Source: a virus. From it: a stretch of DNA of 50,590 bases. The translations under genes were made by a program, and so were the position numbers. The notes below the pieces were generated by a model. That model made no database searches and was not told the origin of the DNA. It worked only from the letters and a program-made list of their open reading frames with translations. The DNA lies in IMG/VR virus record IMGVR_UViG_3300050821_002964, positions 1 to 50,590 of that record, one strand, 5' to 3'. This document shows, piece by piece, positions 1 through 50,590 of this stretch. Within the stretch, counting starts at the first letter, position 1; every line of letters starts with the position of its first letter.

Positions 1-88
1 GAACGGGATAGTCATCGCTGTCACGACAACCCCGACGGGCAGCACCGCGCCCAGCAGCTCTGTCCCAGTCACTCTGACCACCAACTGA
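1..88 (+). CDS. 3' end of exported small protein (partial)
   Basis: The first 88 bases read as the last 28 or so codons and the stop of a gene cut by the window edge. They are identical to the end of the complete 130-residue exported protein at 49989-50381. If the contig is circular this is the same gene seen twice. The stop is followed one base later by the ATG of the fibre gene at 90, as at the other end. Confidence 0.75.
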   Translation, partial: NGIVIAVTTTPTGSTAPSSSVPVTLTTN

Positions 89-297
89 CATGAAACGCAT
101 CCTCGTCCTTCTCGCACTCACGCCTTCACTTCTGTTTGGTGGAGCAACGATCGGCAGCACCGGATCGGGCGGCGGATTCACGGCTGGCGGCGACCTGACC
201 GGCACGTCCACCAGCCAGACCGTGGCAAAGATCAACGGCAACGTGGTGACCGGGCCGGCCACGCAAGCCCAACAGATCGCAGGTACGTCGAATACCG
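1..297. repeat. Left copy of the imperfect terminal repeat
   Basis: These 297 bases recur at the other end of the window (50294-50590). The first 97 or so bases, covering the end of one gene and the start of the next, are identical. After that I count about 13 substitutions. Only four in the signal peptide region change the protein; the rest are synonymous. This fits a circular or circularly permuted genome assembled from a mixed population. A tandem paralogue is the alternative. Confidence 0.85.
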
Positions 298-1037
298 TTT
301 TCTCAACACCACTTTCTGTCGCATCCGCCGCATCACTCATCGGCCCGTCGCTCTCGTACACGGTCGGTACCCCCGGCACGCTTGATGCAATCCAAGACAT
401 CCGTACTACGGCGAGCCCGACGTGGGCCGGGGTTAACAGCGGGTCTATCACCCTTTCCGGCACCGGGGCGAACGTCGTTGTTCTAAATGGGAACGCCCCC
501 GGTATAACTTCCAACACGAGCGGAAATTCCATCACGTTCGACGACGGGGTCGGAAACATGACTATTTCCGCCACCGGTAATTTGAATTTATCTGGCGGCG
601 ATGTATTGGATGGAGGCAGCGGTGGGTCTTTTGGGACTCCAGGCGACCGCTGGTCGCAAGGGTTCTTCTCGTCCCTGTCGGTCACTGGCACAACGATTAG
701 CTCAGCCGGTATCGGCTATGCGACCGGATCGGGCGGGACGATCACGCAGGGCACGAGCCGAACTACCGGCGTCACCCTCAATAAGGCCAGCGGCGCGATC
801 ACCCTGTTCACGGCGACGGGTTCCGTCACGGCCACGACATTCACGGTAACGGATAGCCTTGTCGCCGTCGGTGATACCATAATTTTTTCCGTCACTGGCG
901 CGACCAACGTCTATGAAGTTTTTCCAGCCACCAACGTTACCGCAGGCACATTCAATATAACCTTTGAGACCACCGGCGGCGTCTCCTCCGATACCCCCGT
1001 CTTCCACTTCACGGTTATCAAGGGCTCATCCAATTGA
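90..1037 (+). CDS. Exported tail-fibre-like protein
   Basis: This 315-residue protein begins with a Sec-type signal peptide (MKR, then a hydrophobic run to about residue 17, LLALTPSLLFG). The body is rich in Gly, Ser, Thr and Asn and low in charge, as in beta-structured phage fibres. The C-terminal 100 or so residues start at GYATGSGGTITQGTSRTTG and end HFTVIKG, a layout I recognise from C-terminal domains of phage fibre or tail-tip proteins. It lies between an exported small protein and a lipoprotein protease-like gene. A signal peptide on a fibre-like protein is odd, because virion parts are normally assembled in the cytoplasm. It could be a virion fibre with a misleading hydrophobic start, or a true exported protein. 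Its stop overlaps the next ATG by one base (TGATG). Confidence 0.7.
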   Translation: MKRILVLLALTPSLLFGGATIGSTGSGGGFTAGGDLTGTSTSQTVAKINGNVVTGPATQAQQIAGTSNTVFSTPLSVASAASLIGPSLSYTVGTPGTLDAIQDIRTTASPTWAGVNSGSITLSGTGANVVVLNGNAPGITSNTSGNSITFDDGVGNMTISATGNLNLSGGDVLDGGSGGSFGTPGDRWSQGFFSSLSVTGTTISSAGIGYATGSGGTITQGTSRTTGVTLNKASGAITLFTATGSVTATTFTVTDSLVAVGDTIIFSVTGATNVYEVFPATNVTAGTFNITFETTGGVSSDTPVFHFTVIKGSSN

Positions 1038-2326
1038 TGAAATTCATCGCCTTACTCCTCCTTCCGCTGACTGCGTGCGCTCAAGGCGTAATGCTACAAT
1101 CTGGAGGATCGGTATTCACCGTTTACCCGCCGTGGGTTCCCTACACGATAAATTCGCCTACGGAATATCTTAGGCAGACCAGTTCAGGCGGCACGACGCA
1201 GATTACTGTGAATGACGCCGTGCTGAACCACTCGACGACTTCGACACAGGTATCAGACTGGCAATGCGGACTCTCTCTGCCGCTCACTGTCGCCGGCCAA
1301 GCGTGGTCGTCCAGTGACGTGACCAAGGCGACAGTCAACGTTCAAGGCTACGTCACCTGGGTTGCGAATGGTTCGGTCAACATCTCGCTCGCGTTCGGGC
1401 CGTATGCCGTGAGCCAGCCGATCACGCTTTCGACGACTGGTGGCACGTCGAGCAACACCTTTAACTCCTGGGTTTCTGGCTCCCTCGGAGCCAACGCCTC
1501 ATCCCAAATTGAGACCGCGATCACTGGCATTACGACCTATGCGGGAATCCAGATTTACTCCACTCAGAACTATGGGTCGCTCACTTTCGTTCGCAATACC
1601 TCGTGCTGGGCCTATGGTCTGACCGGGATGCCGTCTATCGCCGTCGGGTATAGTACGGGAAGCGGTGCGGGTACCGGGATTGGCTACACCGCCATCGCGC
1701 CGGACGTGGTTATGAGCTGCTGGCACGCATCTTCCGGCAACGATGCAAATACGACGCTCTATTTCGTGGACGCCAGCAACAACCTCGTGACCACGAAGAT
1801 CACTCCGGGGACGGAAGTAGAAGTCGGGTCAAGCGATATAAGGCTGATGAAGGTCAGCCCGGTGCTACCCTCTAGCATCGCCCCGATGAAGTTTGCCCCT
1901 GCCACGCTCACCTCGTCCTACCTCCCCGGATATACCTGGGGAGTGCCGCTGTTCTGCGTCACTGGCGGCATGGTCGCCGTCCCCGTCTCGTGGAATAACA
2001 CCACTCTATCCGGCGGCAACTACTACGCCTACTTTAGCCCGCTGCGGGACACCGGAGGGAACAACGTCTGGCAGATTCTGAGCAACAACAATTTAAACTA
2101 TGGCGCTCCCCCGAACAACGGGTTCATCCCTGGCGACTCAGGACATGTCGTGGCGGCAGACATCAACGGCGAGCTAACGGTGGTCATGACTGGACTCTTT
2201 TCCCCATTCAATGCCCCCGCAGGGTATGCAACGATCACCGCCATCAATGCCGCCATGGCCGCATCACCGATAAGCAGCGCACACTCCGTCACTGTCAAAG
2301 ACCTCAGCGCGTTCCCAACCTACTGA
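1037..2326 (+). CDS. Lipoprotein with trypsin-like serine protease fold
   Basis: About 429 residues. ATG 1037 is chosen over TTG 1034 because it forms the TGATG junction with the preceding stop. The N-terminus is a signal peptide ending in a lipobox-like LTAC at residues 11-14. The second half shows the spacing of a chymotrypsin-family triad: His230 in SCWHASS, Asp267 in SSDIRLMKV and Ser368 in PGDSGH, the last followed by a hydrophobic strand. The region from 20 to 200 is Ser/Thr-rich with no recognised domain. The expected role is a membrane-anchored or periplasmic protease, or a degenerate protease fold used for binding. It sits among exported fibre-like genes upstream of the lysis-type genes. 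The triad is read by eye; the lipoprotein call is moderately sure. Confidence 0.65.
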   Translation: MKFIALLLLPLTACAQGVMLQSGGSVFTVYPPWVPYTINSPTEYLRQTSSGGTTQITVNDAVLNHSTTSTQVSDWQCGLSLPLTVAGQAWSSSDVTKATVNVQGYVTWVANGSVNISLAFGPYAVSQPITLSTTGGTSSNTFNSWVSGSLGANASSQIETAITGITTYAGIQIYSTQNYGSLTFVRNTSCWAYGLTGMPSIAVGYSTGSGAGTGIGYTAIAPDVVMSCWHASSGNDANTTLYFVDASNNLVTTKITPGTEVEVGSSDIRLMKVSPVLPSSIAPMKFAPATLTSSYLPGYTWGVPLFCVTGGMVAVPVSWNNTTLSGGNYYAYFSPLRDTGGNNVWQILSNNNLNYGAPPNNGFIPGDSGHVVAADINGELTVVMTGLFSPFNAPAGYATITAINAAMAASPISSAHSVTVKDLSAFPTY

Positions 2327-2335
2327 CCCCTTCTC

Positions 2336-2680
2336 ATGGCCAATTACCGCATCTCCCAAATCCCCAACACCCGCACTTACTTCAAGACCGCGGATGTGCT
2401 GGAGTTGGACAACCCTTCGATCTCACCGTCTTCAGATCAACAAGGCCAGATCAGTGCAGGAGCGTTGCCCACGGTCAACCTTGCGGTGACCGGGCTCACT
2501 GGAGGGGGTACTAATCTCGACAACATACCCACGGTGAACCGGATCAACCCTTCGATACTCGGCATCGTCGTAAACGGCCGCCTGTCTTGGTGGGTGCTTC
2601 AAACCTCGTCAGCCACTCCCGGACCGGGCGTGGTGCAACCTATCGACAACTCAGCTCTGCGCTGGATACAAGTCCTATGA
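2336..2680 (+). CDS. Phage protein of unknown function, 114 aa
   Basis: A 114-residue protein without a signal peptide, starting MANYRISQIPNTRTYFK. It is hydrophilic at the start and ends in a short aromatic strand (RLSWWVL, then ALRWIQVL) that resembles the small caps of fibre-associated proteins. It follows the protease-like gene after 9 bases, and its stop overlaps the ATG of the next gene (ATGA). The position inside a run of fibre-like genes suggests an adhesion or virion-associated protein, but no family is recognised. Confidence 0.6.
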   Translation: MANYRISQIPNTRTYFKTADVLELDNPSISPSSDQQGQISAGALPTVNLAVTGLTGGGTNLDNIPTVNRINPSILGIVVNGRLSWWVLQTSSATPGPGVVQPIDNSALRWIQVL

Positions 2681-3339
2681 AAAAGCTACTCCTCCTTCTC
2701 CTCATCCCGCTTCTCGCGCACGCACAAGCCGGGGTCACTGCTGTTACCGCAGTCACTTCGACAGGGGTACTCAACACCCCCTCGAATTTTTGGACTGCGA
2801 ACTCCGCAGCAATCAGCTCCGCGATTGGGGGCACTGGCAACGTCACCACCGCTGGCTCCGCGGTGAGCGGGCAGACCGCACAATTCAACGGCTCCACCTC
2901 GATTACGGGGGTCAACAACACCGGCACCGGAAACTACGTCCTCGCCACTTCCCCCACTATCACGACCCCTACATTAAGCGGCCACGTCGCTGTGTCGGGG
3001 GGTGGTTCTCCAACGGTTGCACTAGGGCCGGTCTCATCAGGCAGCGCAAGCATATCTATCACAGGTACGGACTCAGCATTCGTAGTAACGATAGTGACAG
3101 GATCAACCCCACCCATATTCAATACGGACGTTTGGTTCACGGTTACATTCGCAACCGCCTTCACTTCCACTCCACGTTCATGGGAAGTATGCGGTTCCAC
3201 CAATGCAGCAGCCTCAACTATAGGAACCGGGGTAGGACTGTGGAGTTCTACAACGGCCACTACTTATGTTATGCATGTGGCTCCGGGGGGCTTGGGGGGT
3301 GGACAAACCCTAATCTTCAAAGGGTTCTGCCTACAATGA
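2677..3339 (+). CDS. Exported fibre-like protein, 220 aa
   Basis: The start at 2677 gives an ATGA overlap with the gene before and a textbook Sec signal peptide: MKK, six leucines, then LLAHAQA with an A-x-A cleavage site near residue 16. The mature part is a repetitive Gly/Ser/Thr sequence (TAVTAVTSTGVLNTP, TGNYVLATSPTITTPTLSG) typical of phage tail-fibre shafts. A C-terminal beta-rich head of about 100 residues follows, with two Cys residues. It is the third exported fibre-like protein in this run. Stop and next start overlap as ATGA. Confidence 0.65.
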   Translation: MKKLLLLLLIPLLAHAQAGVTAVTAVTSTGVLNTPSNFWTANSAAISSAIGGTGNVTTAGSAVSGQTAQFNGSTSITGVNNTGTGNYVLATSPTITTPTLSGHVAVSGGGSPTVALGPVSSGSASISITGTDSAFVVTIVTGSTPPIFNTDVWFTVTFATAFTSTPRSWEVCGSTNAAASTIGTGVGLWSSTTATTYVMHVAPGGLGGGQTLIFKGFCLQ

Positions 3340-3569
3340 GCATCAAGACTTACGCCCTCCACTACCTCACTGGCCTCGGCACGTCCTGCTGGAACGCCGG
3401 CATCGCCGCGCTCTACGCCACCTTTGGGCAGGCAATCGGAGCTGGCATGGCCAGAGACATTCCGCTCCCCACCATGCATGAGATCGACGCTATTTTCGTC
3501 GGCGCTGTCGCGCTGGAAGCTCTTGCCTATTTCAAGCAGAACCCTTTGCCTATCCCCACAAAACTATGA
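3336..3569 (+). CDS. Small hydrophobic protein, holin candidate
   Basis: A 77-residue protein starting MSIKTYALHYLTGLGTSCWN at the ATG that overlaps the preceding stop. Two moderately hydrophobic stretches (about residues 18-38 and 51-65) are separated by a charged loop (ARDIPLPTMHEID). That would suit a small membrane protein. Its place before a lipoprotein, a lipase-like hydrolase and a TM-anchored coiled coil makes a holin or other lysis-cassette role plausible. Neither hydrophobic stretch is a perfect transmembrane helix, so this is inference from size and context. The stop overlaps the next start. Confidence 0.55.
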   Translation: MSIKTYALHYLTGLGTSCWNAGIAALYATFGQAIGAGMARDIPLPTMHEIDAIFVGAVALEALAYFKQNPLPIPTKL

Positions 3570-4009
3570 AAACCGTCCTCCGCTCCCTCTTCGTCGCGCT
3601 TCTGTTCTCAGGCTGCACGACTGCTCAGATTCAGGCCACCGCAGATGCCGATCTCGTCGCCAATGCCGCCGAGCTTGGCGCGGGCTACTCGATCCAGCAC
3701 AAGATCGCCACCGTTGCACAGCTTCAGCAGCTCGCCAATGACCTTCCTGGCGTGGCCTCTGGTGTGGCGTTGACGCCCTCGGACAACACGATCTTGGCCG
3801 GCATCATCGCCAACCTGTCGAACACGAAGGCTGACCTTACCGGGGTGGCTGCGCTTGACGCGCTCAACGGTGACATCGCCAAGGTCAATGCCGGTGGCAA
3901 CCCCACGCTGTTGACTGGCGCTGAGTGGAGTCAGCTCAAAGACGCTGCTGCCGGCATCAACGCCGCTATCGCCGTCGCGCAGGCCAACCCGTCGCTGGTG
4001 CCGCAGTAA
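3566..4009 (+). CDS. Small lipoprotein of the lysis cassette
   Basis: 147 residues with a lipoprotein signal peptide: MKTVLRSLFVALLFSGCTTA, with Cys17 as the predicted lipidated residue. The mature part is Ala-rich, helical in character and lacks further Cys. Outer spanins are lipoproteins in the same genomic place, but they are usually shorter and Pro-rich, so a spanin role is only a possibility. Overlaps of 4 bases with the gene before (ATGA) and 1 base with the gene after (TAATG) mark it as part of the translationally coupled run. Confidence 0.65.
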   Translation: MKTVLRSLFVALLFSGCTTAQIQATADADLVANAAELGAGYSIQHKIATVAQLQQLANDLPGVASGVALTPSDNTILAGIIANLSNTKADLTGVAALDALNGDIAKVNAGGNPTLLTGAEWSQLKDAAAGINAAIAVAQANPSLVPQ

Positions 4010-4632
4010 TGCCATCCTTCGACCCACGCGCCTACTTCCCGGCGCAGGAGGCGGCTTATGCCCTTCCTGCCTCGGGCACGGCGTCGGGACTGGTCGATAC
4101 CCTCTTTGGCAACGACATCGACGGGCCTATGCCCTACGGTGCATTGCTGGATCAGCATGACCTCGGATTAACTCTTGGCATAGCAGGGACGAGAGACACC
4201 GAGGAATGGGTGTTAGATTTCGACTTCTTCTCCATCGACACGCCGCTCGGGGCTATGGCGCGTGGCATCTGGGCTACCGCCGGCACTTGGCGCTGGCTAT
4301 CTGGTAAGCCCCTAAATTCCTACCCGATCAAGCGCATCGTGTGCCACAGCCGAGGAGGGCCGCTCGGCATCACATTATCGGCTATGCTTGGCGTCCCCGT
4401 AATCTGTTTCGCCTGCCCGAAGCTCGTCAGCCAGGCCGTGCTCGACAAGGCGCAGATCGCCGCGGCCTATTGGGTTGATGGCGACATTGTGCCGCTCGCC
4501 GCTCCGATGTATCCCGACATCCCGCAGACGATCCGGCTTTCGGCTCCTTCCTCAGTGCCATTGTTGAGCATCCGCGATCACCATATTTTCAGCACCTACG
4601 AGGCCGCGATCAACGAAGGGTTCGCCGCATGA
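4009..4632 (+). CDS. Class 3 lipase-like alpha/beta hydrolase
   Basis: 207 residues from the ATG overlapping the preceding TAA. The nucleophile elbow reads CHSRGG with Ser114, close to the GHSLGG of class 3 (fungal-type) lipases. It is followed by VDGDIVPL with Asp159, which matches the D-x-V-P acid motif of that family, and DHHIFSTY with His191 or His192. The elbow has Cys for the first Gly. There is no signal peptide, so export would depend on the holin-like protein. In the lysis cassette it could attack membrane or envelope lipid, in the way LysB does in mycobacteriophages, although the sequence is not LysB-like. No peptidoglycan hydrolase was recognised anywhere in the window. Confidence 0.7.
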   Translation: MPSFDPRAYFPAQEAAYALPASGTASGLVDTLFGNDIDGPMPYGALLDQHDLGLTLGIAGTRDTEEWVLDFDFFSIDTPLGAMARGIWATAGTWRWLSGKPLNSYPIKRIVCHSRGGPLGITLSAMLGVPVICFACPKLVSQAVLDKAQIAAAYWVDGDIVPLAAPMYPDIPQTIRLSAPSSVPLLSIRDHHIFSTYEAAINEGFAA

Positions 4633-4979
4633 AGCATTACGCCAATCCATACGACGACGAGTCTCCCTCCGTCCGTTTGAGCAAGCGCGGGGCTATTATC
4701 CCTTACGCCCTGATACCTGTTCTCCTGTTCGGCGGCAGTGCCTACCACTTTCTTGAAGTTGCCCCATCACAGTCAGACCATGATCGGCGTCTCAGTGTTT
4801 TGGAATCCAGTCAGATCGCGCAGGACTCCCAAATCCGAGCTGTCGAATTGGATAATGCCGCGATCAAAGCTCAGCTCGTGGCCATTCAGGATTCCCTTGT
4901 CCGGATCGAAGGGGACGAAAAGGCGGTCGAGAAATATATCTACGCCCAGCCCGACGATTTGCATCCCCGCAACCGCTGA
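4629..4979 (+). CDS. Membrane-anchored coiled-coil protein, spanin-like
   Basis: 116 residues. A polar N-terminus of about 20 residues is followed by one transmembrane segment (IIPYALIPVLLFGGSAYHFL, about 23-42). A long heptad-like helix then runs from about 50 to 105 (SVLESSQIAQDSQIRAVE onward). An N-terminal anchor plus a periplasmic coiled coil is the architecture of inner spanins and of XhlA-type haemolysin-like phage proteins. It overlaps the lipase stop (ATGA) and is the last rightward gene before transcription from the other side meets it. Confidence 0.55.
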   Translation: MKHYANPYDDESPSVRLSKRGAIIPYALIPVLLFGGSAYHFLEVAPSQSDHDRRLSVLESSQIAQDSQIRAVELDNAAIKAQLVAIQDSLVRIEGDEKAVEKYIYAQPDDLHPRNR

Positions 4980-4984
4980 CCCGC

Positions 4985-4999
4985 CGTCAACCCTTGACG
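4985..4999. terminator. Small palindrome at the convergent junction
   Basis: CGTCAA-CCC-TTGACG is a perfect 6-bp inverted repeat with a 3-base loop. It sits where the rightward unit ends (4979) and overlaps the stop of the last leftward gene (4987-4989). It has no T-run, so intrinsic termination would be weak. A regulatory site or chance is possible. Confidence 0.3.
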
Positions 5000-5151
5000 C
5001 GCACCCACGAGGACATGCGCCGGCCGTTGCGGCAGACAATGCGGCCCTTCACGATGCCACTGACGATGTGAACGCCGGGATGCACCCGAGCCGGGTATTT
5101 AGGAGTGCCGTTGACGCACTCGCGGACGAGATCGCCGATGCGGGTGTTCAT
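4987..5151 (-). CDS. Small basic protein, 54 aa
   Basis: A 54-residue reading frame starting MNTRIGDLVRECVNGTPKYP at an ATG that overlaps the preceding stop (ATGA), and ending WVRVKG. It is basic and compact with two Cys. The overlap and the absence of any other gene in the space support it. It is the last gene of the leftward unit and its stop is only 8 bases from the stop of the convergent rightward unit. Function unknown. Confidence 0.5.
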   Translation of the reverse strand: MNTRIGDLVRECVNGTPKYPARVHPGVHIVSGIVKGRIVCRNGRRMSSWVRVKG

Positions 5152-5441
5152 GGCGTCCCCTCCAACTCTTTGATCCGCTCCATCGCCTTGCGCAGCTGCT
5201 CCAGCAGGCGGTGGATCGTGGTGATGGGGCTCTCGCCTTGCTTGTAGAGGGCGCCGAGCGCCTTAATGAGCAGATTGCGTTCGGTGGAAAGGCCGAAGAC
5301 GTGGCGCTGCACTTGGGCAATCTCGTTTTGGTGAACCATTATCATGCCCTCGGGCGCGCGGTGGGACAGCATCCACAGCTCGCGTTCGGCCGGGGACATG
5401 GGTGGGAGCTTGGGAGCCCCGTTGGGTGGTGTGGTGTTCAT
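5148..5441 (-). CDS. Phage protein with helical C-terminus, 97 aa
   Basis: 97 residues, Pro-rich at the start (NTTPPNGAPKLPPMSPAERE) and then mostly helical, with a likely coiled coil near the end (LLEQLRKAMERIKELEG). It overlaps the helicase stop upstream by 4 bases and the small basic gene downstream by 4 bases. Nothing identifies a function. Its place directly behind the helicase suggests a partner or accessory factor of DNA metabolism. Confidence 0.6.
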   Translation of the reverse strand: MNTTPPNGAPKLPPMSPAERELWMLSHRAPEGMIMVHQNEIAQVQRHVFGLSTERNLLIKALGALYKQGESPITTIHRLLEQLRKAMERIKELEGTP

Positions 5442-6775
5442 TGGAAGGTGAGTCCGAGGTTGCGCCAGTTGGTGAGGAGCGCCATCATCGACGCTTGCCC
5501 TTCCCCGCGCTCGCGGAGGGTCTCGATGACCACGTCGTCCATCGTGCCGGTGCAGATGATGCGGTAGATGCGCGTCTCCTCTGTCTGCCCTTTACGCGCG
5601 ACCCTGGCGTTGAACTGGTCGTAGAGTTCGCGCGACCAGGTCGGGGAGAACCATATGACCGTGCGGCCCCCGGCTTGGAGATTGAGTCCGTGCCCCAGGG
5701 AGCGAGGGTCGGCGACGAGATGCGTGATGGCGCCACTGTTCCACGCGTCCTCGATGTCGCCTTTGAACTTGCCGGCATCGACGGCGCCGGAGACAGCGGC
5801 GACGACACGCTCTCGTTCATGTATGAAATTGGTGGCGATGATGGTTCGCTCCCCGACCATGCCACTGAGAAGACGGCGAAGGGCGAGGACTTTGCCAGCG
5901 TGGACCTGGCACACCCCGCGAGTCTCGGAGTACACTGTGCCGCCAGAAATTTGAAGAAGCTTGTTGACAAGTATCGCAGCTTGCGGAGCGACCACGTCTC
6001 CCCCCTCAAGTCGCACGAGCAGCTCACGCTCAAGCTCGCGGTAAACGTCGTGCGCGTCCTTGGGGAGCGCGATCTCGATGTCCTCGACGATGGTGTCCGG
6101 GATGTCGAGGTAGTCAGATGACCGTAGAGTGATCGCCAGGTCGTGGATTTTTTCATAGATATGTTTCTCAGCGTCGGGCTTGGGCTCCCAGTTGTACTCG
6201 TTGTAATCTGTAGGGGTGAAGTAGGTGCGCCTGAACTGGTCAAAAGAAGGCCCGAGCCGCTTGCCGTCGTCGAGGACGCGAACTTGGGCAAACAGTTCGA
6301 GTAGGGAATTCGGTCGTGGAGTGCCCGTAAGACCCCAGCGTCGGTGATCCCGGAATAGAGATCGGAGCGCTTTGATCCGCGTACTTTTCGGATTCTTCGC
6401 ACGCGTAAGCTCATCGAGGACGACGTGGGAGCAGAAGTCGAGGGACTGGAGATTTTGGAGTTGCTCATAGTTGGTCAGGTAAAGGTGCGCTCGGCCCGAG
6501 GGCAGCTGGCCTCGCAGCTGCTCCGTCTTCATCCAAGCGAATTGCCGCCACTTCGCAACCTCGTTCGGCCAGGTCAATCGCGCCACCCGGAGCGGAGCGA
6601 TGACCAGCGCCGCCTTGCAGTCACCGTCCTGGAACGCGCGCGTCAGGGCGTCGAGGGTCGCGGCTGTCTTGCCCAGACCCGGGGATACAAACAGGGCAGC
6701 ACTATCCCGACTCGAAAGGTGGTCGCGCATGACGGCCTGGTAGGGTTCAGACGAGAGACTTTGCAAGGCGCTCAT
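5438..6775 (-). CDS. SNF2-like superfamily 2 helicase/ATPase
   Basis: 445 residues holding both RecA-like domains of an SF2 ATPase. Motif I is SPGLGKT (about 31-37) and motif Ia is LVIAPLRVARLTW. Motif II is DELT (the DEAH-box position, about 119-122), motif III is LTGTPRPNS, and the C-terminal block QFNARVARKGQ matches motif VI of SNF2 proteins. The length fits the compact phage-type SNF2-like helicases, which lack extra chromatin domains. It probably remodels DNA or moves a replication or recombination complex. It overlaps the methyltransferase upstream by 29 bases and the small gene downstream by 4. Confidence 0.88.
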   Translation of the reverse strand: MSALQSLSSEPYQAVMRDHLSSRDSAALFVSPGLGKTAATLDALTRAFQDGDCKAALVIAPLRVARLTWPNEVAKWRQFAWMKTEQLRGQLPSGRAHLYLTNYEQLQNLQSLDFCSHVVLDELTRAKNPKSTRIKALRSLFRDHRRWGLTGTPRPNSLLELFAQVRVLDDGKRLGPSFDQFRRTYFTPTDYNEYNWEPKPDAEKHIYEKIHDLAITLRSSDYLDIPDTIVEDIEIALPKDAHDVYRELERELLVRLEGGDVVAPQAAILVNKLLQISGGTVYSETRGVCQVHAGKVLALRRLLSGMVGERTIIATNFIHERERVVAAVSGAVDAGKFKGDIEDAWNSGAITHLVADPRSLGHGLNLQAGGRTVIWFSPTWSRELYDQFNARVARKGQTEETRIYRIICTGTMDDVVIETLRERGEGQASMMALLTNWRNLGLTFQ

Positions 6776-7769
6776 AGATGAGGCTCCGATATGTGGGGTT
6801 CAACTCGATCAATATCGAGTCCCGGTTGTGATCCGCCGCGACCTCCCCTACTGTCCCGCTGCCAGCAAAGGGGTCGAGAACAACTCCACCAACGGGGCAA
6901 CCAGCGAGAATGCAGGGTTCGACAAGTTTTTTCGGGAAGGTGGCGAAGTGCGCGCCTTTGAACTGCGAGGTAGCGAGGAACCACACGTCCCTTTTGTTGC
7001 GCATGCCTGTACACTGCGACTGTTTCGTCAGGCTATCCCACTTGTCGCGGAACCCCTGGTGGACTCGCTCGTGCCCTCGATGCTTACCTTCATACTGATG
7101 CGCGTCTTTGGATCCTGCCGGGCGAATACCGGCGCGAAGACCCTCGGGGTGACTCTTAAGTTGGGCACTCGCGCGAGCTTTCCTTGCTGCTGTACCCGTA
7201 CCGTTCACATCCCATATAGCGGGCTCTTTAATCGCATCAGCATCATAGTAGTAGCGTGCGGATTTAGTGAAATGGAAAACGTACTCATGGCTGCTGGTGT
7301 AGCGATCTTTCATCGACCCTGGCATACAGTTACGCTTCGCCCAGATAATATCCTCGCGAAGATACCACCCAAAATCCTGGAGGGCGAATGCCACACGCCA
7401 AGGGATACCGAACAGCTGTTTTGCGGCTAGACCCCCGCGCTTCACCCCGCGTACTGAGAGGGAACCTTCATTAGTGAGTTGCTTTTGATGAGGACTGTTA
7501 CCTGAATGGCCCCCTTTTCCACTGCCAGCGTAACTATCTCCGAGATTGAGGTAGAGACTCCCATCTTTGCGGAGGACTCGATGACAGGCTGAAAACACCT
7601 GCTGGAGATTGTCAACATAGTCCTGAAAGGTGTTTTCTTGTCCGAGTTCACGCGGACCCGAGCCGTATTTCCGCAAACCCCAGTAAGGAGGGCTCGTGAC
7701 ACAGAGATGCACGCTCTCAGCAGCGAGCTTGTTCATCTCCTCGACGCAATCTCCAATAATTATACGCAT
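6747..7769 (-). CDS. DNA methyltransferase, N4-cytosine/N6-adenine type
   Basis: 340 residues. The catalytic motif IV TSPPYWGLR is near residue 29 and the SAM-binding motif I DPFAGSGTVGEVA is near residue 300. This order, with catalysis before SAM binding, is that of beta-class amino-methyltransferases. TSPPYW occurs in both N4-cytosine and N6-adenine enzymes, so the modified base is open. The variable middle (about 180-250) is probably the target-recognition region. It overlaps the helicase downstream by 29 bases and abuts the VRR-NUC gene upstream. With two other methyltransferases in the genome it probably protects phage DNA from host restriction. Confidence 0.9.
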   Translation of the reverse strand: MRIIIGDCVEEMNKLAAESVHLCVTSPPYWGLRKYGSGPRELGQENTFQDYVDNLQQVFSACHRVLRKDGSLYLNLGDSYAGSGKGGHSGNSPHQKQLTNEGSLSVRGVKRGGLAAKQLFGIPWRVAFALQDFGWYLREDIIWAKRNCMPGSMKDRYTSSHEYVFHFTKSARYYYDADAIKEPAIWDVNGTGTAARKARASAQLKSHPEGLRAGIRPAGSKDAHQYEGKHRGHERVHQGFRDKWDSLTKQSQCTGMRNKRDVWFLATSQFKGAHFATFPKKLVEPCILAGCPVGGVVLDPFAGSGTVGEVAADHNRDSILIELNPTYRSLIYERLAKSLV

Positions 7770-8074
7770 CAGATGAAAAAGTGCTCATCTATGATGAGTC
7801 TGGCCTGCTCGATCGAGTCGCACCAGTTGGCCGCGACCGCGCCGCCGACCTTGTTGATCCGGGCGATCTCGCGCAGCTGCAAGGCCGTCGGCTGCTTGCC
7901 GCGCCGCTTGACCTCCAGGTAGAGAGCCTTCCCTTGCCCGAGGATCGTGCGATCCGGCACGCCGCTGTTGGCCGGCGAGACGAACTTGTAGCACAAGAGC
8001 CCGCGAGCCTTGCAGTGGAAGACGATCTTGCGCTCGATCTCCTTCTCTAGAGGACTTTCGCTGCTCGCAGGCAT
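7769..8074 (-). CDS. VRR-NUC domain nuclease
   Basis: 101 residues matching a stand-alone VRR-NUC (PD-(D/E)xK) nuclease. An N-terminal Glu-containing helix (SPLEKEIERKIVFHC) is followed by SGVPDRTIL, LYLEVKRRGKQPTALQ and a C-terminal helix after VGGAVA. GVPD and the E-V-K pair are the metal-binding and catalytic positions of the family. Phage VRR-NUC proteins are often encoded next to helicases and are thought to cut branched DNA. It overlaps its upstream neighbour by 28 bases and touches the methyltransferase start. Confidence 0.88.
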   Translation of the reverse strand: MPASSESPLEKEIERKIVFHCKARGLLCYKFVSPANSGVPDRTILGQGKALYLEVKRRGKQPTALQLREIARINKVGGAVAANWCDSIEQARLIIDEHFFI

Positions 8075-8328
8075 AGTGCGATCCTCCGTTTCATTTCGGC
8101 TAGTCGCGTCGATGCGATGCGCGCGGTCAGACGTTGCAAGATGTCCTTGCGCTTCTTGCCGAGCAGCTCCAGCACCACGAGGCGCTGGAGGTCGCTCTCA
8201 TTGATGCCTAGCAGCATGATCTCGTGCAGGCTCATCCAGCCGGAGAGGTGCGGCGAGAGCCTCTCCACGTCCTTGTCGGAGATGACGACGGGGTTCGGGA
8301 AGACCTGGGCGTAATCGGGTATGCGCAT
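8047..8328 (-). CDS. Phage protein of unknown function, 93 aa
   Basis: 93 residues starting MRIPDYAQVFPNPVVISDKD, soluble and helical with a basic C-terminal half (GKKRKDILQRLTARIA, MKRRIALCLRAAKVL). The MSLHEIMLLGINESDLQRLVV stretch resembles a small helical DNA-associated fold. It lies one base after the C5 methyltransferase stop and runs 28 bases into the VRR-NUC gene. No family is recognised. A role with its nuclease and methyltransferase neighbours is likely from context only. Confidence 0.6.
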   Translation of the reverse strand: MRIPDYAQVFPNPVVISDKDVERLSPHLSGWMSLHEIMLLGINESDLQRLVVLELLGKKRKDILQRLTARIASTRLAEMKRRIALCLRAAKVL

Positions 8329-8329
8329 A

Positions 8330-9433
8330 TTAGATCAGAGAACTGTAGAGATGAGCTTCCTCCGTTGCTTCGATAAACTCCGCCGCGAGAGGAGGCACGA
8401 TGCCATTGCCGTAGCCCCGCAGGAGCCCCATACGACCCGAAATCCCATGAGCCAGCGGGAATGATCTGGGTTCAAAGCGGCGCGTTTTCCCGTCTGTGCA
8501 GTGGACGACTCTGAAGTCCGACCAGCATCCGCTGGTAACGCCCCTCCAGCTTGATTCGGTCCACCGTTGCTCCCGTCCGTCGCCCTCGGAGTGCTCCATC
8601 CCACCAGTTGGACTTGCTGGCTCAACGGCACTCCTTTGTCTTGTGGCCTCGCTGGAAGGCTGCCCCGTGTTCCGTCTTGTGCGGTCGGGCTGCACCAACC
8701 CACCAGTCTCACTTCCCGATCCAAATGCTTGTTCCCGCCGCCCTTCGTCTCCGTCGTCCGGCCGCCCGAGCAATCCGACGCCTTTGGAGTGCTCCATCCC
8801 ACCAATGCCACCGTCCGCCTGCTGCTGTCTGTGTTCCCCCCCGGATTGTAGTTTTCTGTCCCTGGGCTTCCGGCCATTGGCGAGGGCCACCCAGTAAAGC
8901 CGCTGCCTGATATGGGGAGGGCCGGCGTTGACGGGGATACGATCACCATCAATTTCGATCCATCCGGCCACTTCCGGGCTTGCGCCCGCAGCGCACAGAT
9001 CGGCCGCAGCGCAGGCGTAATCCGACACTTCCAGGTCAGCGAATACTCCATCGAGCCATGCGAGCCCATCCTTGCTCGCAACCTGCTCTCCAAACACGAC
9101 TGGAGGCTTATACTGCGCGATGAGGCGGTGGAACTCGGGCCAGAGATGCCGTTTGTCGGCGACCCCTTTGCGCTGACCGGCGCTGCTGAATGGCTGGCAA
9201 GGACAAGACCCCGTCCAGACGGGTCGGTCTTCGGGCCATCCTGCAAGGCGAAGCGCCTCGCTCCATCCGCCGATGCCGGCGAAGAAGTGGCATTGAGTCC
9301 ATCGGGCAAGCTCTTCGGGTCGCACGTCGACGATGCTGCGCTGATCGACGAATCCGAAGGGGATATGCCCCCGGTGGATGAGTTCTCTGAGCCAGGCGGC
9401 GGCTGAGGGGCCGTTCTCATTGTAGTAGTTCAC
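8330..9433 (-). CDS. C5-cytosine DNA methyltransferase
   Basis: The start is GTG 9433, which overlaps the polymerase stop as GTGA, giving 367 residues (MNYYNENGPSAAAWL). A longer frame upstream exists but lies inside the polymerase gene. Motif I is HFFAGIGGWSEALRLAG (about 49-65) and motif IV is SCPCQPFS with catalytic Cys79. Motif VI is GEQVASKD, where EQV replaces ENV, and motif VIII is RQRLYWVA. The segment after motif VIII is Gly/Arg-rich, with repeats of GGMEHS (two copies) in place of a classic target-recognition domain. It ends with GNGIVPPLAAEFI, matching motif X. It would methylate cytosine in phage DNA. Most of the gene is overlapped by a second open frame. Confidence 0.9.
   Translation of the reverse strand: MNYYNENGPSAAAWLRELIHRGHIPFGFVDQRSIVDVRPEELARWTQCHFFAGIGGWSEALRLAGWPEDRPVWTGSCPCQPFSSAGQRKGVADKRHLWPEFHRLIAQYKPPVVFGEQVASKDGLAWLDGVFADLEVSDYACAAADLCAAGASPEVAGWIEIDGDRIPVNAGPPHIRQRLYWVALANGRKPRDRKLQSGGEHRQQQADGGIGGMEHSKGVGLLGRPDDGDEGRREQAFGSGSETGGLVQPDRTRRNTGQPSSEATRQRSAVEPASPTGGMEHSEGDGREQRWTESSWRGVTSGCWSDFRVVHCTDGKTRRFEPRSFPLAHGISGRMGLLRGYGNGIVPPLAAEFIEATEEAHLYSSLI
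8335..9420 (-). CDS. Long overlapping frame inside the C5 methyltransferase gene
   Basis: A 361-residue open frame on the same strand, in another frame, covers nearly the whole methyltransferase gene. It has its own recognisable texture: LESRLRARMGSHGSMEYSLTWK, CALRAQARK, then four spaced copies of VGW(S/C)(T/S)P-x-A or GWPSP (about residues 205-310), and HSRWLMGF near the end. I know such LTWK, GWPTP and HSRWLMG segments from proteins annotated next to or inside phage C5 methyltransferases. The repeats are the same DNA that encodes GGMEHS in the methyltransferase frame. Whether it is translated is unknown. The ATG at 9420 lies 13 bases inside the methyltransferase. Confidence 0.45.
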   Translation of the reverse strand: MRTAPQPPPGSENSSTGGISPSDSSISAASSTCDPKSLPDGLNATSSPASADGARRFALQDGPKTDPSGRGLVLASHSAAPVSAKGSPTNGISGPSSTASSRSISLQSCLESRLRARMGSHGSMEYSLTWKCRITPALRPICALRAQARKWPDGSKLMVIVSPSTPALPISGSGFTGWPSPMAGSPGTENYNPGGNTDSSRRTVALVGWSTPKASDCSGGRTTETKGGGNKHLDREVRLVGWCSPTAQDGTRGSLPARPQDKGVPLSQQVQLVGWSTPRATDGSNGGPNQAGGALPADAGRTSESSTAQTGKRAALNPDHSRWLMGFRVVWGSCGATAMASCLLSRRSLSKQRRKLISTVL

Positions 9434-11415
9434 TTGCTGTAAAACGGTTTGACCGACGACTCGACTTTGATTGGCAGCCCCTTCGCCCAATCTGGCAACG
9501 TGGCCATCGCTGCGGAGAACTCCTCCGGCGTATGTCCGTCCGTGTGTGAGGCGAGAGCTTGATCGTGGACCAAGGCGAACGGAGGCATCCCGCGGCACTC
9601 GGCTTCGAGGGCACCGCAAGCCATAATGTCGGCCGCAACTCCTTGAGTGCAATTTTCCGCGAGCTTGCCACCATAAAGCTTCACCCGCCCCCACGAAACC
9701 GTCATCGGGAGCTGCCCCCAATAAGTGATCTGGTCGCGCTCCTCGCCCGGCAGCACCTCGATCGCAGGTTTGGGATAGGCCAGTGACCGGCCTGATGGCA
9801 GCTTGAACAGTAGGAACGGTAGATTCGCGATCTTGCGAATCACGAACGGCCCAGCCTCTTTCCCCGGTGCGAGAATCGCAGCGCGGGCTTGGTTGTTCAA
9901 ATAGTACCAGTAGCGCACCACTTTGTCACAGAGCGTGCGGTATGCCTCGATACCGCGCTCGCAAAGATCAAGTGGGAGGTAGAGCTGGTATTGCTCTCGG
10001 CAAGATGCTTGGAACTTCGAGGCTCCCATTTGAAAACCAGCTCCGAGAAATACTCGCTTACCAACCTCGCGCTGATCCTTGTTCACGCGCTCGGGTGGGA
10101 TGAGGTAGACGTGAGAGGCCATGAACTTGTAGAGGTCCTCGCCGCGCTGGAACTTCTCCAGCACATCCGTCTGACCCGCCAACCAACAGATGATACGCGC
10201 CTCCACGGCGTTGTAGTCACCGTCGAGCAAGGGGCCGCTGACAAAATGCCGGATGCTGCTGGCGATCACCTCAAGGGGGTTGCCATAGACCTCCTCCAGC
10301 CCCTCAGCTGTGCCGCCGCGCGCGATGTAGCGAAATGCCGGCTCGGTGCGCGAGCGCATCTCTGGCGTAGCTTTTTTCGCGTTCTGCAATTGCGGGCCAC
10401 CGCTCGACCAGCGCCCGGTTCCCGCGCCGTAGTACTTGAACACCCCGCGCATCCGGCCGTCGGGGCACGCCCAGTCGAGCATGGCGGCGATCTTCTTGAC
10501 CGCGGCGTAGCTGACCTGCTGGTAGAGCGTGAGGATGCGGCGGAGCCGCATGAGCCTGTCGCAGTCCTGCGACTGACCCATACGATAGTGAGCTTCGGCG
10601 TCAACTAGAGTCTGGGCGATAGCGTTCTCCACTGTCTCGGCCTGCATGTCGGGCAGTCCGACCAGTTCGCGCACCTTTTCCCGCTGCGTCGGGTTGAGCC
10701 CGGTCAAGGCGACGAACTCCGTCGCGACCTTGGTCTGCACCTCGTCGATGATGCGCTGTGCGTTGCGCAGCGCCGGCACGTTGACGGGGATGCCTAGTTG
10801 GTTCATGCGCAGGTCAAACTGGAACGTCTCCAACGGCAGACCTTGCAGCTCGAAAGCCGCGAGAGCCTTGTGAATCGCCTTCTCAGTGCGCACGTCTTGT
10901 CGGCAGTATTCTCCAAAGGCGAGCCACTCCTCGGGGAAGTCGCGAGGGGCATTGTATGTACCATCGGGCTTCGGCAGGGAGAAGAACTTGATGAGCTGCT
11001 TGCCGCGCGGGTCTTTCTGCTGCGCCAGCCCGAGAGCCTCAGCGCACTTCTCCAGGGACGACGGCAGACCGGCCTTGCGCGCCATCGCCGCCGTGCAGCG
11101 CCATTGGTGCATCTGTATCGGGTGGATGCCGATCTGCTGCTCGAACTTGGTGCCCCAGGTGATCGCTTGCTCGAACGGCGCATTATGTGCATATACATAG
11201 TCAGCATTGCGCAGGAGCAGGGTCGCTTCGTCGTTCTCACCGAGCATGTCCGCAGTTCTGAACTTAGGGTTCACCCACAGGAAGACCTCGTCGCTGTCAT
11301 GCACGCTGATGCCGGCCATGAAGACCTCCGTCGAGGGATCGCAGGCGTAGCGGTGGGCGCCGACGGATGTTAAGTCCGCGCGGCTCCTCGTTTCATAGTC
11401 GAGGTGAACGATCAT
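9430..11415 (-). CDS. Family A DNA polymerase with 3'-5' exonuclease domain
   Basis: 661 residues from ATG 11415, which overlaps the preceding stop (ATGA). The N-terminus is a DnaQ-like exonuclease with HLDYETRSRADL (Asp6, Glu8) and YAHNAPFEQ. The polymerase domain shows motif A LLDGDYNAVEARIICWLAG, motif B KRVFLGAGFQMGASKFQ and motif C LVHDQ, in which Gln takes the place of the usual Glu after His-Asp. It is shorter than bacterial Pol I and lacks the 5' nuclease domain, as usual for phage replicative enzymes. The gene sits in the middle of the replication unit, between the C5 methyltransferase and the ssDNA-binding protein genes. Confidence 0.93.
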   Translation of the reverse strand: MIVHLDYETRSRADLTSVGAHRYACDPSTEVFMAGISVHDSDEVFLWVNPKFRTADMLGENDEATLLLRNADYVYAHNAPFEQAITWGTKFEQQIGIHPIQMHQWRCTAAMARKAGLPSSLEKCAEALGLAQQKDPRGKQLIKFFSLPKPDGTYNAPRDFPEEWLAFGEYCRQDVRTEKAIHKALAAFELQGLPLETFQFDLRMNQLGIPVNVPALRNAQRIIDEVQTKVATEFVALTGLNPTQREKVRELVGLPDMQAETVENAIAQTLVDAEAHYRMGQSQDCDRLMRLRRILTLYQQVSYAAVKKIAAMLDWACPDGRMRGVFKYYGAGTGRWSSGGPQLQNAKKATPEMRSRTEPAFRYIARGGTAEGLEEVYGNPLEVIASSIRHFVSGPLLDGDYNAVEARIICWLAGQTDVLEKFQRGEDLYKFMASHVYLIPPERVNKDQREVGKRVFLGAGFQMGASKFQASCREQYQLYLPLDLCERGIEAYRTLCDKVVRYWYYLNNQARAAILAPGKEAGPFVIRKIANLPFLLFKLPSGRSLAYPKPAIEVLPGEERDQITYWGQLPMTVSWGRVKLYGGKLAENCTQGVAADIMACGALEAECRGMPPFALVHDQALASHTDGHTPEEFSAAMATLPDWAKGLPIKVESSVKPFYSK

Positions 11416-11669
11416 TGGTTCCCCCACGGGCCATCTGGGCCGCCCCAATCATCATATCCTTCGCAGTCGTCAGGACTGAAGCCGTGCAGTTCATAAGTTT
11501 GCGCCTCATTGAACAGAGCTTTGCCCAGAGAGTTGAACTGCCTCGCCTTCGAGCCCTTGACTACCTGCCGGCCACGCCGCCGCCAACCGTCAAACGTGAG
11601 CCAACCAAGTCGGCGCAGTTTGCGGTCGAGACGGGTCTCAAGAAGTCGAAGTGGAAGACAACGAGGCAT
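11412..11669 (-). CDS. Phage protein of unknown function, 85 aa
   Basis: 85 residues with a basic first half (LETRLDRKLRRLGWLTFDGWRRRGRQVVKG) and an acidic, Trp- and Gly-rich end (DDCEGYDDWGGPDGPWGNQ). It is coupled to the polymerase by an ATGA overlap. The split charge pattern could suit a DNA- or polymerase-associated factor, but no family is recognised. About 93 bases without a gene separate it from the gene upstream. Confidence 0.5.
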   Translation of the reverse strand: MPRCLPLRLLETRLDRKLRRLGWLTFDGWRRRGRQVVKGSKARQFNSLGKALFNEAQTYELHGFSPDDCEGYDDWGGPDGPWGNQ

Positions 11670-11762
11670 TAGAAAGGTTCGTCGTATAAGTGTGACGAGT
11701 TGATCGCGTGAGGGAGGCAGCGAATGTTGGTGAAGCTATAAGGCAACGAGTGTTTGATCCGA

Positions 11763-12026
11763 TCACGGTTTGCTCGCTTGCCGGGATTTCTTTCTCTCAG
11801 TGACCGGCTCGTAGCCATATTCGCGGAGCCACGCATCTACAATCTCGATGAGGTCTTCCAATTCGAGGTCGGGGAACGCCGCATCCAGAGAATAGTATTT
11901 CGGGGTTGGCAGCTCCAGCAACTCAATCAGTCGGTCTGGTTTGACGTGTTCCTTGACGAGACGAGCCATGATCGGGTCACGATCGAGGAGGTCGGCGATG
12001 GTCTTGGCCTGTGAGATGTGGATCAT
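11763..12026 (-). CDS. Phage protein of unknown function, 87 aa
   Basis: A longer frame is open upstream, but ATG 12026 overlaps the stop of the preceding small gene and gives a sensible protein of 87 residues, MIHISQAKTIADLLDRDPIM and onward. It is acidic and helical (PDLELEDLIEIVDAWLREYG) with a basic tail (ERKKSRQASKP). No family is recognised. It belongs to the run of coupled small genes between polymerase and ssDNA-binding protein. Confidence 0.55.
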   Translation of the reverse strand: MIHISQAKTIADLLDRDPIMARLVKEHVKPDRLIELLELPTPKYYSLDAAFPDLELEDLIEIVDAWLREYGYEPVTERKKSRQASKP

Positions 12027-12199
12027 GGGTTCTCCTCCACGAAGCGGGAGAACCGCTTCGCCTTCTGCTTCTTGCCGACATGCGCGGGCACCTTCTCCTT
12101 GCGATGGTACATGCGAATGCGCTTGAGCGAGGGAAAAGTGGATCGGGACGCGCGCATGCGCACGTCCCGAATCTCGGGGCCAGAGAGTAGCTGTTGCAT
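12023..12199 (-). CDS. Small basic protein, 58 aa
   Basis: 58 residues, MQQLLSGPEIRDVRMRASRS onward, strongly basic (RIRMYHRKEKVPAHVGKKQKAKRF). The ATG overlaps the stop of the ssDNA-binding protein gene by one base (TGATG) and its own stop overlaps the next ATG. The charge suggests nucleic acid binding. Function is otherwise unknown. Confidence 0.5.
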   Translation of the reverse strand: MQQLLSGPEIRDVRMRASRSTFPSLKRIRMYHRKEKVPAHVGKKQKAKRFSRFVEENP

Positions 12200-12756
12200 C
12201 AGATAACCCCCTCCCCGCTCTCCTCCAGGTTGGTGAACTCCTTCTCAGGATCGGCCCGGCCTTCGCCGAAGGGCTCGCCGTCCTTGACGAACTGGACGGC
12301 GCGGAGGGCTGCGTTGACGCGCTTGCCGAATTGGTTGTCCTGCGCCCAGAGGCGGATCGTGGCGTTGACGTAGCAGCCGGCATAGGGCTTGCCGTCGTCC
12401 TCGACGAGGGGAGCCAGGTTGCGATCGACAATCGGCACGCGCTTGGCGCTTCGTGCGGAGACGAACATCACACCATCGCCGTAGCCGTCAACGTCGGACT
12501 TTTCGTCGCCGTCGCGCAGGCAGACGCCCTTGAGCTTGTTGACGGGGAACTTGCCCTTCCATTGTGCCTGGGCGACCTGGGCGATGGCTTTGCTGATCGA
12601 CTCGATCAGTTTGGCGTGCGTCTTCTTGTCGAGGAGGAACGTGGCGGAGAACGCGGGCTTGCCGCCCTCGGGGCCGGCCTTGGGCTCGAACAGCGCCGGG
12701 AAGCTGAGCCGGGCGTTGGTGATGTGGATGATAGTGGGATCGGATTCTTGTGTCAT
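12199..12756 (-). CDS. DUF2815-type single-stranded DNA-binding protein
   Basis: 185 residues. The start TIIHITNARLSFPALFEPKA, the FSATFLLDKKTH strand, CLRDGDEK and YAGCYVNATIRLWAQDNQFGKRVNAALRAVQFVKDGEPFG are the conserved blocks of the DUF2815 family of phage ssDNA-binding proteins. The tail is acidic (DPEKEFTNLEESGEG), as in many SSBs. It lies between polymerase and DUF2800 nuclease genes, a grouping common in phages. It would coat single strands during replication and recombination. Confidence 0.85.
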   Translation of the reverse strand: MTQESDPTIIHITNARLSFPALFEPKAGPEGGKPAFSATFLLDKKTHAKLIESISKAIAQVAQAQWKGKFPVNKLKGVCLRDGDEKSDVDGYGDGVMFVSARSAKRVPIVDRNLAPLVEDDGKPYAGCYVNATIRLWAQDNQFGKRVNAALRAVQFVKDGEPFGEGRADPEKEFTNLEESGEGVI

Positions 12757-12947
12757 GTTGTTTCAGTGGTGAACAGTTGATGTGCTTTCAGAGATAGTTC
12801 GCACCAGCGGGCGAAGCTCAGCTGGTTGGTGTCTTCGACCCCTTCTGCGATGAGGAGGTTGGCCATGAACGCGGCCTCCTCCGGCGTGACTTGCGGTCCG
12901 GTAAGCAGCTCGGTGACTCGGCGAAGGGGGAGGCCTTTGATTCTCAT
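12753..12947 (-). CDS. Phage protein of unknown function, 64 aa
   Basis: 64 residues, MRIKGLPLRRVTELLTGPQV onward, with two predicted helices and no Cys. It starts three bases beyond the end of the DUF2800 gene and its stop overlaps the ssDNA-binding protein start (ATGA). Nothing identifies a function. It could be a small adaptor between the nuclease and the SSB. Confidence 0.55.
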   Translation of the reverse strand: MRIKGLPLRRVTELLTGPQVTPEEAAFMANLLIAEGVEDTNQLSFARWCELSLKAHQLFTTETT

Positions 12948-12949
12948 GG

Positions 12950-14131
12950 CTAGATTACGTCCACGTCTTGGAGGGCTTTAGTGGGATCGAAGTTGAGCGC
13001 AGGGCGCTGGTCGTCCTCCGGCACGAGCGTTGGCTTTCCTGCCGGCTTCTCGATCAGCGCGGCGAACTTGTTGGTGAACTTGGTGGACAGCTCGATGCCC
13101 TTGAGCAGCTTCTCCGCAGCGGCGGGCGAGATCACGTCGCCGGGCGGCCGAATCTGATCGGCGGCGAGATGGTTGGAAAGGAGCTGCTTGGCCGCGTCGG
13201 GGTCGCGCCATTGGCGGTTGCTCTTGCCTTCGACCAGCTTCCATCCAGGGACGGCTTGATTGGCGAGCAGCTCCGCCATGATCTGATCCTCGATGCCGTT
13301 CAGCCACGTGATGAAGCCCTTCTTCGCCGCCAGGATGCGGGTCTTCTGATCCATCGTGAGGCTGACGGCATCCGGCAGCGCTAGGGTCTCCGCTGGCACG
13401 ACTTGCAACTCGCGAATGCTGTAGTTTGCGTACTCCGCGCAGATACCTTGAGCGGGGCAGAACCGGCACTGCTTGTCGGGATCGGCGTGGAACTCGCCGG
13501 GATTGCCGGCCAAAATCGAATGCGCGGTGAGTGCGATGTCGTCAGTGAACCGCATCAGCTCTGCACGAGTGACGGCCCACTGCCGCACTGGCTCAGGGTT
13601 GTTGCGGTCGCGCGGTTGGTAGATCACCATCGTCACGATCATCTCGTCCGGGAAGTCTTCGATCTCTTCGAGCGAGCGGATAAGCGACTCGGCATAAATG
13701 GCGAGCTGTTTGTTCTCCTTCGCCTCGACACTGACCCCGGCGCCATACTTCAGATCGACTATGGCGATGCCGTTTCGACGCACGATAGCTGCGTCAGTGG
13801 TACCACGATCCGACGGGGAGTAGAGCAACGGCACCTTGCGCTCAACAAGGAGGCGGTCACCTTCACCCACGCGGTCGAGGACGAAGTTAACGTAGTACTC
13901 CACGCACGTCGTCATCTCGGCGCCGTACTGAGCGACCTCGACTTCAAGGCACTTGCGGCGGCGCCCGGTCAGCATGGCGGCCGCCAGATCGTGCGCCTGA
14001 GTGCCTTCGTCGGCATAGACGCTGCTGCCCTTCGGCAGCTTCGAGGCATTGGTTTCAATGAAGCCGACGGAGGCGGTGCAGACCGACCAGCGGTAGGCAG
14101 ACGACGGCGCGAGTAGTGCGTGGGTGGACAT
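12950..14131 (-). CDS. DUF2800 PD-(D/E)xK nuclease (Cas4/RecB-like)
   Basis: 393 residues. It opens with LLAPSSAYRWSVCTASVGF, then the RecB/Cas4-type core: DEGTQAHDLAAAML, DRGTTDAAIVRRNGIAIVDLKYGAG (D and D-x-K) and ENKQLAIYAESLI. A cluster CRFCPAQGICAEY (about 226-238), with a Cys near the N-terminus, would hold an iron-sulphur cluster as in Cas4 and AddB. This is the DUF2800 pattern, a phage exonuclease usually encoded with DUF2815, as here. A short inverted repeat lies 14 bases upstream of its ATG. Confidence 0.85.
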   Translation of the reverse strand: MSTHALLAPSSAYRWSVCTASVGFIETNASKLPKGSSVYADEGTQAHDLAAAMLTGRRRKCLEVEVAQYGAEMTTCVEYYVNFVLDRVGEGDRLLVERKVPLLYSPSDRGTTDAAIVRRNGIAIVDLKYGAGVSVEAKENKQLAIYAESLIRSLEEIEDFPDEMIVTMVIYQPRDRNNPEPVRQWAVTRAELMRFTDDIALTAHSILAGNPGEFHADPDKQCRFCPAQGICAEYANYSIRELQVVPAETLALPDAVSLTMDQKTRILAAKKGFITWLNGIEDQIMAELLANQAVPGWKLVEGKSNRQWRDPDAAKQLLSNHLAADQIRPPGDVISPAAAEKLLKGIELSTKFTNKFAALIEKPAGKPTLVPEDDQRPALNFDPTKALQDVDVI

Positions 14132-14144
14132 TGGGAAAATTGGT

Positions 14145-14169
14145 GAGCAACCTATATGGCCGGTTGCTC
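14145..14169. promoter_or_regulatory. Perfect inverted repeat upstream of the DUF2800 nuclease gene
   Basis: GAGCAACC and GGTTGCTC form a perfect 8-bp stem around a 9-base loop, 14 bases before the leftward ATG at 14131. It lies in the only gap of more than 200 bases (14132-14370) within the replication unit. It could be an operator or an RNA hairpin near the ribosome site. The rest of the gap has no convincing gene. Confidence 0.4.
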
Positions 14170-14370
14170 AATCGCCCCATCTTGCTCCGATCAGCCTGGA
14201 CATCGGAGGATACCCGATCCTCAGCGGTGAGTATCTCGCCACTACCTTTTCAGGGTGCTTCGAGACTCAACTAGTGCTGCCCTTGTTTCTTATCGGCTCC
14301 AAAGGCAAAGCCGTTGGCCACGTCGGTGTGGTTACCGGGCTCGCGGAATTACCCGCTTGCCCAAGTTGGT

Positions 14371-14733
14371 TCAGACCGAGGCGAGCTTCTCCAGCTCGGC
14401 GTTGATCTTGGCGAGGACTTCGACGACTTTGTCGGCCGGCGCGTCCGAGGCTTTGCAGCCCAGCTCCTTCTTGAGCCCCTGGAGGAACGTGAGCCCCTTC
14501 TGGCTGTTGTTCTCGCTGTCATAGTCGAGGAGCTTCTGCGCAGCGGCGCGGATGTCGTCGTTATTGGGAGCCTTCGACTCGGCGGGCACAGCGGGGGCCG
14601 GCACTTCCGTCTTGGTTTTGGCCTTCGGCTTCTCGGCGGCGGAGGCCGCAGACGGCGTCGGCAGTTTGACGAGGGCGGTGGTGAGCTGCTCGATGGCAGC
14701 CGTGAGTTTGTCGAGTCTATCTTCGATGTTCAT
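14371..14733 (-). CDS. Phage protein with flexible Ala/Pro/Lys linker, 120 aa
   Basis: 120 residues. An N-terminal helix (DRLDKLTAAIEQLTTALVKL) could form a coiled coil. It is followed by a low-complexity linker of Ala, Pro and Lys (about 27-56) and a compact helical C-terminal domain (DDIRAAAQKLLDYDSEN to the end). This resembles small two-domain adaptor proteins of phage replication units, but no function is recognised. About 240 bases without a gene follow it. Confidence 0.6.
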   Translation of the reverse strand: MNIEDRLDKLTAAIEQLTTALVKLPTPSAASAAEKPKAKTKTEVPAPAVPAESKAPNNDDIRAAAQKLLDYDSENNSQKGLTFLQGLKKELGCKASDAPADKVVEVLAKINAELEKLASV

Positions 14734-14756
14734 TGGCGATTATCTGTGGTTGATGG

Positions 14757-14981
14757 TTACGGACAAATTTGTTCAGTAGTGATTTTGCGAACGTACCAAG
14801 GGAGTTCTATCTCTGTGCAGTCCCTGAGTTGGGAATCCGCTGGGAGCGTTTCGAGGTGAGCTATAGCTTTTGCAGCGAGTTCGAGGAGACCCGACAACTC
14901 AGAATACCCATTGGGAGTACGCTCCAATATCAGGGTTACGCGGCTAGCATGTAGATATCCTTGTTGGATTTTTAGTTGCAT
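14757..14981 (-). CDS. Phage protein of unknown function, 74 aa
   Basis: Starting at ATG 14981, one base after the previous stop, it encodes 74 residues, MQLKIQQGYLHASRVTLILE onward. An earlier in-frame ATG (15065) lies inside the neighbouring gene and is less likely. The protein mixes beta strands and one helix (SGLLELAAKAIAHLETL), with no recognised family. Confidence 0.5.
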   Translation of the reverse strand: MQLKIQQGYLHASRVTLILERTPNGYSELSGLLELAAKAIAHLETLPADSQLRDCTEIELPWYVRKITTEQICP

Positions 14982-14982
14982 A

Positions 14983-15234
14983 TTAGATGAGGTCTTCCCC
15001 GCGCTGTGGATAACCGCCTCCCGGCGACGGCCAGTCGATGATGATCTGGACGAGGTCTTGGCCACGATAGACGTTGTGGCGGTCGTTCGGCGTAGGTGCA
15101 GACTTATTGTATAAGCGAACGTACTCCGCGATCTCGGCGTGCAGCTCTGGTAGGAGCCGCCGACCCCAGATCGCGAGCTGCGCGTCCTGTATAGCGATGA
15201 GCGCGCCGTACTCGTTGGCGTTCTTGTCGATCAT
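14983..15234 (-). CDS. Phage protein of unknown function, 83 aa
   Basis: 83 residues, MIDKNANEYGALIAIQDAQL onward, soluble, with aromatic residues and a Pro/Gly-rich end (WPSPGGGYPQRGEDLI). Its ATG overlaps the stop of a 32-residue membrane protein gene (ATGA) and its stop lies one base before the next ATG, so the three small genes form a coupled set after the primase. No function recognised. Confidence 0.5.
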   Translation of the reverse strand: MIDKNANEYGALIAIQDAQLAIWGRRLLPELHAEIAEYVRLYNKSAPTPNDRHNVYRGQDLVQIIIDWPSPGGGYPQRGEDLI

Positions 15235-15329
15235 GGGAGAAAGTTTATAGCGACCTGCATAAACAGGATGCCAAGTGTAAACCCGATGGCGACGAGCGCG
15301 AAGCCGATGGCGAAGTCAGATGGTCTCAT
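15231..15329 (-). CDS. Single-span membrane microprotein, 32 aa
   Basis: A 32-residue frame starting MRPSDFAIGFALVAIGFTLG. It is hydrophobic from residue 7 to 30 apart from one Gln, so it is essentially one transmembrane helix. The stop overlaps the ATG of the next gene (ATGA), which supports real translation. It lies directly after the primase gene, a place where phages often keep small host-takeover or superinfection proteins, but the function is unknown. Confidence 0.5.
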   Translation of the reverse strand: MRPSDFAIGFALVAIGFTLGILFMQVAINFLP

Positions 15330-15382
15330 GGGGAACGGGCGATACCTAGAACGTATTGGCTGATACTTGTCAAGTATTTCTA

Positions 15383-17830
15383 CTACAAAACTTCAGCCCG
15401 AGCGCAAGCTGTTATCATCGGGTTAGTTTTGCAGTTTTTTGTCCACAGTTGGTGCCGCGCGCCGTCGATCATCGTGCGTCCCCACTTGGACCAGCCCTGC
15501 TCGCGCAATACGTTGCAGAGCGCCTGGTCGCTGAAGTCGGCAAGGTGCGTCGAGTCCATGCAGCCGCGCAGGCACCCGATCGACACGAGGTCGCGCTGCA
15601 CGAGCGCGTGCGGCTGGTCCTCGATCGTCTGCGCCACGATGGCCGCGAGCGGAGACGCCGATGCCTCTACCAACTCTTTCAGGTACGGCGTCAATGGGGC
15701 CCGGCCATCAGCCTTGAACGAAGGGCTGATCGACCACTGCTCGAACCACGCGCGCAGACCTCCGGGGTTGTCGCGCACCATGCCGTAAAGTCGATCGAAG
15801 TAGTCCTCGCCCAGCTCGGCGATCTGCTTCCTGTGCTGTAGTGGCGAAGCCAATACAAAATAGCGCCTGTCCTCATCATGCACCGCGAGGCTGTCGTGGT
15901 GGTTCGTGAACATGAGGTAGTTACAGATGTTGGGCACCGTCCGATGCGACTCGAACTTGACGTGGAGCGAGATGTCGTCGTCGGAGATGCAGGGCTTCAG
16001 TCGATCCATCACCGTGTGCCGGTTTGAGCCGACGATGCGCACCTCCTCGACCGTGATGAGCTGCTGGCCGTAAGCCCAAGCGTTGTGCGTGCCCTCGGCA
16101 ACGTCCACAGCGGTCAGTTTGCGCACGTTGCGGCTACCCAGGACCGCCTTCATCGCGACCGAGAGGAACGTCTTGCCGCAGCCCATGCCGCCCTGGATCA
16201 GGGTCGCCCATCTGATCTTCTCGCCCGGCTTCTGCACCATGAACGCGAGGAAGTCGATCAGGGTGCGCTGGTACTCGGGCTCGGCCACGAGGCGGCTGAT
16301 GTGGGCTTGGAAAATGTCGCCGGCCTCCTGCGCACGCGCAGCGTTGGGTTTCGCGAACGTAGGTTTATAGGTGTTGACGTAGGGCACGCCCCCGTCGAGG
16401 AACACCACCTTGTCGCCCATCCTGGGCTCGTAGCGCAGGTTCTCCACCTGGCTCACTCCGATGGCCTGCACGAGGTAGTCGCGTGGCCGCGGAGGCTTGT
16501 CCTCCCCGATCTGCGGCGCCCGGTACATGAGATCGAGCACGTCAGGGGCGAATCGTCGATCCACCGCGGGCCGGTAGAAACAGTTGAGCGCGGTGACGTA
16601 GACGATGCCTTTGGCCCAGCTCGGTATCCCTGAGCTGCGGGCGGCCTCGATCTCGATCCGCCGCACGTCGCGCTTGATGTCGTCCAGCCCGATCTCGTGG
16701 CCGAAATTGTTGAGTTTCTTCTTGAGCGCCGTCATCAGGCTCTTGCGCTCCAGCTGGCCGACGACGTGCGAGACCGAGGCGATCCTCTGCGCCCCCTTGT
16801 CGAGCAGCTCCTCCCCTGAGCGCGCGGGCGACGTGAGCCATTCAAGCTGCGAGACGTAGAGCCGTTTCGTCAGGGTCTCGTTCACCCATCCCCGCGCCTG
16901 CGCCTGCTTGAACAGCGACCGGATGGTGACCGGCGCCCGGTCGGCCGGCTGGGCCTTGAGGGTTGACCAGCGGTAGCCCAGCTCCTCCTGCCCTGGGTAC
17001 TTCTTCCCCTTGCTGCTCCACTCGTCCCATACGGCCAGCGCGTCGTCGGAGTCGAACTGGTGCTTCAAGGCCGCGGCGATCTCGATCCACTGCTGCATCG
17101 GCATGTCAGGATCGAGGACCGCGAGGGCGGCCCGCGCGTCGTCAAGGCCGATCCCCTCCATCGGCGCCCGCAGGAACTCCAAGTTCCCGAGCTGGGTGTC
17201 GGTGATGGGGGCATGAGGCGTTGGGTTGTCCGCATCGTCGAGGAGGTCGGCGTCCACCAACTGATCCCCCTCCCAGTTGTAGGCGATGTAGGGCGCCGTG
17301 CCCTCATCGTCCTCGAATCGCGTCGGCCAGAACATCGGCTGCACCGGCACCATCGACTCGCGCGTGACCGAGGAGAGCCCGAGCATGTCGGCCACCGTCT
17401 GCACTGCGGCGCCGTAGCGCGCGAGTGCAAGCCCGTCAGCGGCGACGATGACCCGTATGCGTGGGGCTTCGCGAGTCGAGCTGGCCGTGTGGTACGCGAC
17501 GAACGCGTAATCTTTCATCGCGTCCGACCACTTCTGCCTGAGCAGCCGCGCGGCCTCCCTGCTGTCGTCGATGTCGAGCGCGACCAGGTTGCACCGCACG
17601 GCCTCGCCTGTGACGCGGCGCGAGGGGTTGCCCTTGAACTGCGCCGGCACGAGGTAGCGCACCCGCTTCGCGCGCGACTGGCCGTCCTTGTCGAGCGCGG
17701 CGTAGGCCGCATGGGTGAGATCGAGCTTGACCGGCTTCGACAGCTCCGCCGCGCAGAGCTGCGCGAAGGTGGTGTGGGGGAGAGCGGAGACGCTCCCCAG
17801 GTCTGAGCCTGAGCCGGTGAAATAGCGCAT
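15383..17830 (-). CDS. Primase-helicase (PriCT-2 domain plus SF3-type helicase)
   Basis: 815 residues. The N-terminal part (about 1-200) resembles a primase-polymerase-like domain, with VALDIDDSREAARLL supplying acidic residues. Residues around 235-315 (LDPDMPMQQWIEIAAALKH, SSKGKKYPG, LGYRWSTLKA) match the PriCT-2 domain. The C-terminal half is a virus-type helicase with Walker A QGGMGCGKT (about 550), Walker B-like LITVEEVR and NYLMFTNHHD with the sensor Asn. This fusion is common as the replication initiator and primosome of phages that lack separate DnaB and DnaG homologues. The ATG lies about three bases downstream of a copy of the AACCCAACGCT element. Confidence 0.85.
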   Translation of the reverse strand: MRYFTGSGSDLGSVSALPHTTFAQLCAAELSKPVKLDLTHAAYAALDKDGQSRAKRVRYLVPAQFKGNPSRRVTGEAVRCNLVALDIDDSREAARLLRQKWSDAMKDYAFVAYHTASSTREAPRIRVIVAADGLALARYGAAVQTVADMLGLSSVTRESMVPVQPMFWPTRFEDDEGTAPYIAYNWEGDQLVDADLLDDADNPTPHAPITDTQLGNLEFLRAPMEGIGLDDARAALAVLDPDMPMQQWIEIAAALKHQFDSDDALAVWDEWSSKGKKYPGQEELGYRWSTLKAQPADRAPVTIRSLFKQAQARGWVNETLTKRLYVSQLEWLTSPARSGEELLDKGAQRIASVSHVVGQLERKSLMTALKKKLNNFGHEIGLDDIKRDVRRIEIEAARSSGIPSWAKGIVYVTALNCFYRPAVDRRFAPDVLDLMYRAPQIGEDKPPRPRDYLVQAIGVSQVENLRYEPRMGDKVVFLDGGVPYVNTYKPTFAKPNAARAQEAGDIFQAHISRLVAEPEYQRTLIDFLAFMVQKPGEKIRWATLIQGGMGCGKTFLSVAMKAVLGSRNVRKLTAVDVAEGTHNAWAYGQQLITVEEVRIVGSNRHTVMDRLKPCISDDDISLHVKFESHRTVPNICNYLMFTNHHDSLAVHDEDRRYFVLASPLQHRKQIAELGEDYFDRLYGMVRDNPGGLRAWFEQWSISPSFKADGRAPLTPYLKELVEASASPLAAIVAQTIEDQPHALVQRDLVSIGCLRGCMDSTHLADFSDQALCNVLREQGWSKWGRTMIDGARHQLWTKNCKTNPMITACARAEVL

Positions 17831-17832
17831 AG

Positions 17833-17844
17833 AGCGTTGGGTTA
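17833..17844 (-). repeat. AACCCAACGCT element, copy 1
   Basis: Read leftward, TAACCCAACGCT ends 3 bases before the ATG of the primase-helicase. It is the first of five copies at 352-384 base spacing. Here the element is untranslated leader. Confidence 0.6.
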
Positions 17845-18051
17845 TTCTACTCGCACTCGAAGCGGATGCACTAACCGCGTCGTAACGACGGTGAGTTTAC
17901 TCGTGACCCGCACTTTGCTCCTCCGCCGACTGCGCCCTGAAGCAATGCCGGCCTTGCGCGCGAACTGGAAACGGAGCTTATGCTTCTTGCGTTTCGCGCC
18001 GCCCTTCGCGCCTAATAGCGCCGCCGCGCGGCTCACAGTTGAAGGGGACAT
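17842..18051 (-). CDS. Small Lys/Arg-rich protein
   Basis: The frame can start at TTG 18087 or ATG 18051; the ATG gives 69 residues, MSPSTVSRAAALLGAKGGAK onward. It is very basic (KRKKHKLRF, GRSRRRSKV) and has the G-(A/K)-KGG motif seen in small phage DNA-binding proteins. A second frame on the same strand (17978-18118, 46 residues from MRAPSLLQVK) overlaps it and is an alternative. It lies between the hairpin at 18143 and the primase, so it could be a small regulator. Confidence is modest because neither start has a clear ribosome site. Confidence 0.4.
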   Translation of the reverse strand: MSPSTVSRAAALLGAKGGAKRKKHKLRFQFARKAGIASGRSRRRSKVRVTSKLTVVTTRLVHPLRVRVE

Positions 18052-18142
18052 GGGTTTGAGCGAACAGAGCGGTGTGTTGATTGTCAAGCTTGACTTGGAG
18101 CAGCGAAGGTGCTCTCATGATTCTGTTCTTTGACGCATGGAG

Positions 18143-18176
18143 AAAAAACCGTCGCCCGCGAGGGTGGCGGTTTTTT
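18143..18176. terminator. Intrinsic terminator hairpin with A- and T-runs on both sides
   Basis: AAAAAACCGTCGCCC and GGGTGGCGGTTTTTT pair around the loop GCGA, a 15-bp stem flanked by six A and six T. In rightward RNA the two odd pairs are G-U wobbles. In leftward RNA they become A-C mismatches, so termination should be stronger for rightward transcripts. On the leftward strand the hairpin directly follows the stop of a 13-codon frame. Confidence 0.75.
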
Positions 18177-18216
18177 ATTGCCCGCGGGGGAGCGTTGGGT
18201 TAACGGGGTTTGGCAT
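18175..18216 (-). CDS. Possible 13-residue leader peptide
   Basis: ATG 18216 opens MPNPVNPTLPRGQ, then a TAA that lies in the T-run of the hairpin at 18143-18176. The same start, MP-x-x-x-NPTLP, begins the 65-residue zinc-ribbon gene at 18600. This could be a leader peptide coupled to the hairpin, or the stump of a duplicated gene start. The ATG overlaps the ATG of the opposite-strand gene at 18215, so at most one of the two may be used. Confidence 0.3.
   Translation of the reverse strand: MPNPVNPTLPRGQ
18191..18202 (-). repeat. AACCCAACGCT element, copy 2
   Basis: TTAACCCAACGCT on the leftward strand, inside the 13-codon frame. It shares a longer context with copy 3 (ATGCCAA upstream, CCCC downstream). 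About 22 of 27 bases agree between the two copies. Confidence 0.6.
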
Positions 18217-18406
18217 GGATACTCGATTCCAAGGCGTGATCCGCCACAATGAGAACGTAGCCGCGGGGCTCCACGGCGCCGCCGTCAAGCTCGCGATACG
18301 GCACTCGCCCGCTGCCGGCGCGAAGCTGGGCAGCCAGACCTCGCAAGCGAAGGCCGAGGCGGCCCAGGACAACGGCGCCAAAGGCGGCCGGCCGAAAGGG
18401 AGTTAG
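18215..18406 (+). CDS. Small basic KGGRPKGS-tailed protein on the opposite strand
   Basis: This 63-residue frame (MDTRFQGVIRHNENVAAGLH onward, ending NGAKGGRPKGS) is the only rightward gene I can support between 5 and 23 kb. It is hydrophilic and basic, and the tail is like small phage or prophage DNA-binding proteins. Its TAG overlaps, head-on, the TAA of the leftward zinc-ribbon gene (18403-18406), a fit that favours both being real. A leftward frame across the same DNA is Ala/Trp-rich and less protein-like. It might be a regulator of the early block; that is inference. Confidence 0.45.
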   Translation: MDTRFQGVIRHNENVAAGLHGAAVKLAIRHSPAAGAKLGSQTSQAKAEAAQDNGAKGGRPKGS

Positions 18407-18600
18407 TCAAGCGCTCGTTTCTCCATCATGCGTGCATAGCACGCTGGGCAGATTGTATGCGTCACTTGGTGCGGCTTGGCCTCGCGCTCAGCTTGCTCCT
18501 TGTCAGGACACCAGGCGCAAATGCGCACCGTGATGCCCTTGTGGCCGGATGCGTAGCCTAGCCAAGCGAGGGGCAGCGTTGGGTTATCCGTGCTTGGCAT
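18403..18600 (-). CDS. Small zinc-ribbon protein, 65 aa
   Basis: 65 residues from ATG 18600 (MPSTDNPTLPLAWLGYASGH). Two C-x2-C pairs, CAWC (about 32-35) and CPAC (about 54-57), separated by a charged helix (PDKEQAEREA), should bind one zinc. The form CAWCPD plus THTICPACYARM is one I recognise from small phage proteins of unknown function. The first ten codons contain the repeated AACCCAACGCT element. It overlaps the upstream gene by 17 bases. Confidence 0.6.
   Translation of the reverse strand: MPSTDNPTLPLAWLGYASGHKGITVRICAWCPDKEQAEREAKPHQVTHTICPACYARMMEKRALD
18575..18586 (-). repeat. AACCCAACGCT element, copy 3
   Basis: GATAACCCAACGCTGCCCC on the leftward strand. Its TAA is the stop of the 65-residue gene upstream, while in another frame the element encodes DNPTLP of the zinc-ribbon protein. 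384 bases from copy 2. Confidence 0.6.
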
Positions 18601-18781
18601 GGAGGAAAACGACTTTCTTGCCGAGCTGGTTGCGCTCAACTTGCTGCATGATCCATACCGGCTTATGCTCGCGCGCAATGACTTCGACATGGCCACCGGG
18701 CTCATCGTTGAGATGAGAGAGGATGCGAGCCCAGAGGAGCGTTTGCGTGAACTGGTTACCGGGAACGTATTCAATCGTCAT
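18584..18781 (-). CDS. Phage protein of unknown function, 65 aa
   Basis: 65 residues from ATG 18781, MTIEYVPGNQFTQTLLWARI onward. It reads as a small alpha-beta protein (HVEVIAREHKPVWIMQQVER, GKKVVFLHAKHG). A longer start upstream lies inside the neighbouring gene. It overlaps both neighbours, by 11 bases upstream and 17 downstream. A rightward frame covering the same DNA (18590-18808) is judged to be a shadow. Function unknown. Confidence 0.5.
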   Translation of the reverse strand: MTIEYVPGNQFTQTLLWARILSHLNDEPGGHVEVIAREHKPVWIMQQVERNQLGKKVVFLHAKHG

Positions 18782-18977
18782 AAGTGGAGGAGATGCGCGC
18801 GGCAATGAGCCGCGTTGCGCTGGCTTGGTAGGTTAGAGCAGTGTCAATCGCAGAGACAAGCGCAGAGCACCTAGCTTTGTCAGCCAGTGCTCGCGCGATG
18901 CGTAGGTGTTCGCCTGCCTGGATGACGCGCACTGCGTCAATCCTCGTGGCAGGGGGTAGCGTTGGGATATTAGCCAT
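18771..18977 (-). CDS. Phage protein of unknown function, 68 aa
   Basis: 68 residues, MANIPTLPPATRIDAVRVIQ onward, an Ala-rich helical protein (GEHLRIARALADKARCSALV). Its first codons contain copy 4 of the repeated element, encoding IPTLP in place of NPTLP. It overlaps the preceding stop by 8 bases and runs 11 bases into the next gene. No function recognised. Confidence 0.5.
   Translation of the reverse strand: MANIPTLPPATRIDAVRVIQAGEHLRIARALADKARCSALVSAIDTALTYQASATRLIAARISSTYDD
18958..18968 (-). repeat. AACCCAACGCT element, copy 4 (variant)
   Basis: ATATCCCAACGCTACCCCC on the leftward strand differs from the other copies at the AA pair. It falls within the first ten codons of the 68-residue gene. 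383 bases from copy 3. Confidence 0.55.
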
Positions 18978-19263
18978 AGGCGGCCGGATGTCCAGGATTA
19001 CAGACGTATATGTGAAAGTGCGCAGTGCCCCGCGGCGCGCGATAGGTACGCAAATCCACTATGTTGACATACACCATTTCACTGCGCTTCGCCACCCAGT
19101 TGAACACCCTGTCAGGGTTGACGGTGGTTTGATCGACTGCCCAAGCGCAACGGCTCGCGCCGTTCGCGGCATAACCCCAACCGCTCAGGCACTTGTCTCG
19201 TGCAACGATGCCAATGGTGTGAGTTAGTTTCTGCTCTGCTGTCCTGTCATCTTGGATTATCAT
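18970..19263 (-). CDS. Conserved phage protein with GWGYAANGASRCAWA core
   Basis: 97 residues from ATG 19263 (MIIQDDRTAEQKLTHTIGIV). The core DKCLSGWGYAANGASRCAWA, then NPDRVFNWV and YVNIVDLRTYRAPRGTAHFH, is a block I recognise from uncharacterised phage proteins. Two Cys and two late His could bind metal. A longer frame upstream would translate copy 5 of the repeated element, but the ATG at 19263 is preferred. Its end overlaps the next gene by 8 bases. Function unknown. Confidence 0.6.
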   Translation of the reverse strand: MIIQDDRTAEQKLTHTIGIVARDKCLSGWGYAANGASRCAWAVDQTTVNPDRVFNWVAKRSEMVYVNIVDLRTYRAPRGTAHFHIYVCNPGHPAAYG

Positions 19264-19309
19264 GGTAGTAAGTGCGGGGTCCCCAAGGCGGCCGGCGCCC
19301 AACGTAGGG

Positions 19310-19322
19310 AGCGTTGGGTTAA
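19310..19322 (-). repeat. AACCCAACGCT element, copy 5
   Basis: GGTTAACCCAACGCTCCC on the leftward strand, about 50 bases before the ATG at 19263, in the 97-base space after the 208-residue gene. 352 bases from copy 4. Confidence 0.6.
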
Positions 19323-19360
19323 CCGGCCGCCAGGTCCGAGGGACTAACCGCGAAAGTGTG

Positions 19361-19987
19361 TTACTCAACTGCCAGCCAATAGTTGCTCTTCATCTTTGCG
19401 ATGCGTTTGAACGCTCGCGTTTTGTCGGCGAGGAGTCGGCGAATGTCCATGCGGAGCTGTTCGCAAACGATTGGGACTAGTGGTCCGCAATTGCGGATGC
19501 CTTGCGCGAGCTGGCAGACCTTGGCACGAATGGCGGTTATCTCCTCGTGCCTGTTCTCAATCTGTATCTCCGCTTGCGACTTGGCATCCTCCGCATAACG
19601 CTGCGCCATTGCATCGGCCGCGCTAGCTGCGCTGCGCTCATCGTCATAGATGCAGTTCTCCACCATAGCGGCGCTAGAGGAGTCATAAGTAGTGGTTATG
19701 CCAGCCATAAAACGGCCGTGCGATAGGGTGAGCACGACTCCGCGCGCAAGCTCCTCCTGGAAGTTGTCCAGATACCAGCCAGTATGGCGCAACTTGACCA
19801 CCTCGTGCGCAAGCCGCACGGAACGCGCGAAGCTAGTGTCCTCATACCAGCGCATGGTGTATCCGCCAACCTTGAACGGCGCGCCGGCATTGCCAGCGGT
19901 TTGCCGTAGCTCTGGTATACCCTTTGCGGGGTTTGCTTTGAACCTTGCCAGCCTTTCAGCCAGTGGGCGAGTGAGGTAGTCTTTCAT
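19361..19987 (-). CDS. Phage protein of unknown function, 208 aa
   Basis: 208 residues, MKDYLTRPLAERLARFKANP onward. The middle (GGYTMRWYEDTSFARSVRLA, HTGWYLDNFQEE, GVVLTLSHGRFMAGITTTY) looks like a beta-rich domain. The second half is a long helix rich in Ala, Glu and Arg (DDERSAASAADAMAQRYAED). It resembles uncharacterised proteins of early regions in other large-host-range phages, but I cannot name a family. It starts after an AGGAGGGACTGAACT ribosome site and overlaps the upstream stop. Confidence 0.6.
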   Translation of the reverse strand: MKDYLTRPLAERLARFKANPAKGIPELRQTAGNAGAPFKVGGYTMRWYEDTSFARSVRLAHEVVKLRHTGWYLDNFQEELARGVVLTLSHGRFMAGITTTYDSSSAAMVENCIYDDERSAASAADAMAQRYAEDAKSQAEIQIENRHEEITAIRAKVCQLAQGIRNCGPLVPIVCEQLRMDIRRLLADKTRAFKRIAKMKSNYWLAVE

Positions 19988-20307
19988 AGTTCAGTCCCTC
20001 CTTCGCAGTCGTTTATAAGCTCTTCTGCCACCTCGCGAGCTTGTGCGCGCGTGCAACCATAGGGCACGAATGCGCTACCCCAAGCTCCACGGTGATCTGT
20101 GTCGAACTGGGAATCCCCTTCCCAGGTACGCCAACTGCCAGCGTGAACTTGCAAGCGGATGTCTCCGCCTGCGTTGCTCTCATCGTCATCACCCACCTCC
20201 AATAGGTCCGCGCGGGAGAATTCGGCTTTTAGATATTGGCCATAGTCCCATACGATGTCCGCCAGCCTAGTGACTGGTACGCATACCCCATTTATCAAGT
20301 TGTTCAT
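19984..20307 (-). CDS. Phage protein of unknown function, 107 aa
   Basis: 107 residues, MNNLINGVCVPVTRLADIVW onward, acidic. A strand-rich segment (GGDIRLQVHAGSWRTWEGDS) precedes a C-terminal helix (TRAQAREVAEELINDCEGG). The start follows AGAGGGACTAAT, a ribosome-site context shared with the hexapeptide-repeat gene at 22093. Its stop overlaps the start of the next gene. Function unknown. Confidence 0.55.
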   Translation of the reverse strand: MNNLINGVCVPVTRLADIVWDYGQYLKAEFSRADLLEVGDDDESNAGGDIRLQVHAGSWRTWEGDSQFDTDHRGAWGSAFVPYGCTRAQAREVAEELINDCEGGTEL

Positions 20308-20369
20308 ATTAGTCCCTCTAGTGTGTTGTTTGGCGTTGTCTCATCAGTGCGGCTTTGCCATGCGCGCAT

Positions 20370-20385
20370 ACCCCCTTGCGGGGGT
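20370..20385. terminator. GC-rich hairpin after the 366-residue gene
   Basis: ACCCCC-TTGC-GGGGGT, a 6-bp stem, lies 5 bases past the leftward stop at 20391, in the 83-base gap before the next gene. There is no T-run on the leftward RNA, so it may slow or protect transcripts and not fully terminate them. Confidence 0.35.
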
Positions 20386-20390
20386 TTCGA

Positions 20391-21491
20391 CTATGCGGTC
20401 CATCCCTCCTGATTGGCGAAGCGTTCAATCTCCTCCCAGGATATGCGATGGCATCCCGCAACGATGCCTTGCGCGTTCACTGCATCGAGGGAGTAGTGCC
20501 CCACTTCGCAAGTCTCGCCGTTGCGATGCCAGCCGGCCGCGCGGCGCGCCTGGGCGAACTTGTAGACGCGTTCAGCGGCCGCCATGGGTACCCGCGCGCC
20601 GCGGCTTGTGACCAGCTCCTCCCCCTCGCGCCGGCAAAGGGTGGGCGAGTTGCACACATCAGGCAGGCAGACCGCCTCCCCTGCCAGCCAACGCGCCGGC
20701 CGTGAAGCAATCTCCTCCGCGCGCTTGGCACGAATAGCGGCTTGCAACTCTGGCAGGCCGCTGAGATAGTAGTCCTGGTAGCCGAATCCGCTATGCGCCC
20801 GGAAGAGCATGTCATCTGTGAAAGACTTCTCCCCTGCCAGCACGGCACGAGCAAGCGCTATCGCCCTAGCGGCATCCAACGAGCCGTATTTGACGCGCGC
20901 CATGTTGTCCTTGATGCTCTTCAACTCTCTGCGGTCATCGACTGCCTTATCATGCGCGGCGAGCAACGCGCGAGCCGCAAGCACTACAGGCTCAAACGCT
21001 GCTTGCGCCTTGAATAAGCGCTTGGCGCCAAGCCCATAGTACTGGCAAACGTCAATGGCTGACTGCAAACGGCTCGCGCGGATGAGAGTATCCCGAGCAG
21101 CTGACACTTTAGAACGCGCGGCCGCGGCCCCTTGGAACTCCAGCCAGTAGTAATCCCGCAATCTGGCAGGAGTGAACTTGAGGTCCTGGCCGACTGTGCC
21201 GCAATGGACGTGGAACGTCTTGTCCTCCCTGCCACGCAACGCTGAACGGATACCCTCCAGGTGCTTGCGGGTAGTCGGTCCGAAGTTCGACTCATCGAGG
21301 ATATACGCGCCCCCAAGGCGCCGGGTGATGACGGTGCTGTAGCTGTAGAAGGCATCACCGTCAAAGTGTTGACGGTACCCCCGATACTGCGGACCGTTCC
21401 TGCCAATGGTTGCTATTGGGGTGTGCCCAAAAGCAGCGGCGCCGCTCACCCAAACATGCGCGATTTCTGAGTCTGTTAAGTTCTTTTTCAT
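20391..21491 (-). CDS. Large uncharacterised early phage protein (DUF8033-like N-terminus)
   Basis: 366 residues. The first 90 (LTDSEIAHVWVSGAAAFGHT, DGDAFYSYSTVITRR, RKHLEGIRSAL) resemble the DUF8033-type domain found in many phage early proteins, which pairs a W-x(n)-YSY block with a downstream helix. The rest is helical and Ala-rich, followed by a C-terminal part with several Cys and His (CLPDVCNSPTLCRREGEEL, HRNGETCEVGHYSLDAVNAQ) that could bind metal. No enzymatic motif is seen. It lies at the upstream end of the early block, between the hexapeptide-repeat gene and a hairpin. The family name is given with low certainty. Confidence 0.6.
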   Translation of the reverse strand: MKKNLTDSEIAHVWVSGAAAFGHTPIATIGRNGPQYRGYRQHFDGDAFYSYSTVITRRLGGAYILDESNFGPTTRKHLEGIRSALRGREDKTFHVHCGTVGQDLKFTPARLRDYYWLEFQGAAAARSKVSAARDTLIRASRLQSAIDVCQYYGLGAKRLFKAQAAFEPVVLAARALLAAHDKAVDDRRELKSIKDNMARVKYGSLDAARAIALARAVLAGEKSFTDDMLFRAHSGFGYQDYYLSGLPELQAAIRAKRAEEIASRPARWLAGEAVCLPDVCNSPTLCRREGEELVTSRGARVPMAAAERVYKFAQARRAAGWHRNGETCEVGHYSLDAVNAQGIVAGCHRISWEEIERFANQEGWTA

Positions 21492-21496
21492 AGCGG

Positions 21497-22093
21497 TTAC
21501 TTTCCAATTTTGACGAATAGTTCAATAAGTTGGCGATACTCTTCAATTTCTTCGGCCGTGAAGTTTTCGCGCCTAGCCAGCTCCTCCGCAGCACAGCTTA
21601 GCCACCAAGCGAAGGGATGGCACTTACACCCAATCTGAATATGGCCGTGCTTCGCGTTAGTGAGGGAGTAGCGGGATCCCGCGACGTATAGCGGGGAGGT
21701 TGTCCAAGCGTCGCCGGAAACCCAAGCGTCGCCGTAAACCCAAGCGTTGCCGTAAACCCAAGCGTTGCCGTAAACCCAAGCGGCGCCGTAAACCCGAGCG
21801 TTGCCGTAAACCCAAGCGTTGCCGTAAACCCAAGCGGCGCCGTAAACCTGAGCGTTGCCGTAAACCTGAGCGGCGCCGTAAACCTGAGCGTTGCCGTAAA
21901 CCTGAGCGTTGCCGTAAACCCGAGCGTCGCCGTAAACCTGAGCGTTGCCGTAAACCTGAGCGCCCGGCCCGATATAGGCGGAGTCCTCAACGGTAGCGGT
22001 ATTCTCAATCCAGCCGCCCCCATTGCAGTGCCGATGCCAATTGGCGGCGACTAAGTTGCCACCAAGTTTAGAATCCAATTCATCGAATGTCAT
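21497..22093 (-). CDS. Hexapeptide-repeat (left-handed beta-helix) protein
   Basis: 198 residues. About 14 hexapeptides of the form (N/A/D)A(Q/W/R)VYG run from about residue 43 to 130, the signature of a left-handed beta-helix with about four to five coils. The N-terminus (MTFDELDSKLGGNLVAANWH) and the end (GHIQIGCKCHPFAWWLSCAA, EEIEEYRQLIELF) flank the helix. Acyltransferases use this fold, but no catalytic His or acceptor loop is visible, so enzyme activity is not claimed. Such proteins occur in early regions of several phages with unknown roles. The ribosome site is AGAGGGACTAATCAC. Confidence 0.75.
   Translation of the reverse strand: MTFDELDSKLGGNLVAANWHRHCNGGGWIENTATVEDSAYIGPGAQVYGNAQVYGDARVYGNAQVYGNAQVYGAAQVYGNAQVYGAAWVYGNAWVYGNARVYGAAWVYGNAWVYGNAWVYGDAWVSGDAWTTSPLYVAGSRYSLTNAKHGHIQIGCKCHPFAWWLSCAAEELARRENFTAEEIEEYRQLIELFVKIGK
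21704..21955 (-). repeat. 18-bp tandem repeat, about 14 units, coding
   Basis: Near-identical 18-base units (GTTTACGGCAACGCTTGG and variants, leftward strand) encode the hexapeptides of the beta-helix protein. Third-position differences are few, which suggests recent expansion by slippage or unequal exchange. Confidence 0.85.
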
Positions 22094-22114
22094 GTGATTA
22101 GTCCCTCTGGAATG

Positions 22115-22249
22115 TTAGCTAGCTTCTACGGCGTACCAAGGGAGGCCATAGGGTGAGTTGCGGAGAGAAGCGAATAAACGCGCGAGCTGGAGACTCCGCG
22201 TGCGATAGATTGGCAAGCCAGTCGCGATGGAATAGACGGTGTAGTGCAT
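22115..22249 (-). CDS. Small protein, 44 aa
   Basis: 44 residues, MHYTVYSIATGLPIYRTRSL onward, ending WYAVEAS. It is basic and aromatic with a helix (SLQLARLFASLRN). It lies 21 bases upstream of the hexapeptide-repeat gene start. The composition looks protein-like and the coordinates fill the space between two genes, but there is no motif. Confidence 0.4.
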   Translation of the reverse strand: MHYTVYSIATGLPIYRTRSLQLARLFASLRNSPYGLPWYAVEAS

Positions 22250-22258
22250 GTTAGGAGA

Positions 22259-22414
22259 TTAGAGGATTGAGGGGACCCCGTTCACGCAGACGTGCACTGT
22301 TATGTGCGAAGGTGAAGGGGACCAGACGAAGCCAGAGGCGTTTGCGTTGACAAGTAAGAAAGAGGCGAGCCAAGCGCTAGCCTCGGAAGTGGTGGTGAAG
22401 TAGCGGATTTTCAT
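22259..22414 (-). CDS. Small protein, 51 aa, first leftward gene
   Basis: 51 residues, MKIRYFTTTSEASAWLASFL onward, ending GVPSIL. It would be the first gene of the leftward unit, with its ATG seven bases from a GTTGAC hexamer of the control region. No clear Shine-Dalgarno sequence precedes it. No motif recognised; kept because it abuts the next frame closely. Confidence 0.4.
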   Translation of the reverse strand: MKIRYFTTTSEASAWLASFLLVNANASGFVWSPSPSHITVHVCVNGVPSIL

Positions 22415-23391
22415 AATTACGTTGACACAATATCAGAATACTTGGTAAGTATCTATAGGGTTGATTACCTATGCCACAATTGGGGTATATCCCCTACCTC
22501 TCTAGGGTATAACCCCCAATATGTTGACGTTATGTTGACGTTTTTTTGCCATATGGCAGATAGGGTAAAACCCCCGGTATGGTAGTATGGTAGTTGTAAA
22601 GGATACCAATGAAAGATCGAGGGGTCCAACTTTGGTAAGTCGTTAGTAATCCGTATGGCTGATAAAAGTTTAAGCGGGTACGGGAAAATGACGTGATTTT
22701 CAAAGTAGAAATCTTTAGGGAGACTTTCAAAATGGGGGGTCTGTGTGGTAGTGTGGTAGTACGCGAAATGTATTCTCACGTTGACGGCGCCGACAATGGT
22801 AAAAAACAAGTGGTGGCCTGGTGGAATTGGGGGGCAATCCATTGCAATCCTCAAGTTGAGTAAGTTCATTAGTTTAGTAGACTAGTAAACATACTCAAGA
22901 TTAGGTCTACACCCTAGCACGGATCTGTAAGTTGTTGAATTACATGATTGGCCGTGCAGCAGCTACCCACTGGAAACCACGTAACTCTTTGGCATTCTAG
23001 CAACTACCTAATATTGGACATATTGATTACTGTGCGAAGTAGCTTACATAAGTAGCACAGCATTAGGGGTTTATGGGATAACTGCGACCTGGTGAAAAGC
23101 TCAAAAAGAGTCTCATCGAAAATCGGCCACCTCCCCCCGTACACCAAATCGCGCGAGAGTTATGCTATGTCAACGCAATATCTGTGGGGAATATGTTATG
23201 TCAACGCAATATCTGTGGGGAATATGTTATGTCAACGCAATATCTGTGGGGAATATGTTATGTCAACGTGCGAGAGTTATGAAGTGTCAACAGGAAATTA
23301 TACTCCACAACCCACTGAATCCCCACTACATAGCTTGGTGTCAACATAAACAGCTTGCTCCCTCGGTGGAGATAGTATCCCCTCTGCTTCC
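22415..23391. promoter_or_regulatory. Divergent control region between the leftward and rightward units
   Basis: Nearly 1 kb, visibly richer in A and T than the rest. It holds GTTGAC hexamers in rightward orientation at 22421, 22523, 22534 and 22780. The same hexamer appears in leftward orientation (GTCAAC) at 23169, 23200, 23231, 23262, 23286 and 23340. It also holds 31-bp tandem repeats (23166-23268), three GGGTATATCCCC or GGGTAWAACCCCC palindromes (about 22483-22576) and two TGGTAGT-A/G-TGGTAGT repeats (about 22580 and 22747). The hexamers contain the TTGAC of a -35 box. A leftward open frame (22465-22869) is probably not a gene. The region probably holds the early promoters and perhaps the origin. 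Confidence 0.65.
23166..23268. repeat. 31-bp tandem repeats, three full copies and a partial
   Basis: The unit TATGTCAACG plus CAATATCTGTGGGGAATATGT starts at 23166, 23197 and 23228. A fourth copy keeps only its first 10 bases at 23259. The three copies are identical. Read leftward, each unit offers TTGACA, 16 bases, then GATATT, a plausible sigma-70 promoter, so the array could be a triplicated leftward promoter, an operator or origin iterons. It is not a CRISPR array, as there are no spacers. Confidence 0.8.
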
Positions 23392-23874
23392 ATGAACACC
23401 GATCCTGCCCACCCACCCGCCAGCGTGCCGACGCCGGAAGATCACTACGACTCCGCGATGTTTAGCAGTGCAATGTTAGCTCGCTGTGTGCTGACCGAGG
23501 CGCAGAGAAAGTCCTTTATCCAGCAATCCGCCATGTCCATCGTTAACGACGAGAAAACGGGTGCACGGGTTGTGGCTTATCGTCACCCCAACGGGAAGGT
23601 TTTGATCGACGAAATACAGTTGTCGGGAGAACGCGAGAACGCCGCGCTGCGGGCGGAACTGGAATTTGAACAGGCGAAAAAGGATTTGCTTGTTAAAGAT
23701 CGCGACCAGATTGGAAGATGGTTGGAATCTTGCATGCGCGAGCGAGACGCCCTGCGCCGCGCGAACGCGGATCTGGCAGCGGCGCTGGACGGAGTCGTAA
23801 CTTCAAAGAAGGCTATCGAACGTGCTGAGTCCATCCTCGCCGCGCACGCGGCCCAGAAAGCGGGTGGAGCGTGA
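23392..23874 (+). CDS. Coiled-coil phage protein, 160 aa, first rightward gene
   Basis: 160 residues. A Pro-rich start (AHPPASVPTPEDHYDSAMFS) is followed by a small folded part with TGARVVAYRHPNGKVLIDE, then a long coiled coil from about 78 to 150 (ENAALRAELEFEQAKKDLLV, ERDALRRANADLAAALDG). It opens the rightward unit downstream of the control region and its stop overlaps the next GTG. No function recognised. Confidence 0.6.
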   Translation: MNTDPAHPPASVPTPEDHYDSAMFSSAMLARCVLTEAQRKSFIQQSAMSIVNDEKTGARVVAYRHPNGKVLIDEIQLSGERENAALRAELEFEQAKKDLLVKDRDQIGRWLESCMRERDALRRANADLAAALDGVVTSKKAIERAESILAAHAAQKAGGA

Positions 23875-24107
23875 GCACGGCAAAAATAAACAAAGCTGAT
23901 ATCCAAGCTGAAGCATTGGGTGTTGTTGCTTCATGGCTTAGATCAGAATCTCACTATGATGGCGAAGATAGGCGGGACATCACCGACAGCCAACAAGAAA
24001 ATATCATCGTGTGGTCGCAGGAAATTCAGGAAAAAATCGCCATACTTGTAGAGCTTGAAATAGCCAAACTTAGAACCAGACAGGCGATTCGGAGAATGAG
24101 ATCATGA
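23871..24107 (+). CDS. Phage protein of unknown function, 78 aa
   Basis: 78 residues from GTG 23871 (GTGA overlap with the gene before), MSTAKINKADIQAEALGVVA onward. It is helical and charged, with a basic C-terminus (LRTRQAIRRMRS). It overlaps the following ATG as well. Base composition is less GC-rich than the structural genes. No family recognised. Confidence 0.5.
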   Translation: MSTAKINKADIQAEALGVVASWLRSESHYDGEDRRDITDSQQENIIVWSQEIQEKIAILVELEIAKLRTRQAIRRMRS

Positions 24108-24652
24108 ACGACGCATCACCCACCCAACCAGCAGGCCAGCCCACCGAGGCGAAGGTCGAGCAGAGGCATCACGATCTTGTCACCAAGGTTTTCGCACCAT
24201 ATTGCGAAATCATTACAGAGGTTTTGGATAACGAAGCCGCCCAACTCCTCGCCAACCTCGAAGCCCGCGCCGTTGCAGCGCTTGAAGCACAGTTAGACTT
24301 GCTTCTATCTCGGCATGAAGCTCGACTGGCTGCCTTTGAAGAATATAAAAAGGTTCGCGATAGCCAGCTCGCGCAAGCTGAAGCCGCACTTGCGCAGGCG
24401 AAGAAGGTTGGGGCGCGGTTGCGAGAAGCACTTCGTAATTTAGTCGATGCCGTGAATTTAGAAGCGCCGGGAGGGATGTATATCGGCGGTTTAACTGGGC
24501 CGGCACTTATTGCCGCAGTCAACGCCCTTGCAGATCAATCCACCCAAAGACTTGTAGAAACGATAAACGAGGCCCAAAAACTGGCCCACTCAAAACCTTT
24601 AAAGCTTAACGCCGCCATGTCCGCGCCTACCACCACTGGAGAAACTTTATGA
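24104..24652 (+). CDS. Coiled-coil phage protein, 182 aa
   Basis: 182 residues, predicted mostly helical. A coiled coil from about 35 to 110 (AAQLLANLEARAVAALEAQL, QLAQAEAALAQAKKVGARLR) is followed by a Gly-rich turn (EAPGGMYIGGLTGP) and a second helix. The layout (coiled coil, then LREALRNLVDAV) is common in uncharacterised phage accessory proteins. It overlaps both neighbours by 4 bases. Confidence 0.55.
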   Translation: MNDASPTQPAGQPTEAKVEQRHHDLVTKVFAPYCEIITEVLDNEAAQLLANLEARAVAALEAQLDLLLSRHEARLAAFEEYKKVRDSQLAQAEAALAQAKKVGARLREALRNLVDAVNLEAPGGMYIGGLTGPALIAAVNALADQSTQRLVETINEAQKLAHSKPLKLNAAMSAPTTTGETL

Positions 24653-24849
24653 AACAAACATTCCGCGTCCGCACGCCTTCGGGAGAAGAAATGCACCTTC
24701 GCACAGAAACGGCGGAACAAGCCGCTCACCATATGCGGCCATGTTTCGGTTTTGAAAGCGATACCCTTGAAGTAACAGATAACGAAGGGAAGATAACTTT
24801 TCACTCAGTAGCGCCAGCCGCCATGTCGCAGCAACCGGGAGGGAAATAG
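24649..24849 (+). CDS. Phage protein of unknown function, 66 aa
   Basis: 66 residues, MKQTFRVRTPSGEEMHLRTE onward, a small beta-rich protein with one Cys. Its ATGA overlap with the gene before and its stop one base before the methyltransferase ATG mark it as a coupled gene. Function unknown. Confidence 0.5.
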   Translation: MKQTFRVRTPSGEEMHLRTETAEQAAHHMRPCFGFESDTLEVTDNEGKITFHSVAPAAMSQQPGGK

Positions 24850-24850
24850 C

Positions 24851-25387
24851 ATGGTATTTTCTCGCATATGGGCCATGCCCGACAAGCGTACATTTTCTAT
24901 CCCTCCCATTGGGGATTTTGTGAAGCGTTATCTGTCGGAATCGAAGGTTAGTATTGACCCATTTGCGGGAGAAAAAAAGTGGGCTACTTACAACAACGAT
25001 CTTGAGCGCGATAAAGTGGATGCTCAGGACTTCCTGAAAACCCTGGCCGATAAAGGCGTAAGTGCAGACCTGCTTATTTTTGATCCTCCTTATAGCCCGC
25101 GCCAAATCAGCGAGGTCTATAAAAACGTAGGCAGGGAAGTCGGAATGGAGGGGACGCAAAACGGGGCGCTATACAAGCGTGTACGCACCGAAGCAATGAA
25201 GGTACTAGCTCCTTGCGCAACGGTTTTATCCTTCGGTTGGAATAGCGCCGGAATGGGGAATAAAAGAGGGTTTGAAATTATCGAGATTATGCTGGTCGCG
25301 CACGGTGGCGGTCACAATGACACCATCTGCGTAGCCGAGAAACACATCCCTGAGCCGACTTTATTCGCACCCGCGCAAAAGCCATGA
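24851..25387 (+). CDS. Phage adenine-specific DNA methylase-like protein
   Basis: 178 residues. It begins MVFSRIWAMPDKRTFSIPPI, has SIDPFAGE (motif I-like), YNNDLE, the catalytic LLIFDPPYSPRQI (motif IV, DPPY at about 78-81) and the end block LSFGWNSAGMGNKRGFEIIE with HGGGHNDTICVAE. The set FSRIWAMP, DPPYSPRQ and FGWNS-GMG is one I recognise from a compact phage family annotated as adenine-specific methylases. It is the third methyltransferase of this genome and the only one in the rightward early block. Confidence 0.85.
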   Translation: MVFSRIWAMPDKRTFSIPPIGDFVKRYLSESKVSIDPFAGEKKWATYNNDLERDKVDAQDFLKTLADKGVSADLLIFDPPYSPRQISEVYKNVGREVGMEGTQNGALYKRVRTEAMKVLAPCATVLSFGWNSAGMGNKRGFEIIEIMLVAHGGGHNDTICVAEKHIPEPTLFAPAQKP

Positions 25388-25623
25388 GCACGCCCTTCAC
25401 AAACATACCACGTCAACGACTCATCGAATGGTGGGCCGTGATAAACTGTAAGCGCATCCCGAGCGATTTGCCGCAAGAATGGCAACCACATGAGGCGTTC
25501 GACTGGCTGACTAAAAGCCTACCAAAGAGCGAACGAAGCGCATTCTGGAACGGAGCATTTGGAAGAGGCCTAAATGTCGTGAAATATGTTAAGCCACCCC
25601 GCCAGCCCGCACCAAATTTATGA
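25384..25623 (+). CDS. Phage protein of unknown function, 79 aa
   Basis: 79 residues, MSTPFTNIPRQRLIEWWAVI onward, with a Trp-rich helical core (LPQEWQPHEAFDWLTKSL, ERSAFWNGAFGRG). It overlaps both neighbours by 4 bases. Its first six codons are almost identical to those of the next gene (ATGAGCACGCC-TTCA), which suggests duplication of a translation start. No function recognised. Confidence 0.5.
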   Translation: MSTPFTNIPRQRLIEWWAVINCKRIPSDLPQEWQPHEAFDWLTKSLPKSERSAFWNGAFGRGLNVVKYVKPPRQPAPNL

Positions 25624-25850
25624 GCACGCCATTCAATAAACTTAATCCAGCCCAAGCCGAACGCCTTATGTTGCTCGCAGAGGAGTGCGGCGAAGTGATC
25701 CAAGTGATCGGCAAGATACTTCGGCACGGATACGATAGCACGCATCCGAACGACCCAGAGGGTGACACCAACCGCGCGTTACTGGAAAACGAACTTGGCG
25801 ACCTCAATGCAGCCTTGCAGCTTATGACCGAAGCCAAGGACATTTATTAG
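25620..25850 (+). CDS. MazG-like nucleotide pyrophosphohydrolase
   Basis: 76 residues. LMLLAEECGEVIQVIGKILR carries the E-E-x2-E metal-binding motif of MazG-like proteins and NRALLENELGDLNAALQLM supplies the second E-x2-D-x2 helix. The form is the compact all-alpha phage type, about one MazG domain. It would hydrolyse (d)NTPs to monophosphates, adjusting the nucleotide pool or the host stringent response. It is coupled to the gene before by an ATGA overlap. Confidence 0.75.
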   Translation: MSTPFNKLNPAQAERLMLLAEECGEVIQVIGKILRHGYDSTHPNDPEGDTNRALLENELGDLNAALQLMTEAKDIY

Positions 25851-25904
25851 CGCGGCTTGCCAGCGGAAGAAACTACGCATGCAACAATATCTACACGAAC
25901 AACC

Positions 25905-26237
25905 ATGACCCTACCCAACGACGCACCGCAGCAGAGGCCGACGCCTAGGACGGACAAAGCCTGTGTATTTACGTCAGTTTCAGGCAAAAAACGTAAGCAA
26001 GATTTTGTCCTTACGTCTTTCGCCCGCACCCTTGAGCGCGAACTTGCCGCCGAGCGGGAGTTGGCGAATGCGATGGCGCTAGTGATCGCAGCGCAGCTTG
26101 AACCGATGTGCAAAGTTGCCTGCGTATTACCGCCATTTCGTGAAAACGGCTGCTCTGCTGATCTTCAAGATACGGCGATTGAAAAGCTACAAGCAGCCCT
26201 CGCCCGCCACGCCGCAGCACGCGCAATTCAACCATGA
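25905..26237 (+). CDS. Phage protein with PRTD and FARTLERELAAER segment, 110 aa
   Basis: ATG 25905 is chosen over an alternative start at 25857, giving MTLPNDAPQQRPTPRTDKAC. The pattern P-x-PRTD, then a short polar stretch and FARTLERELAAERELA, is one I know from small proteins scattered across phage early regions. Several Cys follow (CKVACVLPPF, NGCSADLQD). Role unknown. Its stop overlaps the next ATG. Confidence 0.5.
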   Translation: MTLPNDAPQQRPTPRTDKACVFTSVSGKKRKQDFVLTSFARTLERELAAERELANAMALVIAAQLEPMCKVACVLPPFRENGCSADLQDTAIEKLQAALARHAAARAIQP

Positions 26238-26416
26238 GTGCCCCCATCCAAGACGACCTGACGGACAAGCCCATCTCCAGGCAGAGGAAATACCAGCTGC
26301 GCCGGGAGAGGAAGAAGCGCTGTCGGCTGTGCGGCAAGCCGGCCGCACGGCGCCACCTTTGCATTGACCACCTCAAACAGCAGGACTTAGCGTATCAGCG
26401 GAGAAACCTAATATGA
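26234..26416 (+). CDS. Small zinc-binding protein, 60 aa
   Basis: 60 residues, very basic at 16-30 (SRQRKYQLRRERKKR), followed by CRLCGKPAARRHLCIDH. That is a C-x2-C with a later C and H that could hold one zinc. The look is that of a short HNH-less zinc ribbon or nucleic acid-binding protein. ATGA overlaps on both sides place it in the coupled run. Function unknown. Confidence 0.55.
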   Translation: MSAPIQDDLTDKPISRQRKYQLRRERKKRCRLCGKPAARRHLCIDHLKQQDLAYQRRNLI

Positions 26417-26739
26417 TGACTACGCGTCGTAATTTTCTGAAATGCCTCGCCGCGCTGCCGTTCGTGGCGCGGGGATTGATGGCTAAACCCGCACCAGGTA
26501 AGATCGCGGTGGGGGACCCCACCGAAGACTTCTCCGCGTTCATGGAGAGGGCGAGACGGAATCTCTCCGCATTCTACCGTCTCCCGCCGGAGAAGGTGTG
26601 GCAGTCGGCGCAGGATCAGGCCATCGCTGCCGCGGTGCGTGAGCAGGATCAGGCCATCGCTGCCGCGGTGCGTGAGCAGGATCGGATCTTTCGACTGCTC
26701 GACGATTGTAAGATAGATCTTTACAAGCTCCCACGCTGA
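26413..26739 (+). CDS. Protein with twin-arginine (Tat) signal peptide
   Basis: 108 residues. The start MMTTRRNFLKCLAALPFVAR has the Tat motif (T-R-R-N-F-L-K) followed by a hydrophobic run and an Ala-rich end (LMAKPAPG). The mature part is short and charged, with two tandem copies of DQAIAAAVREQ (about 68-89). Tat export takes folded, often cofactor-bearing proteins, but no cofactor site is seen. Tat signals are rare in phage genes. It sits just upstream of the packaging genes. It could be a host gene fragment or a moron. Confidence 0.6.
   Translation: MMTTRRNFLKCLAALPFVARGLMAKPAPGKIAVGDPTEDFSAFMERARRNLSAFYRLPPEKVWQSAQDQAIAAAVREQDQAIAAAVREQDRIFRLLDDCKIDLYKLPR
26611..26683 (+). repeat. 33-bp tandem duplication within the Tat-signal gene
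   Basis: A 33-base unit starting CAGGATCAGGCCATCGCTGC occurs identically at 26611 and 26644, followed by 7 bases of a third copy. It encodes 11 residues per unit and keeps the frame. Identity at every base points to a recent duplication. Confidence 0.85.
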
Positions 26740-26740
26740 T

Positions 26741-27109
26741 ATGGACAACACTCATGTAGCTGAGCGCAACCGCACCAGCAAGCTCACCCGCCGCGACCCG
26801 CGGCAGATGGTGGAGCTGGCGCGGAAGTACACCACGAAGGCGATCATGGGCATCGTCAGGATCGCCGAGGACGTTCACGCGCCCCTTGCGGTGCGCCTGC
26901 GTGCTTGGGAGATACTGCTGGAGCGCGGCTACGGCAAGTCCCCGCAGGCGATCCTCGTGGGCAACGACAGCTCCCTTCCCGAGGGCGTCCACGCGATGTC
27001 GATCGTGGACCGCATCATGGCGCTGCGGATGGCGAAGGAGAAAGGCGGCGAGGTGCTGGAGCTGGAGAACAGCGAGGCCGTGGTCGTCGCGGATGAGGAC
27101 GTGGTATGA
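26741..27109 (+). CDS. Putative small terminase subunit
   Basis: 122 residues. LARKYTTKAIMGIVRIAEDV, then RAWEILLERGYGKSPQAILV, is a helical segment I know from phage proteins upstream of large terminases (A-R-x-Y-T-x-x-A-I with GYGK-x-PQ). The C-terminal part is acidic and might bind the large subunit. It is encoded 920 bases before the large terminase, with four small genes between. A small terminase would recognise the packaging site; this is inferred from motif and position. Confidence 0.6.
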   Translation: MDNTHVAERNRTSKLTRRDPRQMVELARKYTTKAIMGIVRIAEDVHAPLAVRLRAWEILLERGYGKSPQAILVGNDSSLPEGVHAMSIVDRIMALRMAKEKGGEVLELENSEAVVVADEDVV

Positions 27110-27207
27110 ACGGATGGGCGCCCAACTTCAGCAGTGGAAGCAGCCAGCCGTATCACGACAGGACAATGCTCGCCTGGCTCAAGGCGATCCTGGGGGATGC
27201 GCTATGA
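27106..27207 (+). CDS. Very small protein, 33 aa
   Basis: 33 residues, MNGWAPNFSSGSSQPYHDRT onward, ending LKAILGDAL. ATGA overlaps at both ends, with the putative small terminase and the next gene, make translation plausible despite the size. No motif. Confidence 0.4.
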   Translation: MNGWAPNFSSGSSQPYHDRTMLAWLKAILGDAL

Positions 27208-27533
27208 ACACACTCACCAAGCGGTTCCTAGCCTACCGAGCCAATCCACCAGCTCCGAAGCCGGTGGCGGTCGCTAAGCCGGAGCGCGTGCAGCACCCGT
27301 TCCGCGGGTTCATCAGCAACGCCGAGACACGCGAGGAGCGGCTGGATGCCCTCTTCGCGATGAGTCTCACTGGCGACCTTCACCCAGATGACCGGAGGTA
27401 TCTGGGGGGAGGTGGCCACGGTTGGAAAGCACGAGGGTACAAACTACGGCATGGGCTCAAAATCAGGGTGCACGAGCAGACAAAAAAGATGAACCGTATC
27501 CTTGCAACTTCTCGATCTGTCTGCCGCAGATGA
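27204..27533 (+). CDS. Phage protein of unknown function, 109 aa
   Basis: 109 residues from the ATG overlapping the preceding stop, MNTLTKRFLAYRANPPAPKP onward. It is basic and Pro-rich at the start, then FRGFISNAETREERLDALFA and a basic Gly-rich C-terminus. It resembles a DNA-associated accessory protein by charge only. Its stop overlaps the next ATG. Confidence 0.5.
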   Translation: MNTLTKRFLAYRANPPAPKPVAVAKPERVQHPFRGFISNAETREERLDALFAMSLTGDLHPDDRRYLGGGGHGWKARGYKLRHGLKIRVHEQTKKMNRILATSRSVCRR

Positions 27534-27766
27534 TCCAAGAACTCCAGTCGGTCTGCCCCCGGTTCGTGCGCGCGACGTGCGTCGGTAACGCGCGCGTTAT
27601 CACTTCGCTTGAGCCCGACGGGCGCTGCTTCATTACGCGCGTGCGCATCATTGGTGAGGCGCGGGTGTACGAGAACAGGCTGCGCGAGAGCGCTGAGCAC
27701 GTCCACGAGATCGTCGTCTATAAGTTGGAGAACGGGCTGCCGTTGGGGGAGAGCATCTACCTATGA
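27530..27766 (+). CDS. Phage protein of unknown function, 78 aa
   Basis: 78 residues from ATG 27530, MIQELQSVCPRFVRATCVGN onward, a mixed beta-alpha protein (RVITSLEPDGRCFITRVRII, HEIVVYKLENGLPL). A longer frame upstream lies inside the neighbouring gene. ATGA overlaps at both ends. No family recognised. Confidence 0.5.
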   Translation: MIQELQSVCPRFVRATCVGNARVITSLEPDGRCFITRVRIIGEARVYENRLRESAEHVHEIVVYKLENGLPLGESIYL

Positions 27767-28032
27767 ACCGCTGCATCCCCGAAGACTGGACGGAGGTTCC
27801 CAAGTACCTCTTCGACTTCATAGCTGCATCCATCGACAACTACCGTGATGGGTGGGTTGGGGTCGTCTTCTACATCGAGCGGGGTTCCGGAAAGAAGTTC
27901 GGAGCAATCGACGATTCGGGTAGGTACTATCTCAACCTCCCGAAGCCTGAGCCTAGGTGCATCGGTGAGATGGGAGATCAACAGTTTAAGGGGTTCGTGG
28001 CCAAACTAGCGAACGAGTATTTTGGGGTATGA
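27763..28032 (+). CDS. Phage protein of unknown function, 89 aa
   Basis: 89 residues, MNRCIPEDWTEVPKYLFDFI onward, acidic, with aromatic residues in a beta-rich core (GWVGVVFYIERGSGKKFGAI). It overlaps the start of the large terminase by 4 bases (ATGA), so it is coupled to packaging genes. Function unknown. Confidence 0.5.
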   Translation: MNRCIPEDWTEVPKYLFDFIAASIDNYRDGWVGVVFYIERGSGKKFGAIDDSGRYYLNLPKPEPRCIGEMGDQQFKGFVAKLANEYFGV

Positions 28033-29765
28033 TCGACACCTCACAGTTCATCTCCTTCTGGGACTTTTTCAGCCAATGCTTCGTGCCGCTGATGAACCTG
28101 GAGCTGCCGTTGAAGCCCTTGCACCGGCACGTCTGCGAGGTGCTGCAAAAGGCGGTGCTCGGCGACTTGAACAAGGCGTTCATCTGTGTGAATATCCCCC
28201 CGCGCGTGGGTAAAACCAAGCTTATGGAAGCGTTGCAATGCTGGACGCTCGCGTACTTCCCTGATGCGCAGATCATCACCGTCAGCTACTCAAACGAGCT
28301 GGCCACCACTAGCGTCCGCTACGTCCAGCAGGCGATCGATTCTCCATGGTACAAAGAGTTATTCCCCACCCGCCTCGGCAAGCTCCGGCAATCTGACCAA
28401 TTCTCTACGACGGCCGGCGGCAAGGTCTACGGCGACGGCGTTGGCGGGTCGCTTACCGGCCTCGGCGCCGGGCTCAAGCGGCAGGCCGGCGGCATGATAA
28501 TCCTCGACGACCCGGCCAAGCCGGACGAGGCGCTCTCGCGCGTGGTGGGCGAGCAACTGCGGTTCTGGTTTGAGAATACGCTCAAGTCCCGGCGCAACTC
28601 ATCGCGGTGGACCCCCATCATCATCTGCGCGCAGCGGCTCGCCACGGACGATCTCCCCGGCTACATTCAGGAGACCTATCCAGACGACTGCTTCACGATC
28701 AAATTCCCCGCGATGGTGGATGGGGAGAGCACCATACCAGAGACGGTGGACACGCGCTCGCTTCTCCAGACCGAGGCAGCCAACCCCTACGCCTTCGCCT
28801 GCCAGTACCAGCAGGAGCCCATCGTCCTCGGGGGCAACCTCATCAAACTTGCCAACTTCAGATACTATGATCCTGACTCGCCGCCGCGCTTCGAGATGAA
28901 GATAATGACGGCCGACACAGCGTTGAAGGGGAAGCAGCACAACGACTATGCGGTGATCCAGTGCTGGGGTCGGTCGCTCAAGCGCGCGTTCCTGATCGAC
29001 CAGATTCGCGGCAAGTGGGAGCCGTCGCTGCTCTTGATGAACGCGCGCAAGTTCTACGAGAAGCACCACAAGTCGGCCTCGCCGATGCACTACATCGCGA
29101 TCGAGGAGGCCGGCGCCGGCTACAACCTGATGCTGGAGATGCGCAAGAAAGGCATCCCGGCGAAGGGCATCATCCGGCTCACCGACAAGGTCGAGCGCAT
29201 CAAGTCGATCCTCGCCTACCAGGAGACGGGCATGGTCTATCTCCCGCGGGGGATGCCCTGGTTGCCGGCGTTCGAGGTCGAGCTGGCCTCGTTCCGCGCG
29301 GATGGGAAGAGCACGCTCGATGACCAGTGCCTTATCGCAGGCACGTTGATAAGCTGCTGGCGGGGGGCGGTGCCCATCGAGGAGGTCAAAGTGGGGGACA
29401 AAGTAGCAACTAGAGAAGGATGGTTTCCAGTGGTAATCTCTGGCAAGACGGGGGAGAGCAGCGAGCTTTACCAGTATCAGGATGATGATCTGAATAGGGT
29501 GATTGGTACCGGGAACCACCCAGTTTGGCATGAGGGTAGGTTCCAGCGGATGCAGGATATTAGGGATGGGAACTACTGCCTTGCGGTTCAGATGGAGCCT
29601 CGGACGCGCCCAGTCTACAACCTGAAAGTGGATGGGCCGCCAGAGTATTTCGCTAACGGCGTCCTCGTTCATAACTGCGATGCGTTCGCTGATGGTGTCG
29701 GACTGACACTGGGGAAAGCCACGAGCATTCTCAACGTGCTCGGGAAGCGGAAGCAAGCTGCATAA
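28029..29765 (+). CDS. terL: Large terminase subunit interrupted by a mini-intein
   Basis: 578 residues, of which 462 are terminase. Walker A is NIPPRVGKT with Lys62 and Walker B is GMIILDDP with Asp160/161. The RNase H-like nuclease has MTADTALKG (Asp296), then YIAIEEAGAG, then the last acidic motif in STLDDQ-CDAFADGV. Between DDQ and CDAF lies a 116-residue intein (residues 434-549). After splicing the motif would read LDDQCDAFADG, like the DDQ-x-DA of other terminases. The unspliced protein has its last nuclease motif broken. The gene lies between small coupled genes and a radical SAM gene. Confidence 0.92.
   Translation: MIDTSQFISFWDFFSQCFVPLMNLELPLKPLHRHVCEVLQKAVLGDLNKAFICVNIPPRVGKTKLMEALQCWTLAYFPDAQIITVSYSNELATTSVRYVQQAIDSPWYKELFPTRLGKLRQSDQFSTTAGGKVYGDGVGGSLTGLGAGLKRQAGGMIILDDPAKPDEALSRVVGEQLRFWFENTLKSRRNSSRWTPIIICAQRLATDDLPGYIQETYPDDCFTIKFPAMVDGESTIPETVDTRSLLQTEAANPYAFACQYQQEPIVLGGNLIKLANFRYYDPDSPPRFEMKIMTADTALKGKQHNDYAVIQCWGRSLKRAFLIDQIRGKWEPSLLLMNARKFYEKHHKSASPMHYIAIEEAGAGYNLMLEMRKKGIPAKGIIRLTDKVERIKSILAYQETGMVYLPRGMPWLPAFEVELASFRADGKSTLDDQCLIAGTLISCWRGAVPIEEVKVGDKVATREGWFPVVISGKTGESSELYQYQDDDLNRVIGTGNHPVWHEGRFQRMQDIRDGNYCLAVQMEPRTRPVYNLKVDGPPEYFANGVLVHNCDAFADGVGLTLGKATSILNVLGKRKQAA
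29328..29675 (+). other. Mini-intein within the large terminase, 116 aa
   Basis: It starts with Cys434 in CLIAGTLISCWRGAVPIEEV (block A; VGDKVATREG follows). Block B is IGTGNHPVWHEG with the conserved His. The end is VYNLKVDGPPEYFANGVLVHN, with penultimate His and final Asn549. The next residue, Cys550, is the +1 nucleophile. All splicing residues are present, so protein splicing is expected. There is no homing endonuclease domain, and 116 residues is near the smallest size known to me. Its codons look less GC-rich than the terminase around it. Confidence 0.88.
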
Positions 29766-29769
29766 GTTT

Positions 29770-30603
29770 ATGGGGTGCCTAAATTCCACAGGTCAGTTTT
29801 CGCACTGGTTTGGTAATATACACCTCAGTGGGCCGTGTAATCGTGCCTGCTATTTCTGCATCGGTCAGCACATGATGGCGCTAGACCCACTGAACAATTT
29901 GAAACTTTGGCCACTGGACAACTTAGAGGCTTTTGTGGCTGAGTGCCTACAGCATCGAGTGGGTGAAGTGAATCTCACCGGCAGCAATACCGACCCCCTC
30001 CTCTACAAGCACCATGCGGAACTCTGCGGATTTCTCAGGAGTCGGTTGCCTGGATGCAAGCTGGGCATCCGAACGAATGGGGTAGCGGCGGTGAGGCATC
30101 CAGAGACTTGGGGTCTTTATGATAAGGCGAGTATCTCAATTACTTCACTAGACCGGGGAATCTATGGAAAGACGATGGGTTGTGGCGAACCCCCAGACGT
30201 GGGCGCCATTTTCAGGATTAAGCCTGGGATGCCAATCAAGATTAATATGGTGCTCTGCCCAGAAACAGTTGGCGGAGACATCTACAACACTCTAGCTCGG
30301 TTGGCCGACCTCGGGGTTAAAACCGTCAACCTCCGTGAACCCTATGGTCAGCCGCATTTGGGATGCCCGCTGACGAGCCCCTGCGGAGAAAGATTAGGTA
30401 TGCCGAGATTTAAGTTCCTCGGCATGGACGTAACCTATTGGGATGTCCATTACGTTGAGGTGGAGAGCGTCAATCTGTATGCCAATGGGGTAGTCAGCAA
30501 AACCTACCCAATCACCAAAGGGCATGCCCCTTCAGGGGAAGTTCACGGTCAAGAGCATTGGGTGAAGAGCGGGCGTATCCGACCACAGTGGGTGAGGGCT
30601 TGA
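29770..30603 (+). CDS. Radical SAM enzyme
   Basis: 277 residues. GPCNRACYFCIG has Cys23, Cys27 and Cys30 in the C-x3-C-x2-C pattern that binds the 4Fe-4S cluster of radical SAM proteins. LTGSNTDPLL fits the GGE-like strand region, and KLGIRTNGV and ASISITSLD look like later strands of the partial TIM barrel. A C-terminal part with several Cys (GCPLTSPCGERLG) might bind a second cluster or substrate. Substrate unknown. It stands between terminase and portal, where other phages have no enzyme, and looks less GC-rich than its neighbours. About 140 bases without a gene follow. Confidence 0.82.
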   Translation: MGCLNSTGQFSHWFGNIHLSGPCNRACYFCIGQHMMALDPLNNLKLWPLDNLEAFVAECLQHRVGEVNLTGSNTDPLLYKHHAELCGFLRSRLPGCKLGIRTNGVAAVRHPETWGLYDKASISITSLDRGIYGKTMGCGEPPDVGAIFRIKPGMPIKINMVLCPETVGGDIYNTLARLADLGVKTVNLREPYGQPHLGCPLTSPCGERLGMPRFKFLGMDVTYWDVHYVEVESVNLYANGVVSKTYPITKGHAPSGEVHGQEHWVKSGRIRPQWVRA

Positions 30604-30745
30604 CCAGCGCGGCGTATCCGCATAGTCCCTACTGGCGGAGGGTGCGGTCTCCGCGCGCGGGGAATGTTGGGGAACATCGGCCGGTCATCCGGTCATCCTC
30701 CACGCTTGACCTGCGAACGGGGCCGGATTAGAGGGTAGCTCCAAC

Positions 30746-32158
30746 ATGGAAACAGTCACCACCTACGAGCCGCGCGCGGTTCGGCGAAATGGGCTTCAAG
30801 AGATGGTGGATGGGCTGTCAGGACAGCTCAGCGTACCATTCGGCCCAGGTCAAACGATCGCGCAGCCTTGGACACTGATCGAGGGAAACGCGTACTCACC
30901 GTTCACTCTTAACAGAATAGGGCTTAGTTACAGTTTCATGTGTCAGGGTCTCGTTCAAACGATCATTTGTCAGCCGGTCGCCGACGCTTTTCGTGGGGGC
31001 TTCACAATCACTTCAGCGGAGCTGGCCCCAGAAGATGTGACCAAATTGCTGAATACGATCAAGCGTCCCCGCGGGCGAAACAGATTCGTTCAGCCGGTGA
31101 CGCCGAACGCCGGTTACAATCTGGGTAATTCGGACATTCACACGGCTCAAGCGGTCTTGAACTGGGCGCGGCTCTACGGCGGCGCCGGCCTCATCATCAA
31201 CACGGATCAACCTTTCAATCGTGATTTAGAGATCGAACGGATCGACAAAGATTCACCCTTGGAGTTCCTCGCCGCCGACCGTTGGGAGTTGATCTTGTCG
31301 CAGACGGACATCTGGAACAACAGAAACGAGACCCCGTTCAACTATTACGGGCTGCCACTACATCGCTCGCGCGTGGTCAAGGTGCTCGGCACCGAGGCTC
31401 CCAGTTATATCCGGCTCCGACTTCAGGGTTGGGGGATGTCCTCGTTGGAGTCGTGTATTCGGGCGATTAACTCGTTCGTGAAATTCGAGAACCTCATTTT
31501 CGAGCTGATCGACGAGGCCAAAATCGACGTGTACGGCATCCAGGGTTTCAACGACTCCCTCCTTACTGATGAAGGCTCGGCGAACACCGCCCGGCGCATC
31601 TCGCTCTCGAACCGCCTCAAGAATTACCAGAACGCGCTCGTCCACGACAGCGAGGACAAGTACGAGCAGAAGCAGATCACCTGGTCGGGACTCGCGGAGC
31701 TGTGGAACGAGCTGCGGTTGAACCTTTCGTCGGCGTTGAAGATTCCGATGAACAAACTGTTCGGCCAGTCCGCGACCGGGTTCGGCGGTGGCCAGGACTC
31801 GCTGGAGAACTACAACTCGATCGTGGAGCAGGTGCGCTATGAGGCGGAGCCGGTGATGACTGCCATCCTCGATCTACGCTGTCAGCAGCTTTTCGGGTTG
31901 ATCCCGGAGTACCAGATCGCGTGGAAGCCGCTCAAAATCCTCGATGCCAAAGAGGAGGAGGAGGTGAAGACCTCCCAGCAGAACCGCACGCTCGCGTTGT
32001 TTCAACAGCGCCTCATCACTGGCATCGAGGCGAGCAAGATTCTCAAGCAGGACAACCTCCTGCCGATTGCGACCGAGGTCGGGCAGGGTTTGCGCGATGT
32101 TGAGCCTACGCTGCCCAATCAGGGGGAGGCTACGGAAGCGAAGAAAGCCGCGGCGTGA
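30746..32158 (+). CDS. Portal protein (DUF1073 family)
   Basis: 470 residues. The N-terminal half (YSFMCQGLVQTIICQPVADA, NWARLYGGAGLIINTD), then GMSSLESCIRAINSFVKFEN, and the block KIPMNKLFGQSATGFGGGQD with ENYNSIVEQVR are typical of DUF1073 portals. The last 60 residues are charged (EAKKAAA end). It forms the dodecameric DNA gate to which the terminase docks. The start follows GAGGGTAGCTCCAAC. Its stop overlaps the GTG of the next gene. Confidence 0.88.
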   Translation: METVTTYEPRAVRRNGLQEMVDGLSGQLSVPFGPGQTIAQPWTLIEGNAYSPFTLNRIGLSYSFMCQGLVQTIICQPVADAFRGGFTITSAELAPEDVTKLLNTIKRPRGRNRFVQPVTPNAGYNLGNSDIHTAQAVLNWARLYGGAGLIINTDQPFNRDLEIERIDKDSPLEFLAADRWELILSQTDIWNNRNETPFNYYGLPLHRSRVVKVLGTEAPSYIRLRLQGWGMSSLESCIRAINSFVKFENLIFELIDEAKIDVYGIQGFNDSLLTDEGSANTARRISLSNRLKNYQNALVHDSEDKYEQKQITWSGLAELWNELRLNLSSALKIPMNKLFGQSATGFGGGQDSLENYNSIVEQVRYEAEPVMTAILDLRCQQLFGLIPEYQIAWKPLKILDAKEEEEVKTSQQNRTLALFQQRLITGIEASKILKQDNLLPIATEVGQGLRDVEPTLPNQGEATEAKKAAA

Positions 32159-33138
32159 AGATCACCCTCGAACCGATCTACGCCAGAGAGAGCTACAACG
32201 AGCCCATCGAGTCCGAGCTGATGGCCTACCTCCGGGAGGTCGTGTACGATCCACTCTTCGCGATCTTGGAGGAGAACATGCGGGTCAATGCCGTCACCTC
32301 AGCACTGAGGACAGCGCTCAGCTCGGGCCAAGTCTGGTATGCAGAGGGGGTCTTCACCGGCCAGTTCTCGGCGGCGATCTCGAAGGAGTTGCGTTCGCTC
32401 GGCGCTACTCTGCGTGGGGACGTGTTCGAGTTGCCCCTGCACAAGATGCCGCTCGATCTGCGTACCGCCATCAGCACCTCGAAGGCGAAGAGCGAAGCGC
32501 TGCACGCCCAGATCACGAACACCCTTCAGGCGATGGAGGCGAATATCGCCGCCGCGTCAACCGGCCTGGCTTTCGTCAAAGCGGTGGATAAGATCGTGGG
32601 GGACTTGCAGAAACAGTTCGTCCGGTCTTTGGCCGTTGTTCCTGACGACATCGGGGTGCCGGCGGACTTATCGGAAGGGGTGCTGGAGAACATGCGCCGC
32701 AACCTTACTGAGAACGCCAACTACGCGATCAAGAACTTCGCCTTGGAGACGACAGCGGAGCTGCGGCAGAAGGTACAGAAGAACCTTTTTGCAGGCGGTC
32801 GCGCGGATCGGCTCGAAGGACTCATCAAAGCAGAGTATGGTGTGGGGCAGCGCAAGGCGGCGTTCATTGCGGATAGCGAAGCCAGCCTTGCGGTGAGCCA
32901 GTATCGGGAGGCCCGATACCGGGCTCTCGGGAGCACAGAGTACGTCTGGAGCACTTCTCACGACAGTAAAGTGCGTGACAATCCGCACGGCAACGATCAC
33001 AAGTACCTCGACGGGCGCATTTTTCAGTGGGCCAATCCGCCGATCGTGGATCACGCCACCGGACGGCGGCGCAACCCTGGTCAAGATTACGGCCCTTGCC
33101 GGTGTGTGGCCCGGCCCATCCTCGTGTATCCAAAATGA
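32155..33138 (+). CDS. Mu F-like minor head protein
   Basis: 327 residues from GTG 32155 (GTGA overlap). The first 230 are helical. The C-terminal block YVWSTSHDSKVRDNPHGNDH, LDGRIFQWANPPIVD and RRRNPGQDYGPCRCVARP is the metal-binding head-morphogenesis domain of the Mu gpF/SPP1 gp7 family, with the Cys-x-Cys near the end. It would be packed with or bound to the portal during head assembly. Overlaps by 4 bases link it to both neighbours. Confidence 0.88.
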   Translation: MKITLEPIYARESYNEPIESELMAYLREVVYDPLFAILEENMRVNAVTSALRTALSSGQVWYAEGVFTGQFSAAISKELRSLGATLRGDVFELPLHKMPLDLRTAISTSKAKSEALHAQITNTLQAMEANIAAASTGLAFVKAVDKIVGDLQKQFVRSLAVVPDDIGVPADLSEGVLENMRRNLTENANYAIKNFALETTAELRQKVQKNLFAGGRADRLEGLIKAEYGVGQRKAAFIADSEASLAVSQYREARYRALGSTEYVWSTSHDSKVRDNPHGNDHKYLDGRIFQWANPPIVDHATGRRRNPGQDYGPCRCVARPILVYPK

Positions 33139-33350
33139 TCGCACAACTTGAAGCTCCTCCCAGCCTCCCGCGCTACGTCATAGCGCGTCAGATCGAGACG
33201 TTGAAAAAAGAGATTGTTGACATGCGGGGCAAGTCTTGTCGTATTGCTCAGGAGTTGAAGAACAAAGAAACAGCCCTATCGAGACTGCAAGCCCAGTTCG
33301 CTATCAGCGCGCCTGGTGCAGTCCTGCCTCACTATGAGTGCCCGCGGTAG
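33135..33350 (+). CDS. Small coiled-coil protein, 71 aa
   Basis: 71 residues from ATG 33135, MIAQLEAPPSLPRYVIARQI onward, mainly one long helix (ETLKKEIVDMRGKSCRIAQE). It overlaps the gene before by 4 and the gene after by 13 bases. Its place between the F-like protein and the protease suggests a head-assembly accessory. No family recognised. Confidence 0.5.
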   Translation: MIAQLEAPPSLPRYVIARQIETLKKEIVDMRGKSCRIAQELKNKETALSRLQAQFAISAPGAVLPHYECPR

Positions 33351-34405
33351 CTGATAAGGTTGAAGTCCGTTTCAGCGAAAACGGCAGATTCAATTTTGCG
33401 CCGGAGGCGAAGGTCGCCTCGGTGAAGTTCCTCACGCCGGGCCTCGTGTCCTACAAGGATATGCCAGGCGGCGGAATCGAGTTGCTCCGCAAGGAGACGA
33501 TTGACGAGGCTCTAGCCTCGATCGAGGGCATCCCCCTCACGCTCGACCACCCCGACGATATGTCGCAGCTCGTTTCCGTTGACATCGCGAACGGGCGCGC
33601 GGGCGCCGGCCGCTTCAATGCCGACGACGGCTGGTACTGGTGCGACACGACCGTCGAGACTGACCAAGCCAAGAGCGGCATCCGCCGCGGGCTTACGCCG
33701 TCCATCGGGTACGAGGTGCTCGAATGGGGGCCGGGCGGGGTGTATCAGAACATCAGATACAACAAAGAGATCAAGAAAATCCGCTTCAACCACCTCGCCA
33801 TCGTCTCGAAGCCCCGCTACGGGGACTCCATTTTCCGTCTCAATTCCCTCACCCATCCCGATCCCACCATGAAAGTATTCAAGCTCATCAAGAAAATTGT
33901 CACGCGCACCAATGGTGCGGACGGCAAGGAAATCGAAACCGTCACCGAACAGAAGTCTGACGTGGCTGTCGATGCCCAACTGGTCATTGACGGCAACCCT
34001 GTTCGCCTGAACGAACTTGGCCAGACGATCCTCGACTCTGCCAAGGCCATCGCCACTACCCAGGTTGGTCAGGACGACGAGTGGGAGATCGACGGTCAAC
34101 GTGTCAAGCACAGCGAGCTGGTCAACTGCTATAAAAATTCTCGCAAGAACGCCGCCGACGAGGAGGAGAAGAAAAAGAAGGAAGAGGCGGAGCGGAAGAA
34201 TGCCCTGCTTATGGATGAGCAGAAGAAAGCCGCTGCCGAAGAGCAGCGCAAAAACGCAGCTGCTGAGGAGCAGCGGAAGAACGAGGGTAAGAAAGCCTTC
34301 AACGAACTCCGCCAAGCCCCGATCAATGGTGGCAACAAGGTCGTGTATGAGCAGAACTCAGGCTCGATCAGCGAGCAGCTCGAACGCGGCCGGAAACGGT
34401 ACTGA
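33338..34405 (+). CDS. DUF2213 prohead protease fused to a scaffold-like domain
   Basis: 355 residues from GTG 33338. The N-terminal 175 match DUF2213: KFLTPGLVSYKDM, IPLTLDHPDDM with His71, and RRGLTPSIGYEVLEW with Ser122, the expected catalytic pair of a prohead serine protease. From about 215 the protein becomes a charged helix with a low-complexity Lys/Glu/Ala run (DEEEKKKKEEAERKN, AAAEEQRKN twice), typical of scaffolds. An internal ATG at 33869 (MKVFKLIKKIVTRTNG) could give a separate scaffold, as in lambda C/Nu3. The gene leads directly to the decoration and capsid genes. Confidence 0.82.
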   Translation: MPAVADKVEVRFSENGRFNFAPEAKVASVKFLTPGLVSYKDMPGGGIELLRKETIDEALASIEGIPLTLDHPDDMSQLVSVDIANGRAGAGRFNADDGWYWCDTTVETDQAKSGIRRGLTPSIGYEVLEWGPGGVYQNIRYNKEIKKIRFNHLAIVSKPRYGDSIFRLNSLTHPDPTMKVFKLIKKIVTRTNGADGKEIETVTEQKSDVAVDAQLVIDGNPVRLNELGQTILDSAKAIATTQVGQDDEWEIDGQRVKHSELVNCYKNSRKNAADEEEKKKKEEAERKNALLMDEQKKAAAEEQRKNAAAEEQRKNEGKKAFNELRQAPINGGNKVVYEQNSGSISEQLERGRKRY

Positions 34406-34441
34406 CTTTTCGATCCACCCACCAACTAGGAGACAATCAAC

Positions 34442-34927
34442 ATGGCCTATACAACTCAGCCAATGAACTCGCTCACTCAGGCCGCAATCCTGGGTGCGCT
34501 CGACCAAATCCCGACGCCCGACGTGGTGTCCGTTCAAATCCTGCCGACCAGCTCGATCACGACCCTCCAGGTCGGCTCGCCTGTGAAGCTCGTCGCCGGC
34601 ACCTCCGGCGCGATCCTCGTGGACGGTCAGACCGGCCCCACGGACGCGACAATCTTCGGCGTCATACCTTACAACGAGCGCAAGAACCTCTACAAGGCTG
34701 GTGACTATACTGAAGTCGCCTGCTCCGGTTCGTATATGTACATGCTCTCAGGCGGCGCGATCGCCCGCGGCGATTCGGTCGCCATCACCGCAGCCACCTC
34801 CTCGGCTGATCCCCTCGTCAACACCGACACGACCTCCGGCCACTTCTGCGTGGGTTATGCGGTGGATGCCGCGGCCGGCGCGGGCGTCCTCGTCCGCATC
34901 CGCATCGCTCCTTTCACTCACGCCTGA
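34442..34927 (+). CDS. Head decoration protein candidate, 161 aa
   Basis: 161 residues of beta-rich sequence (VVSVQILPTSSITTLQVGSP, then SGAILVDGQTG and FGVIPYNERKNLYKAGDYTE). The form is that of small capsid-stabilising proteins encoded between protease and capsid genes. A strong ribosome site (AGGAGACAATCAAC) precedes the ATG, as expected for an abundant virion protein. Assignment rests on position and texture. Confidence 0.65.
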   Translation: MAYTTQPMNSLTQAAILGALDQIPTPDVVSVQILPTSSITTLQVGSPVKLVAGTSGAILVDGQTGPTDATIFGVIPYNERKNLYKAGDYTEVACSGSYMYMLSGGAIARGDSVAITAATSSADPLVNTDTTSGHFCVGYAVDAAAGAGVLVRIRIAPFTHA

Positions 34928-34950
34928 TCCACCCTCAACCAACTATTACA

Positions 34951-36084
34951 ATGCTCAAAAGCGTACTCTACCGGCCAACAGGTCGCATCAATTCGGTCAA
35001 CGGTGAAGAGGTTGAGGAGAAGGAGCCGATCTTCCTCTCCAACCGTCACACCGCGGGCAAGTCACTCTATCTCGGCGGCCGCATCGAAAACGGCATCGAC
35101 TTCCGCAAGAACTCCGCCTCCGCCGGGCCGGAGAACGCGACGGGGTATCAAATCCTCATCGACACGATGACGTACATCAAGCAGGAGGAGTCCAAGCAGC
35201 AGTACTACGAGCTGGGCGCCTTCGGTCTGACACCGTCGAGCTTCATCCCGGTCGCCGTCGGCGAGGGCGCATGGGCCAGCAACATCCTGACCCGTCGGAC
35301 GTATCACAACGCCGGGGACTTCGAGAGCGGCCTCACCCGCCAGGGCTCGCACAACGCGCGCCAGGCGAACGCCGTCGCCTCGATGGACTCGATCAGCCAG
35401 CCCACGTTCATCTGGGACGCCTCGGTCGAGTACACCCTCGCGGAAATCGAGCAGGCGTTGCAGGCGTCCAACTGGGACATCATCGCCGCGAAGCACCAGA
35501 GCCGCATGAAAATGTGGCAGCAGGGCATCCAGATTCTCTCCTTCCTCGGCACCAAGTCAGGCTCGATGCAGGGGTTGTTCAACAACACCGCCACGAACAT
35601 CAACAGCTCGTTCATCACAGCTTACATCAGTTCTCTTAGCACGGCGTCGGCCTTTGCGACCTTCGTGCAACAGCTGATGAGCACCTACTGGACGAACACC
35701 AACTCGACGGTGCTGCCGACCCACTTCGTGATCCCGATGCTGGACTTCCTCGGGCTGCAAGTGCCCGTCCCCGGCTCAGTCAGTCTGGTGCCGATGATCG
35801 TTTACCTGGAGAATGCCTTCAAGGCGATCTGCGGGCCGAACTTCAAGATTCTCGGCAACCCGTATGCAGACAAGACGAACGCCAACACTCTGCGGGCATT
35901 CAACTTCAATACCTACGCGCTGTATCGCTACGACCCGCAGGGTATGCGCATGGACATCCCGGTTGACTTCACTGTCACCCAGCCGAACACCTACAACAAC
36001 TGGTCGTTCGAGGACGTTGCTTACGCGCAGTTGACAGGGCTTGCGTTCTTCAAGCCGCTCGAAACCCTCCTGTTCCAGTTCTGA
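34951..36084 (+). CDS. Major capsid protein (DUF2184 family)
   Basis: 377 residues. NATGYQILIDTMTYIKQEES, ELGAFGLTPSSFIPVAVGEG, QSRMKMWQQGIQILSFLGTK, TNSTVLPTHFVIPMLDFLGL and the end RYDPQGMRMDIPVDFTVTQP with AYAQLTGLAFFKPLETL are typical of DUF2184 capsid proteins of HK97 fold. It would form the icosahedral shell. DUF2184 capsids usually occur with DUF1073 portals and DUF2213 proteases, as here. Confidence 0.88.
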   Translation: MLKSVLYRPTGRINSVNGEEVEEKEPIFLSNRHTAGKSLYLGGRIENGIDFRKNSASAGPENATGYQILIDTMTYIKQEESKQQYYELGAFGLTPSSFIPVAVGEGAWASNILTRRTYHNAGDFESGLTRQGSHNARQANAVASMDSISQPTFIWDASVEYTLAEIEQALQASNWDIIAAKHQSRMKMWQQGIQILSFLGTKSGSMQGLFNNTATNINSSFITAYISSLSTASAFATFVQQLMSTYWTNTNSTVLPTHFVIPMLDFLGLQVPVPGSVSLVPMIVYLENAFKAICGPNFKILGNPYADKTNANTLRAFNFNTYALYRYDPQGMRMDIPVDFTVTQPNTYNNWSFEDVAYAQLTGLAFFKPLETLLFQF

Positions 36085-36107
36085 TCCACCCTCAACCACC
36101 GTTCCTC

Positions 36108-36431
36108 ATGGCTGAAGTCATAACACCTGTCGCGGAGACCACTGTCCGCGTTTACAATCGCAGCGCCCGCACGTTCATGCACGGCGCTTTCTCCGCAGTC
36201 CCTCGCGCCTTCGCCACGGTCTCCGCGTCCGTGGCGAAGCTCTGGATGGAGCGCTACCCCGACGACATCGTCGAAGCCGGGGTCGCCCAGAAAGAGTTGA
36301 ACGGAGCCCAGGTCGAACTGGGCGAAGTCAAGGCGCAGCTCAAAGCCGCCAACGCGCGCATCGCTGAACTGGAGGCGCAGATCGCCGGGGGCAAGCCGGG
36401 GAAGAAGACCTCCGTCCTCGACGTAGTCTGA
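36108..36431 (+). CDS. Head-associated protein with C-terminal coiled coil, 107 aa
   Basis: 107 residues. The first 55 are a small folded domain (TVRVYNRSARTFMHGAFSAV), followed by a coiled coil (LGEVKAQLKAANARIAELEA) and a Gly/Lys-rich tail. The gene is between capsid and head-tail connector, so a capsid or connector accessory is likely. No family recognised. Its stop lies 4 bases before the GTG of the next gene. Confidence 0.55.
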   Translation: MAEVITPVAETTVRVYNRSARTFMHGAFSAVPRAFATVSASVAKLWMERYPDDIVEAGVAQKELNGAQVELGEVKAQLKAANARIAELEAQIAGGKPGKKTSVLDVV

Positions 36432-36435
36432 TGCC

Positions 36436-37155
36436 GTGTCTTACGTTCTACCCTCCATCTCGGAGTTCAAGGCGCAGTTCCTTGGGGACTTCCCTTGGGG
36501 CGTGCCGCCGTTCGCTTCGGGGGGTTCGGGCGCCAGTATCACCATAGCCTCAGCCAGCGGGGCGAACAGTTCGCTCCTGATCGGGGACATCACGCTCGCG
36601 GCCGGCGGCACTGGCTACGTCAACGCTCCCACGATCATCGTGCAGGGGGGTGGCGGCACTGGGGCGGTCATCAAGGCAAACGTGGCTGGAGGGGTCATCA
36701 CCAGCTTGACGCTGGTGTCGGGTGGCTATGGCTACACGGTGCCCGCTTCGATCATTGCTTACATCTCCTCGGGGGCAGGCGACAACACGGATGCGACCAA
36801 GGTGTCGGACTATGACATCGCCAACGCCCAGATTGCCGCCACGCAGTTCAACGTCACCCAAGGGCTCTTCGGATCGCAGCAGGCGTTCACCTATGCCTAC
36901 AATCTCCTGACGGCGCATTACCTGTGCAAGATACTCGCCGCATCCGGGGCGGGGCTCGCCGGCAAAGGCGAGTGGATCACCAACTCGAAGTCGGTGGGCG
37001 ACGTGAGCGAGTCATTCAGCATCCCTGACCGGATCATGCGTAGTCCGTACCTCTCGCGTCTCGCGTCCACGACCTACGGCATTAACTTCGCCGAGCTTGT
37101 GCTCCCATCCCTCATCGGCAACATGGTGCCGTTCCACCGCAACACCCTCCCATGA
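36436..37155 (+). CDS. DUF4054-like head-tail connector with inserted Gly-rich domain
   Basis: 239 residues from GTG 36436. The start SYVLPSISEFKAQFLGDFPW and the part after residue 130 (SDYDIANAQIAATQFNVTQG, FTYAYNLLTAHYLC) match DUF4054 connector proteins. Between them, about residues 30-115, is an extra beta domain with GGTGYVNAPTIIVQGGGG and GGYGYTVPASI. The same style of domain occurs in the baseplate J-like protein of this genome. The insertion would be displayed on the neck. The overlap with the next ATG is ATGA. Confidence 0.72.
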   Translation: MSYVLPSISEFKAQFLGDFPWGVPPFASGGSGASITIASASGANSSLLIGDITLAAGGTGYVNAPTIIVQGGGGTGAVIKANVAGGVITSLTLVSGGYGYTVPASIIAYISSGAGDNTDATKVSDYDIANAQIAATQFNVTQGLFGSQQAFTYAYNLLTAHYLCKILAASGAGLAGKGEWITNSKSVGDVSESFSIPDRIMRSPYLSRLASTTYGINFAELVLPSLIGNMVPFHRNTLP

Positions 37156-37685
37156 TCTCTCGCTCCACTATCCGGCTGAACACCGACGGTCTCGATCTGC
37201 TGCGCAAGCAGCTGGCGGCTGCGAAGGGCTCCGCGATGAAAGTGGGTCTGCTTGGGGATCATGCTGAGCGCGGGGTGGTGCCGCTCAGCGACACTCAGAT
37301 GGGGCCGCTGAAGCCGGACAAACTGAACAACCCCACTCTGGGGCTGATACACGAGAAAGGGTCAGTCTCGGCCAAGCCTCCAGTGCCCCGGCGGTCATGG
37401 CTGAAGGAGCCGTTGGAGTCCGAGCTGCCCAAGCGCATCCGCGAGATCGGCGTCGAAGCGTGGCGTAAGCTCATCTTGGAGCGCGGGCTGATCGAGGCGC
37501 TCAAGTTCCTCGGGGTCGAAGCGGTGAACGTCATCGACGGAGGATTCGCCACTGGCGGATACGGCAAGTGGAAGGAGCTGAGTCCGGTTACGGTCGCGCT
37601 CAAAGGCTCCGACGCAATTCTGATCGAGACCTCCCAGATGCGCAAGGCGGTCAGCTCTGCGCTGGTGAAGGGGCGTGCGACATGA
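37152..37685 (+). CDS. Neck/tail-completion protein (HK97 gp10-like)
   Basis: 177 residues, ISRSTIRLNTDGLDLLRKQL, MKVGLLGDHAERG, NPTLGLIHEKGSVSAKPPVP, then RRSWLKEPLE and VTVALKGSDAILIETSQMRK. The order V-x-x-G-(I/L), NAxxG-(L/I)-H-E-x-G and R-P-F/W-L is that of phage virion-morphogenesis and HK97 gp10-like proteins, which join head to tail. Stop and next start overlap (ATGA). Confidence 0.7.
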   Translation: MISRSTIRLNTDGLDLLRKQLAAAKGSAMKVGLLGDHAERGVVPLSDTQMGPLKPDKLNNPTLGLIHEKGSVSAKPPVPRRSWLKEPLESELPKRIREIGVEAWRKLILERGLIEALKFLGVEAVNVIDGGFATGGYGKWKELSPVTVALKGSDAILIETSQMRKAVSSALVKGRAT

Positions 37686-38104
37686 TTACCTCACCCCCAA
37701 CTCCAGCCAATCCAGGCCCCATTGTGCGCGCGGGCGTGCGCAGCGTGCAGCAGTCGGTCTCCACAACCCCCAGCATGAGGGGTACGATCTCGGGATGGTT
37801 CCAACCGCTAATAGTGGGCATCATCACGACTACTATCGTTGGTGGGTTGTCGAACAAGGTGCGGCGCGAACAGAAGACCGCGGGCATCGTGCAGCCGATG
37901 CAGGACCGCGAGCTGCGACTGTTGCCCGAGGGTCAGCGCAGCTGGAAATGGTCACAGCTGCATTGCACGGACAATCTCGGACTGAAGAATGGCGACAACG
38001 TCGAGGTCGCCGGCACCCTTTACCGCGTCATGGGTGAGAAGGACTGGTCGGACTATGGCTACTGGCGGTATCAACTGGTGGAGGGCTTCCGTGGAAACGT
38101 CTGA
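37682..38104 (+). CDS. Neck-region protein of unknown function, 140 aa
   Basis: 140 residues from ATG 37682, MITSPPTPANPGPIVRAGVR onward. It contains one hydrophobic stretch (WFQPLIVGIITTTIVGGLSN) and ends in a beta-rich domain (NVEVAGTLYRVMGEKDWSDY). That end part resembles small head-tail joining proteins. It overlaps the next gene by 14 bases. No family named. Confidence 0.55.
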   Translation: MITSPPTPANPGPIVRAGVRSVQQSVSTTPSMRGTISGWFQPLIVGIITTTIVGGLSNKVRREQKTAGIVQPMQDRELRLLPEGQRSWKWSQLHCTDNLGLKNGDNVEVAGTLYRVMGEKDWSDYGYWRYQLVEGFRGNV

Positions 38105-38636
38105 GCTGCTTGCCCAACAGGAGAATCCGGATCCTGAATACGCGGTGATCCTCGCCAACCTGTTGCGCGAGGAGATGAACGGGCGGCAAGATCAAGTGGT
38201 CGTGTACAACGAAGACCAGCCGTTGCCCACGGATTCAGACTGGTATCTGATGGTCGCATTCCTCAGTGGCGAGGTGTACGGCCAGTCGAAGAGTTACATC
38301 CCGACATCGGCGGGTCTGACAGAGTCGCAGGGGCAGAACGTCAAGGAGACCTACTCCCTGATGCTGTTCAGTTCGAGCCGGCTCGCCCGGCTACTGAAGC
38401 AGGAGGTGCTTTTCGCGTTCAATAGCGACCGGGCTGAGCGTCTTCAGGCCCTCTACAATTTCAAGATTGCAAACCTGCCGGCAAGTTTCCACGATGTCTC
38501 GGCGGTTGAAGCGACGGCGCGACTCAACCGCTACGATCTCGACTTCAACCTTCTCGTGGCTTACTCGCGGCAGCGCGCGACCGAATACTTCGATCAATTC
38601 CAAAATCCACCCAAAACACTTTTGGTCAACCCATAA
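38091..38636 (+). CDS. Neck/tail terminator-like protein, 181 aa
   Basis: 181 residues from GTG 38091. It has the form of phage neck terminator (gp12-like) proteins: YAVILANLLREEMNGRQDQV, WYLMVAFLSGEVYGQSKSYI, ETYSLMLFSSSRLARLLKQE and LNRYDLDFNLLVAYSRQRAT near the end. It is encoded directly before the sheath, where tail terminators of this kind of myovirus lie. It would cap the tail tube and join it to the neck. Confidence 0.68.
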   Translation: METSELLAQQENPDPEYAVILANLLREEMNGRQDQVVVYNEDQPLPTDSDWYLMVAFLSGEVYGQSKSYIPTSAGLTESQGQNVKETYSLMLFSSSRLARLLKQEVLFAFNSDRAERLQALYNFKIANLPASFHDVSAVEATARLNRYDLDFNLLVAYSRQRATEYFDQFQNPPKTLLVNP

Positions 38637-38642
38637 TCCGCC

Positions 38643-39788
38643 ATGTCGCTTCCGATCACCAATGTCGTCGATATCAGCATCTCCAGCCCGCAGTCGGGGC
38701 TTGGTGCTTACAACATCAACAATGTCGCGATTCTCGACCGGGAGACTCCGCTTAGTGGCTGGAGTGGCACTACAACGGGCTACGGTGTTTATGCCAACAC
38801 TGGCGAGGTACTGACAGACTGGGGCTCCGGCTCCGAGGCGTATGCGCAAGCGGTCGCGATCTTCGAGCAGCGCCCCAATATCCTTTCCGGTGGGGGTGCG
38901 CTCATTATCTACGCGCTTGGCAGTGGGCAGACGCTCACCCAGGGCATCCAGGCGCTTCAACCCCTCATCTTCTTCGGCGGCGTGCATTGGGCGGGTTACA
39001 GCCCAACTAACTCGGAGATCGAGGCTGCCGTCGCGACTTGCCAGGCGCTCAACATCCTCTGCTTCTGCGCCAGCTATCAGACCACAGACCTGACGAGTCC
39101 CGGACTGTTCTACACGCTGTCAGCGTCGAACCAGTCTTCGGCCCGCATGTTCCTTTACACCCTCGGAAGCACCTATGCCGCCGCCCGCGCCGCGATGGCG
39201 GCTGCCATCGGTCGAGGCATGTCCACGGATTTTACTGGGTCGAACACCACGATCTCGATGCAGATGAAAGACCTCGCGGGTGTGCTGCCAGACCCGAACA
39301 TCACGGAAACCATCTACAACACTTGCCAAACTCTCGGTGTGGACGTGTTCACTTCCGTTCAAGGGCTCTCGAAATATTGGTCGAATGGCGGCCCGAATGG
39401 TTACTTCTTCGACGCCGTATATAATCTGGAGTGGCTGGTTTTCGCCCTCCAAGTTGCGCTCTTCAATGTCATCGCTGAGACCTCGACAAAAATTCCGCAG
39501 ACCGAGCGCGGTATTGCGATGTTGCGCAATGCCGCCATCGGGGTGTTGAAGCAGGGGGTCATCAACGGCTACCTCGCTCCCGGCACTTGGACGGCGACGG
39601 ACACGTTCGGAGACCCAGTCACCTTTGAGAACAATATCCTCCAGAACGGCTACTATGTCTATACCGCGCCGCTCTCCCAACAGAGCGCGCCCGCCCGTCT
39701 CGCCCGGCAAGCGCCGCTGATGCAGATCGCGGTCAAGTCGGCCGGCGCAGTCCACTCCACTTCCGCAGTGCTTTACATCAATCCCTAA
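38643..39788 (+). CDS. Tail sheath protein (DUF3383 family)
   Basis: 381 residues. The opening LPITNVVDISISSPQSGLGA, VYANTGEVLTDWGSGSEAY, FFGGVHWAGYSP, the long middle domain and the ending QLPL-like block PLMQIAVKSAGAVHSTSAVL match DUF3383 sheath proteins of XM1- and AP22-like myoviruses. It defines the tail as contractile. It is a short sheath compared with T4 gp18 (about 660 residues). It follows the terminator gene by 6 bases and precedes the tube gene. Confidence 0.85.
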   Translation: MSLPITNVVDISISSPQSGLGAYNINNVAILDRETPLSGWSGTTTGYGVYANTGEVLTDWGSGSEAYAQAVAIFEQRPNILSGGGALIIYALGSGQTLTQGIQALQPLIFFGGVHWAGYSPTNSEIEAAVATCQALNILCFCASYQTTDLTSPGLFYTLSASNQSSARMFLYTLGSTYAAARAAMAAAIGRGMSTDFTGSNTTISMQMKDLAGVLPDPNITETIYNTCQTLGVDVFTSVQGLSKYWSNGGPNGYFFDAVYNLEWLVFALQVALFNVIAETSTKIPQTERGIAMLRNAAIGVLKQGVINGYLAPGTWTATDTFGDPVTFENNILQNGYYVYTAPLSQQSAPARLARQAPLMQIAVKSAGAVHSTSAVLYINP

Positions 39789-39800
39789 CCTCTAAAAACT

Positions 39801-40256
39801 ATGTCCGCAGTTGCTCTCACAGGTGCCGATACGTGCATCATGTTCGCCCGAAGCTTCACCGACTTCGGCAAAGGCGACGTGGTCAAAATCGACTACGAAA
39901 ACGATTTCGTCAAAGTCGAGCAGGGCAAGAACGGCAACACCGTTTACACCACCGACAACAGCGGTAAGGTTGTCAAGATCACGATGAAGTTGATCCGCGG
40001 GTCGCCGGACGACCAGTTCATGTCTTACATGCTGTCGCTGGCCCTCGCCGATCTGCCGACGTTCGTCCTCGGCGATGGCACGTTCGTCAAGCGTATTGGT
40101 CAGGGGGACGGCTCGGTGGTTTTCGACACCTACACTCTCGGCGGCATCTCCCCCGTCCGTCTCCAGGACGCGATGGAGAACACCGACGGCGAGCCCGATC
40201 AAGCCCAGGTCACTTTCATTCTCAAAGCCGCTTCCTCCCCGCGTAGCCAGCAATGA
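39801..40256 (+). CDS. Tail tube protein (DUF3277-like)
   Basis: 151 residues, beta-rich: CIMFARSFTDFGKGDVVKID, FVKVEQGKNGNTVYTTDNSG, KVVKITMKLIRGSPDD and VFDTYTLGGISPVRLQDAME. Order, size and location directly after the sheath match DUF3277 tube proteins. It would stack in rings around the tape measure. Its stop overlaps the ATG of the chaperone gene. Confidence 0.8.
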   Translation: MSAVALTGADTCIMFARSFTDFGKGDVVKIDYENDFVKVEQGKNGNTVYTTDNSGKVVKITMKLIRGSPDDQFMSYMLSLALADLPTFVLGDGTFVKRIGQGDGSVVFDTYTLGGISPVRLQDAMENTDGEPDQAQVTFILKAASSPRSQQ

Positions 40257-40735
40257 GCCTCAAGACCGTGAGTACTCTTGCCAGCGGATCATCGCTGGCC
40301 TGTGATATAGCACCGTGGCAGGTGGCTGCCCGGTTGCGCTGGCAACTGGCTGCCGAGCTGAAGAAGGTCAACTTGGACTTCACCGCCGGCATCGTACAAG
40401 CGCTGCTGATTGCGGCCGCCGAGCCCGACAAGTCTAAAGCCAAGTCGCAGGTTCTTGCCGCCATTGGTGGGGAGGACTTGAACACAGTCAAAAATCTCAT
40501 GCTGCAACTCGTCGGCTCTCCCGATCTGGAGGGGATCATCTTCGAGTGTCTTTCCCGATGCACGCTGAACAACGTCAAGATCACGATGGAAACCTTCGAG
40601 AGCGAAGGTGCGCGAGCCGACTTCTACGAGGCTGCGCTGGAGGTGCTGAAGACCAACATCACCCCTTTTTTCGGCAGGCTTCTATCTACGTTGAGAAGCC
40701 CCGGCGCGACGGCGACCCCCGCTGGCCAAAGATAG
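40253..40735 (+). CDS. Tail assembly chaperone, short form
   Basis: 160 residues, helical: LKTVSTLASGSSLACDIAPW, LNTVKNLMLQLVGSPDLEGI, NITPFFGRLLSTLRSPGATA. It takes the place of lambda gpG between tube and tape measure. A slippery run near its end lets part of the ribosomes enter the -1 frame, making a longer product. The last 24 codons of this short frame follow the slip site. Confidence 0.72.
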   Translation: MSLKTVSTLASGSSLACDIAPWQVAARLRWQLAAELKKVNLDFTAGIVQALLIAAAEPDKSKAKSQVLAAIGGEDLNTVKNLMLQLVGSPDLEGIIFECLSRCTLNNVKITMETFESEGARADFYEAALEVLKTNITPFFGRLLSTLRSPGATATPAGQR

Positions 40736-40914
40736 TCAACAACATGAGCGCGGGCCTCTTTGAAGCAGCCCGGCTCTCCAAGGAGGGCTTTGGGACGGTC
40801 GAGGACATTCTCGACATGGGGGCGGACAAGGTGATCGAGCTGCTGCACTTCGTCCGGTATCGGAGCGAGTTTGACGAAACCTACTCTGTGCTCAATAAGA
40901 AGGAGACAACATGA
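40253..40914 (+). CDS. Tail assembly chaperone, -1 frameshift fusion
   Basis: Frame 0 to the slip at about 40663-40672, then the -1 frame to 40914. The fusion would be about 220 residues, continuing FFRQASIYVEKPRRDGDPRW and on to the end at NKKETT. The second frame has good protein texture (LSKEGFGTVEDILDMGADKV) and no start of its own with a ribosome site in the overlap, although ATG 40744 is possible. The arrangement copies lambda G/GT and many other long-tailed phages. A separate gene from 40744 is the alternative. Confidence 0.7.
40663..40672 (+). promoter_or_regulatory. Slippery site for programmed -1 frameshifting
   Basis: In frame 0 the codons are ACC CCT TTT TTC. Both C-CCT-TTT and T-TTT-TTC obey the X-XXY-YYZ rule for -1 slippage. 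The site lies 64 bases before the frame-0 stop, inside the overlap of the two chaperone frames. Confidence 0.7.
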
Positions 40915-41090
40915 GCTACGGATACATCTATAGAACCAACTGTCGAGCGAACGGTAAAGTATATGTTGGGCAGAAACTCTTCGCATCTGGATTCAGAACT
41001 TACTATTCTCCTGAGACCCGCATGAAGATCAGTGCGGGGCGAAAACGCTACTGGGCATTGAAGAAAGCGGGGTTGTGGCCATGCGCATAA
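40911..41090 (+). CDS. Shrunken GIY-YIG / NUMOD3-like protein, 59 aa
   Basis: 59 residues. YGYIYRTNCRANGKVYVGQK has the two beta strands of a GIY-YIG nuclease (G-Y-I-Y, then N-G-K-x-Y-V-G-Q). It is followed at once by YYSPETRMKISAGRKRY, like the NUMOD3 DNA-binding motif of homing endonucleases. A full enzyme has about 150-250 residues, with catalytic Arg and Glu between these parts. They are missing here, so it looks like a decayed or internally deleted homing endonuclease. The gene is more AT-rich than its neighbours and is tucked between chaperone (ATGA) and tape measure (10-base overlap). Confidence 0.6.
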   Translation: MSYGYIYRTNCRANGKVYVGQKLFASGFRTYYSPETRMKISAGRKRYWALKKAGLWPCA

Positions 41091-42565
41091 GTGAACTATT
41101 CGTCCTCTTGGGTTTCAAGGTCGAGGGCGCGGATGCGATCCCGGCGATCGAGAAGCAGATGGGCCAGGCAGCGGCGACGGCCGGTAAGCTGGCCGCAGGC
41201 ATCGACGTGGTCACAGCCGGGTTGCTCTACATGGTGGATACCGCTCTCAATGCGGCTGTCGGGTTGTCCAAATTCTCTCTTTCGACGGGGCTCTCGACCA
41301 CGGAGCTACAACAGTGGCAACACACCGCCGCTGTCGCCAACGTATCTGCCGCAGACCTACAGAAGACCGTGATGGGGTTACAGGAGGTGGGCAGTCGGAT
41401 CATGTTGGGCGGCGGTGCTGCGGCGCAGCCGTGGCTTCTTCTCGGGCTCAACCCGAACATGGACCCGTTCGAGATGTTGAAGCAGCTCCACGCCGCGCTT
41501 CAGAACATCACCCCCGAGCGTCTTGCGGCCGCCCGCGTTATCGCGGAGCAGGCCGGCATCAGCAATGATATGTTCCAGATGCTCCGGCAGAGGAACCTGC
41601 CGATTGATGCACTGAAGCAGCAGTACCTTCTCCTCGGGCAGAACCAGGAGAAGCTGATGCGGCTCAACCGGGACTGGAACACCCTCAAGGACAACGCGAC
41701 TCGGGTGAAGAACGTCTTCAGTTCCGAGATGGCGCCTGCTCTGACGAAGCTGGTCGATCTTCTGCTGCGAGGGGTGGACAAGCTCGCGCAGTTCGTCCAC
41801 TGGCTCAATGGGGGGTCTCCGGCTGCGGACTTGATGCGCCATGCGTTGATGATTCTCGGTCTCGGCATAGGTGTTCTGGGCGGGGCGCTCACTATCTTTG
41901 CAGTTGTAGCGAAGACGACATCTCTCGCCCTCGGAGGGCTGCAACTGGCGTTCAGTCCTCTGATCCTCGAAGTGGGGGTCTTTACCGCCGCGATGGTCGC
42001 CGCAGTGGCGCAGGTTTATGCAATGTACGTCGGCGTTCAAGCCCTCGGCGCACTGATGAAGCAGTATGAGACCGGTAAGGCCGCGGACGCAGCGGAGCGG
42101 CGGTTGGCGGCGGCGCGGAAGAAAGCCGGGGTGAAACCTGTGACGGAGCGCGATAAAAGGATCGCAAAGGACTATGACGAGGAGCAAGTCGAGGAGAGGA
42201 AGGGCACCAGCTTGGTCCGGGCGCTTTTTGATCCTCGCCCGCAGAAGGGTACCGGGATACTCCAGAACGCTCCGGGCTGGGTGAAGAGTTTGGCCTCGGG
42301 CGACCTGCTGGGGGCGTTTCAATCTCCCGCGGTATCACCCATAGGTCGCGGCGTAACGGATACCTACTTCGCTCGTTCGCCAGCTGAGATCGTCGGCCAC
42401 GAGACTCCGAGCACGACAACTCACAATCGGACCTCGAATATCCGCATCGACAAAATCCAAGTGGATGGCGCCCGCGATCCGCAAGCAGTGGTCAAGGCCA
42501 TTGGCGCCAATTTGTCCAGCGCTCTCAACGCTGCCGGCGCAAACGCCCCGGCTAAATCATACTGA
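41081..42565 (+). CDS. Tail tape measure protein
   Basis: 494 residues from ATG 41081. The N-terminal part is helical (LFVLLGFKVEGADAIPAIEK). There is a hydrophobic region about 250-330 (LMILGLGIGVLGGALTIFAV, TAAMVAAVAQVYAMYVGVQA) and a charged stretch about 335-375 (AAERRLAAARKKAG). The C-terminus TRIDKIQVDGARDPQAVVKA-like end is common in tape measures. Its short length implies a short tail. It follows the chaperone, as expected. The overlap with the next ATG is one base. Confidence 0.82.
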   Translation: MRISELFVLLGFKVEGADAIPAIEKQMGQAAATAGKLAAGIDVVTAGLLYMVDTALNAAVGLSKFSLSTGLSTTELQQWQHTAAVANVSAADLQKTVMGLQEVGSRIMLGGGAAAQPWLLLGLNPNMDPFEMLKQLHAALQNITPERLAAARVIAEQAGISNDMFQMLRQRNLPIDALKQQYLLLGQNQEKLMRLNRDWNTLKDNATRVKNVFSSEMAPALTKLVDLLLRGVDKLAQFVHWLNGGSPAADLMRHALMILGLGIGVLGGALTIFAVVAKTTSLALGGLQLAFSPLILEVGVFTAAMVAAVAQVYAMYVGVQALGALMKQYETGKAADAAERRLAAARKKAGVKPVTERDKRIAKDYDEEQVEERKGTSLVRALFDPRPQKGTGILQNAPGWVKSLASGDLLGAFQSPAVSPIGRGVTDTYFARSPAEIVGHETPSTTTHNRTSNIRIDKIQVDGARDPQAVVKAIGANLSSALNAAGANAPAKSY

Positions 42566-43674
42566 TGATTATCCCTTCCGATTCCCCGTCGATTTACGAC
42601 CTGCTCACCACTGCACAGGGCGTGGCCATCGTGCGTCCGAACAATCCGCCTCCTGGGGTGGCGGGGTACCTGTTCGACTTCAACGGGGACGAAGAGTTCA
42701 GGTTTCGCTCGATCATCACGAAGCACTATACGGAGGCGGGGACGCCGGTTTCCGATCAGATCGCCCTGGAGCCGGAAGAGGTCACGCTCAAAGGCATAGT
42801 CGCGGAGCTGTCCACTGGGTTGCCGGTCATCCCTGCTCCTACGCCTCCGCCAAACAGGCTCCCACTCAACCCAGTGATGTCCCCGAGGTTAGCCCCAGGG
42901 CCGGCGCAGAGCCTTCTCCAACGCGCTCTCCAACCTCTCAAGGCCATCGGGACTCAGCTGGTTCAGAACACGATCACTGGCGCGGCTAACAAGGTGACGG
43001 GGGCGATAACTACCTCGGTTACGAAGGCCACGAACAAAGCATTCTCTGGTGCCGCGCCTCCGCTTCAGGGAGCACTGTCATGCGCGACCGCCAGTGTTCT
43101 CCACGACGGTATCGCGCCGATCACAGGTAATTCGATCTTGGGCACCCTGGGCAGCATCGGTATCCCTCTACCAGGAGTGACTTCGATCAAGCAGGCGCTT
43201 CTCCCGATCAGTACTGTGAACGGCACACCGTCGCCCTCTCTGGCTTCAACCGTCGATGCCGTGGCATCGTTCACTACAAACACGGACGATACCCCAAGCC
43301 TGTATCAGTACTACCGATCGGAGTTTGACTCCGAAGGTCTCGGCAATTCGACGAAGCAGGCGGATGCGGCGGCGTTCTTCTACCAGCTTTGGCTTGGGCG
43401 GGCGTTGTTCTCGGTTGAGACAGCCTTCGGAATTTTGAACAACGTGGCCATTCTTGACGGGCGTTGCTTGCAGGAGGCGGAGACGCGCGAGCGCAGCCAG
43501 TTCACTCTGGTGTTCCAGAAGGTGCGTATCACTGGGGACGCGTCAGTGCAGTTGGGCCAGCTCGCTGGCCGGGCGGTGTTTCAAGCGAACTCGATCACCC
43601 CGAACGGCATCGCCAGTCAAGCCACTCCTACCCCCGATCAGCAGTCGACACTTTTCCAACCTTTCAACCCATGA
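42565..43674 (+). CDS. Tail/baseplate protein (DUF6046-like), distal-tail type
   Basis: 369 residues. YLFDFNGDEEFRFRSIITKH with SDQIALEPEEVTLKGIVAEL is the beta-sandwich start of DUF6046-type tail proteins encoded after tape measures. The middle (about 90-170) is Pro-, Ala- and Thr-rich, and the C-terminal third is helical (ADAAAFFYQLWLGRALFSVE) with SQFTLVFQKVRIT. It would link tube end and baseplate hub. It overlaps the tape measure stop by one base and the next gene by 4. Confidence 0.65.
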   Translation: MIIPSDSPSIYDLLTTAQGVAIVRPNNPPPGVAGYLFDFNGDEEFRFRSIITKHYTEAGTPVSDQIALEPEEVTLKGIVAELSTGLPVIPAPTPPPNRLPLNPVMSPRLAPGPAQSLLQRALQPLKAIGTQLVQNTITGAANKVTGAITTSVTKATNKAFSGAAPPLQGALSCATASVLHDGIAPITGNSILGTLGSIGIPLPGVTSIKQALLPISTVNGTPSPSLASTVDAVASFTTNTDDTPSLYQYYRSEFDSEGLGNSTKQADAAAFFYQLWLGRALFSVETAFGILNNVAILDGRCLQEAETRERSQFTLVFQKVRITGDASVQLGQLAGRAVFQANSITPNGIASQATPTPDQQSTLFQPFNP

Positions 43675-44027
43675 CAATTATCGGAGGACTGACCGACGGC
43701 AGCCCACAGCAACTCGCGATTCAGTTGCTTGATGGGACTACCGTGACATGGACGCTCTACTTCGATCCACAGCAGCTTGGGTGGTTCTATGACATCTCGT
43801 GGGACGGGGTGAACCCGCCGTTCACCGTGAATGGCAACCGACTCGTGGCATATCCGAACATCCTGCGGCAGTATCGCAACCTTATCCCCTTCGGTCTCAC
43901 AGTGACGACAGTCGATTCGAGCGAGCCCATCGGACAGGAAACTTTCGTAGATGGGACAACGACGGTTTTGCTTCTCGACGCTACCGACGTAATCAACATC
44001 GAAAACGCCTACTTCTCTCGCGACTGA
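43671..44027 (+). CDS. Baseplate plug-like protein (Pam3 gp18-type)
   Basis: 118 residues from ATG 43671. QLAIQLLDGTTVTWTLYFDP, GWFYDISWDGVNPPFTVNGN, RLVAYPNILRQYRNLIPFGL is the form of the plug domain found in the simple myovirus baseplate of cyanophage Pam3 and in XM1-like phages. It would close the tube below the tape measure. It overlaps the gene before by 4 bases and is one base before the hub gene. Confidence 0.7.
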   Translation: MTIIGGLTDGSPQQLAIQLLDGTTVTWTLYFDPQQLGWFYDISWDGVNPPFTVNGNRLVAYPNILRQYRNLIPFGLTVTTVDSSEPIGQETFVDGTTTVLLLDATDVINIENAYFSRD

Positions 44028-44028
44028 T

Positions 44029-44934
44029 ATGTTCGGCTCCGGTAAATTTAACCCTACTGCGATCCTCAAGGTCGAGACCGCCCCAGATGCGAGGGGGGAG
44101 TCCACGAACATCACAATACCCGATCACTGCACAATCGAGTTTGCGATCTCCCGTCAGTCGTTGTCCAGTTCGCAGCGGGGCACGTTCAACATCAAAGGAC
44201 TCGCCCCCGAGGAGCGGGATGCGATCTTCAAAGATCGGTTCAACACTGCGGACGTGCGCGCGATCCAGTTCTATGCTGGCTACGGCACGTTCGCGCCCTT
44301 GATCTTCAACGGTCAGGTCTTCCAGGCGTACTCGGAGAAACCTGAAGGTGCGCCAGAGGTGACGACTTCGATCGACGCGTTTGATGGGGGCTTCCAGCAG
44401 ACCAACGGGTTCACGAGCGGGTGGGGTGTTCCTAATCAAGCGATCCCGCCGGGCACGTCGGCGGCCGACGTAATCAACCAGCTTGGGGCTTCGCTGCCTT
44501 ACATCTCTGGGCCACCTATCGTGGGGTCGTTCCCGCAAGAGAACTTGCGGCACGAAGTCCTTTTCGGGAATACTTGGTCGCTGATTCAAGCCAAGTGCGG
44601 AGGAGTAGCGGTGATAGACAATGCGACGGTCAAGGCGCTCAATCTGAACGAGGCGATCGACATGGCGATCCCACTCATCAACTCGGATACGGGGCTCCTA
44701 GGTAGTCCTCGTCGAAGCGGATACCTCGTGGAGTGGGATACCCTCTTTGAGCCGAGACTTACACTGTTTCAGCTCGTTGAGATTCAGAGTTTGGTGAATC
44801 CGAAGTTCAACGGCACGTTCAAGGTGATGGGGTTCACCCATCGCGGGACGATCTCCCCCGCCGTTGCCGGGGATAACCGCACCACTTTCAGCGTCCTCTT
44901 CGGCACGCAAGGGCTCTCACTCGTCTCCCCATGA
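44029..44934 (+). CDS. Baseplate hub protein
   Basis: 301 residues. CTIEFAISRQSLSSSQRGTF, FYAGYGTFAPLIFNGQVFQA, SIDAFDGGFQQTNGF and RSGYLVEWDTLFEPRLTLFQ with TFKVMGFTHRGTISP match the barrel and T4 gp27-like layout of hub proteins, including the C-terminal V-x-G-x-x-H-x-G strand. It would form the trimeric hub that holds the spike. The order plug, hub, spike, gp25-like, J, I is the usual one. Confidence 0.75.
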   Translation: MFGSGKFNPTAILKVETAPDARGESTNITIPDHCTIEFAISRQSLSSSQRGTFNIKGLAPEERDAIFKDRFNTADVRAIQFYAGYGTFAPLIFNGQVFQAYSEKPEGAPEVTTSIDAFDGGFQQTNGFTSGWGVPNQAIPPGTSAADVINQLGASLPYISGPPIVGSFPQENLRHEVLFGNTWSLIQAKCGGVAVIDNATVKALNLNEAIDMAIPLINSDTGLLGSPRRSGYLVEWDTLFEPRLTLFQLVEIQSLVNPKFNGTFKVMGFTHRGTISPAVAGDNRTTFSVLFGTQGLSLVSP

Positions 44935-45602
44935 GCGCACCCAACCTCAGCCCATACATCGTCCCGCCCGACATCCGGGCACTCTTCGACGGCCTCATTG
45001 ACGAGATGTTCGCCAAATTCAATTGCCACGTCGTCGGCACGGTGCAGAGTTTCAATGATTCCAAGCAGACGGTGCAGGTGTCTGCGGTGTACCAGCGTGC
45101 GGTGTTCAACAACCCGCCATCGGGTAATACTGTCCAGACGGAGCCTACAGTGCTGCCATATCCATTGCTCTTCGACGTGCCAGTGCTCGTGCTCGGGGGT
45201 GGTTCTGCTTCTCTTCAGTTCCCCATTGCGGTCGGCGATGGTTGCCTCGTGCTCTTTGCTGATCGCGATCTCGACCCATGGTTCACCAACGGGACGACGG
45301 GAGCCTTGCCGAACAGTTATCGGATGCACTCGATCGCCGACGGTATCGCGCTGGTGGGTCTGCGCTCCGCTCCACAAGCGCTCACCGGGTACGACTCTTC
45401 GCGCGCCCGGCTGGTAAATGGAGCTAGCCAAATCTCGGTTGGTACGCTAGTACGGATCAGCAACGCCGTCACCAGCATGCTCACAGTTCAGAATGCGATC
45501 ATCAGCGCCCTCAATGCCCTCAACGCAGTCAAGAGCGGTGGTGACGCATCTGGCGCGATCAGCGCCGCTCAAACCCAAGTGACCGACCTATTCGAGACAT
45601 GA
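44931..45602 (+). CDS. Baseplate spike protein (Gp138 N-terminal/gpV-like)
   Basis: 223 residues. HVVGTVQSFNDSKQTVQVSA is the OB-fold start of Gp138-type spikes, with LPYPLLFDVPVLVLGGGSAS, FPIAVGDGCLVLFADRDLDP and RMHSIADGIALVGLR following. The C-terminus is a short helical segment (MLTVQNAIISALNALNAVK) where longer spikes have a beta-helix needle. It would puncture the outer layer during contraction. It overlaps both neighbours by 4 bases. Confidence 0.82.
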   Translation: MSAPNLSPYIVPPDIRALFDGLIDEMFAKFNCHVVGTVQSFNDSKQTVQVSAVYQRAVFNNPPSGNTVQTEPTVLPYPLLFDVPVLVLGGGSASLQFPIAVGDGCLVLFADRDLDPWFTNGTTGALPNSYRMHSIADGIALVGLRSAPQALTGYDSSRARLVNGASQISVGTLVRISNAVTSMLTVQNAIISALNALNAVKSGGDASGAISAAQTQVTDLFET

Positions 45603-45964
45603 AAATCCGCGCGCTCGATGACTCCGGGGATTGGCTATGGGGACAAGGGCTCCAATCGTACAACTACGGCAGCGCGGCGATCGAGGAGAATCTTCAGACT
45701 AGCCTGTACTGCTTCCTCAATGACTGTTTTTGGAACCTCAGTTTCGGCGTGGACTGGTGGAATCTCCTCGGCGCTAAGAACCCCGCCGCGCAGGCGAACA
45801 TCCTGTTGCAGACCCGGCAAGTCATAAGCAACAGCTACGGAGTAACGAAGATAAACTCCGTCGGAGCTGTTTTCGTCAGCCTCACTCGTGCTCTTACGAT
45901 CAACTATAATTTGAACGACATCTTCTCCACGACCCTCACCGGCTCGGTGTCCATCCCTTCCTAA
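45599..45964 (+). CDS. gp25-like baseplate wedge protein
   Basis: 121 residues. NLQTSLYCFLNDCFWNLSFG with VDWWNLLGAKNPAAQANILL is the central block of the gp25/gpW baseplate family, with VISNSYGVTKINSVGA after it. Family members (about 110-140 residues) start sheath assembly at the baseplate. It sits between spike and J-like genes as expected. Its stop is one base before the next ATG. Confidence 0.75.
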   Translation: MKIRALDDSGDWLWGQGLQSYNYGSAAIEENLQTSLYCFLNDCFWNLSFGVDWWNLLGAKNPAAQANILLQTRQVISNSYGVTKINSVGAVFVSLTRALTINYNLNDIFSTTLTGSVSIPS

Positions 45965-45965
45965 C

Positions 45966-47396
45966 ATGCCCTCGAACACCATCGACGTAAACGGTCTGAC
46001 GATCCAGACAATCACCGACGTGCTCAACGAGCTGGAGAATGGCGCGGACGGCTATCTCGGTTGGTACCAGATTTATGGCGCCGACGTGAACCTCCAGCCC
46101 AACTCACCAGACGGGCAGGCGCTCAACATCTTCGCACAGGCGAAAGTGGACACCCTCGGGTTCGGCCGGCTGGTGTACACTAGTTTTGACCCTCAGCAGG
46201 CGTTCGGGGTGGCCCTTGACCGCGTCTGCGCCATCAATGGTGTGATTCGCAATGGGGGTACCTATACGCAGCAGGTGATCGCGGTCACGGTCAGCCAGGC
46301 TCTCACTCTACCAGGCCTCGATCTGAATCCAAGCGGGGGCGCTTTCGTGGTGCAGGACTCCACCGGCACGCAGTATCAGCTTCTCACGACCTACGCGTTC
46401 ACTGGCGCAGGTACAGTGTCCCTCACGTTCCAGGCCATCCTGATCGGGGCCATCACTTCCCCGGTGAATGGGATCACTGTCATCTCGACACCCCAGCTTG
46501 GGGTGGTGTCAGTCAACAACCCCACTGCGGCGGTAGTGGTCGGCACGAATCAGGAGACGGACGCGGCGTTGCGCATAAGGCGTGCCAACTCCGTCGAGTT
46601 GCCCAGTCTCGGGTATCTCCAAGGTCTCATCGGAGCTTTGCAAGACGTGCCTGGAGTTACCCAGGCAGAGGTGTATGAGAACGTCACCAACACCACGGAT
46701 GGACGGGGTATCCCCGCACACTCGATCTGGTGCATCGTGGCGGGCTCGGGCGCTCCGGCCGCCATCGGGAACGCGATATACGTCAAACGTAATGCCGGCT
46801 GCGGTCAGACCAGCACTGGCTACGGGGCAACAGCGACGGCCGCGATCTCGGGTGGAGCGATCACCGGGTTCACTGTGGGGCTTGGCGGTGCAGGCTACGT
46901 CTTGCCCCCCCAGGTGGTCATCACTGATCCCCACGGCACAGGGGCATCGGGCACAGCGGTTCTCACCTCTGGCGTCGTCACTAGCATCACTCTAGGAGCC
47001 GGCGGCTCTGGTTATACTGCTCCCGTAGTCGCCCTGGTCGGCCAAACTCAAGTGGTGCCGGTAACGCAGGTGGACGGCTCGATTTTCGACGTGCTCTATG
47101 ACACGCCGGTCGCGCTCCCGCTCTTCTTTACCGCAGCGATCACCGCGATCACCGGCACGGTCGATCTCACTTATATCCAAGCGCAGATACTCGCGCAGTT
47201 CGGTACCACCTATCTGATTGGGCAGACTGCCGATGCCACAGCCATCGTCGCGTTCATCAAATCCATCGCCCCGAACGCCTCCGTCAGTGGCGAGGGTGTG
47301 TCCCTTACGAGCAGCGGTTATACGCCCACAGTCGCGTCGACCGGGGCGAACTACCAGTTCTATTTTCCCAGTGGGTCGAACATCATCCTGACATGA
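45966..47396 (+). CDS. Baseplate J-like protein with inserted Gly-rich domain
   Basis: 476 residues. The N-terminal part (GYLGWYQIYGADVNLQPNSP with DGQALNIFAQAKVDTLGFGR), the middle GTNQETDAALRIRRANSVEL with GYLQGLIGALQDVPGVTQAE and the end VFTAAITAITG-like strands match the gpJ family. An extra domain of two Gly-rich repeats (GGAGYVLPPQVVITDPHG, GGSGYTAPVVALV; about residues 280-360) lies between the halves of the J fold. A like domain is in the DUF4054 connector gene. It forms the wedge of the baseplate. Confidence 0.85.
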   Translation: MPSNTIDVNGLTIQTITDVLNELENGADGYLGWYQIYGADVNLQPNSPDGQALNIFAQAKVDTLGFGRLVYTSFDPQQAFGVALDRVCAINGVIRNGGTYTQQVIAVTVSQALTLPGLDLNPSGGAFVVQDSTGTQYQLLTTYAFTGAGTVSLTFQAILIGAITSPVNGITVISTPQLGVVSVNNPTAAVVVGTNQETDAALRIRRANSVELPSLGYLQGLIGALQDVPGVTQAEVYENVTNTTDGRGIPAHSIWCIVAGSGAPAAIGNAIYVKRNAGCGQTSTGYGATATAAISGGAITGFTVGLGGAGYVLPPQVVITDPHGTGASGTAVLTSGVVTSITLGAGGSGYTAPVVALVGQTQVVPVTQVDGSIFDVLYDTPVALPLFFTAAITAITGTVDLTYIQAQILAQFGTTYLIGQTADATAIVAFIKSIAPNASVSGEGVSLTSSGYTPTVASTGANYQFYFPSGSNIILT

Positions 47397-48085
47397 TGAC
47401 GCAGCTTCAGCAGATCGAGACAGCGACCGATTACTATGAGACGCTGCTCATCCTCCAGTACCGAGGGCTGCCCAAGGCATCGGCGACCATCGGGCTTCTG
47501 ACTAAGCAGGCCACCGCTGACATGCTGTTCGGCCAGTTCGAGTCGGCTTTCGACCTCGATCTCGCGGTCGGGCCGCAGCTCGACATCCTCGGGGAATATA
47601 TTGGAGTCAGCAGGTATCAGCAAGACATCCTCGACATCCCATACTTCGGGTTCAAACTCTACGCGGGCGGCGGCAATCCGAACGGTTTCACCGACTATTA
47701 CGCGGGAGTCAATCTGAGCGGAGTGTTCTATCGCTATCAGAATTTTGGAGTCCCGAACACCGCACTCACTGACGCCGCTTACCAGTTCCTTCTCAAGCTG
47801 AAGATCATCCTCAATCACTCGGACGGGACGCTCTCGAACATTATGACGTTCCTCAATATGTTCTTGCCCGGTCAGGTGCAGTTGATAGACAATCAAAACA
47901 TGACGTTGACCTACAACGTGGCTTCCACAGTCCCGATCAGCGCCGGCATACTGGCTAACTTCCTGCCAAAACCAATGGGGGTCAGCATCACTGTCAACAT
48001 CCTGAGTTTCGGCACCCGTATCACGGAAGATGGGCATACTCGGGTCACTGCGGACGGGTCCACCCGCGTCATCATCACTTCTTAA
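47393..48085 (+). CDS. DUF2612 tail protein (gpI-like)
   Basis: 230 residues from ATG 47393 (ATGA overlap; ATG 47396 is an alternative). LGVSRYQQ-like block ILGEYIGVSRYQQDI, YQFLLKLKIILNHSDGTLSN with IMTFLNMFLPGQVQLIDNQN match DUF2612, proteins that take the place of gpI and join J to the tail fibre. An extra strand-rich end (THTRVTADGSTRV-like repeats of G-x-TRV) follows. Confidence 0.8.
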   Translation: MMTQLQQIETATDYYETLLILQYRGLPKASATIGLLTKQATADMLFGQFESAFDLDLAVGPQLDILGEYIGVSRYQQDILDIPYFGFKLYAGGGNPNGFTDYYAGVNLSGVFYRYQNFGVPNTALTDAAYQFLLKLKIILNHSDGTLSNIMTFLNMFLPGQVQLIDNQNMTLTYNVASTVPISAGILANFLPKPMGVSITVNILSFGTRITEDGHTRVTADGSTRVIITS

Positions 48086-48089
48086 TACC

Positions 48090-48866
48090 ATGCCCGCAAT
48101 ACCCAGAGCATATCAGAAAATTTTCGCCGGTAACTACTCGTCGGCCCCGACCGGGAGCCTCCCAGTATTCGGGAGCCTCGCAGCCTCGGCAATCGCGTGG
48201 GCTGACGACATACCGACCATCACGAGTCTGCCGGCGTGGATGGGCGGCTGGGCTGGCGCGGTCGTCGGCACCGAGTCCCCGGCCTTGGAGGACTTCAATG
48301 CCCTTGGGTACGTCGTCACCTCTCAACTCGCCTATCTCTTTCAAGCGGGCATCCCCGAGTACGATCCGAGCACGACGTACTACAACCTCATCAGCTTTTG
48401 CACTCGCGCTGGAGTGCTTTACCAGAGTATTCAAGACAACAATACGGGGAACGCGCCTCCCGATTCGAGTTATTGGCGGGTGGCTTTCAGCAATGTGTTC
48501 GACCCCTTGGGTGCGGCGGCGGCTGCTCAAGCGGCCGCGCAGGCGTTCGCCACCTCCGCGGTCAATGCCGCAGTAGTGGCGCTACAACCCCAGCTCGCGA
48601 AAGCTTGGATGACATGGAACTCCAATGGGTTCATCTACTCCAGTTACGGTTGCTCCCTAGTGGTCAATGGGACTGGCGATTACAGCATCAATTTCAACAC
48701 CCCTTTCTCGTTGGTACCTTCCGTCTCGGTAACGTGCCAAGGGCAGGCGTCTATAGGGGGAACCTTGAATCAGAACACCTGCGAAGTTATCACCGGACAA
48801 GTGGCTAGTGGGAGCTTTGTTCGAGCCAATTTCGGATATAACAGCTTCCAAGCTTTCGGGACATGA
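48090..48866 (+). CDS. Tail fibre protein with carbohydrate-binding-like module
   Basis: 258 residues from ATG 48090. AIPRAYQKIFAGNYSSAPTG is a baseplate-attachment type start. EYDPSTTYYNLISFCTRAGV with YQSIQDNNTGNAPPDSSYWR is a small module like the chitin-binding-type repeats that many phage fibres carry. An Ala-rich helix (AAAAAQAAAQAFATSAVNA) and a beta C-terminus follow. It is the first fibre gene after the baseplate and probably part of the adsorption apparatus. Confidence 0.72.
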   Translation: MPAIPRAYQKIFAGNYSSAPTGSLPVFGSLAASAIAWADDIPTITSLPAWMGGWAGAVVGTESPALEDFNALGYVVTSQLAYLFQAGIPEYDPSTTYYNLISFCTRAGVLYQSIQDNNTGNAPPDSSYWRVAFSNVFDPLGAAAAAQAAAQAFATSAVNAAVVALQPQLAKAWMTWNSNGFIYSSYGCSLVVNGTGDYSINFNTPFSLVPSVSVTCQGQASIGGTLNQNTCEVITGQVASGSFVRANFGYNSFQAFGT

Positions 48867-49543
48867 GTGGCTCTCTCGAAAGTATAGAGGTGCAGCTGGA
48901 GTTGACCACCAGGTCTATCCCTCCAGTTCCTCCGACGGACATACTGACAGGCGGTACTCCGAAGTTCTGGCGAGGATCGGAGGTATCGTTCGCAATCGGC
49001 ATCTTCGACCCCAACGGGGTATCGGTCGATCTGTCGAATCTCGCGTATCTAGAACTCGCGATCTACCCAATCCCGACACCCCCGGAGTGGGTCAACACCG
49101 ACCAGAGTTACTCACCCTTCTCGAACCTCCCGTTCCCTTCGACGCCCCCGGCCCCGCTTCTCTCCGTCACCGTCCCGGCCGGCTCGATTACCCCGGTCAT
49201 CTCGCGCGCGGACTGGCTCGATGGCGCGGCACAGAACGCATCCCTCGTGCTGCCTTGGACTGCCTCGCAGTCGCTTAATCTCCAAGGGCAGGATTCGCTC
49301 CCGTTCATGTTGGTGGTGCAGGGCATCACTGCCTCCGGCAACCGCATCATCTACGGCTCTGGTGTGGTGACCGTGTTCGAGAGCGGGTCGCAAGGCATCT
49401 ATTTGCCGCCGCTCCCGGCGCCGCTCGATGTCCCCGCTGGCACGACTTTCTACATTGCGCCCAACGTGCAAATCCCCTTCACTCTACCCATCCGGGTCGA
49501 GGGGACGATCTTCGTGGATGGTGGTGTCCTCGCGCACGCGTAA
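48863..49543 (+). CDS. Fibre/baseplate-periphery protein, 226 aa
   Basis: 226 residues, mainly beta: LESIEVQLELTTRSIPPVPP, TPKFWRGSEVSFAIGIFDPN, LAYLELAIYPIPTPPEW and SLPFMLVVQGITASGNRIIY. The end has a Pro-rich linker and VEGTIFVDGGVLAHA. It has the look of upper-baseplate or receptor-binding accessory proteins but no family is named. It overlaps the fibre gene by 4 bases. Confidence 0.6.
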   Translation: MSGSLESIEVQLELTTRSIPPVPPTDILTGGTPKFWRGSEVSFAIGIFDPNGVSVDLSNLAYLELAIYPIPTPPEWVNTDQSYSPFSNLPFPSTPPAPLLSVTVPAGSITPVISRADWLDGAAQNASLVLPWTASQSLNLQGQDSLPFMLVVQGITASGNRIIYGSGVVTVFESGSQGIYLPPLPAPLDVPAGTTFYIAPNVQIPFTLPIRVEGTIFVDGGVLAHA

Positions 49544-49549
49544 ACCAAC

Positions 49550-49981
49550 ATGGCCTACCCAACCCTCATCCCACTTCAAGGCGACCCGACCACCTGGACG
49601 CCACCGGCAGCCGGCTACATCAACGTCGGCGTCAACCTCTCCGGCCAGATCGTGACCCAGCAGCCGAACGGAGTTCTGGCCACGTCCTACCCCTCCTCCG
49701 GCATGGTGGTGGTCACCGCCGGCAGCTATTCAGTCCTCGCGACTGACCGCGATCTCCTTCTCAACTTCGCCGGTACGGCTACACTGACCCTCGGGACTCC
49801 CACCAATGGCCGAGAGTTGTGGCTGCGCACGATCCAAGCCGATGCGGTGGTCTCGGCAACCGCGAACGTGATCCCCCTCGCCGGGGGCGCGGCCGGCACC
49901 GCCATCCTCGCAGCCACCGCGGGCAAGTGGTGCCGCCTTGTCGGGGACGGATCAAACTGGCAGATCACCGCAGCCAACTAA
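49550..49981 (+). CDS. Fibre-associated protein, 143 aa
   Basis: 143 residues without a signal peptide, MAYPTLIPLQGDPTTWTPPA onward. It is beta-rich, with a C-terminal half (NFAGTATLTLGTPTNGRELW to VGDGSNWQIT) like the small jelly-roll tips of some fibre proteins. It lies in the fibre run, 7 bases before the exported small protein gene. Function inferred from context. Confidence 0.55.
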   Translation: MAYPTLIPLQGDPTTWTPPAAGYINVGVNLSGQIVTQQPNGVLATSYPSSGMVVVTAGSYSVLATDRDLLLNFAGTATLTLGTPTNGRELWLRTIQADAVVSATANVIPLAGGAAGTAILAATAGKWCRLVGDGSNWQITAAN

Positions 49982-49988
49982 TCTCACC

Positions 49989-50381
49989 ATGAAATACCTG
50001 CTCTCCCTCCTCCTGTTGCTTCTACCGCTAACGACCTTCGCCAGCGTTCAAGGAGCCTCTACCTATTCTAACGCCTCGCTCACTGCAACCCTCGTGGTGG
50101 CGTCAGCCTCACCTGTCGCCCTCTGCAATTACAACGTGTCGAACACGAACACTGGGACAATTTATGTCCAGTTTTTTGATGCTGCGACCACCGTGGGCAT
50201 CACACTTGGGGTCACAGCTCCGAAGTTCTGGATAGCGGTGCCTTCAGGCAACGGGGTGACAGATGGCCCTTACACTCCCCCAGTGGCGTTCCAGAACGGG
50301 ATAGTCATCGCTGTCACGACAACCCCGACGGGCAGCACCGCGCCCAGCAGCTCTGTCCCAGTCACTCTGACCACCAACTGA
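49989..50381 (+). CDS. Exported small beta protein of the fibre module
   Basis: 130 residues from ATG 49989. MKYLLSLLLLLLPLTTFASV is a clear Sec signal peptide with cleavage after TFA. The mature part is a single beta domain (ALCNYNVSNTNTGTIYVQFF, VTAPKFWIAVPSGNGVTDGP) ending TTPTGSTAPSSSVPVTLTTN. That style of domain is common in phage virion proteins, normally without a signal peptide. Its end is repeated exactly at the window start. It is followed at one base by the next fibre-like gene. Confidence 0.65.
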   Translation: MKYLLSLLLLLLPLTTFASVQGASTYSNASLTATLVVASASPVALCNYNVSNTNTGTIYVQFFDAATTVGITLGVTAPKFWIAVPSGNGVTDGPYTPPVAFQNGIVIAVTTTPTGSTAPSSSVPVTLTTN

Positions 50382-50590
50382 CATGAAACGCTTCATCATC
50401 TTTCTCGCACTCACGCCTTCACTTCTGTTCGGTGGAGCGACGATCGGCAGCACCGGATCGGGCGGTGGATTCACGGCTGGCGGCGACCTGACCGGCACGT
50501 CCACCAGCCAGACCGTGGCAAAGATCAACGGCAACGTGGTGACCGGGCCGGCGACTCAAGCGCAGCAGATAGCAGGCACGTCGAATACCG
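50294..50590. repeat. Right copy of the imperfect terminal repeat
   Basis: The counterpart of 1-297, with offset 50293. The first 97 or so bases match exactly. Then about 13 differences follow, clustered at 98-110 and 270-290 of the repeat. If the contig is one circle, the genome length would be about 50,293 bases. Confidence 0.85.
50383..50590 (+). CDS. 5' end of exported fibre-like protein (partial)
   Basis: The 69 codons to the window edge encode MKRFIIFLALTPSLLFGGAT and continue like the gene at 90-1037. Only residues 4-7 differ (FIIF for ILVL). Everything after the signal peptide is identical at the protein level. Either a strain variant of the same gene, or a second copy. Confidence 0.75.
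   Translation, partial: MKRFIIFLALTPSLLFGGATIGSTGSGGGFTAGGDLTGTSTSQTVAKINGNVVTGPATQAQQIAGTSNT

Follow-up and report, generated by a model that had tools for sequence, protein, structure and literature searches.

A 116-residue mini-intein in nuclease motif III of a phage large terminase, a likely remnant of an element with an overlapping-frame HNH endonuclease gene

The large terminase subunit (TerL) encoded in the window, by which we mean the whole 50,590-nucleotide stretch of viral DNA analyzed here, is interrupted by a segment of 116 residues. This segment is very likely a class 1 mini-intein, spliced out of the protein and left over as a late-stage remnant of an element that carried an HNH endonuclease gene in an overlapping frame. 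The terminase precursor is one open frame of 578 aa (28029..29765, + strand), which would come to 462 aa once spliced, and profile searches identify it as TerL (phrog_38 terminase at 1.5e-77, TIGR01630 at 7.5e-20, and Terminase_6C). The N-extein, residues 1-433, covers the ATPase domain and the greater part of the RNase H-like nuclease (28029..29327, + strand). It is followed by the intein, TerL residues 434-549 (29328..29675, + strand), and by the C-extein, CDAFADGVGLTLGKATSILNVLGKRKQAA (29676..29762, + strand). Matches to Hint and intein profiles, the predicted fold and the absence of the segment from related terminases all point to an intein, and it contains no endonuclease domain.

Residues, fold and boundaries of the intein

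The intein is 348 nt long, or 116 codons in frame with the terminase, and runs from Cys434 to Asn549, with Cys550 behind it. Block A (CLIAGTLI..PIEEVKVGDKVATREG) starts with the nucleophile Cys1 (29328..29330, + strand), block B has its TxxH as T61-G-N-H64 (TGNH; 29508..29519, + strand), and blocks F and G (VYNLKVDGPPEYFANGVLVHN, with VYNLKV...ANGVLVHN; 29613..29675, + strand) end in His115-Asn116 and score above the TIGR01443 cut-off. The HN|C junction lies at 29670-29678, and Cys+1, the first residue of the C-extein (C-D-A), at 29676..29678 (+ strand). The class 1 residue set, that is Cys1, TxxH, His-Asn and Cys+1, is complete.

Pfam Hint_2 matches the segment at E=5.5e-6 (27.3 bits, slightly under the cut-off of 28.4), Intein_splicing matches it over blocks F/G at 1.6e-3, and NCBIfam intein_Cterm is over its curated cut-off, while PT-HINT stays at 20.9 bits, under its cut-off of 27.7. 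We also used a family profile made of 49 rows taken from inteins at the TerL motif III site, which matches 42 PDB sequences at E<0.001, mostly inteins (gp41-1 at 3.6e-13). Because of the Hint_2, intein_Cterm and 49-row profile matches, we do not regard the resemblance to inteins as chance. The AlphaFold2 model of the intein, made with 49 same-site rows, has the all-beta Hint fold with a pLDDT of 94.5 and a pTM of 0.86. Foldseek against the PDB matched the model to the MchDnaB-1 intein (TM 0.85), NpuDnaB (0.80) and gp41-1 (0.79), all with probability 1.00. Comparison with Hint folds had been proposed as a check on the original prediction of a 116-residue mini-intein at 29328-29675 in TerL; residues, profiles and fold agree with that prediction and all of its coordinates were right. 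For the full 578-aa precursor, AlphaFold2 gave a mean pLDDT of 61 with a poor C-terminal part, and we drew no conclusion from that model.

About a dozen distinct intein-free TerLs, 62-72% identical to that of the window, run uninterrupted through DDQ|xDA. In this identity range (62-72%), we found 11 IMG/VR TerLs without the segment, in which the junction reads DDQ|[V, C or T]D, and a wider scan gave more. Since these relatives are continuous through the site, the boundaries of the intein are exact to the residue, and alignment to the intein-less TerLs showed that exact removal restores DDQ|xDA. The +1 residue in the intein-free relatives is mostly Val or Thr. One intein-free TerL, L010 (L010:4332-5684), has a Cys at +1 (DDQ|CDC), so the enzyme tolerates a Cys there. 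The L010 site can be read either as already fit for an intein or as the trace of a lost one.

It is hardly credible that the segment is an assembly artefact or an ordinary terminase domain. The record is a single metagenome-derived one, and we found one copy only of the exact intein; an IMG/VR search with the intein alone found no close relatives. However, the boundaries are codon-exact, the full set of splicing residues is there, and independent loci have the same architecture at the same junction. These observations refute the ordinary domain, and when we looked for homologues that carry the segment as a normal domain without splicing residues, we found none.

A Hint domain that no longer splices, similar to bacterial intein-like (BIL) domains, would either cleave or stay in place, producing a fragment or a longer terminase. 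In the alignment, the block F Asp is replaced by Asn98 and the block F His by Pro, and with the segment as a single-sequence query, the best PDB match is 2lwy (E=0.002), from a bacterial intein-like domain. Class 1 inteins commonly have the block F Asp and His, which are not obligatory; with both replaced, the splicing speed of the window's intein is uncertain, and a length below the 125 aa given as the smallest known (PMC12245125) also speaks against splicing. On the other hand, the same changes are found in several same-site relatives with otherwise complete motifs, including members in frame with complete terminases. BIL and pretoxin Hint domains have no dependable +1 nucleophile and occur in variable host proteins. 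In the window, Cys+1, the terminal His-Asn and TxxH are all retained, and the host is a TerL with intein-free orthologues. The insertion is also in the active site of a conserved host gene, where loss of splicing should be lethal. We consider a domain that has stopped splicing to be very improbable, and judging from the sequence, the 116-aa segment is a HEN-less class 1 intein that is probably active. The Ruminococcus phage matches of the window's intein (H63-H65) were rejected, as these are pretoxin-type Hint proteins and not terminases.

After translation, Cys1 would attack the Gln433-Cys1 bond, the N-extein would be transferred to Cys+1, and Asn116 would cyclize with His115 assisting, presumably in a constitutive manner. 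The terminase halves would then be joined into the 462-aa enzyme with ...KSTLDDQCDAFADG..., and the ligated extein junction peptide to expect is STLDDQCDAFADGVGLTLGK.

Among the complete same-site inteins listed, the window's is the shortest, at 116 aa versus 126, 127 and 129 aa for the next ones. It had been predicted to be near the smallest working size, and this holds up beside gp41-1, which a 2025 paper describes as the smallest intein identified, with 125 aa (PMC12245125). Of the 22 split inteins tabulated in another 2025 source, gp41-1 (88+37 = 125 aa) is again the one with the lowest length (PMC11766414). Like the window's intein, gp41-1 (PDB 6qaz) is a very short class 1 intein, and the folds are similar (the TM of 0.79 given above), but it is naturally split, has Ser at +1 and sits in a different host gene, whereas the window's is in TerL with Cys at +1. 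The window's intein is 9 residues under gp41-1, and shorter predicted, uncharacterized inteins may exist in databases. A natural 116-aa candidate intein at a site where splicing is a must is useful for protein engineering, and it bears on the question of the minimal size of a splicing domain.

Insertion at the nuclease active site of TerL

The intein had been predicted to split nuclease motif III (DDQ-x-DA), and the continuity of the intein-free relatives through DDQ|[V/C/T]D confirms this. The insertion follows residue 433 and is in the nuclease domain, not in the ATPase domain. Directly in front of it are D431-D432-Q433 (29319..29327, + strand), and D431 and D432 are invariant in alignments A1 and A3. 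In the G20c terminase nuclease, H427-D428-D429 stand in front of the same position; metal A is coordinated by D429, and mutation of D429 abolishes cutting (PMC5389553). By this motif, D432 would be the equivalent of G20c D429, the metal A ligand, and D431 that of D428. A search of the TerL profile against the PDB gave no match, so the correspondence with G20c rests on the HDD motif. Because the intein is one residue (Q433) behind the catalytic Asp, we infer that unspliced TerL should not cut DNA and that the precursor should be unable to do so until splicing. The need of the nuclease for intein removal would keep the splicing residues intact.

The original prediction also held that splicing could time DNA packaging. 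For a conditional intein, splicing would be slowed or triggered (by redox, temperature or DNA) so that the terminase is activated late in infection. The insertion at the nuclease active site makes such control mechanically possible, there are cysteines close to the junction (Cys1, Cys10, Cys+1), and the same control of packaging has already been proposed for the TerL intein of Mic1, an isolated cyanophage (PMC7156551). However, we saw no sign of conditional splicing. Among about a dozen distinct TerLs that are >60% identical, only the window's and that of L219 have the intein, so packaging in that lineage can do without it. Patchy spread and linked HNH genes are the pattern of a selfish element, and the mycobacteriophage TerL inteins that were tested spliced readily (PMC5050341). 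A timing role is conceivable and unsupported; as an explanation for the intein we find it quite improbable, and we prefer the reading of an element remnant.

To look at the site more widely, we searched IMG/VR with a DNA pattern for G-x-x-V-H-N-|C-D-A, which matched at least 120 loci. Block A could be placed in 94 of the matches listed, giving complete inteins, and the matches listed are nearly all terminases, from several families (HDDQ|CDA, NDHA|CDALRY, SPDR|CDAL). The window's intein is inserted immediately before the xDA of motif III and shares this junction with at least about 95 loci plus L219 and L039; it is a member of a large family of TerL nuclease motif III inteins, and the site is an insertion hotspot. 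Three matches (L093, L094 and L137) were rejected as TerL inteins since, judged from the C-extein, they look like gyrase B inteins. In L017 (MT835839), a TerL-like gene of another family contains an intein at its equivalent of the last nuclease motif (GNFDR|C...HN|CMAL); this intein is spread across several open frames and the record is unverified.

Cyanophage Mic1 and Methanomassiliicoccales virus vir335 have inteins at nuclease motif III of TerL, so the site and type of the window's intein were already known, and it stands out for its size. The Mic1 intein (MN013189) is at the same insertion point (DHL|C...VSN|CDALRY) and likewise has no endonuclease domain, but it has 146 aa, belongs to another TerL family and is very distant in sequence (a long tree branch). 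Mic1 TerL has an additional HEN-bearing intein in the ATPase domain (PMC7156551). The vir335 intein (BK063680) is the best match of the window's intein among phage records, with 35% identity over 116 aa at 6e-11. It too is HEN-less and at nuclease motif III, but it has 132 aa, and with the motif Asp as reference its insertion point precedes the window's by one residue (NH|CMDS). AceL-TerL, GOS-TerL and Cat-TerL are further short class 1 phage-terminase inteins, with totals of about 129-152 aa, but they are split in two, one of them with Ser1, whereas the window's is a single chain (PMC11766414). The mycobacteriophage inteins TerL1-a to -e, TerL6-f and Pham3880-g are in large terminases as well, and five representatives were shown to splice. 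However, they are all in the ATPase domain (PMC5050341), and the window's is in the nuclease domain.

HNH endonuclease genes in an overlapping frame

We think it probable that the mini-intein of the window represents the final stage of a kind of homing element in which an intein houses a separate HNH gene that is read in an overlapping frame (+2 or, rarely, +1), with the terminase frame free of stops over about 600 nt of filler. Elements of this type would have invaded many phage groups at TerL nuclease motif III, and loss of the HNH gene would leave minimal inteins.

In members with 265-416 aa, blocks B and F are separated in the terminase frame by a Ser/Thr-rich filler that has no family match. 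Unexpectedly, at least 82 loci encode an HNH endonuclease, intact and about 180-230 aa long, inside the intein and out of the terminase frame (+2 in 78, +1 in 4). Inteins with an overlapping-frame HNH and an open terminase frame are found at L039:6613-7578 (- strand), at L219:3165-4130 (+ strand) and at about 80 more loci among L021-L140. Pfam HNH_3 matches the offset frame of five examples at 3e-11 to 1.1e-16, and the terminase frame of four HNH-bearing loci that we scanned has Hint and Intein_splicing matches and no HNH. In L024, another member, there is a conventional LAGLIDADG domain in frame. Most of the HNH genes have an ATG of their own, and of the 41 cluster representatives among the matches listed, 24 have a Shine-Dalgarno-like stretch. 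The 3' ends of the HNH genes are shortly before or inside block F/G.

Among the matches listed, there are 96 loci with an HNH upstream of the junction, and the terminase frame is open up to the intein start or the contig end in 91 of them. Of these 91 loci, 82 are complete; the 82 were chosen as having both ends in one frame, and 91 of 96 is the less biased figure. The terminase frame is not open in the other five (L026, L032, L038, L081 and L088), some of which may be split inteins. Four of them, L026, L032, L038 and L081, are TerL C-terminal pieces with just 36-65 aa of intein, located 3' of the HNH gene and a terminase-frame stop, and these resemble naturally split inteins whose halves flank the nuclease gene.

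As a null for double coding, we redrew the HNH codons synonymously at local codon usage. Under this rough null, the median probability of a stop-free terminase frame is 0.017 per locus, and with one value for each of the 46 HNH clusters (70% identity) among the matches listed, the summed log10 P is about -80. Ten clusters had comparable pairs, and in these the substitutions in the overlap at HNH codon positions 1:2:3 are 203:159:509, while those in the N-terminal splicing part at terminase codon positions 1:2:3 are 109:75:270. Within the overlap, HNH-frame identity is 0.86 and terminase-frame identity 0.69. Together, the position-wise substitutions and the frame identities indicate that selection switches frame within the element. 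The splicing parts are conserved in the terminase frame, whereas in the middle it is the HNH frame that is conserved and the terminase frame is simply open.

Three GenBank phages confirm the double coding, with an unbroken annotated TerL CDS that contains splicing motifs and an HNH at offset +2, in each case as an unannotated intein. These are Tetrasphaera phage TJE1 (L222:1092-3278), Acinetobacter phage Highwayman (L224:1008-3290) and Rhodobacteraceae phage LS06-2018-MD07 (L225:1119-3167), and their insertion points are off by a few residues. In BP10, PAE1 and EauM-23, free-standing HNH cousins adjoin the terminase genes.

The ShiLan domain (PMC11855218) resembles the HNH-bearing TerL inteins in that an HNH of about 195 aa is in the other frame inside an insertion with the host frame open. 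However, ShiLan is in a methylase and has no splicing domains, whereas the TerL elements are true inteins with Intein_splicing and Hint matches; ShiLan also has its HNH, and the window's intein has none. In the open-access literature, we found no intein whose endonuclease is out of frame; the nearest matches were the ShiLan work and an announcement of a similar methylase element. The TerL family is a case of a homing endonuclease that is housed in an intein and yet is not part of the spliced-out protein. This housing separates expression of the nuclease from that of the terminase and allows mobility to be lost by a simple deletion. It also explains why terminase annotation overlooks both the intein and the nuclease. 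The GenBank phage genomes make the out-of-frame claim testable.

Origin of the window's copy and neighboring genes

Mobile members of the family would home by means of the HNH endonuclease encoded in the overlapping frame inside the intein. The window's copy would have had such a gene, would have lost it, and would persist as a phenotypically neutral, immobile remnant. The original prediction was correct that there is no endonuclease: there is none in the intein, and we found no HNH gene anywhere in the window, free-standing and trans-mobilizing ones included. We found no HNH remnants in the intein, and its +1 and +2 frames contain stops.

L219 is a contig from the bin of an uncultured Opitutae bacterium. 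Its TerL is 65% identical to the window's, and L219 is the closest full-length HNH carrier by TerL. It has a 322-aa intein at DDQ|CDAFADG with the HNH gene in the +2 frame (L219:3425-4087). L039 is the C-terminal half of a related TerL and also has a 322-aa intein, at DDQ|CDA, with a +2 HNH_3 gene; the HNH_3 scores are 4.6e-14 for L219 and 1.1e-16 for L039. In the splicing-domain tree, the window's intein pairs with that of L039 (93/88, which is moderate and comes from few columns), and L219 is placed elsewhere, so the TerL lineage of the window has probably seen two or more invasions of the site.

Same-site inteins listed form a size series of 322, 213 (L086), 164 (L122), 126-137 and 116 aa. 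L086 and L122 are partly deleted intermediates, L086 with the HNH core deleted and L122 with the HNH nearly gone. These intermediates, the 322-aa HNH-bearing relatives at the same site and the pairing with L039 give good support to the suggestion that the intein is a homing element at a late stage.

The window's intein could instead belong to a separate old HEN-less lineage that never had an overlapping HNH and spread only by recombination of the flanking terminase gene. At least 10 other HEN-less inteins of 126-137 aa are at the site or one residue off, and L113 and L130 pair in the tree (95/79). However, the mini forms are scattered among HNH-bearing ones in the tree, with the window's beside L039_322, and partly deleted HNH forms exist, so that we consider this lineage unlikely and favor the loss of an overlapping HNH gene. 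The GC3 of the intein is 0.65 versus 0.87 in the N-extein, which fits a foreign segment that is not yet adjusted and may reflect either a fairly recent HNH loss or arrival by recombination.

Downstream of TerL, the window has genes for a radical-SAM protein, a portal protein (Phage_portal_3, 1.3e-47) and a Mu F-like head protein. The radical-SAM gene (29770-30603, + strand) is between TerL and the portal gene and encodes a 277-aa protein (CNRACYFC) with weak similarity to MoaA and prokaryotic viperins; PADLOC pVip matches at 6.5e-8, far under the NCBIfam viperin cut-off. This protein had no match among 50,697 phage records, and its gene was not found at the relatives' loci, where the length of the TerL-portal gap varies. 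At 26413-26739 (+ strand), there is a small protein with a tandem in-frame duplication (EQDQAIAAAVREQDQAIAAAVREQD) and a weak TAT-signal match.

Follow-up and report, generated by a model that had tools for sequence, protein, structure and literature searches.

The radical-SAM gene and its slot

The window analysed here is the whole of a 50,590-nt sequence (IMG/VR record IMGVR_UViG_3300050821_002964) from a myovirus-like phage, with genes for tail sheath and baseplate wedge proteins. Between the large terminase gene, terL (28029-29765, + strand), and the portal gene (Phage_portal_3; 30746-32158, + strand) lies an intact 277-aa ORF (29770-30603, + strand), called here the rSAM gene. The first-pass annotation had read it as a radical-SAM gene, and the ORF itself, the alignment of its relatives, the profile matches, the AlphaFold2 fold and the selection on the protein all bear this out; they place it in a new MoaA/viperin-like family. 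The ATG start is correct, every relative aligning from residue 1. The rest of the interval up to the portal gene (30604-30745) is intergenic, and no convincing promoter or terminator was found around the rSAM gene.

terL and the portal gene form the left and right flanks of what proved to be a cargo slot. We compared 29 loci with a related portal, judging the interval wherever both terL and portal were present. It is empty (about 113 bp) in L051-L053 and about 1.1-1.9 kb long, with a different cargo, in most of the others. Over L053-L074 the content varies, the commonest cargo being a glycosyltransferase-like gene (phrog_1574) in the opposite orientation; L054 carries an HNH endonuclease there. 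None of the 29 has an rSAM gene in the slot or an intein in terL. The slot is therefore variable and the rSAM gene one of several genes that can occupy it as cargo; a role in the virion or in packaging is unsupported. That the gene is accessory to the packaging module, as previously proposed, thus holds.

terL is also the host of a 116-aa mini-intein without endonuclease domain (29328-29675, + strand). It interrupts the conserved DDQ-(V)DA motif of terL and is missing from all the related terL genes found. The C-extein that separates it from the rSAM gene (29676-29765, + strand) is typical of the lineage: it is mostly 67-75% identical to its counterparts, i.e. an ordinary terL 3' end. It had been suggested that intein and rSAM gene came as one transferred segment (29328-30745). 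This is unlikely, and we rejected a single foreign block, since a native-like C-extein lies in between; separate arrivals look likelier for the same reason, to judge from the sequence. Both elements may nevertheless have been imported together by homology, given that the relatives have neither. No direct repeats were found flanking the intein/rSAM region.

The base composition, said earlier to be unlike that of the neighbouring genes, does differ, but only mildly. With a GC content of 0.530, the rSAM gene is second lowest among 40 genes (mean 0.592, sd 0.032; z = -1.9), and its codon usage ranks fifth; about 6% of window segments of this length have as high an AT content. Two low-GC genes at 24104-25387 are composition outliers at least as strong as the rSAM gene, and the second of them matches phage DNA methyltransferases (phrog_11619).

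Family motifs and nearest radical-SAM relatives

The Pfam Radical_SAM model (PF04055) matched residues 23-112 with an E-value of 5.7e-6 and 27.0 bits, below the curated cut-off of 29.5; judged by motif and fold, the protein is a member of the radical-SAM superfamily. The CX3CX2C motif of the [4Fe-4S] cluster (CNRACYFC, residues 23-30; 29836-29859), already pointed out in the first-pass annotation, is invariant in all 17 aligned members. At the position of the usual SAM-binding GGE, as aligned to the GGEP of viperin, stands G-S-N-T-D-P (residues 71-76; 29980-29997), the family-wide form being G-[ST]-N-T-[DE]-P. K157-x-N159 (30238-30246) is nearly invariant and has the same form in the viperin profile alignment. 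Two signatures emerged from the family alignment: REPYGQP (residues 189-195; 30334-30354), with R189 to Q194 invariant, which led to the held-out member described below, and the C-terminal TYWDVHYVEVESVNLYA (residues 222-238; 30433-30483), which holds no conserved Cys. All these motifs lie on the + strand. In total, 62 columns of the 17-member alignment are invariant, including M1, G2, C3 and N5, the cluster motif, R101-T-N, R189-E-P-Y-G-Q and W224-D-V-H. The additional Cys noted earlier near the end of the protein (about residues 199 and 205) do exist in the window but are not conserved among family members. They therefore do not indicate a second Fe-S cluster, which we rejected; the only extra invariant Cys of the family is C3. 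Compared with L001, pN is 0.21 and pS 0.88 (saturated); such a pN beside saturated synonymous sites means strong purifying selection on the protein. rSAM is thus an intact, conserved enzyme gene. All family members share the MGCxN N-terminus (residues 1-5; 29770-29784), although the structural model shows it as disordered.

The AlphaFold2 model, built from 17 family members, has a mean pLDDT of 83 and shows a radical-SAM fold. It matched many radical-SAM structures with Z-scores of 11-17, among them GDGT-MAS (17.6), MoaA (16.4), SuiB (16.0), a viperin-like protein (15.5) and QueE (11.6). Fold alone is insufficient to pick a subfamily, because GDGT-MAS and SuiB also score high. A single-sequence search of the PDB with the window protein gave no match, and a profile search of the PDB sequences gave as nearest the viperins (8e-7) and MoaA (5e-6), over residues 16-180 or so. 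MoaA models were matched by 16 of 17 members and the PADLOC model of prokaryotic viperin (pVip, PDLC02903) by all 17 (best 3e-9). The window protein falls far below the curated cut-offs, with 32 bits against 284 for MoaA (TIGR02666) and 19 bits against the NCBIfam value of 180 for prokaryotic viperin (NF038283). With scores around a tenth of the cut-offs, the proteins form a separate single-cluster radical-SAM family in the neighbourhood of MoaA and viperin, belonging to neither; such was the outcome of the subfamily profile check that had been proposed for this gene.

MoaA (GTP 3',8-cyclase) is a nucleotide-acting relative with the same radical-SAM core, but the Cys of its C-terminal second [4Fe-4S] cluster have no conserved counterparts in the 17 members. 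pVip shares the single-cluster core, the K-x-N and an N-x-H that precedes the cluster motif and aligns with viperin in the profile alignment. It differs in its GGE, replaced here by G-[ST]-N-T-[DE], and in being a host defence, whereas the rSAM family is phage-borne and NAD-linked (see below). It is possible, though doubtful, that the enzyme is a viperin-like nucleotide dehydratase, turning an ordinary NTP into a 3'-deoxy-3',4'-didehydro nucleotide, chain-terminating or toxic, which phages and small bacteria would direct against competing elements. The NAD neighbours would then reflect a common timing or defence context and not the substrate. The pVip match in every member, the first rank of viperin among PDB sequences and the two common motifs all favour this; the low score and the altered GGE speak against it, and it leaves unexplained why NAD genes and NrtR recur next to the gene, once in a held-out case.

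A QueE-like 7-deazaguanine enzyme is hardly credible. QueE has the radical-SAM fold, and two members weakly match its model (1.7e-6), but MoaA and viperin are ahead in both fold and profile. QueC and QueD are each absent from all 18 carrier records, in keeping with the first-pass remark that no queuosine-pathway partner is seen, and we rejected the QueE pathway.

Distribution, genomic contexts and the link to NAD genes

The relatives are 48-71% identical. In IMG/VR, 24 loci were found, plus L037 and G418; not counting the window, they represent about 17 distinct phages. Among 84,980 species genomes only two carry a member, both of them Patescibacteria (Saccharibacteria L026 and Berkelbacteria L027). 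Profile searching in 380 patescibacterial genomes added none, and a broader family in the phylum was rejected on this count of two in 380. The 50,697 GenBank phage records and 72,556 plasmids hold no family member, giving remote MoaA-like matches only. The family is thus rare and undescribed, without counterpart in the libraries searched, and it is a mobile cargo of unrelated phages and of two Patescibacteria. The nearest relative of the window protein, and its sister in the tree, is L001 (70%), from a phage that bears NAMPT and NadM. In L046, a second, distinct radical-SAM gene (11157-12059) follows just downstream of the rSAM relative.

The neighbourhoods of the homologues, the comparison of which had also been proposed, retain none of the window's neighbours. 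A fixed partner gene was rejected, as neighbours are common only to near-identical or closely related contigs. The gene lies among head genes in L040 (between the portal and the scaffold/major head protein), with a DNA polymerase and a ligase in L043, and near a RecE-like exonuclease in L041 and a DNA helicase in L034. These data bear on the earlier proposal that the enzyme modifies a virion protein, the terminase or phage DNA. The head-module position in the window and in L040, and the presence of peptide modifiers such as SuiB among the structural matches, are in its favour. However, the gene is elsewhere in most carriers, two of which are bacterial genomes, no neighbour protein is conserved across loci, and there is no conserved Cys for an auxiliary cluster. 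With relatives in so many unrelated contexts, and with the slot vacant or occupied by other genes in phages related to the window, we regard this proposal as quite improbable.

The sole recurrent theme among the neighbourhoods is that of NAD genes. In L026 the row reads NAPRTase, nicotinamidase, rSAM, NrtR, NadE, NadD, and in L027 NrtR is directly upstream of rSAM, with a Nudix gene downstream. Two jumbo phages have the orders rSAM, NadM-Nudix, NAMPT (L030) and NadM-Nudix, rSAM, NAMPT (L031). In a further phage genome of 379 kb (G418), a held-out case found afterwards with a DNA motif that represents a different stretch of the protein, the end of the NAMPT gene lies about 1.6 kb away from rSAM. 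These five loci make up the adjacency evidence. The L026 cluster could also be taken to mean a strict NAD-pathway enzyme, one that supplies or repairs the pyridine precursor (the nicotinate/nicotinamide moiety) and leaves the ribose alone. Such a role is unlikely: rSAM does lie in a cluster that holds NrtR and the genes for salvage, but these make up a complete route even without it, and only two of 380 sampled Patescibacteria have the family.

NAMPT was present in all seven distinct large carriers known first, hence in eight of eight with G418, and a NadM-type ORF in six of the seven checked. Among 16 control IMG/VR contigs above 100 kb, five had NAMPT (Fisher p = 0.002); they were selected with a random 15-mer and, since this yielded one contig of that size only, with a tRNA motif. 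NadV has been reported in 33% of jumbo phages and 22% of medium phages (PMC9503650), rates with which that of the controls agrees. NAMPT being common in large phages, co-occurrence alone is moderate evidence. Adjacency is the stronger evidence of a link: rSAM adjoins an NAD gene in five of the ten genomes having both, a rough binomial p of about 2e-6 as computed with n = 11 and a chance per genome that we estimated at 2.1%. The NAD-adjacent members are scattered over the tree and do not form one clade. The family is thus genomically tied to NAD(+) synthesis. In the window no NAMPT or NadM/NadD-type gene and no match to PF04095, PF01467 or PF00293 was found, the 50.6-kb record being possibly incomplete; neither type was found in the other small carriers, a single one of which has a Nudix gene.

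The phage NAMPT(NadV)-NadM salvage, which we take to be of the NARP2 type, adjoins rSAM or occurs in the same large genomes; rSAM, for its part, is not a described member of it. We know of no radical-SAM enzyme acting in NAD metabolism. No link between radical SAM, NAD and phages was found in the literature searched, including as part of phage NAD salvage. In a survey of viral NAD systems, the word 'radical' is absent (PMC9503650).

Proposed function and broken copies

Since the gene recurs beside NAD genes, the enzyme probably acts on a nucleotide in NAD metabolism and not on a virion part. Our leading reading, to which we give an even chance, is that of a mobile single-cluster enzyme which acts on such a nucleotide, probably by ribose chemistry, and which is no part of the virion. 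The enzyme would reductively cleave SAM, and the resulting 5'-deoxyadenosyl radical would abstract a hydrogen from the substrate. Candidates for this small nucleotide are NAD, NMN, ADP-ribose derivatives and precursors. MoaA and viperin each abstract a ribose hydrogen from a nucleotide; because of this, the ribose of NAD, NMN or an ADP-ribose derivative is the leading guess, and abstraction would, by analogy with MoaA on GTP and viperin on CTP, probably occur there. NAMPT-NadM salvage is a known phage answer to NAD-depleting defence. In large phages, rSAM may work alongside their own salvage pair, which replenishes NAD under attack from host NADase defences; in small phages, the window included, rSAM may act on the host pool. 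The terL-portal interval would simply be its cargo slot. NrtR is an ADP-ribose-responsive NAD regulator, and its presence next to rSAM in the Patescibacteria would fit control by the NAD state.

A more specific version, which we consider fairly unlikely, is that rSAM alters NAD, a precursor or an ADP-ribose immune signal, e.g. at a ribose carbon, so that NAD-destroying host defences meet a cofactor or decoy they cannot use. If true, this would be a radical-chemistry arm of NAD-based counter-defence, viperin-related but carried by viruses. A strongly conserved family that recurs near NAD genes, both in phages and in ultrasmall bacteria, offers a narrow and directly testable list of substrates, and it may reveal a new step in the contest between phage and host over NAD.

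Some copies are no longer intact. L016, L017, L018 and L020 have in common a one-base deletion at residue 29 that shifts the frame, and L023/L024 (L047/L048) keep residues 1-78 only. We considered programmed frameshifting in L016/L017 and rejected it: one T is lost from a T5 run and there is no good slippery site, so that these copies read better as broken genes. The eight large NAMPT carriers include both broken-copy lineages, and the other six have an intact copy. The gene is therefore dispensable in these two large-phage lineages, as expected of an accessory function. As to mobility, an Endo VII-type gene lies directly upstream of rSAM in L016, which suggests co-conversion by homing there. 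Homing-type genes next to rSAM (clear in L016, weak in L033 and L031) are too scarce for a claim that they mobilise it. When the region 4558-5833 of L016 is compared with L017, the rSAM genes differ over the first 100 nt or so and are identical thereafter. What follows the first 78 rSAM codons in L023/L048 is the C-terminal part of a UDP-sugar-dehydrogenase-like gene, joined in a different frame.

Follow-up and report, generated by a model that had tools for sequence, protein, structure and literature searches.

Predicted Sec signal peptides as an optional N-terminal module on otherwise ordinary tail-fibre proteins of an environmental tailed-phage group

In a group of environmental tailed phages, fibre proteins that otherwise look ordinary may or may not carry a predicted Sec signal peptide, an N-terminal module set precisely in front of them, and the comparison of tail loci shown here indicates that the signal-bearing fibres replace ordinary ones in the tail operon. 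Tailed-phage virions are, in the textbook view, built wholly in the cytoplasm. The arrangement was found in a single virus record of 50,590 bases (hereafter the window), and is as unusual as an earlier note on this DNA had held: fibre-type proteins with export signals are encoded within a tail and lysis operon. We give even chances to the reading that these proteins are tail-fibre parts of the phage itself, made as Sec preproteins, exported, cleaved and joined to virions at lysis. Export and cleavage of the signal-bearing fibres are strongly implied by their sequences; the docking of the exported fibres onto virions is what we infer from them. The wider proposal, that a large environmental group of tailed phages has receptor-binding fibres that are Sec-secreted, matured in the periplasm and docked at or after lysis, with infectivity completed extracellularly, is held a shade more tentatively, at slightly less than even chances.

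The window carries a small myovirus gene set recognized by family models (DUF3383, DUF2612, Phage_portal_3, DUF2213 and a PF09950 major capsid protein). By capsid protein, its nearest named relative is Bdellovibrio phage phi1422, whose major capsid and portal proteins are 33 and 36% identical, respectively, to those of the window. In bacterial assemblies, the most similar portal proteins are those of Opitutia/Opitutae bins (64, 52 and 52% identity) and of one Rhodospirillales bin (56%), and the binning of these portal-bearing assemblies makes a Verrucomicrobiota host likely. The large terminase gene (28029–29765) contains a Hint-type (intein-like) stretch directly after the Terminase_6C domain, from about residue 434 and ending near VHN-C, and a radical-SAM-like gene (29770–30603) lies between terminase and portal. 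Positions 1–297 and 50294–50590 form a direct repeat of 297 bases with 96% identity. This overlap joins the map, so that the genes under study follow one another on a circular or permuted map, as had been claimed earlier. At 50383 a second allele of gene 90 starts, and its four substitutions in the signal peptide keep the hydrophobicity (RILVL/RFIIF); since the record ends are not identical, the assembly probably combines two strains.

Named by their start positions, the genes of the tail end follow the order 47393, 48090, 48863, 49550, 49989, 90, 1037, 2336 and 2677, and then a lysis-type cassette of 3336, 3566, 4009 and 4629; those given below with both ends are all on the plus strand. Neighbouring genes abut or have overlaps of a few bases in an operon-like run behind the baseplate genes, the place in the late tail operon that phage tail fibres occupy, and within the tail–lysis run no promoter or terminator exceeded chance expectation. 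The first four genes encode a DUF2612 tail/baseplate protein (47393–48085; PF11041, E = 2.2e-31), a conserved protein annotated as a tail fibre by family match and alignment, which was the anchor of our survey (48090–48866; phrog_20878, E = 1.6e-12), a conserved tail protein that is 50% identical in loci L218/L219 (48863–49543) and a fibre base piece (49550–49981). No signal peptide was found in these four neighbouring tail genes.

Five genes had been credited with Sec or lipoprotein signals in the earlier note. Our in-house rule places Sec signals on four of them (49989–50381, 90–1037, 1037–2326 and 2677–3339), which encode fibre or fibre-associated proteins, and the fifth, 3566–4009, has a lipobox; the two small genes said to interrupt the series are the signal-less 2336–2680 and 3336–3569. 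The product of 49989–50381 (130 aa) has a Sec-type N-terminus, mkyllsllllllplttfa-SVQG (here and below a hyphen marks the predicted cleavage), and a small beta-type domain with seven relatives in other phages, signal-bearing in four (L309, L310, L313 and L314) and signal-less in three (L308, L311 and L312). Loci L309–L314 belong to other, seemingly unrelated phages in which small beta or fibre-like proteins bear signals, and the theme may extend well beyond the group. Gene 90–1037 encodes a Sec-type signal (mkrilvllaltpsllfgga-TIGS), a glycine/serine/threonine-rich shaft and a C-terminal fibre tip at residues ∼200–315 (phrog_18251, E = 1.7e-13). The signal-less product of 2336–2680 (MANYRISQIP...) is an N-domain of the kind present on ordinary phage fibres; its gene overlaps 2677–3339, which encodes a fibre-like protein of 220 aa with a Sec-type N-terminus (mkkllllllipllaha-QAGV) and a G/S/T/A/N content of 58%. 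In the lysis cassette, 3336–3569 encodes a small hydrophobic protein, 36% identical to an L168/L265 gene product, with a putative holin role. The adjacent 3566–4009 encodes a lipoprotein (LFSG-C) and not a fibre, and only its signal region matches Cor, weakly (E = 0.17). An esterase/lipase-like protein (4009–4632; phrog_21992, E = 6.2e-9) and a membrane/coil protein (start at 4629) follow.

The mature parts had also been likened to fibre shafts and tips. This description fits 90–1037, is plausible for 2677–3339 and the 49989 domain, and does not suit the lipobox protein beside the holin-like gene (3566–4009) or the Big-like and trypsin-like protein (1037–2326). The C-terminal domain of 90–1037 has matches at 252 places in viral contigs (80 phage loci were examined) and is homologous to domains in the fibres of other tailed phages. 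AlphaFold, given 45 homologs, confidently models the tip as a beta domain (pLDDT above 90). Matches to viral models are strong, and the closest of these all belong to phages or viruses; matches in the PDB are weak and include phage tailspike and fibre ends. Among the readable starts in these 80 loci outside the group, the only signal-bearing tip-domain proteins are the near-identical podovirus-like pair L003/L005, and the others have ordinary starts, for example MANTKISALTSSTTPLAGTEVLPIVQ. A signal call on the L020 tip-domain protein was rejected as a false call of the rule.

Gene 1037–2326 encodes a signal peptide, a Big-like domain and a trypsin-like domain. Its N-terminus, mkfiallllpltaca-QGVM, is predicted to be cut as a type I signal or alternatively as a lipoprotein at LTA-C. 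The predicted triad of His230, Asp267 and Ser368 (GDSG) comprises the His/Asp/Ser set of trypsin-like serine proteases, and matching motifs were identified by eye in homologs L295 and L296; the trypsin fold has no Pfam match, and AlphaFold, run on the single sequence without homologs, gave a pLDDT of 31. No relatives were found in viral contigs, phages or plasmids; homologs were found in Verrucomicrobiota class genomes. One without a signal lies in L303, a Verrucomicrobiota prophage-like tail/lysis locus, beside tail-fibre and GDSL-lipase genes: L303:9409–13996 (minus strand) encodes in tandem a signal-less tail fibre, the GDSL lipase and the Big-like trypsin-like protein, and then a lipoprotein and lysis-type genes. 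In L304 the homolog bears a signal and adjoins an Mtd_N (major tropism determinant) fibre; L304:8278–11257 (minus strand), on a 190-kb Verrucomicrobiota-class contig, encodes this fibre, the trypsin-like protein and a peptidoglycan-binding/endolysin-like protein consecutively, all three with signal peptides.

Signal calls were made with the in-house rule, which considers charge, hydrophobic core and cleavage site, and not with SignalP; gene starts were also chosen by rule. The rule missed K-poor signals (L204 and L246, added by hand) and made false calls (L020, L166 3370, L216 4234 and L280) that were corrected by hand. We surveyed 107 tail loci, comprising relatives of the portal and of the tail-protein anchor, with clusters at 60% identity as the unit and fibre-like genes counted from 200 aa. 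Signals were called in 45 of 160 fibre-like clusters versus 12 of 386 other clusters (Fisher p = 2e-16; 107 related tail loci), and at only 4 of 805 ATG codons inside those fibre genes, so the pattern is not due to chance. The earlier note had proposed to look for the cluster in related phages as a check, and the pattern of signal-bearing fibre-like genes proves to be general among them. Dozens of freshwater relatives carry signal-tagged fibre proteins, the longest of 1,441 aa, and in place of the cytoplasmic N-terminus of phage tail fibres these have predicted Sec signals. In the cultured phage phi1422, gp68 (614 aa; MKFMIAFIIALFSVTMATAQ) and gp75 have signal peptides and lie beside tail-fibre genes; the same pairing of an N-domain protein with a signal-bearing fibre occurs in the Bdellovibrio prophage L209. 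Family models have little to say about the signal-bearing fibres in general; the L168 protein has matches to many PHROG families of tail-fibre and virion proteins. One tail locus from a Dependentiae bin (L204, reverse complement 699–9876) has four signal-bearing fibre-like genes, one of them encoding 30 cysteines.

The modular nature of the signal is clearest among orthologs. A 551-aa fibre without a signal in L284 is 64% identical over 571 columns to a signal-bearing 584-aa fibre at the same locus in L168, and the alignment begins at the mature end of the L168 protein; no signal was found upstream of the L284 and L202 fibres in any of the three frames. Neither of the two fibres is tagged in L202, one of two in L284 and both in L168, L170 and L285. 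These orthologs and differing tag counts indicate that the module was added to, or lost from, fibres already in place. In 11 signal-bearing proteins the predicted cleavage falls 2–4 residues before an I-x-x-L-P core (three sites were set by hand), and residue 2 of nearly all signal-less homologs lies at the same distance from this core. Split and fused gene forms also occur. In L219 a single signal-less fibre of 1,540 aa spans both a 49550-type start and the 90–1037 tip: its start is 46% identical to an L167 homolog that is in turn 47% identical to 49550–49981, and its end corresponds to the tip (52% over 130). In the window these ends are separate genes, a base without a signal and a tip with one. 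A signal-less small protein precedes a signal-bearing fibre in L165 and L166, as 2336 precedes 2677 in the window, and in L168, L170 and L175 the N-domain is fused behind one signal at the start of the signal-bearing fibre. Fusion patterns of this sort usually mean that the parts work together.

Signal-bearing and ordinary fibres seldom occur side by side. By script, large fibres are only signal-bearing in 27 loci, of both kinds in two and only ordinary in 27; the hand-corrected counts are about 26, 1 and about 28, with shared ancestry ignored. Four loci were reclassified by eye (L206, L276, L280 and L284), and loci end at contig ends. Added decoys should co-occur with ordinary fibres, yet these do not, which argues for substitution and not addition. 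The earlier note had suggested an extra set of decoy or receptor-masking proteins, or host-derived adhesins. Neither idea is supported: orthologous fibres with and without a signal occupy the same place in relatives, ordinary fibres are rarely kept alongside signal-bearing large ones, and pieces that are separate in the window form one fibre in L219. Taken together, the orthologs, the near-exclusive fibre types and the L219 fibre suggest that these are the receptor-binding fibres of the phage on an unusual route.

The chief alternative, possible though on balance unlikely, is that the exported fibres act outside the virion, displayed on or shed from the infected cell, where they would mask receptors, keep out other phages, cleave surface polysaccharide or alter adhesion. 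The signal peptides appear real, and enzymatic domains are present (trypsin-like in 1037–2326 and beta-helix/pectate-lyase-like in L170). Both a bacterial precedent, the Bdellovibrio fibres displayed on the cell surface (PMC10769870), and a phage precedent, the signal-bearing outer-membrane protein Lom encoded among the fibre genes of lambda (PMC12309495), would accord with display. However, the signal-bearing fibres substitute for ordinary ones rather than adding to them, the signal is lost or gained among orthologs at the same locus, and the mature N-domains match those of ordinary fibres.

On the route to the virion that we favour, the host Sec machinery would export the fibre preproteins late in infection, and signal peptidase would trim them to an N-terminus equal to that of the signal-less homologs. 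The trimmed fibres would trimerize, either in the periplasm or at the envelope, and at lysis would attach to virions already bearing cytoplasmic base pieces (49550–49981 and 2336–2680 in the window). In vitro, T4 fibres and P22 tailspikes can be joined to particles, so late attachment is possible. Against this route, every locus retains the signal-less, fibre-annotated protein of 48090–48866, which could itself bind the receptor. Fibres with and without signal peptides do not differ in cysteine content (p = 0.23), and hence there is no visible need for an oxidizing compartment.

We consider it improbable that the hydrophobic N-terminus stays uncleaved and serves to anchor the fibre in the virion or to tether assembly to the inner membrane. 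Single-pass anchors have the same n- and h-regions, but a small residue at −1, mostly Ala, lies just ahead of the conserved N-domain, and Q is the commonest +1 residue (13 cases). More doubtful still are adhesins of lysogenic conversion, carried for the host as the bacterial fibres are; the L304 element, with its signal-bearing Mtd_N fibre, protease and peptidoglycan-binding protein on a 190-kb Verrucomicrobiota contig, would fit them, but the genes lie inside a late tail/lysis operon, and phi1422 gp68 lacks a homolog in 65 other Bdellovibrio-family genomes and has one only in a prophage. An artefact of start choice or assembly is very improbable: despite the in-house signal rule, the rule-chosen starts and record ends that represent two alleles, the signals recur in many independent loci, the internal-ATG control is low and the starts in cultured phi1422 are annotated.

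If the fibres are indeed exported by Sec, one would have to reconsider the order of assembly, when receptors are bound, re-adsorption to debris, superinfection and the production of recombinant fibres, and fibre genes in metagenomes could be misread as secreted host adhesins, or vice versa. With orthologous pairs that differ in the signal (L284 versus L168/L285), and with phi1422 in culture, the question can be tested directly. In the full-text open-access literature no account of signal-bearing tail fibres as a class was found, and this search is weak evidence for their novelty; the phi1422 genome paper mentions no signal peptides and contains no virion proteomics (PMC3391216).

Compared with known systems, the window-type fibres share N-domains, shafts, tips, gene position and PHROG families with ordinary phage fibres that have the 90–1037 tip or a KIS.LP N-domain; the latter start with Met in the cytoplasm without a signal, whereas the former bear predicted signals. 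The phiPLPE-like dwarf myoviruses, including phi1422, have the same gene order as the window and signal-bearing fibres of their own. The nearest precedents are the Bdellovibrio mosaic adhesive trimers (MAT) and lambda Lom. MATs are encoded by bacterial predation genes and displayed on the cell surface (PMC10769870). In architecture alone the proteins described here match them, having a signal peptide, a beta-rich domain, a fibre shaft and a variable phage-like tip; they differ in that a search of 66 Bdellovibrio-family genomes with phi1422 gp68 alone found a homolog only in a prophage, and thus no homology of gp68 to the bacterial MAT proteins. Lom, a beta-barrel outer-membrane protein expressed in lysogeny (PMC12309495), is likewise signal-bearing and encoded among tail-fibre genes, but it is a barrel and not a fibre.
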